A stretch of 32,822 nucleotides of DNA, taken from assembly GCA_009692615.1 (NCBI GenBank), contig SHYW01000053.1, forward strand, positions 1 through 32,822. Direction: 5' to 3'. Position numbers and translations under genes: made by a program. The notes beneath the pieces are model-generated. The model ran no database searches. It was not told where the DNA came from and saw only the letters and a list, made by a program, of their open reading frames with translations. Position 1 is the stretch's first letter. Each line of letters starts with the position of its first letter. The stretch is from Deltaproteobacteria bacterium. Its GTDB lineage: Bacteria > Desulfobacterota > Binatia > UBA9968. Shown in pieces: positions 1 through 32,822 of this stretch.

Positions 1-147
1 ATAAAGCTCCACTGTGAACATCCTTCCAGCCTCCCGATGCCATTCAATAACATCGAGACAGCCTACAGGACCGGTACACTTTTGACCCGCCATTTTCTGC
101 CAGATCTTTGCCGGTTCAGTGGTACACTTTACGCCCGCGATTTATAG
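1..147. mobile_element. End fragment of an insertion sequence (IS21-like?) at the left edge
   Basis: There are two direct subterminal repeats, GGTACACTTTTGACCCGC at 73-90 and GGTACACTTTACGCCCGC at 121-138. Multiple terminal repeats of this kind are known from IS21-family ends. No transposase lies inside the window. The sequence switches directly at about 147/148 into the C-terminal part of a solute-binding protein gene, so this looks like one edge of an element inserted in that gene. The exact terminus and target duplication cannot be fixed from one side. The family assignment is tentative. Confidence 0.4.
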
Positions 148-345
148 TTGATCGATTGGTCGTTGTCGGACGAAGGCCAGAGCGTGGTGACGAGCTTCGG
201 CCGCGTCGTGCTGCGCAAAGGCGTCAAACCAAGATTTCCCGAGCTCATGGAAAAAGAGATGTTCGTCGCCGACGGAGATTTTCTTGGGCCGATATTGGAG
301 GAGAGTGCCCGCGAGTTCAGGCAGATCTTTCTGGGCGGACGATGA
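148..345 (+). pseudogene. C-terminal remnant of an ABC-type solute-binding protein
   Basis: About 65 residues match the C-terminus of the intact binding protein at 1804-2796: IDWSLSDEGQ against VDFYLSEEGQ, then a shared LRKGV and a shared FRQIFLG/FNEIFLG-type ending. The N-terminal four fifths is missing and is replaced by insertion-sequence-like DNA. A stop codon at 145-147 lies in the same frame immediately before the remnant, so no full protein can be made here. The remnant is probably what is left of an iron(III)/family-1-type extracellular binding protein after insertion of the element on its left. It is unlikely to be functional. Confidence 0.7.
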
Positions 346-405
346 AACTGAGTCACCAGCCGGATTCTCTCGTTCCGATTATCCCGAACATCGGCAATCG
401 AAGAG

Positions 406-480
406 TTAACCACGAAAAGCACGAAATACACGAAAATTAGATCCGAGATTGTTCGTATGCTTGGTGTTTTTCGTGGTTGA
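406..480. repeat. Dispersed palindromic repeat (ACCACGAA type)
   Basis: The left arm AACCACGAAAAGCAC (from about 408) pairs with the right arm GTGTTTTTCGTGGTT (ending at about 478), with one mismatch. Repeated CACGAAA units lie between them. A second, better-paired member of the same family is at 19325-19406. The rest of 346-620 holds no recognisable gene. Confidence 0.65.
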
Positions 481-620
481 TCTCCTCCCTCCCAACCATC
501 GTTGCTGGGCCGTGGCCGTGGGATTCTTGGCATAGCCAAAGCGTTGTTATACAGTCAGCCGGGCCGGTGGCGGAATAGATTTTCCGTGGGCGAGTGAACA
601 TCTGGAATCAGGAGGATTGG

Positions 621-1655
621 ATGGAAGTAAAGTCGATCAAGGATCGTCACACCGAACTGATGATGCAGAGCGTCAAGTTCGCCAAGGATGAGCAGGGGCG
701 GCGTAAGGGGCAGGAAGTTCTTTTCAAATGGGCCGACGTCGAGAAGCAGCTGGGCGAGCATAAACATATTTATGTCGTCGATGCGCGGCTGGGCTCGAAC
801 AACCACACGCATCGGCTGTGGTACGACGTGATTCCGCCGCACACCGAAGAAGGCCAGGAGTGGAAGTCCCTCGGCCATCGCCATACGGTGGAGGCGATCA
901 TTTATTTTCTCAAAGGCCACGGCCACAGCATCATCGACGGCGTGCGCTACGATTGGGGGCCGGGAGATTTGCTCAGCGTGCCGATGTTTTCCTGGCATCG
1001 CCATATCAACGACGGCGATGAGCCGGTGCTGCGCATCGCTTCGACCACCGGGCCGCTGTCGCTGGGCTTGGGCCAAGCGGTTTACGAAGACGAACGCTTC
1101 CCGGAATTTTGGATCTACGCGCAAGAAGGCGAAGACGCGCGGAAGACTTTGATCCCCGGCGGCGGTGGCACGGTTGAAACCGCGAAGATCGGTAATAACC
1201 GCGCGGCTGAGATGTACGCCGAACAGGTCGCCTTCGCCATGCACGAGGAGCAACTGCGGCGCGACAGCAAGGTGTTGGTCAAGCAGAAAGATCTCGTCTT
1301 CGCGCCGACGGCGATGGGCAATCTCGCCTACGTGGTCGATCCGCGCATCGGCTTTCACGCCAAGGCGTTGGGCGTGGTGATGGCGGAGATCCCGCCCGGC
1401 AAACGTTCCGGCGCCCACCGCCATTTATATGACGAGATCGATCTGGTGGTCGGCGGTAAAGGCAAAGTGATCGTCGAAGACAAAGAGTACGACTTCGGTA
1501 CGCTGGACGTGTTATCGATTCCGGTGTTCCAGTGGCATCAGTATTTCAACACCGGCAGCGAGCCGCTGCGGATTCTCGGCATCAATACGCGCTTGGCGAT
1601 GGATAATCTCGGTTTGTCGTTGACCCATCAGGGCGAGCATGCGGATTATGTGTGA
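621..1655 (+). CDS. Two-domain cupin protein (gentisate 1,2-dioxygenase-like)
   Basis: This 344-residue protein has two cupin barrels. In the first, H86, H88 and E91, followed by H126 or H128, sit where cupins bind a metal. In the second, the HRH motif (H266, H268), E272 and H306 do the same. Both domains share the pattern HxH-(2-3)-E ... P-x-F-x-W-H. The arrangement resembles bicupin ring-cleaving dioxygenases such as gentisate 1,2-dioxygenase, which open hydroxylated aromatic acids with Fe(II) and O2. The true substrate is unknown, and other bicupins are possible. The ATG at 621 is chosen because AGGAGG lies five bases upstream; an upstream GTG in frame at 594 lacks this. No signal peptide is present, so it is cytoplasmic. 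It is the first gene of the same-strand catabolic run and is followed by a hairpin repeat and a binding protein. Confidence 0.75.
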   Translation: MEVKSIKDRHTELMMQSVKFAKDEQGRRKGQEVLFKWADVEKQLGEHKHIYVVDARLGSNNHTHRLWYDVIPPHTEEGQEWKSLGHRHTVEAIIYFLKGHGHSIIDGVRYDWGPGDLLSVPMFSWHRHINDGDEPVLRIASTTGPLSLGLGQAVYEDERFPEFWIYAQEGEDARKTLIPGGGGTVETAKIGNNRAAEMYAEQVAFAMHEEQLRRDSKVLVKQKDLVFAPTAMGNLAYVVDPRIGFHAKALGVVMAEIPPGKRSGAHRHLYDEIDLVVGGKGKVIVEDKEYDFGTLDVLSIPVFQWHQYFNTGSEPLRILGINTRLAMDNLGLSLTHQGEHADYV

Positions 1656-1669
1656 GGCGGTTTTCTAAA

Positions 1670-1754
1670 CCCTCTCCCTTTGGGAGAGGGCAGGGCGACC
1701 GCCGGTCGCCCCTACAAGAGCCCTCATCTCAGTCCTCTCCCAGAGGGAGAGGAA
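1670..1754 (+). repeat. Composite hairpin repeat, copy 1
   Basis: This is a full-length copy. A CCTCTCCC/GGGAGAGG hairpin comes first, then the palindrome GGGCGACC-GCC-GGTCGCCC with CTACAAGAG, then a second CCTCTCCC/GGGAGAGG hairpin. It lies between the bicupin stop and the next start, ending 50 bases before the ATG. Confidence 0.85.
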
Positions 1755-1803
1755 GTTGGAAAGTACAATATTCAATTCCGATGATGATATCGAAGGCGTT
1801 GTA

Positions 1804-2796
1804 ATGATTCGTTTCATTGCGCTGTTGCTGTTGTCGATTATCGCATTGCCGCTTGATGCCAAAACGGCGGAAGTCGATTTGGCGCGCAAGGAAGGCGAGG
1901 TCGTGCTTTACACCACCATGGTGTTGTCCGACTTCCAAGTGTTTCAGCGGGCGATCGCCAAGAGATATCCTTTTCTCAAGGTCAACCATGTGCGGCTGGG
2001 CGCGGCGACGTTGGCGGTGCGCGCCATCGCCGAGTTTCGCGCCGGCAAGCAGTTGACCGATGTCTTCGGCCATACTCCCGATTCGATGAATTACCTGCGG
2101 GACATCGGCCTCCTGGCGCAGTACGTCAGTCCCGAGGTTAAGTTTCTCCATCAAGGTTATATGGATCCCAAAGGTTTTTGGACCGGTATCAACACCGATA
2201 TTTTGGTTACCGGCGTCAACACGACGCAGATGTCGCTGGCCAAGGCACCGCGTAGCTACGCCGACTACTTGAAACCGGAGTACAAAGGAAAAATCGCTTT
2301 TCACATCGGTACGAATAATCCGCTCATCGGCATGACCGAGCTGCGCGGCGAAGAGAAAGCGCTGGCGTTCATGCGCGCCTTCGCCAAGCAGGGGCTGATC
2401 GCGCACAACGGCTATACGAAAATATCCCAGCTGCTCGCCGCCGGGGAATTTCCCATCGTCGCGTTCATGCAGGTGACCAAGCTGGAAAAAATTCGCGAGC
2501 GCGGCGGCCCAGTCGACTGGCTGACCCTCGATCCATCTTTCGCCACGGTGTCGTCGGTGGCGATCGCCAAAAACGCGCCCCATCCCAACGCGGCTCGGCT
2601 GCTGGTGGATTTCTACTTGTCTGAAGAGGGGCAGAAGGCGCTGCGCGAGATCGATAAAATTCCCTTGCGCAAGGGCGTCGAGGCCGACTCGAAACGGGTC
2701 GCCGAGTTGGTCGAGCGCACGCCCCATGTGATTAAATATGAAGGCGACGCCGGCAAGCAGATAAAACTATTCAATGAAATATTTTTGGGACGGTGA
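1804..2796 (+). CDS. Periplasmic solute-binding protein (family 1, Fe(III)-type)
   Basis: The protein is 330 residues, with an N-terminal signal peptide (hydrophobic LLLLSIIALPL core, likely cut after the Ala near residue 19). It then begins with EGEVVLYTT and continues with a layout typical of extracellular binding proteins of the AfuA/Fbp-like group: a GVNTT strand near the middle and a C-terminal LVDFYLSEEGQ helix. Such proteins capture a ligand in the periplasm and deliver it to an ABC permease. No ATPase or permease gene is nearby, so the ligand and partner are unknown. The ATG at 1804 is chosen because the upstream in-frame TTG at 1756 begins inside a dispersed repeat and would bury the signal peptide. 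The truncated gene at 148-345 is a paralogue, suggesting former duplication around the bicupin. Confidence 0.8.
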   Translation: MIRFIALLLLSIIALPLDAKTAEVDLARKEGEVVLYTTMVLSDFQVFQRAIAKRYPFLKVNHVRLGAATLAVRAIAEFRAGKQLTDVFGHTPDSMNYLRDIGLLAQYVSPEVKFLHQGYMDPKGFWTGINTDILVTGVNTTQMSLAKAPRSYADYLKPEYKGKIAFHIGTNNPLIGMTELRGEEKALAFMRAFAKQGLIAHNGYTKISQLLAAGEFPIVAFMQVTKLEKIRERGGPVDWLTLDPSFATVSSVAIAKNAPHPNAARLLVDFYLSEEGQKALREIDKIPLRKGVEADSKRVAELVERTPHVIKYEGDAGKQIKLFNEIFLGR

Positions 2797-2800
2797 AACG

Positions 2801-2868
2801 GCAAGGGCGACCGCCGGCCGCCCTTGCAAGAGCCCTCACCTCGATCCTCTCCCAGAGGGCGAGGAAGT
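2801..2868 (+). repeat. Composite hairpin repeat, copy 2
   Basis: This copy lacks the first CCTCTCCC hairpin. It keeps the central palindrome (here GGGCGACCGCCGGCCGCCC), then TTGCAAGAGCCCTCACC, and the second hairpin with one substitution in its arm. It is oriented with the genes and ends 31 bases before the next ATG. Confidence 0.8.
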
Positions 2869-2898
2869 AAGAGGCTCGACGCTACCTTGGAGTAAACG

Positions 2899-4050
2899 AT
2901 GGAAGTGAAATTCGGACTTTTCAGTTGTGATTCCCACGCGCAGTTGGACCGCGACGCGTGGACCAAGAGATTGTCCAAGGCGAAGTGGGGCGAGCGGATT
3001 CCGCAGATCGTCGAAGTCGACGAGGCCGGCAAGAAGGTCGATCGTTGGATGGTCAACGGCAAAGTGCGTAGCGAGTGGGTGTGCAACTGTCCGGCGGCGA
3101 TGGAGGGCGGCGTGGCGCGCGGTTATTACCCGAAGCGCTGGGAGGAAGTCCCGAAGATTGTTTACGATCCGACGGAACGGTTGAAAGCTTTGGACGACGA
3201 TCGCGTCGACGGCGAAGTGCTCTATCCCAACGGTCCGGTGTCGAACTTCGCTTTTTTACAGGCCGATGCCGAGTTCGAACTAACTTGCGTGCAGGCGTAC
3301 AACGACGCCCTCGCCGAGTGGCGCCAAGTGAGCGACCGCTATGTGCCGGTGGCGATCATTCCTTATATGAGCGACATCGACGTTGTCGTCGCCGAAGTCG
3401 AGCGCGCGGTCAAGCTCGGCCATCGCGGTGTGGTTATGCTGGCCGAGCCGGCGTTTACGAAAAAAGGTTTAAGGCGCATGAACGATCCGTTTTGGGAGCC
3501 GCTGTGGGCGTGCTGCGCCGACTTGGGCGTGCCGATGCATTGGCATGGCTCTTCCGGTTTGGTCGAGCAGTTGTCGCTGCCGAAATGGGACGGCTTCACC
3601 AAAAAAGAATTTCACACCGTCTCGACTTCGCGTTTATGCGCGACGCCGGCGCAGTTGATTCCCAATTTAATTTTCTCCGGCATTCTCGACCGTCATCCGC
3701 GCCTCAACTGGGCCTGCGCCGAAACCGGTTTCGGCTGGGTGAGCTACGTGCTCGAAGCCAGCGATCACGAGTGGGAGCAGCGCCAGCTGTGGAAGGAAGG
3801 GATCAAAACCAAACCGAGTGAAGTGTTTCGCCGGCAAATCTACGTCGACTTCTGGTACGAGAAGGCCGGCATCGAACTGCGCGAGCTGGTCGGCGTCGAC
3901 AACATCATGTGGGAGTCGGACTATCCGCATATCGCCGCGACTTATCCAAAATCATGGAGCTTCGTCGAAGCGTCGCTGGTCGGCGTGCCGGAAGATGAGC
4001 GGAAGAAAATGTGCTATGGCAATGCGCTACGGTTGTACGGGCTGGTTTGA
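2899..4050 (+). CDS. Amidohydrolase-2 family metal hydrolase/decarboxylase (COG2159)
   Basis: This 383-residue protein belongs to the ACMSD/LigW-like branch of the amidohydrolase superfamily. These TIM-barrel enzymes hydrolyse or decarboxylate, often on aromatic acids, with one divalent metal. Visible landmarks are D11-x-H13 at the N-terminus, H214 and H216 in VPMHWHGSS, E275 in CAETGFGW and D341-Y-P-H344 in MWESDYPH. D341 corresponds to the conserved metal-binding or catalytic aspartate. The ATG at 2899 has a weak GGAG a few bases upstream. No signal peptide is seen. It is clearly related to the next gene (shared AWTKRLSKAKWGERIP-type start, VYDP-ERLKA, VQAYND), which has lost the Asp and His of the last motif. 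The substrate is unknown. Confidence 0.85.
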   Translation: MEVKFGLFSCDSHAQLDRDAWTKRLSKAKWGERIPQIVEVDEAGKKVDRWMVNGKVRSEWVCNCPAAMEGGVARGYYPKRWEEVPKIVYDPTERLKALDDDRVDGEVLYPNGPVSNFAFLQADAEFELTCVQAYNDALAEWRQVSDRYVPVAIIPYMSDIDVVVAEVERAVKLGHRGVVMLAEPAFTKKGLRRMNDPFWEPLWACCADLGVPMHWHGSSGLVEQLSLPKWDGFTKKEFHTVSTSRLCATPAQLIPNLIFSGILDRHPRLNWACAETGFGWVSYVLEASDHEWEQRQLWKEGIKTKPSEVFRRQIYVDFWYEKAGIELRELVGVDNIMWESDYPHIAATYPKSWSFVEASLVGVPEDERKKMCYGNALRLYGLV

Positions 4051-4069
4051 GCAGCCTCGTTCTTGGTCG

Positions 4070-4151
4070 TCATGCCGGTGAAAACCGGCATCCAGGTTGT
4101 GGTTGTGCGGCACGCTTGAATGCTGGATACCGGCCTTCGCCGGTATGACAG
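4070..4151. repeat. Dispersed inverted repeat (CCGGCATCCAG/CTGGATACCGG type)
   Basis: GTCATGCCGGTG followed by CCGGCATCCAG faces CTGGATACCGG followed by CCGGTATGAC. This makes an imperfect palindrome of about 80 bases between the two amidohydrolase genes. It resembles a repeat type widespread in proteobacterial genomes. Confidence 0.75.
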
Positions 4152-4193
4152 ATAGGAAGACAGAAATCGTTTTTCGATGAAAGCATAATTTAC

Positions 4194-5336
4194 ATGACAA
4201 CAACGAATTCATTCATCAGCGTCGACGAACATGTGCAGGAACATCTCGATGTTTGGACCAAGCGATTGTCTTCGGCAAAGTGGGGTAAGCGCATCCCGCA
4301 TGTCGAGGAAAATTCCAACGGCGTCGAGCGCTGGTTTGTTGATGGCCGCGAAGTTCCGCTCAACGGCGTCGCCGATTGCGGCGCGGCGATGGCCGAGCGG
4401 ACGAACAATCCACAGCGTTGGTCCGAAGTCCCCTCGGTCGTTTACGATCCTAAAGAGCGCTTGAAAGCGATGGACGCGGCGGGCATCGATCATGCCGTGC
4501 TCTATCCGACCATCGCTGGTGTCGGCGGGCAAACTTTTGGGTGCATCGAAGATTCAGAATTAGAACTGGCCTGCGTGCAAGCCTACAACGACTGGGTGAT
4601 TGAAGAGTGGGCGAGGGTGAGCCCGCGGTTCATTCCACAGTGCATCGTGCCGCTGTTTCCAGCTGATGCCGCGGTGCGCGAGATTCGCCGCTGTGTGGCT
4701 AACGGTCACCGCGGCGTGATCTATCCGTCGATCCCGATGGAGCTGCGCGCCGTGCCGCATATCAACGACGCGGCTTACGATCCGATTTGGGCGGTGTGTC
4801 AGGAACTCAACGTGCCGATCTGTTTTCACGCCGGCGCGTCGAGCAAGATTCAGATTCCGGCTTACGAAGGCTATTCGCCGACTCTCGCCGCCGCGGTGCA
4901 GTCGATCACGCGGCCGGCGAGCTCGGTGTCGGTGTTGGTCAACTTGCTGATTTCGAAAATCCTCATGCGCTTTCCAAGTCTCAAAGTCGTGCTCGCCGAG
5001 AGCGGCCTCGGTTGGGGCGCTTATTTGCTGGAGTACACCGACTTTCAAGCCACCGGCGATCAGTTGCCGCAGAACGGTTACGAACTGATGCCGTCGGCGC
5101 TGTTCAAGCGGCAGTGCTATCTGGTCGGTTGGTACGATCGCGCCAGTTTGCGCGTGCGCGATTACATCGGCACGGAAAATATTCTCTGGTCGAGCCAGTT
5201 TCCCCAGGCGACTTCGACTTGGCCCAACACGCAAGCGGCGCTGGCGAAAAGTTTTGACGGTGTGAGCGAGAGCGATAAACGTAAGATACTTTGGCACAAC
5301 GCAGCCAAGCTGTATAAGATCGAACGCACCGGCTAG
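4194..5336 (+). CDS. Amidohydrolase-2 paralogue with altered active site
   Basis: This 380-residue protein is homologous to the preceding gene over its full length (WTKRLSSAKWGKRIP, PQRWSEVPSVVYDPKERLKA, LACVQAYND). It keeps D11-x-H13, H212 in PICFHAGAS and E269 in LAESGLGW. The final motif reads LWSSQFPQ (Q335, Q338) where the paralogue has MWESDYPH, so both the conserved Asp and the following His are Gln. In ACMSD-like enzymes that Asp binds metal or activates water, so this protein may be inactive, may work differently, or may act as a partner of the neighbour, since many family members are oligomers. The ATG at 4194 has no strong ribosome-binding site. The stop is a TAG that appears genuine. 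Confidence 0.8.
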   Translation: MTTTNSFISVDEHVQEHLDVWTKRLSSAKWGKRIPHVEENSNGVERWFVDGREVPLNGVADCGAAMAERTNNPQRWSEVPSVVYDPKERLKAMDAAGIDHAVLYPTIAGVGGQTFGCIEDSELELACVQAYNDWVIEEWARVSPRFIPQCIVPLFPADAAVREIRRCVANGHRGVIYPSIPMELRAVPHINDAAYDPIWAVCQELNVPICFHAGASSKIQIPAYEGYSPTLAAAVQSITRPASSVSVLVNLLISKILMRFPSLKVVLAESGLGWGAYLLEYTDFQATGDQLPQNGYELMPSALFKRQCYLVGWYDRASLRVRDYIGTENILWSSQFPQATSTWPNTQAALAKSFDGVSESDKRKILWHNAAKLYKIERTG

Positions 5337-5344
5337 ACCGTTTT

Positions 5345-5438
5345 GTCCTCTCTCCCCTTGCGGGAGAGAGTTAGAGTGAGGGGTGTTTTCGATCCGGCAC
5401 CCTCACCTCAATCCTCTCCCGTCGAGGGAGAGGATGTA
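5345..5438 (+). repeat. Composite hairpin repeat, copy 3 (variant)
   Basis: The first hairpin (CTCTCCCC-TTGC-GGGAGAG) is followed by GAGTGAGGGGTG, which can pair with CACCCTCAC, and then by CCTCTCCC-GTCGA-GGGAGAGG. The GGGCGACC core is absent and is replaced by TTTTCGATCCGG. It lies 83 bases before the next ATG. Confidence 0.8.
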
Positions 5439-5520
5439 AGATTGAAGATTCGCAAGGTTGAGATGCTCAGTTCTATTTTTCCAACGAACTAGCGAGAGAA
5501 AAGCTGTAGAGGATAGTTTA

Positions 5521-6201
5521 ATGTCCCATTGGCCGAAAATACGCCCGACTATCGATGAGATGGTCAACCAACAGTTCGATACCCCTGAGTTCAAGAAACT
5601 CTTTGCGGTAACGCTCACCCCCGGGCGGGTCGCCATCTATCAGAACCACATGACCTTCTACGCCAACAATCGGCGCGACTGCTGGGCGTTCGTCGCCGGT
5701 AAAGCGCCCCTCGACGTCAAGCGCGCGATCTGGGCGCACGAGAAAGACGAGCTGATTCACGACGAGCGCATGGGGCGCGCCCATGTGACCGAGGATGATT
5801 TGCAAGCGGGCGATGAATCTATGCTCAATCCCGGCGCTAAAGCTGCTTACTATGTTTGGCTTTACTGCACGCGCGACAAACCGTGGCTCGAAGGGTTGAT
5901 TTATTCGCATATTCTCGAGCGGCGCAACAACAACGCGATTGTCAAAGGCGGCGGCTTGGTCGAGCGCTGGAAGCGCAAGCAGCGGGCGGAAATGGGAAAC
6001 AAGACAGCGGACAAAGATTTTCAAACCGAAGTGCATGCGGTCGCCGACGAAGATCATTCGGATATCTTCGAGCCGATTTTTCAACGCTACGTCGACAGCG
6101 AAGCGGCTGCGCAAGCGGTGCTGGCGGCGACGCGGGACGGCTTGGTGATCGATCGCGCGTTGCGCGGCGCCCTGGCGGATGCGATGTTGGCGGTGGAGTG
6201 A
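5521..6201 (+). CDS. Haem-oxygenase-like diiron oxidase (HDO) / TenA-PqqC-fold protein
   Basis: This 226-residue, mostly helical protein has a ligand pattern matching haem-oxygenase-like diiron oxidases: E77-x2-H80 in the KDELIHDE helix, E133 in HILERRN, and H172-x3-D176-x2-H179 in VHAVADEDH. The spacing resembles that recalled for UndA and CADD. Such enzymes use two irons and O2 for oxidative C-C, C-N or N-oxygenation chemistry, and the fold also includes TenA and PqqC. The family call and ligands are strong; the substrate is unknown. The ATG at 5521 is chosen because translation from an upstream in-frame start at 5458 would begin just past a dispersed repeat and add residues of non-family appearance. 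It sits between an amidohydrolase and a nitroreductase in the catabolic run. Confidence 0.75.
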   Translation: MSHWPKIRPTIDEMVNQQFDTPEFKKLFAVTLTPGRVAIYQNHMTFYANNRRDCWAFVAGKAPLDVKRAIWAHEKDELIHDERMGRAHVTEDDLQAGDESMLNPGAKAAYYVWLYCTRDKPWLEGLIYSHILERRNNNAIVKGGGLVERWKRKQRAEMGNKTADKDFQTEVHAVADEDHSDIFEPIFQRYVDSEAAAQAVLAATRDGLVIDRALRGALADAMLAVE

Positions 6202-6239
6202 ATTGAATATTTATTAGATGTATTTGAGCCGGCGTGAAA

Positions 6240-6286
6240 CTTAGCACCCCTACTCTAACTCTCCTCCGTCGAGGGGGAGAGAATCG
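6240..6286 (+). repeat. Composite hairpin repeat, copy 4 (partial)
   Basis: Only the 3' part is present: CACCCCTACTCTAAC leads into a CTCTCC-TCCGTCGAGG-GGAGAG hairpin. It ends 50 bases before the nitroreductase start. Confidence 0.65.
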
Positions 6287-6335
6287 GATTCGCAGGCCGC
6301 GGTAAAGTCGGCGCTGTAGACTATGGAGTGTGTGA

Positions 6336-7121
6336 ATGTCCAGTAACAATGAAACCTATGACATGCTGCTCAAGCTGGTGAAGACGCGCCACAGCGTGCG
6401 CAAGTTCAAAGCCGATCCGATTCCTGAAGATACCATTAACAAGATTCTCGAAGTCGCCCGCTGGGCGATGTCGGGGGCCAACTCGCAGCCCTGGGAGTTC
6501 ATCGTCGTCACCGATCCCAAAACTAAAAAAGAGCTACGCGACGCTTACTCGGAATACAACACGGATCTTATTTTCTGGATGGAGCAGCAGCGCGAGTACA
6601 GCTTGCGCCATCCTTCCTATCAAGTGAAAAACGACCCGCATGAATCGCTGCGCTTCAACAAAGCCAAGGCCAATTGGCATGAAGCGCCGGCGGTCATCGT
6701 CGTGTTGGGCGATGGCCGGCGCCAATGGGGCACGGTGATGGGCGCGCATACTTTTGGCCGCGATCAATCGCACTTGACCGACGGCTTGGCGAATGCTTCT
6801 TTCTTGCTCCATCTCGCCATCGCGTCGCTCGGCTTAACTTCCGAATGGGTGTCGATTCACATCGAGGAGCCGCACAAACGCATTCTCGGCGTGCCGGACC
6901 TGCTAAAACTTTATCTGATCATACCGATCGGCTACCCAGACGTTTCTAGCCGAGGCGAAGGCGTGCGCCGGCCGCTTGAGGATATGGTCCACCGCGAGCG
7001 CTACGACATGAGCAAGTACATGTCCAATGAGGATGTGATCAAGTATCTCTACTCGCTGCGTGAAGCGACGGTGCCGATCCACTCGGCGTCGCGCTCGGTT
7101 AAGGCGGACGAGAAAACCTAA
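6336..7121 (+). CDS. Nitroreductase-family FMN oxidoreductase
   Basis: This 261-residue protein has the FMN-phosphate-binding start RHSVRKF (residues 18-24) and SGANSQPWEF (46-55) typical of the nitroreductase superfamily. A later LASLGLTSEW-like stretch matches the second conserved block, and GYP near residue 204 matches the third. Family members reduce nitro groups, quinones, enones or flavins with NAD(P)H; some dehalogenate or fragment flavin. At 261 residues it is longer than the usual 190-220, with an inserted central segment (about 75-120) containing FWMEQQREYSLRHP. This segment may cover the active site as in specialised subfamilies. The ATG at 6336 follows GGAG. The neighbouring catabolic genes suggest reduction of an organic intermediate. 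The substrate is unknown. Confidence 0.85.
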   Translation: MSSNNETYDMLLKLVKTRHSVRKFKADPIPEDTINKILEVARWAMSGANSQPWEFIVVTDPKTKKELRDAYSEYNTDLIFWMEQQREYSLRHPSYQVKNDPHESLRFNKAKANWHEAPAVIVVLGDGRRQWGTVMGAHTFGRDQSHLTDGLANASFLLHLAIASLGLTSEWVSIHIEEPHKRILGVPDLLKLYLIIPIGYPDVSSRGEGVRRPLEDMVHRERYDMSKYMSNEDVIKYLYSLREATVPIHSASRSVKADEKT

Positions 7122-7184
7122 CCAAACATAAATGAAAAAAAGATGACTCGCGCAAAGATCCAAAGGGCATCAAGACAAAAATTC

Positions 7185-7332
7185 GAAGCACGAAATTCGA
7201 AATCCGAAACAAATTCAAATGACCAAAAAACTAAATGTTACAAACAACCCTGATTCGGATTCCTCGTTTTGGATTTTCCACATTTTGGATTATTTTGGCC
7301 GCGTTTGTTTCGGATTTCGGATTTCGTGCTTC
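7185..7332. repeat. Long inverted repeat A (29-bp arms, 90-nt loop)
   Basis: The left arm is at 7185-7213 (GAAGCACGAAA, an 8-nt variable core, CCGAAACAAA) and the right arm at 7304-7332. They pair with a single mismatch. The 90-nt spacer is nearly identical to that of the copy at 14101-14258. The 7122-7410 gap contains no credible gene besides this element. Confidence 0.85.
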
Positions 7333-7410
7333 GGATTTATTTCGCAGGCGTACCGGCGCAGTAAATTTGTTTAAGTCGTTCTGTTTATCATGTCAAAGGT
7401 AAGAATCTAA

Positions 7411-9087
7411 ATGGCCCTGTCCCCCGTCAATCCGATCACCGTCGAGGTCGTGCGCAACGGCTTGGCGCATATCGCCAACGAGATGGCCACCGTGCTGCGC
7501 AAGACTTCCTACAACATGATGATCTACGAGGTGCGCGACTACTGCGTCGGCATCGTCGATCCCGATGGTAATATCTTGTCGCAAAATTTCGGCGCGCTGC
7601 CGATCTTTCTCGCCGATCTCGGCCCGGCCATCGTCGACGGCGTGCGCATGCATGGGCGGGACGGTTTCCGGCCGGGCGACGTGCTGCTGATGAATCATCC
7701 CTACGTCTGCGGCCAGCACTTAAACAATGTCGTGGTCTACACGCCGTTCTTTCATGACGGCGAGCTGGTGGCGTTTCTCGCCGTGCGCGCCCATTGGATC
7801 GACATCGGTGGCCGGCCCATGGGGTTCGGATTCAGCGGCACGCGGGAAGTTTATGAAGAAGGGTTGCAGTTTCGTTCGCTGAAACTTTATCGCGGCGAGC
7901 AGCTCAATCAGGAAATTTTTCAGATCATCACCGACAACGTGCGTTTCGCCGAATCTTCCCTGGGCGATCTGCGCGCGCAGATCGCCGCCTGCCGGGTCGG
8001 CGACCGCGGCCTCGGTGGACTGGTGAGCCGTTACCGTTTAAATTCATTCTTGCAATGCGTGCGGAAAATCTGGCAGCAGTCCGAAGCTTTGGCGCGCGAG
8101 CAAGTAGCGCGGATCAAGCCGGGCAGCTATGCAGCCGAGGCGTTGTTCGATAGCGACGGCGTTAATCTCGACAAGCCGGTGCCGCTGAAAGTCAAAGTAA
8201 TAGTTGCCGGCAGCGACATGACCATCGATTTCTCCGAGATCAGCGAGCAAGTGGCGGGCTCGATCAATTCCGGCGAGTCGGGCGCGGTGGCGGCGGCGCG
8301 GGTCGCGTTCAAATCGTTAGTCGCACCCTATTCGCCTATCGACGAAGGCTGCTTTCGCGCTCTAAAAGTTATCATCCCGCCGGGAAAAATTTTGAGCGCC
8401 ACCCCGCCGTCCCCGGTGGGTAACTGGAGCCGCACGCTGCCAACGGTGATCGATCTAATTCTCCGCGCGCTGGCGCCAGCGATGCCGGAGCGCGTCGCGG
8501 CGGGACATAAGGGCGACATGGGCGGCTACGCATTTTTCGGTGTCAATCCGAAAACCGGCAGAAGATTTCTCTGCCAGACGATCATGGGCGGCGGCTGGGG
8601 TGGACGCGCGCATGAAGACGGCGAGAACGCGACGGTATCGATGTGCCAGGGCGACGTGCAGAACGCGCCGGTGGAGTTGCAAGAAATTTATTATCCAGTC
8701 TTGATCGAGCGCCAACAATTGCGCGAGGGCAGCGGCGGCAGTGGAAAATTTCGCGGCGGCCTCGGCATCGAAGTTAGCGTGCGCGTGCTCTGCGACGCGT
8801 CGACCAATATCAACGTCGAACGCCAGCGCACCGCGCCTTGGGGATTGTTTGGCGGCGAGTGCGGCGAGAAGGCGAAAGCGTTGGTCAAACAATCGCCCGA
8901 CGATCCGGGCATGTGGCTCACGAAAAAGCCGAACTATTCATTGAAGCAAGGCGGCAGCGTGACGTTCTTCACCGCGGGTGGCGGCGGGTACGGTGTCGTG
9001 CAAGAGCGCTCGGGAGAATTGATCGAGCGGGATGCGCGACTGGGTTACATGCCGGTGAAAATTAGTCGGTCGAGTGGCGGCGAGTGA
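7411..9087 (+). CDS. hyuB: Hydantoinase B / oxoprolinase family protein (HyuB)
   Basis: This 558-residue protein begins with ITVEVVRNGLAHIANEM, the classic HyuB N-terminus. GDVLLMNHPY-CGQHLNNVV (around residues 90-108) and the C-terminal GSGGSGKFRGGLGIE and GGGGYG stretches are also typical. HyuB pairs with the ATP-hydrolysing HyuA to open hydantoin, N-methylhydantoin or 5-oxoproline rings; relatives are subunits of acetone carboxylase. Its probable partner, HyuA, is at 15707-17743 on the same strand but about 6.6 kb away, which is unusual because the two are normally adjacent. The ATG at 7411 is preceded by AAGGTAAG. The protein is cytoplasmic. The exact ring substrate cannot be deduced. Confidence 0.85.
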   Translation: MALSPVNPITVEVVRNGLAHIANEMATVLRKTSYNMMIYEVRDYCVGIVDPDGNILSQNFGALPIFLADLGPAIVDGVRMHGRDGFRPGDVLLMNHPYVCGQHLNNVVVYTPFFHDGELVAFLAVRAHWIDIGGRPMGFGFSGTREVYEEGLQFRSLKLYRGEQLNQEIFQIITDNVRFAESSLGDLRAQIAACRVGDRGLGGLVSRYRLNSFLQCVRKIWQQSEALAREQVARIKPGSYAAEALFDSDGVNLDKPVPLKVKVIVAGSDMTIDFSEISEQVAGSINSGESGAVAAARVAFKSLVAPYSPIDEGCFRALKVIIPPGKILSATPPSPVGNWSRTLPTVIDLILRALAPAMPERVAAGHKGDMGGYAFFGVNPKTGRRFLCQTIMGGGWGGRAHEDGENATVSMCQGDVQNAPVELQEIYYPVLIERQQLREGSGGSGKFRGGLGIEVSVRVLCDASTNINVERQRTAPWGLFGGECGEKAKALVKQSPDDPGMWLTKKPNYSLKQGGSVTFFTAGGGGYGVVQERSGELIERDARLGYMPVKISRSSGGE

Positions 9088-9122
9088 CATGCGAATGAAT
9101 CGTTCAGAGCGAAGAAATCTTA

Positions 9123-9194
9123 ACCCCCTCGCCCATTCCGATGGGAGAGGGCAGGGGTGAGGGCAAGGGCGACCGCCGGTCGCCCCTACAAGAG
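9123..9194 (+). repeat. Composite hairpin repeat, copy 5
   Basis: It contains CCCTCGCCCATTCCGATGGGAGAGGG, then GGTGAGGGC and the palindrome GGGCGACCGCCGGTCGCCC with CTACAAGAG. The second terminal hairpin is missing. It ends 15 bases before the next start codon. Confidence 0.8.
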
Positions 9195-9208
9195 TCAAGG
9201 AAAAAGAA

Positions 9209-10210
9209 ATGGCGAAACTGATGAAGAAAAAAATCACTCGGCGAGCTTTTTGCTCGCTGCTCTTGGCTCTTCCCTTTTCTGCTCGGGCGCAGCAGCCGAA
9301 GAAAGTTCCGCTCGTAGGGTATCTATCGTCGGGCAATGCAGCTAGTGAATCCGCCCGTTCCGAAGGAATTCGGCTAGCTCTGCGCGCGCGTGGCTACATA
9401 GAAGGACAGAACATTGCTACGGAGTACCGATATGGGGAGGGAAGGAACGATCGGCTTCCTGCGCTCGCGGCCGAGCTGGTGCGACTCAAGGTTGATATCT
9501 TCGTGGTAGCAGGAGGGACACCGGCGGTCCGAGTGGCCAAGAACGCGACCAAGACGATTCCCATAGTTATGGTGGGCGGTGGTACCGATCCTGTCGAGTC
9601 AGGGCTGGTTGACAGCCTTGCCCATCCCGGCGGCAACGTCACGGGCGTTACAAACCTGACCAGAAAACTAGGCGGGAAACGACTCGATCTGCTCAAAGAA
9701 GCGCTTCCCAAAGTTGTCCGTGTCGCGGTTATCCACGAAACTGCCAGTCCGGCTACTGCAATCGAGCTGAAAGAGATCCAGGCTGCGGCGCACGCGTTGA
9801 AGTTGACTATCTAGCCTTGGGAGATGCGAACTGCGGAAGATTTCGAGAAGGTATTCGCGGCATTAAACAAGCAACGCCCGGATGGACTCTACGTGCTCGA
9901 TAGCCCACTACTGGGTGTTAACCGAAAACGGATCGTGGACTTTGCGTTAAAGAGGCGGTTGCCGTCGACGTACCAGAGCAGAGACGCTGTAGAGGCGGGC
10001 GGGCTCATGTACTACGGGGCGGACCAAACGGAAAGTTACCAGCGCATCGCGTATTATGTGGACAGAATCTTGAAGGGAGCTAAGCCCGCCGATCTGCCGG
10101 TGGAGCAGCCGATGCGGTTTGAGTTCATCATCAATTTGAAGACGGCTAAGCAGATCGGCGTGAACATCGATCCGAATGTAATGGCGCGGGCGACCAAGTT
10201 GATCAAGTGA
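9209..10210 (+). pseudogene. Tat-exported ABC substrate-binding protein (ABC_sub_bind), broken by in-frame TAG
   Basis: Reading through one TAG at 9812-9814 gives a full-length protein of about 333 residues of the ABC_sub_bind (PF04392) type. It is a close paralogue of the intact gene at 11202-12194. The TAG falls exactly where the paralogue has CAG (Gln) in LKLTI-Q-PWE, so a single C-to-T change explains it. The N-terminus has a twin-arginine signal (KKITRRAFCSLLLALP) ending in SARA. Downstream of the stop the frame stays open and conserved to a normal C-terminus (NLKTAKQIGVN...ATKLIK), so the mutation is recent or is a sequence error. A truncated 201-residue product would lack half of the binding fold. 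Other genes here end in TAG, so general recoding is unlikely. Confidence 0.8.
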
Positions 10211-10368
10211 ATCGAGATCCTTCACGTTCGCTCAGAGCTTGCCCTGAGACGATCGAAGGGACAAGTTTTAGATTTTTGTCTGCGGGGCCGCTTTGTTGCG
10301 ATATAAGAAAGCTGTTGAGTCAAACCGCGAGAAGGAAGTAAGCTTTGTGGTAAAAGGGTGAACGAACG

Positions 10369-10683
10369 ATGAAGACGAACCACGTCAAAGACAACCTGCC
10401 GAAGGAGAAGATCGCCGAGTTCTGCCGCCGTCATCACATTCGCAAGCTGGCGGTGTTTGGCTCGGCGTTGCGAGAAGATTTTCGCCCCGACAGCGACCTG
10501 GACGTGCTGGTGGAGTTCGATCCGGAGCACACCCCTGGTCTGGCGTTTTTTGGGATGGAGCACGAGCTTTCCGAATTGCTCGGACGAAAGGTAGACTTGA
10601 ACACGCCGCAGTTTCTGAGCCCCTACTTCCGCGACAAAGTGCTGGCAGAGGCGGAGGTGCAATATGCCGAGCCACGACACTAG
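10369..10683 (+). CDS. mntA: MNT-domain nucleotidyltransferase antitoxin (MntA-type)
   Basis: This 104-residue minimal nucleotidyltransferase has the signature GSx10DxD: G31-S32 ... D43-L-D45. In HEPN/MNT (type VII) toxin-antitoxin systems this protein inactivates the partner toxin by adding AMP units to a tyrosine near the toxin's active site. The gene overlaps the next by 20 bases, a normal arrangement for this module. The ATG at 10369 opens the conserved fold soon after, and no upstream alternative is needed. It lies between a broken binding-protein gene and an orphan fragment of another. The leader at 10211-10368 has a CTCAGAGCTTGCCCTGAG-like fragment resembling a dispersed repeat. Confidence 0.85.
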
Positions 10684-11008
10684 CGTGCGGTTGCGCCACA
10701 TGCTCGACGCGGCGCGCGAGGCGGCGCAAATGGCGCAGGGCAGGACTCGCGCGGATTTGGATACTGACCGTCCTCTCAACCTTTCGTTGGTGCGCTTGCT
10801 GGAGATCGTCGGCGAAGCAGCGAGCCGCGTTCCGGTTGGTGAGCGCGCACAATACTCTGGCATTCCGTGGGTGCAGATCGTCGGCCTTCGCAACCGGCTC
10901 ATCCACGGCTACGACAACGTCGACTTCGACATTCTCTGGGAGATCGTCACCCAAGATCTCACGCCTCTGATTGCTGAATTGGAGAAGATATTTTCTTCGA
11001 CGCCGTAG
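10664..11008 (+). CDS. hepT: HEPN-domain RNase toxin (HepT/DUF86)
   Basis: This 114-residue all-helical protein has the HEPN catalytic motif Rx4HxY: R76, H81 and Y83 in RNRLIHGY. HepT toxins cleave RNA as dimers, and the Tyr is the residue AMPylated by the MNT partner. The start at 10664 has a strong GGAGGTG just upstream, inside the end of the antitoxin gene. The complete motifs in both partners suggest a functional module that stabilises this region or acts in phage defence. Downstream, an orphan tail of an ABC_sub_bind gene begins about 45 bases after the stop. Confidence 0.88.
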
Positions 11009-11052
11009 GGACGAAAAAACTGCTTCAACAGCGAGCACGGCACCTTTTGATA

Positions 11053-11124
11053 GCGACCAAGCGGATCGGCCTGACGATTCCGCCGGAGGTGCGAGTGGAT
11101 AAAGTGATCAGAAATCAGAAATAA
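11053..11124 (+). pseudogene. Orphan C-terminal tail of an ABC_sub_bind protein
   Basis: The frame ending at TAA 11122-11124 reads ATKRIGLTIPPEVRVDKVI, the usual end of ABC_sub_bind proteins (compare the family's IGLTIPPxVLxRADKVI). No start or binding domain precedes it; the toxin gene does. It is a relic of a deleted copy in a former tandem array. The degraded ending RNQK and the short VDKVI segment indicate age. Confidence 0.65.
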
Positions 11125-11140
11125 TTTTTCGATTGCCACT

Positions 11141-11175
11141 TCCCTCTCCCGCAAAGTGGGAGAGGGCGAGGGTGA
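11141..11175 (+). repeat. Composite hairpin repeat, copy 6 (first hairpin only)
   Basis: CCCTCTCCC-GCAAAGT-GGGAGAGGG is followed by CGAGGGTGAAG. It lies 27 bases before the start of the next binding-protein gene. Confidence 0.75.
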
Positions 11176-11201
11176 AGAAAAAATCAATCGAGGGAAAACA
11201 C

Positions 11202-12194
11202 ATGCATAAAAAAATCACTCGGCGAGCTTTTTGCTCGATGCTCTTGACTCTTCCCGTTGCAGCGCGGGCGCAGCAGCCGAAGAAAGTCTGGCGGATAGGG
11301 TATCTATCGTCGTTCGATTCGGCTCGTGAGTCCGCCCGTGCCGAGGCAATTCGGCTGGCACTGCGCGAGCGCGGCTACATAGAAGGACAGAACATCGCCA
11401 TCGAGTACCGATATACGGAGGGGAAGCGCGATCGCGCCCCTGAGCTTGCCGCCGAGCTGGTGCGTCTCAAGGTTGATATCATCTTGGTAGCAGGAGGAGG
11501 CAGGATGATCCGGGCGGCCATGAATGCCACCAAGGTGATTCCCATCATCATGACGGGCCAAGGGATCGATCCTGTCGACGCAAGGCTGGTTGAGAGCCTT
11601 GCCCGTCCCGGCGGCAACGTCACCGGCGTTACAAACCTTGCCACTCTGCTAGGCGGTAAGCGGCTGGAGATCCTCAAAGAAGCCGTCCCAAAACTTGCCC
11701 GTGTCGCGGTTCTTTACGATCCAGCTCTTCCAAGCAATGTACTCAATGTGAAAGATGATCTCCCGGTCGCGGCGCGTGCGCTGAAGTTAACTATTCAGCC
11801 TTGGGAGGTACGAACTGCGGACGATTTCGATAGAGTTTTTGCCGCGATGGGTAAGCAGCGCCCCGATGGACTCTACGTGCTCGGCGGCGGGGTAATGAAT
11901 CTTAATCAAAATCGGACAATCGGCTTTGCGTTAAAAAGCCGGTTACCCTCGACGTACAACGTCAGCGCCGCTGTAGAGGCCGGTGGACTCATGTACTACG
12001 GAGCGGACGTCGCGGAGAGCTACCAGCGCGTCGCATATTTCGTGGACAGGATTCTCAAAGGCACCAAGCCCGCCGAACTGCCCGTCGAGCAGCCGATGAG
12101 GTTCGAGTTCGTGATCAATAAAAAGACGGCGGATCAGATCGGTCTGACGTTACCGCAGTGGACGCTGATGAAGGCGACTAAGGTAATCAAGTAA
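11202..12194 (+). CDS. Tat-exported ABC transporter substrate-binding protein (ABC_sub_bind)
   Basis: This 330-residue protein starts with a twin-arginine signal (KKITRRAFCSMLLTLP, cut after AARA). It continues with the ABC_sub_bind/Peripla_BP fold: WRIGYLSS, YIEGQNIAIEYR, LARPGGNVTGVTN, RPDGLYVL, and an end with ATKVIK. These proteins are thought to bind small organic ligands for ABC import, but no ATPase or permease is encoded nearby. The start at 11202 follows GAGGGAAAA. The upstream in-frame extension to 11133 reads through a hairpin repeat and would mask the Tat signal. It is a close paralogue of the TAG-broken gene at 9209. Its stop TAATG overlaps the next possible start, suggesting translational coupling. 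Confidence 0.85.
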   Translation: MHKKITRRAFCSMLLTLPVAARAQQPKKVWRIGYLSSFDSARESARAEAIRLALRERGYIEGQNIAIEYRYTEGKRDRAPELAAELVRLKVDIILVAGGGRMIRAAMNATKVIPIIMTGQGIDPVDARLVESLARPGGNVTGVTNLATLLGGKRLEILKEAVPKLARVAVLYDPALPSNVLNVKDDLPVAARALKLTIQPWEVRTADDFDRVFAAMGKQRPDGLYVLGGGVMNLNQNRTIGFALKSRLPSTYNVSAAVEAGGLMYYGADVAESYQRVAYFVDRILKGTKPAELPVEQPMRFEFVINKKTADQIGLTLPQWTLMKATKVIK

Positions 12195-12475
12195 TGTTAA
12201 CAGGAGGAAAAATCCTTGCCAACAATACTTCACTTCTCATTCGCGGATGGCGATTCTTTTTCTATGCCAATGAGGCCAATGAGCCAATTCATATCCATTG
12301 TCGGAAGGCCGAGAAAGAATGTAAATACTGGTTGGACCGGGCGAACTTTGGCGTCGCGGAAGCGTTTAGTTATCGGATGACCGGGAAAGACAAGCGAGAA
12401 GTCATAAAAATAATATTCGAGCACTTTGAGTATATCGAGAGCGAGTGGAACAAGTTCGAGAAGAGAAAACAATGA
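12194..12475 (+). CDS. DUF4160 protein, possibly frameshifted near its start
   Basis: The 93-codon frame contains RGWRFFFYANEANEPIHIHC and KYWLDRANFGV, characteristic of DUF4160, which is often paired with DUF2442 in toxin-antitoxin-like operons. The annotated start ATG overlaps the upstream stop (TAATG). DUF4160 proteins normally begin MPTIL..., and exactly such a sequence (PTILHF) is present at 12219 in a different frame. It is preceded by TTG at 12216 and AGGAGG at 12202-12207, an ideal start. A one-base shift between about 12230 and 12245 would join the two. The gene may therefore be intact with an odd N-terminus, mutated, or affected by an assembly error. The molecular function of the family is not established. 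Confidence 0.7.
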   Translation: MLTGGKILANNTSLLIRGWRFFFYANEANEPIHIHCRKAEKECKYWLDRANFGVAEAFSYRMTGKDKREVIKIIFEHFEYIESEWNKFEKRKQ

Positions 12476-12717
12476 AAAAATATCATCACGTGAAAAACGT
12501 CCGTTTTGACAATCAGTTTCTCCTGTTGAATGTCGATGGTCGGGAGTACCGGGTCGATCTTTGGCAACATTCCAAGAAGCTTGCGGCGGCAGCCCAGCAC
12601 GCGAAGGAAAAATTCGAGCTGTCGCCGTCGAGGTACGGAATTCACTGGCCGGAGTTAGACGAAGATCTTTCGATCGACGGAATGATCACGGCGGCGAAGG
12701 TGAGAAAGGCGGGATAG
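12472..12717 (+). CDS. DUF2442 protein
   Basis: This 81-residue protein has the DUF2442 layout: HHVKNVRFDNQFLLLNVDG, YRVDLWQHSKKLAAA and the closing GIHWPELDEDLSIDGMI. The ATG overlaps the stop of the preceding DUF4160 gene (ATGA), so the two are translationally coupled. DUF4160/DUF2442 pairs recur in many genomes and are suspected toxin-antitoxin modules, but their biochemistry is not settled. The C-terminus runs straight into an orphan binding-protein tail 10 bases after the stop. Confidence 0.8.
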   Translation: MKKYHHVKNVRFDNQFLLLNVDGREYRVDLWQHSKKLAAAAQHAKEKFELSPSRYGIHWPELDEDLSIDGMITAAKVRKAG

Positions 12718-12727
12718 GAGCGACGAC

Positions 12728-12805
12728 AAACTGAAAACAGCCAAACAGGTCGGCGTGGCCATCGCCCCGAATCTGTTGGCGCGGGCGAACAAGTTGATTA
12801 AATAG
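12728..12805 (+). pseudogene. Second orphan C-terminal tail of an ABC_sub_bind protein
   Basis: The frame KLKTAKQVGVAIAPNLLARANKLIK-stop (about 25 residues) matches the C-terminus of the broken gene at 9209 (NLKTAKQIGVN...ARATKLIK) better than that of its direct neighbour at 11202. There is no start or binding domain. The junction with the DUF2442 gene lies in 12718-12727. Confidence 0.75.
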
Positions 12806-12839
12806 GCAACAGGCATTGGGCATTAGGCAACAGTAAGAA

Positions 12840-12905
12840 TTACCGATTGCGATTCCCGCTCCCGTTGGGAAGGGGCCGGGGCGACGGGGATTGGGAATTC
12901 GGTAG
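12840..12905. repeat. Degenerate hairpin repeat
   Basis: CCGATTGCGATTCCCG on one side faces CGGGGATTGGGAATTCGG on the other, around CTCCCGTTGGGAAGGGG. It is probably a worn member of the junction repeats. The rest of 12806-12955 holds no gene. Confidence 0.5.
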
Positions 12906-12955
12906 TAGCTGGAACAGTTGAGAAGTACCATACAGGCAAAACTTTCGAGGTAATT

Positions 12956-14065
12956 ATGGATCAACGAGCGGAATTCGATAAGCGGTTGACGCAAGTGCGC
13001 CAGGCGATGCGCGACAAAGGGTTGCAAACATTGCTGGTGCACGATTCGGGGCGGCATAATTTTTTGCGCATGAACTACGTCGCCTATCTGACCGACTTCA
13101 TCAGCGTCGGTCCGGAGACGATGTTGGTGATTTCCATCGATGACGCGCCGGTGCTTTATCTGGCGCCAGTGTGGGACATCGCGCGGTCGCGGGAAGAATC
13201 GTTCGTTTCGGACGTGCGGCCGTTCAAAGAATTTCACGCGCGCTTGCCGAATATTTCCGGCAAGGTCGGGTTGGTGGGGCGCGAGGCGATGCATGTCGAT
13301 TTGCACGACGAGATCGTCAAAGCGCTCAAGCAGACGCCGGTCAACGCCAAAGACATCATCGAGAGCATGGCGCGTTGCAAAGGGCCGTTCGAGCTGGAGC
13401 GTATGCGGCGCGCGGCGGCGATCGCTGATGCCGGCGTGCATGCTTTGCACGAAGACGCGCGGCCGGGCTTGAAAGAATACGAGCTTGCCGCCATCGTCGA
13501 ATACAAAATGCGTTCGCTCGGCGCCGAGGATAATTTCGGCATGGTGGTCGCCAACAGTCACAACCAAGCGCTCCATCCGCCCACCGACCGTGTCGTACAA
13601 TCCGGCGACATCATCATCGGCGAGATCACGCCATGCATCGGCGGGCTGTTCGTGCAGATCTGCCGCACGGTGGTGCTCGGTGAGCCGGCGCCGGTGGTAC
13701 GCGAGAAATACGCGATCCTCCACAAAGCGATGGGCTTGGGCATGGAAGCCGCGCAGACCGGCGCGCCGGCCAGCGCGGTCGCCAAAGCGATCAACGGGAC
13801 GTTCATCGAATATGGCTACGAACAATATTGCCGCCCGCCGTTCATGCGCGTGCGCGGACATGGACTGGGCTGCGGCGCCTTCGCACCGGGCAGCTTGGAA
13901 GACGACAATAAGACTAAGCTGGAAGAGGGTATGACCTTCATCATTCATCCCAACCAATATTTTCCCGAGACCGGTTATCTGACGCTGGGCGATACGGTGG
14001 TGATGACCGAGACCAAAGCCGAGTCGTTGATGAAGTCTTCTTGGGAAATCTACATCAAAGACTAG
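12956..14065 (+). CDS. M24/creatinase-fold protein lacking the metal ligands
   Basis: This 369-residue protein has an N-terminal creatinase/prolidase domain (1-140) and an M24 'pita-bread' domain (about 145-365). Metallopeptidases of this fold use Asp, Asp, His, Glu, Glu. Here the first pair (spacing D-x10-D) is E223 and Q234, the His is kept (H302 in RGHGLG), and the two Glu are H331 (IIHPNQY) and G345 (TLGDTVV). The substrate-site His in ALHPP (H207) is retained. Loss of metal ligands with a retained His is what creatinase shows, so a creatinase-like C-N hydrolase is more plausible than an Xaa-Pro peptidase. This is an inference. The start at 12956 follows GAGG. It is cytoplasmic. The next gene is a related protein. 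Confidence 0.8.
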   Translation: MDQRAEFDKRLTQVRQAMRDKGLQTLLVHDSGRHNFLRMNYVAYLTDFISVGPETMLVISIDDAPVLYLAPVWDIARSREESFVSDVRPFKEFHARLPNISGKVGLVGREAMHVDLHDEIVKALKQTPVNAKDIIESMARCKGPFELERMRRAAAIADAGVHALHEDARPGLKEYELAAIVEYKMRSLGAEDNFGMVVANSHNQALHPPTDRVVQSGDIIIGEITPCIGGLFVQICRTVVLGEPAPVVREKYAILHKAMGLGMEAAQTGAPASAVAKAINGTFIEYGYEQYCRPPFMRVRGHGLGCGAFAPGSLEDDNKTKLEEGMTFIIHPNQYFPETGYLTLGDTVVMTETKAESLMKSSWEIYIKD

Positions 14066-14100
14066 CCAAACATATTTGAAAATTTGGGATCACAAAATTC

Positions 14101-14258
14101 GAAGCACGAAAGCGGCCCCGCGGACCGAAACAAATTCAAATGACCAAAAAACTAAATGTTCCAAACAACTCTGATTCGGATTCCTCGTTTTGGATTTTCC
14201 GTAGTTTGGATTATTTTGGCCGCGTTTGTTTCGGTCCGCGGGGCTTCTTTCGTGCTTC
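14101..14258. repeat. Long inverted repeat B (34-bp arms, 90-nt loop)
   Basis: The arms at 14101-14134 and 14225-14258 share the ends GAAGCACGAAA and CCGAAACAAA with repeat A at 7185-7332. The 8-nt core is replaced by 13 nt (GCGGCCCCGCGGA left; complement of GAAGCCCCGCGGA right) on both arms, so pairing is kept. The 90-nt loop is nearly the same as in repeat A. The ORF inside (14140-14331) is repeat-derived and not called. Confidence 0.85.
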
Positions 14259-14341
14259 GGATTTCGAATTTATTTCGCAGGCGTACTGGCGCGGTAAATT
14301 CGTTGAAGTCGTAAATAGGATTCGTAATTGATGAGGCAAAG

Positions 14342-15502
14342 ATGATATTCGGACGACACTCAGTATTAAAAAGAGGCTGTTCTACTTGGGATCCTGAGCT
14401 GGTGCCGCAGGCGGAGTTCCAGGCGCGGCTCGATCGGCTGCGCCAAGATATGGCGCTGCTGAATTTGGACGCGCTGGTGATTTACGGCGACAATTACTCT
14501 TTTGGCGATCTCTGTTATCTGACCAATTACTTTCCCAAGGTGCGCGGCGGTATCGCGGTGGTGCCGCGGGACGGCGCGATTTCCTTGCTCATCAACATCG
14601 GCAGCCGCGATGTGCCGTTCGCCAAGACGCTCACTTGGGTCGAAGACGTGCGTGCGTCGAACCTGGTCGGCGCCGACGGCGCCAAGCTGATAAAAGAGAA
14701 GGGGTTGGAAAAAGCGCGGCTCGGCTTGGTCGACTCCGGCCAGGGCTTTCCGCTGCCGCAGCTCGAAGATATGAAATACGCGCTGCCCGAAGCGGCCTGG
14801 GGAAATATGCCTTCATTGTTGCAACCGATCCGCTTGCACAAAGGCACGCGCGAGATCGCGGCGATGGCGCAGGCCGGTCGATTACTTAAAGAAGTTTGCG
14901 ACGGCGCTAGTCAATTCATCAAGCCTGGACGAAAAGAATATGAGATCGTCGCCGACATCGACCGCTTGGCGCGCGACAAAGGCGCCGAAGACATTCGCAT
15001 TCTCGCCGGCGCGCAGCGTTTGAATCCGCCGAGCTTCAAGCAAGCGGCGAGCATCGGTTCGCACTGGGCGGTTTATCTCGCCGTGCAGCATGAGCGCTAT
15101 TGGGCCGAAGCGGGGCGGACTTATTTTTTGTCCGCCGATGACAAACTTCGCAGCACTTACACGCGCGCTCAGGAAATCGTCGCGGCGATGGCGAAGCAAT
15201 TGAAGCCGAAGCGCGCCACCGCGGATATCGACGACATCGCGCGCCGTGAGCTAGGCGAGTTCTACGCCGCGGCGTCGGTCTACGGTCTCGCCAACGGCAT
15301 CGGCCTTAATCAGTGGGAAGCGCCGTTCTTGAGCGAAGACGACGCCCAGCAAGTCGGCGCGTTGTCGGTGGGTGCAACGACGCTCGATGAAAACATGACG
15401 CTGGCGCTGCGCGTGGCGATTGAAAGCGAAGGGCAGATTGTTCTTTACGGCGATAGTTTTCAGGTGACGGCGGGCGGGGCGAAGTCGCTGGTGGGAAGTT
15501 AA
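14342..15502 (+). CDS. Second M24/creatinase-fold protein, metal ligands absent
   Basis: This 386-residue protein has the same two-domain layout (N-terminal domain about 25-175, M24 domain about 180-380). The expected Asp pair is absent: AVQHERYWAEAGRTYF has no aspartate where LID...SD-TRT is usual. The GHG His is Asn (NGIGL), the catalytic-site His seen as HPP in the neighbour is Asn (RLNPPS), and the two Glu of the IEP...IED motifs are replaced (ALRVAIES, LYGDSFQ). It is therefore probably not a metallopeptidase and may be a non-catalytic partner of the preceding protein or a diverged enzyme. The ATG at 14342 follows AGGCAAAG. The stop is TAA. Confidence 0.75.
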   Translation: MIFGRHSVLKRGCSTWDPELVPQAEFQARLDRLRQDMALLNLDALVIYGDNYSFGDLCYLTNYFPKVRGGIAVVPRDGAISLLINIGSRDVPFAKTLTWVEDVRASNLVGADGAKLIKEKGLEKARLGLVDSGQGFPLPQLEDMKYALPEAAWGNMPSLLQPIRLHKGTREIAAMAQAGRLLKEVCDGASQFIKPGRKEYEIVADIDRLARDKGAEDIRILAGAQRLNPPSFKQAASIGSHWAVYLAVQHERYWAEAGRTYFLSADDKLRSTYTRAQEIVAAMAKQLKPKRATADIDDIARRELGEFYAAASVYGLANGIGLNQWEAPFLSEDDAQQVGALSVGATTLDENMTLALRVAIESEGQIVLYGDSFQVTAGGAKSLVGS

Positions 15503-15536
15503 ATTTCAATCTGACGGGCGAGTCTTTTCTTCGATT

Positions 15537-15638
15537 CCTTCCCCCTCGACGGGGGAAGGTTAGGATAGGGGTGCTGCGCACGCCATGAGATTATTGGGCA
15601 CCCCTTCCTCAGTCCTTCCCCGTCGAGGGGAAGGAAGT
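15537..15638 (+). repeat. Composite hairpin repeat, copy 8 (variant core)
   Basis: CCTTCCCCCTCGACGGGGGAAGG is followed by GGATAGGGGTGC. Then comes a loop with GCACGCCATG, followed by GCACCCCTTCCTCAGTCC and TTCCCCGTCGAGGGGAA. It has the same three-part design as the other junction repeats with different base pairs. It ends about 69 bases before hyuA. Confidence 0.8.
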
Positions 15639-15706
15639 AAGAAGTTCGGAAGCGAGCAGCAATTGGTGTGTGTTGGTAATTTACTTAGACGAAATCGAAA
15701 GGCTCC

Positions 15707-17743
15707 ATGAGAATTGCAGTTGATATCGGTGGAACGTTTACTGATTTAGTCGCGGTTGACGACGACGGGCAAGTTTCTCGCAGCAAGTCGCTGACGACGC
15801 CGGACGATTTGGCGCGCGGCATCGGCGATTGTTTGAAAGGCGCCAATGTCGACGTCGCCGGCGCGAGTTTCTTCGTGCATGGCTCGACGGTGACGATCAA
15901 CGCCGTGCTCGAACGCAAGGGCGCGCGCACGGGATTGATCACCACCAAAGGCTTTCGCGACGTTTACGAAATCGGCCGCGGTAATCGGCCGGAGGGCTAC
16001 AATTTATTTTTCAAGCGGCCGGTGCCGCTGGTGCCGCGCGATTTGCGTTTGGAAGTCGACGAGCGGCTTTACGCCACCGGCGAAATCCTCACGCCCCTCG
16101 ATGAACAGTCGGCGGCGGCAACCATCGGCGCGCTCAAGCAGGCCGGAGTGGAAAGCGTTGCAGTCTGCTTGCTCCATGGTTACGCCAACGCGGCCCATGA
16201 AAAACGTTTGGGTGAACTGTTGCGCCAGCAGTTTTCCGAAGCCTATGTATCGCTGTCGCACGAGATTCTCCGCGAGTTCCGCGAGTACGAACGCACGTCG
16301 ACGACGGTATTGAATTCCTACGTCGGCCCGCTGGTCAGCCGCTACTTAGTCTCGCTGGAAAAAATGCTCGGCGCCGCCGGCTTTCGCGGGACGTTTCGTG
16401 TCATGCAATCCAACGGCGGCGTGATGTCGGCGGAGACGGCGAAAAAAATGCCGGTGACGATGATGGAGTCGGGACCGGTGGCGGGCGTCATCGCGGCGGC
16501 GCATCTCGGCGAGTCGCTGGGCTGTCGCCATATTATTTCCTTCGACATGGGCGGCACCACGGCGAAGTCGAGCTTGATCAAGGATTTTCATCCCGAAGTG
16601 ACCAGCAGTTACTATGTCGGCGGTTACGTCACCGGCCATCCGATGATGCTGCCGGTGGTCGATATCGTGGAAGTCGGCAACGGCGGCGGCAGCATCGCTT
16701 GGCTCGATGCCGCTGGCGGTTTGAAAGTCGGGCCGCAGAGCGCCGGCGCGGCGCCAGGGCCCGCGTGCTACGGCAAAGGCGGCGCCGAGCCGACGGTCAC
16801 CGACGCCAATCTGATCGCCGGCCGCATCGACGGCGATTATTTTCTCGGCAGCGGCATTCGCTTGCAGCGCGACCAAGCGGCGGCGGCGATCATGGAAAAA
16901 ATCGGTAAACCGCTTGGCTTGTCATTAGAAGAGGCGGCGCTGGGGATCCTCACCATCGCCAACTTCAACATGTCGTTGTCGGTGCGCGCCGTTTCGGTCG
17001 AGAAGGGCTACGATCCGCGCGACTGCGTGTTGGTGCCGAGCGGCGGCGGCGGCGCGCTCCACGCCATGGCGATCGCCCGCGAGCTGTCCGTGCCGCGGGT
17101 TATCATTCCGCCCATGCCCGCACACTTCTCCGCGCTCGGCATGTTGATGGCCGATTTGAAACATGACTACGTGCAAACCTTCGTGCGCGAGTTGGCCGAG
17201 ACCACGGGAGCGCAGATCGCCGATGCGTTCGCCGTGTTGGAAAAGTCGGCCACCGATACGTTGACCGAAGAAGGCAGCAAAGCGGAACAAATTGTTTTAC
17301 GCCGCTTCTTGGACATGCGTTACCGCGGCCAAGAATATACGCTGCCGGTGCCGGTCACCGAAGATCTGCGCGGCGTCGCCGATTTCAGCGCGATCCGTGG
17401 GCGCTTCGATCAATTGCATCAAGAACACTACGGTCACTCGGCGCCCAAGGAGCCGGTGATGATGGTAAATCTTCGACTTTCGGCATTAGGCAAGTTCGAC
17501 AACAAGTTGCCGTTGGTAACAACGTCGCGCGCAGAGGATCGCGGCGAACGGGGCCGGCGCCCGGTGATTTTCGAAAGCCTGCCGGTGGATTGCCCGATCT
17601 ATTTGCGCAGCGGCTTCAAAGCCGGCGATCAATTGGCCGGACCGGCGGTGATCGAAGAGTTGGGCGCGACGATTCTGCTTTATCCCGGCGACAAGATGGT
17701 GGTGAATGAGTTCGGACAGTTGGTGATCGAGGTCGGGAGCTGA
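15707..17743 (+). CDS. hyuA: Hydantoinase A / oxoprolinase family protein (HyuA)
   Basis: This 678-residue protein begins with the actin-like ATPase start DIGGTFTDLVAVD (residues 5-17) and has FDMGGTTAK (279-287) and GGGGALHA near 445-452, as in HyuA and 5-oxoprolinases. It uses ATP to activate the amide of a hydantoin-like ring. The C-terminal part (MRYRGQEYTLPVPV; AGPAVIEE) is also typical. Its normal partner HyuB is encoded at 7411-9087, separated by SBPs, toxin-antitoxin genes and two M24-fold genes. The start at 15707 has GAAAGG just upstream. It sits next to the creatinase-fold pair, and creatinine and N-methylhydantoin routes use this enzyme class in some bacteria. The substrate remains open. 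Confidence 0.88.
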   Translation: MRIAVDIGGTFTDLVAVDDDGQVSRSKSLTTPDDLARGIGDCLKGANVDVAGASFFVHGSTVTINAVLERKGARTGLITTKGFRDVYEIGRGNRPEGYNLFFKRPVPLVPRDLRLEVDERLYATGEILTPLDEQSAAATIGALKQAGVESVAVCLLHGYANAAHEKRLGELLRQQFSEAYVSLSHEILREFREYERTSTTVLNSYVGPLVSRYLVSLEKMLGAAGFRGTFRVMQSNGGVMSAETAKKMPVTMMESGPVAGVIAAAHLGESLGCRHIISFDMGGTTAKSSLIKDFHPEVTSSYYVGGYVTGHPMMLPVVDIVEVGNGGGSIAWLDAAGGLKVGPQSAGAAPGPACYGKGGAEPTVTDANLIAGRIDGDYFLGSGIRLQRDQAAAAIMEKIGKPLGLSLEEAALGILTIANFNMSLSVRAVSVEKGYDPRDCVLVPSGGGGALHAMAIARELSVPRVIIPPMPAHFSALGMLMADLKHDYVQTFVRELAETTGAQIADAFAVLEKSATDTLTEEGSKAEQIVLRRFLDMRYRGQEYTLPVPVTEDLRGVADFSAIRGRFDQLHQEHYGHSAPKEPVMMVNLRLSALGKFDNKLPLVTTSRAEDRGERGRRPVIFESLPVDCPIYLRSGFKAGDQLAGPAVIEELGATILLYPGDKMVVNEFGQLVIEVGS

Positions 17744-17775
17744 GCGAGCTAAAGGTCCTCGTATCTTTGCATTTA

Positions 17776-17872
17776 CCCTCTCCCTCTGGGAGAGGGTTCG
17801 GGTGAGGGCAGGGCGACCGCCGGTCGCCCCTACAAGAGCCCTCACCTCAATCCTCTCCCAGAGGGAGAGGAA
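17776..17872 (+). repeat. Composite hairpin repeat, copy 9 (most complete)
   Basis: CCCTCTCCCTCTGGGAGAGGG comes first. Then GGTGAGGGC pairs with GCCCTCACC, enclosing the palindrome GGGCGACC-GCC-GGTCGCCC and CTACAAGA. A final CCTCTCCCAGAGGGAGAGG closes it. It forms three hairpins with a nested outer stem and ends 37 bases before the next start. Confidence 0.9.
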
Positions 17873-17908
17873 GTTAAGATCGGAAAATTCACATCGTGAT
17901 GGCTGACA

Positions 17909-19288
17909 ATGGCTGACGAATCTCGCAGTGAACAACTCGCGGCTTATCTTGCGGCGCTGCGATTCGAACAGATTCCCGTTGACGTCATTGACGCAGCCAA
18001 GCTCCACATTCTCGATTCTCTCGGTTGCTTGCTCGCGGGCTCGCGCTTAGAGCCGGGAAGACTCGCTTATAACCTTGCGGTAGCCACCAGTGGCACTTCT
18101 GCTAATCACAACGCAACGCTCTTCGGTACGACCTCGCGCGTGTCCTTGCTCGACGCGGTGCCAGCGATGGCGGCCGCGGCGCATTGCGGCGAGCTCGATG
18201 ACATTCACGGCGGAGCGGCGACTTGCATCGGTGCGATGATCGTTCCGGCTCTGCTGGCGATGGCGGAAAAGTATGGCGGCAGCGGCGCGAGATTTCTCGA
18301 AGCGGCGATCGTCGGCTACGAAACCATCGCGCGAGTGGGACTAAGCATCGACGCGCCAAAACTTTTCGCCCGCGGCTGGTGGCCGAGCACGATCTGCGGC
18401 GCCTTCGGTGTGGCGGCGGCGGGCGGAAAATTTCTCGATTGGCCCGCGGATAAGACGGCCAACGCTATCGGCATCTCCTCGCTGCACGCCGGCGGCATGC
18501 TCACCGGCGGTCAAGAAGGCGCGAGCGCGCGCCATGTCGCGTTTGGCACGGCGGCGCGAAACGGCATTCTCGCGTTGCTCGCGAGCGAGCAGGGATTGAC
18601 CGGCCCCCTGCGCGGCTTCGAAGATCCGCGCGGTTTCTGTTTGACGTTGTGCGCTGAACCGCGTTGGGAGTATTTGCAAAACTTCGACAAGTTCTTTCTT
18701 CCTGAAGTCGCCTTCAAGCCCTATCCCTGCGCGCGCCAACTTCACGCTGGCGTCGAAGCGCTGTTGAAGCTGATTCAGCGCCATTCAATCGTGACAACGT
18801 CAATTCAGGAACTCGAACTATTTGTGCCGACGCAAAACGCCGCCATGGTCAATCGCCCGGCGATTTCCATGTTGCGCGCAGCGACGCTGGGCAGCGGCCA
18901 GTATGTGATGGCGGTGACGGCGTTTCGCGGCAAGATCGATTTAGCTTCCTTCGAAGAAGAATTTCTCCGCAGTGAAGAAGTGAGCCGATTGATGGCCAAG
19001 GTCAAAGTGAGCGCCAGCGCCGAGCTGGATCGTCATTTCCCCAAGTACTGGTCCGGGCGAGTGACGATCAAATTGTCCGACGGCCAGAGCCATTCGGAAG
19101 AAATTATCGCGCCCAAGGGCGAGAGCGAAAATCCGCTGAGCGATGCCGATGTCGAAGAAAAGTTTTTCGGCCTAGCAGAGCCGGTCTTAGGCGAGGCACG
19201 GGCGCGCGCGGCGATTACCGTCGTTCACTCTTTAGCTACCAGCGAGTCGGTGGCGCCGCTGCTCGCGGCGCTGGCGGTGGCAATTTGA
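17909..19288 (+). CDS. MmgE/PrpD family protein
   Basis: This 459-residue protein has an all-helical N-terminal domain opening with AKLHILDSLGCLLAGS and continuing AAAHCGELDDIHGGA, hallmarks of the MmgE/PrpD family. Its C-terminal domain contains FKPYPCARQLH. Known members dehydrate or isomerise short tricarboxylic acids (2-methylcitrate dehydratase, cis-aconitate decarboxylase, iminodisuccinate epimerase). Many family members in catabolic clusters have no assigned substrate. The ATG at 17909 is used because an ATG ten bases earlier is out of frame and stops after five codons. No signal peptide is present. It follows HyuA with a hairpin repeat between, and may handle a product of the upstream reactions. 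Confidence 0.82.
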   Translation: MADESRSEQLAAYLAALRFEQIPVDVIDAAKLHILDSLGCLLAGSRLEPGRLAYNLAVATSGTSANHNATLFGTTSRVSLLDAVPAMAAAAHCGELDDIHGGAATCIGAMIVPALLAMAEKYGGSGARFLEAAIVGYETIARVGLSIDAPKLFARGWWPSTICGAFGVAAAGGKFLDWPADKTANAIGISSLHAGGMLTGGQEGASARHVAFGTAARNGILALLASEQGLTGPLRGFEDPRGFCLTLCAEPRWEYLQNFDKFFLPEVAFKPYPCARQLHAGVEALLKLIQRHSIVTTSIQELELFVPTQNAAMVNRPAISMLRAATLGSGQYVMAVTAFRGKIDLASFEEEFLRSEEVSRLMAKVKVSASAELDRHFPKYWSGRVTIKLSDGQSHSEEIIAPKGESENPLSDADVEEKFFGLAEPVLGEARARAAITVVHSLATSESVAPLLAALAVAI

Positions 19289-19324
19289 TTGCGAAGTTGT
19301 CGCGCTCGATGAGAAAATCCGGTC

Positions 19325-19406
19325 TCACCACGAAGGACACGAAGAGCACGAAGTTCGGAGCACTTATCATCCGAGACCTTCGTGTCCTTCGTGACCTTCG
19401 TGGTGA
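19325..19406. repeat. Dispersed palindromic repeat (CACGAAG units)
   Basis: The 29-nt left arm (19325-19353, TCACCACGAAGGACACGAAG start) faces the right arm 19378-19406, pairing with few mismatches around a 24-nt loop. Each arm is built of three to four CACGAAG-type units. It is related to the repeat at 406-480. The 19289-19535 gap has no gene. Confidence 0.8.
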
Positions 19407-19535
19407 AAATTTTCTTGCTTGTTTGGTAATGCTTCGCCGGCGCTAGGCTCCAGGCGCGGTGCGAAACTGCTTGACAATAGGCGCGCGGACGAGGGATAGA
19501 TAGCGGCCACGAAGTCCTGTCGGAGGGATCTGCCG

Positions 19536-20600
19536 ATGCGCAAGAATCGTTTTGCGGTGATCGATGGCGACGGTCATGTAACCGAGCGCAACAAAGAGAT
19601 ACTGGAATATCTCGGCGGCAATTATCGCGGCACCAGCAAGGATGAAAGTTGGGCCGATACTTTCGCGCCTTTTCCTTCCCTCGACGGTTGGGCGCGGCTT
19701 TCCGGCATGAGCTCGCCGGGGTTGCGCGATTATCCCGACTGCGACACCTGGACAACCTTTCTCGACGAGTGCGGCATCGAAACCACCGTCGTTTATCCCA
19801 CCGCGGCGCTGGCCTTTGGCCTGATTCAAGATCCGGCTTGGGCCGTCGATATCGCCCGCGCCTACAATTCCTGGCTCTACGCCAGCTACACGAAAAAAAA
19901 CTCGCGCATTCTCGGCGCGGCGATTATTCCCGTGCACGACGTGGCGGCGGCGATCCAAGAGATGCGCCGGGTAAAGAACGATCTCGGCATGCCCGGCGGC
20001 ATGCTGCCTTCGGTGACGCGGTTGCGTAAGGGCTACGGCCACGAGAGTTTCTTTCCGCTCTACGAAGAGGCCTGCAAGCTTGATTGGCCGCTGGCGATCC
20101 ATGGCGCGCCGAGCCGCGGTCTCGGTTTCGATTTCTTCGACAGCTTCGTCGAAGTGCACGCGCTGGAACATCCGCTGCCGCTGATGATTCAGATGACCAA
20201 CATGATTTTTCAGGGCGTCTTCGAACTCTTCCCGCAGCTGCGCGTGGCTTATCTCGAAGCCGGCGCCGGCTGGGTGCCGTTCATGATGGACCGGCTCGAT
20301 GAGGACTTCGAGCGGCGCGGCAAGAAGTGGGCGCCGCGCTTAAAAAAATTGCCGAGCGACTACATCACCGGCGGACAGGTCTATGTGTCGCTGGAGTCCG
20401 AGGAGCGCACGCTGCCCTATGTATTAAAGCTGTTCGGCGAGGACCATATCTTTTTCGCTTCCGACTATCCCCATGAGCGGCAACGGGCGCAATACTTGGA
20501 GGATATCCCGGGAATCGAAGCGCGCGCGGATATTTCCGATACGGCGAAACGAAAAATTCTCGCCGACAACGCAAGGACGTTCTATCGGCTGGCGGATTAG
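19536..20600 (+). CDS. Amidohydrolase-2 family metal hydrolase/decarboxylase (COG2159)
   Basis: This 354-residue member of the ACMSD/LigW-like group keeps all landmarks: D10-G-D12-G-H14 at the N-terminus, H189 in LAIHGAPS, H212 in EHPLPL, E241 in YLEAGAGW and D310-Y-P-H in FFASDYPH. This complete set argues for a working single-metal hydrolase or decarboxylase, unlike the paralogue at 4194. The ATG at 19536 follows GGAGGG at 19522-19527. It is the last enzyme of the run and lies 26 bases before the TAXI-type binding proteins, with which it may be co-transcribed. No signal peptide is seen. The substrate is unknown, perhaps an aromatic acid or lactone. Confidence 0.85.
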   Translation: MRKNRFAVIDGDGHVTERNKEILEYLGGNYRGTSKDESWADTFAPFPSLDGWARLSGMSSPGLRDYPDCDTWTTFLDECGIETTVVYPTAALAFGLIQDPAWAVDIARAYNSWLYASYTKKNSRILGAAIIPVHDVAAAIQEMRRVKNDLGMPGGMLPSVTRLRKGYGHESFFPLYEEACKLDWPLAIHGAPSRGLGFDFFDSFVEVHALEHPLPLMIQMTNMIFQGVFELFPQLRVAYLEAGAGWVPFMMDRLDEDFERRGKKWAPRLKKLPSDYITGGQVYVSLESEERTLPYVLKLFGEDHIFFASDYPHERQRAQYLEDIPGIEARADISDTAKRKILADNARTFYRLAD

Positions 20601-20626
20601 AATATCTTAATAGCGGAGGAGTGACG

Positions 20627-21667
20627 ATGAAGACGATTTTGATAATCGGCTTGCGGATGTTTTTAGTCGTGAGTTTCTTATTCATGCCTGGGATTCCGTT
20701 GCGATCTGCGTTAGCCAAAATGGACTGTAGCGCGGGCAGCGCGGGCAACGATCTGCCGCGGACGGCGGCGATTGCGACCAATCCTGCGGGGACTGGGGCG
20801 CATGCATTAGGCGCTGGCCTTGCCGCGGTGGCGGGCAAAGTCACCGCCATTTCGCTGAAAGTTCAACCCTACAACGGGCCTAACGCTTGGATGCCGCTGA
20901 TGGAAAGCGACGAGTTGGAAATGGGTGTGCTCAATATTCTCGATTCGCAAATGGCCGCCACTGGCACTGGCAATTACAAAAAGGCCTACCCGATGTTGCG
21001 GGTCATCGCTGGCGGGGTTTTTCCGTTCACCGGAGGGGTGATGGTGCGCGACAAATCGGACATCAAGCAATTGAGCGATTTGAAAGGAAAGCGGATGGCC
21101 TGGGATTTTGGCGGTCACGCGATCTCTCAGACCTACTTGAACGCGGTCTTAGAGACGGGAGGTGTAAAGCCGAGCGATGTGCAACAGGTGCGAGTATCCA
21201 ACGTTAATGACGGCATTCGCGCCGTTCCCGAAGGAAAAGTTGATGCTACCTGGGCGTCGCTGGGTACGGGAACCAATGAGGAAGCCAATGCCATGGAGCC
21301 GGTGCGCTTTTTGCCGGTGCCCAATACCGATGCGGCGAACAAGATTCTCGGCCGCTACGGCGGATCGGTGGTCAAGGCGACTCCGTCGGCCGGTGTGCGC
21401 GGCGAGACTTATGTGCTGGGCTATGCGCTGCACATCGTCGGTTCGAGCAAGATGAGCGATCGCGCCGTTACCGCGCTGACCAAGGCTTGGTGGGACAATT
21501 TGGCCGAGCTGCAAACCATCCATCCGTTGTTCAAACAATGGACCAAGGACAACCAGGCGATCACCAATTTCACGATTCCCTATCACTCCGGCGCGGTAAA
21601 ATTCTATAAAGACGTCGGGGTGTGGACGGCGAAGCACGATGCACGGACTAAAGAGATCTGCGGCTAG
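20627..21667 (+). CDS. TAXI-family TRAP solute-binding protein 1
   Basis: This 346-residue exported protein has a signal peptide (hydrophobic MFLVVSFLFMPGIPL, cut near ALA). It carries the TAXI (TRAP-associated extracytoplasmic immunogenic) hallmarks: AIATNPAGTGAHALG, GVLNILDSQMAATGTGNYKKA, a VRDKSDIKQLSDLKGK block, DFGGHA, and VDATWASLGTGTNEEANAMEP. It delivers a carboxylate-like or other organic ligand to the TRAP permease. The start at 20627 has GGAGGA six bases upstream. It is the first of three tandem paralogues before one fused permease. Confidence 0.88.
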   Translation: MKTILIIGLRMFLVVSFLFMPGIPLRSALAKMDCSAGSAGNDLPRTAAIATNPAGTGAHALGAGLAAVAGKVTAISLKVQPYNGPNAWMPLMESDELEMGVLNILDSQMAATGTGNYKKAYPMLRVIAGGVFPFTGGVMVRDKSDIKQLSDLKGKRMAWDFGGHAISQTYLNAVLETGGVKPSDVQQVRVSNVNDGIRAVPEGKVDATWASLGTGTNEEANAMEPVRFLPVPNTDAANKILGRYGGSVVKATPSAGVRGETYVLGYALHIVGSSKMSDRAVTALTKAWWDNLAELQTIHPLFKQWTKDNQAITNFTIPYHSGAVKFYKDVGVWTAKHDARTKEICG

Positions 21668-21688
21668 GAAGAATGGAGCGATGGATTA

Positions 21689-22738
21689 ATGAGTGTCAAT
21701 AAACGTTGGGCGGGTTTCGTTGCCCTATACATTATTGATTTGTTGGTGCTGCCTCTGGCTTTGTCGATCGCTTCGGCTAACGCCAAGATCGACTGCGGGC
21801 CGGTGGTGAACAAGGGCAACGATCTCGCCCGCAGCGTCGCGATCGGTACCAGTCCGGCCGGTACTGGGGCATTTTCCTTAGGCTCTGGATTGGCCGCGGT
21901 GGCGAGCAAGGCAACGCCGATCATCGCCAAGGTTCAGCCCTACGCCGGCCCCAACACCTTTGTCCCGCTGCTCGAAAGCGGCGAGCTGGAGTTTGGTATC
22001 ATCAATATTCTCGACGCTCACATGGCCATGACCGGCACGGGCACTTATAAGAAAGCTTATCCCAGTCTGCGCGTGCTCACCGGCGGCGTGTTTCCGTTTA
22101 CCGGCGGCATCATGGTGCGCGATAAGTCCGATATCAAGCAGGTCAGCGATCTCAAGGGTAAAAAGCTGGCCTGGGACTTTGGCGGCCACGCGGTGATCCA
22201 GGCGTTGTTTAACGCGGCCCTGGAAACCGGCGGCGTGAAACCGTCCGACATCACCCAGGTGCGGATGTCCACATCCAACGACGGCATCCGCGGCGTCGCC
22301 GAGGGCAAAGTCGATGCCACTTACGCTTCCCTCGGCACCGGCACCAACGAAGAGGCCAATGCCATGGAGCCGGTGCGCTTTCTCAACATTCCCAATACCG
22401 AGGCGAACAACAAGATTCTTAGCAAACTCGGCAGCTCGGTGGTTAAAGCCGATCCGGCCACCGGCATTCGCGGCGAGACTTATATCGTCGGCTATCCGCT
22501 CCATCTGCTGACTTCGACCAAGGTCAATGAACGCACGGTACAGGCGGTGCTCAAAGCCTGGTGGGACAACTACGCTGAGCTACAGACGATCCATCCGCTG
22601 TTCAAGCAGTTCACCAAGGATGTTCAGGCGATTAGCAATTTCACCATCCCGTACCACCCTGGTTCGGTGAAGTTCTACAAGGACGCTGGGGTGTGGACCG
22701 CCAAGCATGACGCACGAACAAAAGAGATTTGTGGATGA
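21689..22738 (+). CDS. TAXI-family TRAP solute-binding protein 2
   Basis: This 349-residue paralogue of the preceding gene starts 22 bases after its stop. The signal peptide (hydrophobic core YIIDLLVLPLALSIASANA) is followed by mature protein with GTSPAGTGAFSLG, NILDAHMAMTGTGTYKKA, SDIKQVSDLKGKK, DFGGHAVIQ and GTGTNEEANAMEPVRFLNIPN. Pocket-region differences from its neighbours (for example AFSLG against AHALG) suggest a different ligand preference, though this is only an inference. It is part of the four-gene TRAP operon. Confidence 0.88.
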   Translation: MSVNKRWAGFVALYIIDLLVLPLALSIASANAKIDCGPVVNKGNDLARSVAIGTSPAGTGAFSLGSGLAAVASKATPIIAKVQPYAGPNTFVPLLESGELEFGIINILDAHMAMTGTGTYKKAYPSLRVLTGGVFPFTGGIMVRDKSDIKQVSDLKGKKLAWDFGGHAVIQALFNAALETGGVKPSDITQVRMSTSNDGIRGVAEGKVDATYASLGTGTNEEANAMEPVRFLNIPNTEANNKILSKLGSSVVKADPATGIRGETYIVGYPLHLLTSTKVNERTVQAVLKAWWDNYAELQTIHPLFKQFTKDVQAISNFTIPYHPGSVKFYKDAGVWTAKHDARTKEICG

Positions 22739-22777
22739 GAATATCGGCATGATGGAGTAACCAGGAGTGTTGGAGCT

Positions 22778-23827
22778 ATGGCAAGAGAAAAATACTTTCG
22801 ACTGACTAGTGTATCGATGGCGCTGGCGTTTTTGCTTGCGCCCGTTGGCGGTCTCCATGGTATTGCCGCTGCGAAACTCGATTGCAGTCCGACCAGCAAC
22901 ACCAGCATCGCGCTGCCGCGCACGGTGGCGATCGCGTCCAACCTCGCCGGCACCGGCGCCCATGCGCTGGCGTCAGGATTGTCAGCGGTGGCGAGCAAAG
23001 TCACGACGATGTCGGCCAAGGTGCAGCCGTATAATGGGCCAAATGCCTGGATGCCGTTGTTGGAGGAGGGCGAGGTCGAGTTCGGCATCATCAATATTCT
23101 CGACTCCAACATGGCGGCCACCGGCACGGGCAATTACAAAAAAGCCTATCCAACTATTCGCATCGTCGCCGGCGGCGTGTTTCCCTTTACCGGCAGTATC
23201 ATGGTGCGCGATAAGTCGGAGATTAAGACGGGCGCCGACTTGAAGGGCAAGCGCATGGCCTGGGATTTTGGCGGCCACGCGATCACCCAGACCTGGCAGA
23301 ACGCGGCGATGGAAGTCCTGGGGATCAAAGCAAGCGATGTCACACAAGTGCGATTCTCCAACTTGAACGACGCGATCCGCGGCGTGCCGGAGGGGAAAAT
23401 CGATGCGACCTTCGCTGCCATCGGCATCGGCATCAACGAAGAGGCCAATGCCATGGAGCCAATCCGCTTTCTCAATTTGCCCGACAATGCGGCGTCCAGC
23501 AAAATTCTCGCCAAGTATGGCGCGTCCATCGTCAAGCAGGACCCCACCGCCGGCATTCGCAGCGACACCCGGGTGATCGGCTATCCGCTGCATTTGGCGA
23601 GCTCGACCAAAGTGAGTGACAAGACCGTGGCGACGTTGCTCAAGGCGTGGTGGGATAACTTAGGCGAACTGCAGACGATCCACCCGCAATTTAAAAAATG
23701 GACCAAGGACGTCCAGGCGATTACCAATTTCACCGTGCCCTATCACAACGGCGCGGTGAAATTTTACAAAGAAGTGGGCGTATGGGGCGCCAAGCATGAC
23801 GCGCGTACTAAAGAGATCTGTAGCTAA
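22778..23827 (+). CDS. TAXI-family TRAP solute-binding protein 3
   Basis: This 349-residue third paralogue has a signal peptide with the core VSMALAFLLAPVGGLHGIAAA. It keeps ASNLAGTGAHALA, NILDSNMAATGTGNYKKA, DFGGHAITQTW and EEANAMEPIRFLNLPD. It differs most around TFAAIGIGINEE, where the others have ASLGTGTNEE, which may alter the ligand pocket. The start at 22778 has GGAG just before it. The permease follows after 44 bases. Confidence 0.88.
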   Translation: MAREKYFRLTSVSMALAFLLAPVGGLHGIAAAKLDCSPTSNTSIALPRTVAIASNLAGTGAHALASGLSAVASKVTTMSAKVQPYNGPNAWMPLLEEGEVEFGIINILDSNMAATGTGNYKKAYPTIRIVAGGVFPFTGSIMVRDKSEIKTGADLKGKRMAWDFGGHAITQTWQNAAMEVLGIKASDVTQVRFSNLNDAIRGVPEGKIDATFAAIGIGINEEANAMEPIRFLNLPDNAASSKILAKYGASIVKQDPTAGIRSDTRVIGYPLHLASSTKVSDKTVATLLKAWWDNLGELQTIHPQFKKWTKDVQAITNFTVPYHNGAVKFYKEVGVWGAKHDARTKEICS

Positions 23828-23871
23828 CGGACCCTCTGGATTCGTCGCCTAACCTCGACGAGGAGAATCTC

Positions 23872-25833
23872 GTGGAAATCGAAGAAAGCGTACGCGGACG
23901 TGAGTTGAGCGGCTTTGTCGGCGCGCTAGGAAAGCTTTTTCTCATCGCCATCCCACTGGCCGGGATATTTTTTTTGCTCAACATTCCGCAAATGATCGGC
24001 TGGTTGGTTTTCAACGAGCAGTACATGGGGTTGTTTCTCGGTCTCGGGTTATCCGGGACCTACATATTGATTCCGGTTAAGCCCAACGTCGGCCGCAATC
24101 ATGTTCCTTGGTACGATGTCATCGCCTCGCTGGCCGGTCTCGCTGTCGGTCTTTACGTATTTATTTTCTATCCCTCCATCGTCAATTCCCTCGGCGAGAT
24201 CGCTACCGAGCGGGTGATTCTTGGTTGCGTCACGATCCTCTTGCTCGCCGAAGCATCGCGCCGCCTGGTGGGCTGGCCGCTGGTGATCATTGCCAGCTGC
24301 TTTCTGCTCTACGCTTATTTCGCCTATATCTTTCCCGGCGACTTCTACGGCAAGGGTTGGTCGATCAATCGATTGGCGACTTATCTTTATCTCGACGCCA
24401 ACGGGATTTTCGGCCAGGCGCTGCAAGTGGGCGTCAGCATCGTCATCGTTTTCGTCATCTTCGGCGAAGTGCTTTACGTCGTCGGCGGCGCCGAGTTTCT
24501 GAGCGATTTTTCTCTGAGCTTGATGGGGCGCTATCGCGGCGGTCAAGCGAAGATCGCCATCGTGTCGTCTAGCTTGTTCGGCAACATCAGCGGCAGTGCG
24601 GTGGCCAATGTCGTGGTCGACGGCGCGTTCACCATCCCGATGATGAAGAAGGCGGGTTATCCGGCGCCACAGGCGGCGGCCATCGAAGCGACCGCTTCCA
24701 CCGGCGGTCAGATCATGCCGCCGGTGATGGGCGCCGCGGCATTTTTGATCGCCGAATATTTGCAAATTCCCTATGCTCAAGTTGCCCTCGCCGCCACGGT
24801 ACCCGCGTTGCTCTACTATGTCGCGTTGTTCATCCAGGTCGATCTGTTGGCGGCGCGCAATGGCATCCACGGTCTGCCGCGCGAAGAAGTGCCGCACTTA
24901 TTGCCCGTGCTCAAGCGCTCGGCGAGTTTCGTCGTGCCGCTGGCGGTTTTGATCCTGTGGATGTTCATTCTCAATCGCCGGCCGGAAGAGTCCGGTTTGC
25001 TGGCGGCTTTGGCGGCGCTCATCGTCGGCTTGCTCACACCGGGAGTAAAAATCGGTTGGAGTGGGCTTATCCGTATCCTTACCAACGCCGGCCGAGGCAT
25101 GCTTGAGATCGTCGCGATCACCGGACTCGCCGGCGTGGTCATCGGCGTGTTGCAACTCACCGGTTTGGGTTTCACCCTGACTCTGACGCTGCTCAATATC
25201 GGCCAGAGCAACGCGCTTCTGCTGCTGGTTCTCACCGCCATCGTCAGCATCATTCTCGGCATGGGCATGCCGACCACGGCTGTTTATGTTTTACTCGCCG
25301 TGTTAGTGGCGCCGGGTCTCGCCAAGCTCGGCATCGTGCCCATCGCAGCGCATCTGTTCATTTTTTATTTCGGCATGCTCAGCATGGTGACGCCGCCGGT
25401 GTGCATGGCGAGCTACGCCGCCGCCTCCATCGGTAAGACCGATCCGGTGCAGACCGGTTGGGAAGCGATGAAGCTGTGCAGTATCGCTTACGTGGTGCCG
25501 TTCTTGTTTGTGTTTTCACCGTCCTTACTGCTGATCGGCCATTGGTACGAAGTCGTGCTGTCGGTGATCACGGCCATCGTCGGCTCGATCTTGTTGGGCG
25601 TCGCTATCGTCGGTTATCTGTTTCGTCCGGTCGGCGGTTGGAAGCGGCTGCTGTTCGGCATCTCGGCGGTTGGACTCTTGATACCGGTGATTCATAGCGG
25701 TCCCTACGCGACGCTCACCTGGCTGTCCAACGGTGGCGGATTTGCCCTGGCGGTTCTACTTGTCAGCGTCGAGTGGCTCGCGCGTGCGAACGGCAGAGTG
25801 GTGGCCGGGAGCGAAACCGCCAAAGCGTCGTAA
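23872..25833 (+). CDS. TRAP transporter fused permease (DctQ-DctM type, 4TM/12TM)
   Basis: This 653-residue membrane protein is hydrophobic along most of its length. The N-terminal part (about 20-150) corresponds to the small DctQ-like subunit and the rest to the large DctM-like subunit. The DctM hallmark GMGMPTTAVYVLLAVLVAPGLAKLG lies at about 463-487, and GNISGSAVANVVVDG near 238-252 is also typical. Such permeases use the ion gradient to import ligand delivered by a TAXI binding protein. The GTG start at 23872 has AGGAG six bases upstream. It is the only membrane transporter component in the window and probably serves the three SBPs before it. The next gene is convergent, with only 19 bases between them. 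Confidence 0.9.
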   Translation: MEIEESVRGRELSGFVGALGKLFLIAIPLAGIFFLLNIPQMIGWLVFNEQYMGLFLGLGLSGTYILIPVKPNVGRNHVPWYDVIASLAGLAVGLYVFIFYPSIVNSLGEIATERVILGCVTILLLAEASRRLVGWPLVIIASCFLLYAYFAYIFPGDFYGKGWSINRLATYLYLDANGIFGQALQVGVSIVIVFVIFGEVLYVVGGAEFLSDFSLSLMGRYRGGQAKIAIVSSSLFGNISGSAVANVVVDGAFTIPMMKKAGYPAPQAAAIEATASTGGQIMPPVMGAAAFLIAEYLQIPYAQVALAATVPALLYYVALFIQVDLLAARNGIHGLPREEVPHLLPVLKRSASFVVPLAVLILWMFILNRRPEESGLLAALAALIVGLLTPGVKIGWSGLIRILTNAGRGMLEIVAITGLAGVVIGVLQLTGLGFTLTLTLLNIGQSNALLLLVLTAIVSIILGMGMPTTAVYVLLAVLVAPGLAKLGIVPIAAHLFIFYFGMLSMVTPPVCMASYAAASIGKTDPVQTGWEAMKLCSIAYVVPFLFVFSPSLLLIGHWYEVVLSVITAIVGSILLGVAIVGYLFRPVGGWKRLLFGISAVGLLIPVIHSGPYATLTWLSNGGGFALAVLLVSVEWLARANGRVVAGSETAKAS

Positions 25834-25852
25834 ATCAGCCGTGCGGCTTGGG

Positions 25853-26272
25853 TTACTTCATGCCATCGCATATCGGCGCGAATTGGTCTAAATCGAGCGC
25901 GGATTCGGTTTTGCCAACCGCCTTGAATTCACTGCCGAGGACGGTTGGGTCTTCATTCGCTTCACGAAGAAAGCCGACGATCATTTGTCCTGGTTTCGGT
26001 TGCTCTTCAAGCTTGACGATGTAGCGAAAATTACCGCGCAAGCGCGCCAGCTGGCGGATACTGCAAAGTAGAAAGAATGACGATCCCACCGAAGAACCGA
26101 TCGCTTTGATGTCGATCTGAAGCACCGACGAGCGCGGTCGCCGGTCGATTTCCTTGACGACGATGTCCATCTTTCCTTCGCCAAAGCGCTTGGAGTCGGA
26201 TTCGAAAAGTTGCGCCTGTGCCGGCGCGGCAAAAAGTAATATCAGAATTAAGCTGGCGATGTTTCGGCGCAT
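25853..26272 (-). CDS. Secreted hypothetical protein (139 aa)
   Basis: I do not recognise this gene. It has an obvious signal peptide (RRNIASLILILLFAAPAQAQ), and the mature part is about 118 residues of mixed charge, with two Cys (CSIRQ and PICDG) that might form a disulphide. The start at 26272 is chosen because AAAGGA lies just upstream; a longer in-frame start would precede the signal peptide. It follows the lipoprotein gene by 16 bases on the same strand, so the three minus-strand genes likely form one operon. It is probably periplasmic. Confidence 0.65.
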   Translation of the reverse strand: MRRNIASLILILLFAAPAQAQLFESDSKRFGEGKMDIVVKEIDRRPRSSVLQIDIKAIGSSVGSSFFLLCSIRQLARLRGNFRYIVKLEEQPKPGQMIVGFLREANEDPTVLGSEFKAVGKTESALDLDQFAPICDGMK

Positions 26273-26288
26273 GTCGATCCTTTCGCCG

Positions 26289-26927
26289 TCACTGCACAAC
26301 GATGACTTCACCGGCGTTTATCGCGAGGGCGCGGATGCTCGCCGGCAGTTCGAAGGGCTTTTCCAAATTGAAGCCGTCGGGATTGTTGCGGCTGCGCGTG
26401 TGGTTGGCGAGCAAGTCGAGAACCATGGCGCGCGGCAGTGGGATGCCATTGGCTTTGGCGGATTGCAGTTTGAACGTCCCTTGGCCGTCTTTGGCGGTAA
26501 GCTCACCGCGGATGAGCACGGGAATCTTGCTGCCAAAAAACATCAGCGGCCCGCTTGGCTTGCTGCGTTTGCGTTTGAACTCGTCGACATCGACCACCGC
26601 GCGCAGGGCGATGCGCGCGTCGCCGAGCAGCCGCACCTGGGCGTCGGCGATTCCCTTGGGAATTTGTTCGATCAAGTTGGCGGCCAGCGCGGCGTTCACT
26701 TCGTTCTCGGAAAATGTCGTGGTTCGATTCGCTGCCCGCGATAGCGCGCCGTTGGCGAGGACTGCGTCGATCTTTGCCTGCACCTGATCGCGCAGTTCTC
26801 TCGAGGCTTTGTCCTTGTCGATGGTTGAACAGCCACAAACTGCCAAGGCGAGCAAAATTCCGGCGAGATTTATCGCGCGCGCGTGCCAGCGCGAATAGGG
26901 GCGTGCCATTTGAAATGTTTGCGTCAT
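26289..26927 (-). CDS. Probable lipoprotein of unknown function (212 aa)
   Basis: The N-terminus has a hydrophobic stretch (INLAGILLALAV) ending in a lipobox-like VCGC, so the mature protein would be lipid-anchored at the second Cys (about residue 33). The mature part includes FSENEVNAAL, IPVLIRGELTAKDGQG and GIPLPRAMVLDLL, reminiscent of lipid-binding TULIP/LmeA-like proteins, though I cannot assign a family. The ATG overlaps the stop of the preceding SIMPL gene (ATGA), implying coupling. The protein is probably exported and anchored in a membrane. Confidence 0.65.
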   Translation of the reverse strand: MTQTFQMARPYSRWHARAINLAGILLALAVCGCSTIDKDKASRELRDQVQAKIDAVLANGALSRAANRTTTFSENEVNAALAANLIEQIPKGIADAQVRLLGDARIALRAVVDVDEFKRKRSKPSGPLMFFGSKIPVLIRGELTAKDGQGTFKLQSAKANGIPLPRAMVLDLLANHTRSRNNPDGFNLEKPFELPASIRALAINAGEVIVVQ

Positions 26928-27688
26928 CTCAATTCGAATTCAAAAGTGCTGACCACGCGAATCTTTTTCAGCGGCGTGCTGGTCGGGCTATAGGGGCCGG
27001 ATTCGTCGTTGCCGTCGCTGCCGAAAATTTGGATCGAACCCTGATTGGCCGAATGGATTTTACCTACTGTCGTGCCCGAGTCGTTGGCGAATTGTTGGGC
27101 GATGGTCCTGGCATTTTTTGTCGCGTCGGCGAGCAGCTTGGGGCGCAGTTCGTTGAACTTCGCGACCACGTAGCGCGGATTCGCCGCGTTGCCTTCCCGT
27201 TCGCCGTCGAGGATGACGCCGGCTTTCAACAATTCTTCGGTGGAGCCTAAGGACTTTTGCACCAACTCGATATTCTCGGTGCGCACGACGATGGCGCTGC
27301 TGACCAGATAGCGAAAGCGCTCGGCGTTTTGGCTTTGGCCAAATTCGCGGGCGAGTTTGTCGACGGTGCGGGTCGGCTAGCGGACGATCTCGTCGTCGTC
27401 GAATCCATGCTTTTTTAAGAAAGCGAGGACGGCGTCGCGGTCGGCGCCGATGCGCGCGTGGACATCGCGCAAATCGTCGCTCGCCCGTTTCAAACTCAAC
27501 GTCCAAACCGCTTCGTCGGCCTTGACCTCTTTTTCGACCAAGCCTTTTACCGTCACGGTGCGCACCTCGGACTTAAAGCGTGCCGTGCCCCGGCCAATAA
27601 AGTAACCAGCGGCGGTGAGGCCGAGCAGCAGGCAGCAACCGACGATGAGCGCGGCTTTGAGGGTGGGGGAATTTTCTGGATCGACCAT
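26924..27688 (-). pseudogene. SIMPL-domain (DUF541) protein interrupted by in-frame TAG
   Basis: Reading through one TAG at 27377-27379 yields a protein of about 254 residues with an N-terminal membrane segment (ALIVGCCLLLGLTAAGYFIG) and the SIMPL domain (VTVKGLVEKEVKADEAVWTLSL; then FGSDGNDESGPYSP). SIMPL proteins are periplasmic or membrane-linked, with a poorly known role in envelope stress. The frame is open on both sides of the stop (DDDEIVR-stop-PTRTVDKL), so a single base change explains it. It could be a real pseudogene, a sequencing error, or suppressed. The downstream lipoprotein gene overlaps its end. Confidence 0.7.
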
Positions 27689-27879
27689 GGGCTAATCTCC
27701 CTGCTCCCAATTTAAGCACAGTCGCGGCAAAATTGCACAGAAAACCCGCGATGGATTGTAAAGAGGTTTTTTGAAACGGTTGATAGTGCCAGGGATTGTC
27801 GAAAGCGCCCGGATGGCGCGGCTTTTGCGTTGTCGGATGTCGGAAGACACAACAGTAGTGAGCTACAAGGAGATTTGCG

Positions 27880-28044
27880 ATGACTTCAGATATGATTTCT
27901 TACGCGGTTCTCGCTAGCGCGTTTGTCGTTACCTGCCTACGAATGTTCGTCGAAAAACCGGGACGGGTCTCGGAATCGCCATTGATGCGTTCTGAACTCA
28001 AACCGGTAAACGAGAATAGCTCACGCCATTCATCCGAAGATTAA
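27880..28044 (+). CDS. Small single-membrane-span ORF (54 aa)
   Basis: This ORF is preceded by AAGGAG seven bases before the ATG. It encodes a hydrophobic segment (ISYAVLASAFVVTCLRMFV) followed by a polar, charged tail ending SSRHSSED. No family is recognised. It lies in a gap between divergent and convergent neighbours and has no other explanation, so it may be a small membrane protein. The upstream 27689-27879 could hold promoters for it and for the divergent SIMPL gene, but I see no clear boxes. Moderate doubt remains given its length. Confidence 0.45.
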   Translation: MTSDMISYAVLASAFVVTCLRMFVEKPGRVSESPLMRSELKPVNENSSRHSSED

Positions 28045-28085
28045 TTGCCTTCAACAGACGGGACGGATGCACGCGGTCTCAGGAG

Positions 28086-29084
28086 TTATTTGCTGAGGGT
28101 TTTAAAGAAGCCTTCTTTTTCGAGTTCTTTTAAGAAACGAGTGTTGACGAAGTCTTCCGGTTTTTTACTCTTGACCCCTGGCACCCTAAGGCCGACTTCA
28201 TCCATGGCATTGCGAACGCCTTCGAGATTGGGATAACCGGTGTAGTCGGTGACCTGGATATAACTTTGTACGGTTGCCTCGAGAATATCGGGTTCGGTAG
28301 TTTTTAAATATTTGACAATCAGTTTTTTCGTCAGATCTTTGTTCTTGGCGGCATGGAATACGGCTTCGGTGTATCCTTTGAGAAACGCCTTCACCATCTG
28401 CGGATTCTCGCGGATGATCCGATCCGTGGTTTCGATCCCTTGCTGAGGATAGGGAATCCCCATTTCAGCGATGTTGAGCAAAATGTTGAGTCCCTGCTTC
28501 TTGGCTGTGAGATCGAGGGGCGGCGATATGATCGTAGCGTCGATATTACCGGCGAGCAGTGCTTGGTACCGGCTTGGCTGGGTGCCCATTTGCAGAATCA
28601 TCACATCTTTGACCGGGTCGAGACCGAATTTTTTCAGCACCAGGCGTAGCGAGGTGTCGGTGCCCGAGCCGAAGCGGCTCATGGCGATTCTTTTGCCCTT
28701 CAGCTGTTCCCACTTAGTGATACTCTTCGCCGACACGATGCTATAGGGCGGCGTGTTGACGAAACTGGCGATCAAGACGGCGTCGCCGCCTTGGGTGCGC
28801 GTCGCGATGGTCACCGGTCCGGAGGTCACGGAAATTTTCACATCGCCGGCCATGGCGGCTTGGGCCAACACCGAGCCGGAATCGAATACAACCAACTTAG
28901 GATCGATGCCATGTTTAAGGAATATCCCGGCGTCCCTACCGACAAATGAATAAATCATGTTGATGGCCGGCCCGGCGATCCCGACGATGGGCTGATCGAT
29001 CGCCTGGAGTGAGAGCGGCATGGCCAGAGTAAAGACTAACAGTGGAAGCAGCCGTCGAACTATATGTAGAGTTCCTTGGTTCAC
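28086..29084 (-). CDS. NMT1/THI5-like ABC substrate-binding protein A
   Basis: This 332-residue exported protein has a signal peptide (LLPLLVFTLAMPLSLQA). It then opens VGIAGPAINMIYSFVGRDAGIFLKHGID and continues SRFGSGTDTSLRLVLKKFGLDP, a form of the SsuA/THI5/NMT1 family that binds organic sulfonates, pyrimidine precursors or related compounds for ABC uptake. The GTG start at 29084 is used with GGGGA upstream. It is a paralogue of the gene at 29263-30255, which lies upstream on the same strand. No ATPase or permease is present here. Confidence 0.85.
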   Translation of the reverse strand: MNQGTLHIVRRLLPLLVFTLAMPLSLQAIDQPIVGIAGPAINMIYSFVGRDAGIFLKHGIDPKLVVFDSGSVLAQAAMAGDVKISVTSGPVTIATRTQGGDAVLIASFVNTPPYSIVSAKSITKWEQLKGKRIAMSRFGSGTDTSLRLVLKKFGLDPVKDVMILQMGTQPSRYQALLAGNIDATIISPPLDLTAKKQGLNILLNIAEMGIPYPQQGIETTDRIIRENPQMVKAFLKGYTEAVFHAAKNKDLTKKLIVKYLKTTEPDILEATVQSYIQVTDYTGYPNLEGVRNAMDEVGLRVPGVKSKKPEDFVNTRFLKELEKEGFFKTLSK

Positions 29085-29262
29085 GTTTCCCCAGATTAGC
29101 GTAGATATCCGTCCTGATCGACGGCAAGTCTAGTTTCTTTAACATGAAATTTATCCAACTGCACGGCTTTATCAGCCGATAATGAATTCTGCAATGGATC
29201 GCGGCGGGGCGGTATGCGATCTGCGCTTGGCGAATTGGCGGATTGCGGAAATTTGCCAGCCG

Positions 29263-30255
29263 TCAATTGCCCGGCTTGAAAAATCCTTCCTGCTCAAGCT
29301 CGCGCAGTAAACGCAGGTCGACGAAATCTTCCGGCCTGCGGCTGCGCACGGCTGAGACACGCTGGGCGATTTCGTCCATGGCGTTGCGGATGCCATCGAG
29401 ATTGGGCATGGCGTTGTAATCAGTTACCTGCATGAAACTGCGATAGGTCGCTTCGAGAATTTCCGGATCGGCGGTCTTCAGATATTTGGTGATGGTTTTC
29501 TTGGTTTCATCCTTGTGGCTGGCGGAATAACGTAGCCCTTCGATGAAGCCCTTGAGCAAACTTTTCACCAATTGCGGTTGTTCGCGATTGAAGCGGTCGG
29601 TGGTTTCGATAACCAGTTGAGGGTAGGGGCTGGTTAGCTCGGTGCTGTCGGTCAATATCCTCAAGCCTTGTTTTTTCGCCATGAAATCCAGCGGCGGTGA
29701 TACCAACGTCGCGTCGATGACGCCGGTCAATAACCCCTGGAGCCGACTCTGCTGCGTGCCGCCTTGGAGCAGAATCAAATCTTTGCTCGCGTCGAGACCG
29801 AACTTTCGCGCTAATAGCCGAATCGCCGTGTCGGTGCCGGAGCCGAAGCGGCTGATGCCGACCTTCTTGCCCTTAAGGTCGGCCCATTTGGAAATTGTTT
29901 TGGTAGTGACCATGCTGTAGGGCAGCCGGTTGACCGCCGCGGCGATGATCACGGTGTCCGCTCCTTGGCTTCGCGACGCGACCGTGGCAGGACCGGAGTT
30001 GATGGCAAATTTGATTTCACCGGTGCGGGCAACTTGAGCTAACGTGGCGCCGGATTCAAACGTGATGACGCGCGTATCGAGACCATTTTTTTTCCACAAC
30101 CCGGCGTCCTGGGCCATGTAGGCATGGATCAAATTAACCGCTGGGCCGGCGACACCGATGTCGATTTGATTTTCCGCCTGGGCCGGAGTTGGCACCAGAC
30201 TCATGAGGGCGAAAGAAGCGATGATATTGCGATAAACGGACCTTACGATTCTCAC
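29263..30255 (-). CDS. NMT1/THI5-like ABC substrate-binding protein B
   Basis: This 330-residue paralogue has a signal peptide (NIIASFALMSLVPTPAQA) and the same blocks as its neighbour: GVAGPAVNLIHAYMAQDAGL, ISRFGSGTDTAIRLLARKFG, VSPPLDFMAKKQGL and ETTDRFNREQPQLVK. I choose GTG at 30255, preceded by GGAG and directly before the signal peptide; a longer in-frame start at 30348 would add about 31 residues of non-family sequence. The ligand is unknown. The gap to the next gene (29085-29262) has no gene. Confidence 0.85.
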   Translation of the reverse strand: MRIVRSVYRNIIASFALMSLVPTPAQAENQIDIGVAGPAVNLIHAYMAQDAGLWKKNGLDTRVITFESGATLAQVARTGEIKFAINSGPATVASRSQGADTVIIAAAVNRLPYSMVTTKTISKWADLKGKKVGISRFGSGTDTAIRLLARKFGLDASKDLILLQGGTQQSRLQGLLTGVIDATLVSPPLDFMAKKQGLRILTDSTELTSPYPQLVIETTDRFNREQPQLVKSLLKGFIEGLRYSASHKDETKKTITKYLKTADPEILEATYRSFMQVTDYNAMPNLDGIRNAMDEIAQRVSAVRSRRPEDFVDLRLLRELEQEGFFKPGN

Positions 30256-30396
30256 ACGATCTCCATTCTCACTAAAAAGGTTGCCACTCGTGAACCTTAG
30301 ATACACTAACTGACGAATTGGTCGCAGGGTTCCAACCGTCGGCGCCATTTTAACCTATGATTTAGCAACAATAAATCCGATGGAAGGGCGAAGCGA

Positions 30397-30822
30397 TCAT
30401 GAAGCGAGTGGAAATGGCTGCGCCGCCGCAAGCGTCCAGGCGCTGTCATGCTTGGCAAATCCGATTCTCGGGTAATATTCCACCGCCTTGGGCGCGGCGA
30501 GCAGAACCAACATGGAGCGCGGCCCGAGCTTTCCGCGGGTCTTGCGAATTAACTCAATGCCGATGCCTTGCCTTTGATACTCTGCGCGCACTGCCAAGTC
30601 GGCGAGATAACCAACGTAGCTGAAATCGGTCAGGGTTCGCGCGATGCCGACGAGTTGCTCGCCGACCCACGCCGTGACGACCAGATTGGCGCGACGAATC
30701 ATGTCAGCCATGATTTTTCGATCATCCACCGGGCGCCGTTCACCCAACGTTGAAGCCTGGTAAAGCTCGATGACTTGATCGAGATCGAGATCGTTGCCGT
30801 AGCGATAGGTTGTCTCATCCAT
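30397..30822 (-). CDS. GNAT-family N-acetyltransferase
   Basis: This 141-residue protein has the GNAT acetyl-CoA site VRAEYQRQGIGIELI (motif A, R/Q-x-x-G-x-G), the preceding GYLADLAV strand, and the EYYPRIGFAKHD end typical of small acetyltransferases. The acceptor substrate is unknown. The ATG at 30822 is preceded by GAGGTA. It is divergent from ilvD, with 119 bases between the starts that may contain both promoters. TTGAAC and TATTCT 15 bases apart lie before ilvD, but that is a weak match. Confidence 0.8.
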   Translation of the reverse strand: MDETTYRYGNDLDLDQVIELYQASTLGERRPVDDRKIMADMIRRANLVVTAWVGEQLVGIARTLTDFSYVGYLADLAVRAEYQRQGIGIELIRKTRGKLGPRSMLVLLAAPKAVEYYPRIGFAKHDSAWTLAAAQPFPLAS

Positions 30823-30941
30823 TTGCCGATACCTCTCATGATATTCACCGCGAAATTAGCTCGGGATGCGCCATGCTTGCAAATGCTCGGGTGCCATAGT
30901 TAATTGAACCTCTGACAATTTCATTATTCTAGGAGCGATGT

Positions 30942-32615
30942 ATGGCTGATAATTTGAAACCTCGAAGCGGCGTCATTACCGACGGGCCGGACCGGGCGCC
31001 GACCCGGGCGATGCTCAAGGCGGCGGGCTTTTCCGACGAAGATTTGCGCAAGCCGATCATCGGCGTGGCGAACACCTGGATCGAAATCGGTCCGTGCAAT
31101 TTTCATTTGCGCAGATTAGCCGCCAAGGTCAAAGAAGGCGTTCGCGCCGCCGGTGGCACGCCGATGGAGTTCAACACGGTGTCGATCTCCGACGGCATCA
31201 GCATGGGCGTCGAAGGCATGAAGTGCTCGTTGATCAGCCGCGAGGTGATCGCCGATTCGATTGAGTTAGTCGCCCGCGGCAACCATTTCGACGGCTTGGT
31301 TTGTCTCTCCGGTTGCGACAAGACTAACCCCGGCGTGGTTATGGCGCTGGCGCGTCTCGATATTCCTGGTCTCGCGCTTTACGGCGGCTCCATCGCGCCG
31401 GGCCATTTGGACGACAAAGATTTGACCATCCAAGATGTCTTCGAAGCGGTCGGCGCCTATGCCAGCAAGCGCATCGATGAAAAGCAATTTCTCGCCGTGG
31501 AAAATGCCGCATGCCCCGGCGCCGGCGCCTGCGGCGGTCAGTTCACTGCCAACACCATGTCGACGGTGATGGAATTTCTCGGCATCTCGCCCATGGGCAG
31601 CAACGGCATTCCCGCCACCGTCGCCGCGAAAGATGAAGCGGCGTTCAACGCCGGCAAGCTGGTGATGGATTTGCTCAAGCGCGATCTGCGGCCGTCGAAA
31701 ATTCTCACCCGCAAATCGATCGAAAACGCGATTGCGTCCGTCGCCGCCACCGGCGGCTCGACCAACGCGGTGCTGCATTTGCTCGCCATCGCCAGCGAGG
31801 CGGGCCTCGAGCTCAACATCGACGATTTCGATACGATCAGCGAGCGCACACCGTTGATCGCCGACTTGAAACCGGGCGGACGCTTCGTCGCCAGCGATCT
31901 TTATCACGCCGGCGGCATTCAATTGGTCGCCAAACGGTTGATCGAGGCGGGCTTGATTCACGGCGACACGATCACGGTGACCGGCCAGACCCTCGCCGAG
32001 GCCGCGCAGATGACCAAAGAGACGGCGGGACAAGAAGTTGTTCGCGCCATGAATAATCCGCTCAAAGCCACCGGCGGCTTGGTGATTCTCAAGGGCAATC
32101 TCGCACCCGAAGGCTGTGTGGTCAAAGTCGCCGGCCATGAGCGCATGATTCATCGCGGCCCGGCGCGGGTGTTCGATCGCGAGGAAGATGCTTTCGCCGC
32201 CGTGCAAGCGGGAAAAATCAAAGACAACGATGTCGTCGTGATTCGCTACGAAGGGCCCATGGGCGGACCGGGCATGCGCGAAATGCTCGGCGTCACCGCC
32301 GCGTTAGTCGGCGCCGGTTTGGGCGATTGCGTGGCGCTCTTGACCGACGGCCGTTTCTCCGGCGCGACCCATGGTCTGATGGCGGGTCACGTTGCACCGG
32401 AAGCCGCCCACGGCGGTCCGATCGCCGCGCTGCGCGACGGCGATTCGATTTTGTTCGACGTCAAGGCGCGCCGCTTGGATGTTGAGATATCCGAGCAAGA
32501 ATTGAAATCGCGCTTGAGCACATGGAAAGCGCCCGAGCCGCGCTACAAACGCGGCGTCATGGCCAAGTATGCCAAGCTGGTGTCGTCGGCATCCAAGGGC
32601 GCGGTGACGAATTAA
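30942..32615 (+). CDS. ilvD: Dihydroxy-acid dehydratase
   Basis: This 557-residue enzyme of valine/isoleucine and pantothenate biosynthesis dehydrates 2,3-dihydroxy-3-methyl-butanoate and its homologue. The iron-sulfur cysteines are C52 (GPCNFH), C125 ([10 protein letters not shown]) and C197 ([11 protein letters not shown]). The C-terminal [22 protein letters not shown] block is classic IlvD/Edd. Length is normal. The ATG at 30942 has AGGAG five bases upstream; an ATG four bases earlier stops at once. It is cytoplasmic. It is a housekeeping gene, ending in a clear terminator. Confidence 0.96.
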
Positions 32616-32645
32616 AGATTCGCGACGAATAGTAGTATCAAAAGA

Positions 32646-32671
32646 GAGGCCGCATGGCCTCCTTTTTTTTT
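32646..32671 (+). terminator. Rho-independent terminator of ilvD
   Basis: The stem GAGGCC-GCAT-GGCCTC is followed by a run of nine T. It lies 31 bases after the ilvD stop. Confidence 0.9.
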
Positions 32672-32684
32672 GACCGTGTTGTAG

Positions 32685-32822
32685 CAAAGTGATTATGTCA
32701 GGGGTTAACGGCAACGTAATTATGTCAGGGTGGAAGGATGACAACCCTGACAATGAAAGACGAGAAACGACTAGACATAATTCAACGAGTATATCGCAGC
32801 GAGATCACCGTGGTTGAGGCCG
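32685..32822 (+). mobile_element. Left end of an insertion sequence, running off the window
   Basis: Two subterminal repeats, GTGATTATGTCAGGGG at 32689-32704 and GTAATTATGTCAGGG at 32716-32730, stand directly before a transposase start. This is the usual layout of an IS end, with repeats acting as transposase binding sites. The exact terminus lies between about 32672 and 32689 and cannot be fixed. Confidence 0.6.
32738..32822 (+). CDS. Transposase N-terminus (partial)
   Basis: The frame from ATG 32738 reads MTTLTMKDEKRLDIIQRVYR and continues SEITVVEA to the window edge. This resembles the start of the N-terminal helix-turn-helix in ISNCY/integrase-type transposases. Only 28 codons are visible, so the family is tentative. 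GGAAGG precedes the ATG. Confidence 0.5.
   Translation, partial: MTTLTMKDEKRLDIIQRVYRSEITVVEA

Follow-up and report, generated by a model that had tools for sequence, protein, structure and literature searches.

Results

The window, by which is meant the whole stretch of 32,822 nucleotides analysed, carries at positions 5521–6201 of the forward strand an open reading frame encoding a protein of 226 residues followed by a stop codon. An earlier note, made from the letters of the DNA, had described this protein as a haem-oxygenase-like diiron oxidase (HDO) inside a catabolic cluster, lying between an amidohydrolase and a nitroreductase. The order of genes, all on the forward strand, is a bicupin (594–1655), a solute-binding protein (1756–2796; SBP_bac_6, 1.5e-20), two PF04909 proteins (2899–4050 and 4194–5336), the HDO, a nitroreductase-family flavoprotein (6336–7121) and hydantoinase B (7411–9087), so the placement was correct, with two amidohydrolase-family genes in a row on the upstream side. 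The bicupin (Cupin_2, 9.7e-28) is a remote relative of gentisate and 5-aminosalicylate 1,2-dioxygenases: it matches the gentisate dioxygenase structure 3bu7 at 2.1e-15, and its matches to the NCBIfam models for 5-aminosalicylate (MabB, 4.8e-22; 78.8 bits against 650) and gentisate 1,2-dioxygenase (1.6e-14; 53.6 bits against 442) are below the equivalog cut-offs. The flavoprotein matches PF00881 at 7.9e-27 and reaches 81 bits with the BluB model, for which the cut-off is 150; judged by its position, it is a possible reductant for the HDO.

The 226-residue frame is a real gene under purifying selection. Its start methionine is the same as that of its orthologues, and a ribosome-binding-site-like AGAGGA (5508–5513, forward strand) stands seven bases before the ATG. 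Against orthologues 91, 86 and 77% identical, dN/dS was 0.046, 0.046 and 0.097, with dS at 1.2–1.7 and hence near saturation. Searched by itself, the protein had no hit at E 0.1 or better among the Pfam and NCBIfam models and none in plasmid records, and it retrieved only ankyrin designs from the PDB (E 0.01–0.02). A promoter and terminator scan of positions 300–9300 gave 3 promoter-like sites against 3.7 expected and 17 terminator-like sites against 10.8 (sd 3.4), and was not used.

Elsewhere in the window, the gene for hydantoinase A (15707–17743) lies on the same strand as that for hydantoinase B, about 6.6 kb away. Three NMT1_3 binding-protein genes in a row, followed by a DctM transporter gene, occupy 20621–25833. 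A second frame of 226 residues (10222–10902, reverse strand), flanked on either side by a TrpX-type binding-protein gene, has no match in Pfam or NCBIfam and a low GC3 bias; it may be spurious.

AlphaFold2 models of the HDO built with 30 and 48 family sequences had pLDDT values of 93.2 and 94.7, and the predicted fold is haem-oxygenase-like. CADD was the top Foldseek match of the model (3.5e-4). Among the matches listed for the first model, VIA Z scores were 19.5 for CADD, 19.4 for HrmI, 19.2 for SSO2700, 19.1 for PqqC, 18.1 for FlcD, 17.5 for BesC, 17.1 for UndA and 16.9 for PolF, with TenA homologues at 17.4 and lower. As CADD, HrmI, SSO2700 and PqqC tie, the fold alone does not separate the protein from PqqC and TenA, and it is the residues that do so. 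SznF is missing among the best 50 structural matches listed, which excludes nothing.

A profile of 30 family members was compared with solved proteins. The best match was SSO2700 (1.4e-19), followed by a 4-aminobenzoate synthase at 4.6e-11, a TENA/THI-4 protein without assigned function at 1.6e-7 and CADD at 1.2e-6. Among proteins of known function, 4-aminobenzoate synthase comes closest in sequence profile; a second profile search found it at 1.2e-12 and reached PqqC at best at 5.7e-7, over half the length. With this and the tied Z scores, the closer homology to a TenA or PqqC member of known function that the earlier note had named as a danger to its assignment was not seen. In Pfam, 23 of the 30 relatives match PF14518 (Haem_oxygenas_2, 'Iron-containing redox enzyme') at E 0.01 and 19 match TENA_THI-4; the window protein itself has no match to PF14518 at E 0.1.

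The note had proposed E77-x2-H80, E133 and H172-x3-D176-x2-H179 as a complete set of metal ligands, and translation places all six residues at these numbers. Conservation was counted over 101 distinct sequences with a profile score over 150. Position 80 (codon 5758–5760, forward strand, as are all those below) is variable, with Phe in 20 members, Gly in 16, Arg and Lys in 15 each, Asn in 13, Tyr and Glu in 8 each and His in only four, whereas H88 (codon 5782–5784), which had been overlooked, is present in 101/101. On these grounds H80 was dropped as a ligand. E77 (5749–5751) and E133 (5917–5919) are likewise invariant, and H172, D176 and H179 (6034–6057) are kept in 100, 98 and 99 of the 101, the exceptions being gaps apart from one Glu in place of D176. 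All six of E77, H88, E133, H172, D176 and H179 occur together in 98 members; of the other three, two are frames that stop short of the last columns and one has the Glu at D176. A complete candidate set thus stands, as E77-x10-H88 rather than E77-x2-H80, and it is of the three-histidine, three-carboxylate kind given for characterised HDOs in the available part of a review of the family (PMC13108848). The diiron reading is supported to that extent: the predicted fold agrees, and the putative ligand set is of diiron type and complete once H80 has been exchanged for H88. The window protein is very probably a dimetal HDO, and H88, not H80, is the residue for an experimenter to mutate first.

In the model E77 is near the end of helix 64–78, E133 is in helix 122–134 and H172 to H179 are in helix 167–181; H88 is in a less confident turn (pLDDT block 82–84). 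In the profile alignment with CADD, E77 is matched to a glutamate that is followed, after six residues, by the histidine aligned with H88, and these two we take to be the CADD metal ligands E81 and H88. The Glu-to-His spacing is 10–11 residues in core members of the family and 6 in the divergent L033 and L047. With 4-aminobenzoate synthase, H88, E133, H172, D176 and H179 align and E77 falls in a gap; with SSO2700 the ligand columns partly align.

Further conserved positions are W122 and G144 (101/101), R52 and W55 (100/101), H73 and E74 (99/101) and R51 and R149 (98/101). As a guess, the arginines might bind a carboxylate of the substrate. H73 and E74 were first taken as ligands and were dropped once H88 turned out to be invariant; E74 was also considered as a counterpart of the seventh carboxylate, from an auxiliary helix, of the SznF-type 3H/4C site. 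The pair may still act in the second sphere or as extra ligands.

The HDO gene is one of a set of paralogues that has expanded within an order whose metagenome-assembled genomes (MAGs) are labelled Binatia. Ten matches to the protein were found in the window genome, the last two weak, giving about ten paralogues that had escaped the earlier note, and the relatives G028 (one contig) and G033 (four contigs) each gave 12 profile matches at E 1e-8. At E 1e-3, 25 of the 58 genomes searched, the window genome among them, had an HDO match; none did among 23 genomes of the same class outside the order. Of 247 genomes drawn evenly from across the phylum, two had a match at E 1e-15, namely the window genome and one with a weak match. 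A pattern-seeded scan of species genomes produced 39 HDO loci, mostly labelled Deltaproteobacteria or Candidatus Binatia MAG; six loci (L080–L084 and L086) carry the labels Alphaproteobacteria, Rhodospirillales, Chloroflexi or Proteobacteria.

The surroundings of the family were surveyed in 59 HDO clusters holding 101 genes, a different set from the 101 distinct sequences of the ligand counts, after removal of the duplicate loci L050, L060, L061 and L073. These loci were chosen for holding an HDO, many of their contigs are short, and those of related genomes are not independent. Purpose-written scripts called the genes, clustered the neighbours and built the profiles of these; in two high-GC relatives the gene calls were poor, so profile matches on all frames were used.

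Of the 59 clusters, 26 have a bicupin on the same strand within 350 bp of an HDO, and 29 have one within 2.6 kb. A VOC-type protein lies within 1 kb in 12, a PF04909 protein within 2.6 kb in 13 and a UbiD decarboxylase within 5 kb in 20; in eight clusters all four kinds of neighbour are missing from the surrounding 5 kb. In the seven loci of the window subclade PF04909 is found within 2.6 kb in all, and a bicupin within 5 kb in five; the remaining two are L048, which ends 120 bases past the HDO, and the near relative L028, which has none on a contig of 17.6 kb. The recurrent linkage with amidohydrolase and bicupin genes that the earlier note had asked to have looked for is therefore present.

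Circular shifts were applied to two genomes of one genus, for G033 to its 4.09 Mb contig, with nine HDO loci each including divergent matches down to E 1e-9. A bicupin was within 300 bp of 3/9 loci in G028, a count reached by 4 of 20,000 shifts, and of 2/9 in G033, reached by 93 of 20,000. The proximity of bicupin and HDO in these relatives is more than chance. The excess fades at 5 kb, where 52 (G028) and 1665 (G033) of 20,000 shifts were as high. Five of nine HDO-linked bicupins, among them that of L036 in the window subclade, give E values of 2.3e-72 to 1.1e-101 with the models for 5-aminosalicylate and gentisate 1,2-dioxygenases, and the remaining four are weak or silent; all nine score below the equivalog cut-offs. 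The C-terminal histidines 275, 277 and 315 are invariant in the 12 bicupins aligned.

UbiD was within 3 kb of 3/9 HDO loci in G028 (0.7% of shifts) and of 4/9 in G033 (0.2%). There are 48, 43, 41, 34 and 38 copies in the HDO-bearing genomes G000, G001, G019, G028 and G033, and 61, 62, 44 and 125 in G009–G012, members of the family with no HDO match; this abundance weakened UbiD as a specific partner. No literature on UbiD multiplication in Binatota was found. PF04909 matches number 116 in G028 and 97 in G033, genomes of about 4.2 Mb. Each of the two families is by itself a weak witness.

Two other candidates were set aside. NMT1 (THI5-like) binding proteins were considered as a hallmark partner and dropped, as counts within 3 kb as high as those observed arose in 2.6% of shifts in G028 and 30% in G033. 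An argument from missing Rieske ring hydroxylases was not clean, because alpha subunits (PF00848) are present in four of the five HDO-bearing genomes (2, 5, 0, 4 and 3 matches in G000, G001, G019, G028 and G033).

Some members of the family have other company. Gamma-glutamyltransferase genes occur in the multi-HDO clusters L035, L055, L056, L058 and L062, with split TPP-enzyme genes also in L035; EutA adjoins 6/59 clusters; and sulfonate-type (SsuA-type) and 2-aminoethylphosphonate-type binding proteins are found near some HDOs, with scores far below the equivalog cut-offs. With neighbours so mixed, the family is unlikely to share a single class of substrate. In L057, L058, L062, L064 and L089 three HDOs are flanked by VOC-type proteins, one arrangement in five genomes.

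More than one HDO is present in 25 of the 59 clusters. The 42 neighbouring pairs are 31–63% identical (median 43%), and in all 42 each member has a closer relative on another contig than its own partner, so the pairs are old and recurring. A midpoint-rooted tree with some long branches, which omits frames under 190 residues, the copies L050, L060, L061 and L073, and also L052, which is no copy, shows partner subclades that recur, such as those of the gene pair lying between EutA and the bicupin in L030, L038, L068 and L072. Such recurring, diverged pairs suggest heteromeric enzymes.

The two PF04909 proteins upstream of the HDO also form a recurring pair, found in the window (2899–5336) and in L028, L036, L041, L048, L049, L052, L053, L056 and L067. 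In the window the first (4.2e-28 to PF04909) has the motifs DSHxxL and SDYPH, and PtmU3 is its nearest solved protein (6.6e-35); the second (2.8e-32) has DEHxxE and SQFPQ and is nearest to DitZ (5.3e-42), then PtmU3. The motifs are complementary: one member has SDYPH or SDFPH and lacks the acid of DxHxxE, and its partner the reverse. These motif residues are putative ligands. The available parts of the reports on them describe PtmU3 and AibH2 as dinuclear oxygenases related to amidohydrolases (PMC10811679, PMC10401708) and AibH1H2 as a heteromer of two PF04909-type proteins (PMC10401708). The pattern hints at a heteromer in which one subunit is catalytic. A motif histidine is also missing from the second protein of L036 and of L052, as are further motif residues in L052, so an oxygenase site there is doubtful. 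In another cluster, a PF04909 protein near an HDO (L046:7313–8608) keeps the PtmU3 motifs and has PtmU3 as its best solved match (5.1e-43); from its sequence it is a candidate dinuclear oxygenase beside an HDO.

Discussion

HDOs are known mainly from the making of natural products. The gene neighbourhoods point to a role for the window protein that is probably catabolic rather than biosynthetic. In the available part of a 2026 review, which counts about a dozen validated HDOs, 'catabol' appears once, for haem (PMC13108848). A search of the open literature found no paper joining 'heme oxygenase-like' with 'gentisate' or 'ring cleavage', and a word search of the main text of the Binatota genome paper (PMC8262859) returned none of aromatic, gentisate, UbiD, benzoate, heme oxygenase and amidohydrolase.

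The reading preferred here, put forward tentatively, is that the protein serves as a dimetal oxygenase in the aerobic breakdown of aromatic acids and readies its substrate for ring cleavage. A dimetal centre (Fe/Fe or Mn/Fe) would be held by E77, H88, E133, H172, D176 and H179. The reduced enzyme would bind O2 and oxygenate an aromatic acid (hydroxy- or amino-), and the product would pass to the clustered bicupin dioxygenase for ring cleavage, with the PF04909 pair working on carboxyl groups or adding a further step. Metal binding, O2 chemistry, an aromatic substrate, this order of steps and the reductant are all proposals at this stage, set on the conserved residues, the predicted fold and the linkage of the genes.

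A dimetal HDO might instead be placed in a mixed locus in which the ring-cleavage genes serve something else, while the HDO itself acts on an aliphatic acid such as an amino acid, a sulfonate or a phosphonate, like most characterised HDOs. The SsuA-type and 2-aminoethylphosphonate-type binding proteins, gamma-glutamyltransferases, split TPP enzymes and EutA beside some members would fit this, but the binding-protein matches are far below their cut-offs, and the close same-strand bicupins of 26 clusters, above chance in the two genomes examined, speak against it. We regard an aliphatic substrate as rather unlikely.

It is also conceivable that many members are heteromers of two diverged HDO subunits and that the HDO of the window works together with a PF04909 pair that is itself heteromeric. 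The multi-HDO clusters and their old, recurring pairs speak for this, as do the complementary motifs of the PF04909 pair in several genomes and the precedent of AibH1H2, in so far as its report is available (PMC10401708). Against it, the window HDO has no HDO neighbour, adjacency is not contact, and the second PF04909 protein of L036 and L052, having lost motif residues, is perhaps a mere scaffold. Such an arrangement is unlikely on present evidence.

That the protein is metal-free and TenA- or PqqC-like, or is a metal protein without O2 chemistry such as a hydrolase, appears very unlikely. The fold is common to PqqC and the TenA homologues among the matches listed, 19 of 30 relatives match TENA_THI-4, and THI5-like binding proteins lie near some members. 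However, six residues of metal-binding type are kept in 98 of 101 sequences, while PqqC- and TenA-type synthesis is metal-independent according to the available part of the review (PMC13108848), and the THI5-like linkage does not exceed chance in G033, while in G028 it is weak.

Most improbable is a self-sacrificing 4-aminobenzoate synthase of the CADD and NePabS kind, even though such a synthase comes closest by profile among proteins of known function and CADD is the best fold match: the Tyr and Lys that those enzymes sacrifice (Y27/25 and K152/159 in the available part of PMC11965152) align with F24 and W150, Tyr is at 24 in 21 of 101 members and Lys is not among the commonest residues at 150 (the alignment is unsure there, as Lys is found two places on, at 152, in 43 of 101), and one self-sacrificing enzyme needs no ten or so copies.

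The aromatic-acid reading, taken to its full extent, would be that an HDO branch multiplied in one uncultured bacterial order, partly as heteromeric pairs of diverged paralogues, does ring oxygenation in place of Rieske or flavin hydroxylases and feeds gentisate-type bicupins, in the window subclade beside a heteromeric PF04909 pair. So complete a scheme is speculative and, as a whole, unlikely. If the paralogous family is indeed tied to ring-cleavage genes, HDO chemistry would extend to carbon turnover by uncultured bacteria. The bicupin linkage offers a bicupin-coupled assay for deorphaning, and heteromeric HDOs become testable.

Comparison with known systems

CADD and NePabS resemble the window HDO in fold (Z 19.5), in profile match and in alignable E, H, E and H-x3-D-x2-H columns. 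They differ in their sacrificed Tyr and Lys, which the window family does not keep, in the spacing of the first Glu and His (x6 in CADD, x10–11 in the family), and in that the family has many paralogues and catabolic-type neighbours. UndA, BesC, HrmI, FlcD and PolF share the fold (Z 16.9–19.4) and, in the available descriptions, the three-histidine, three-carboxylate set; their chemistry is of fatty acids or natural products and their aligned identity to the window protein is 9–15%. SSO2700 (PDB 4lqx), an uncharacterised TENA/THI-4 protein, is the best profile match, at Z 19.2, and is not part of the expansion. The PF04909 neighbours resemble the amidohydrolase-related dinuclear oxygenases PtmU3, AibH1H2 and SfbO, as far as the available accounts describe them, and are two adjacent genes as in AibH1H2; PtmU3 retains both motif acids, whereas each window subunit lacks one. 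As for the gentisate and 5-aminosalicylate 1,2-dioxygenases, five of the nine HDO-linked bicupins match them, all below the equivalog cut-offs, and the bicupin of the window is a remote relative.
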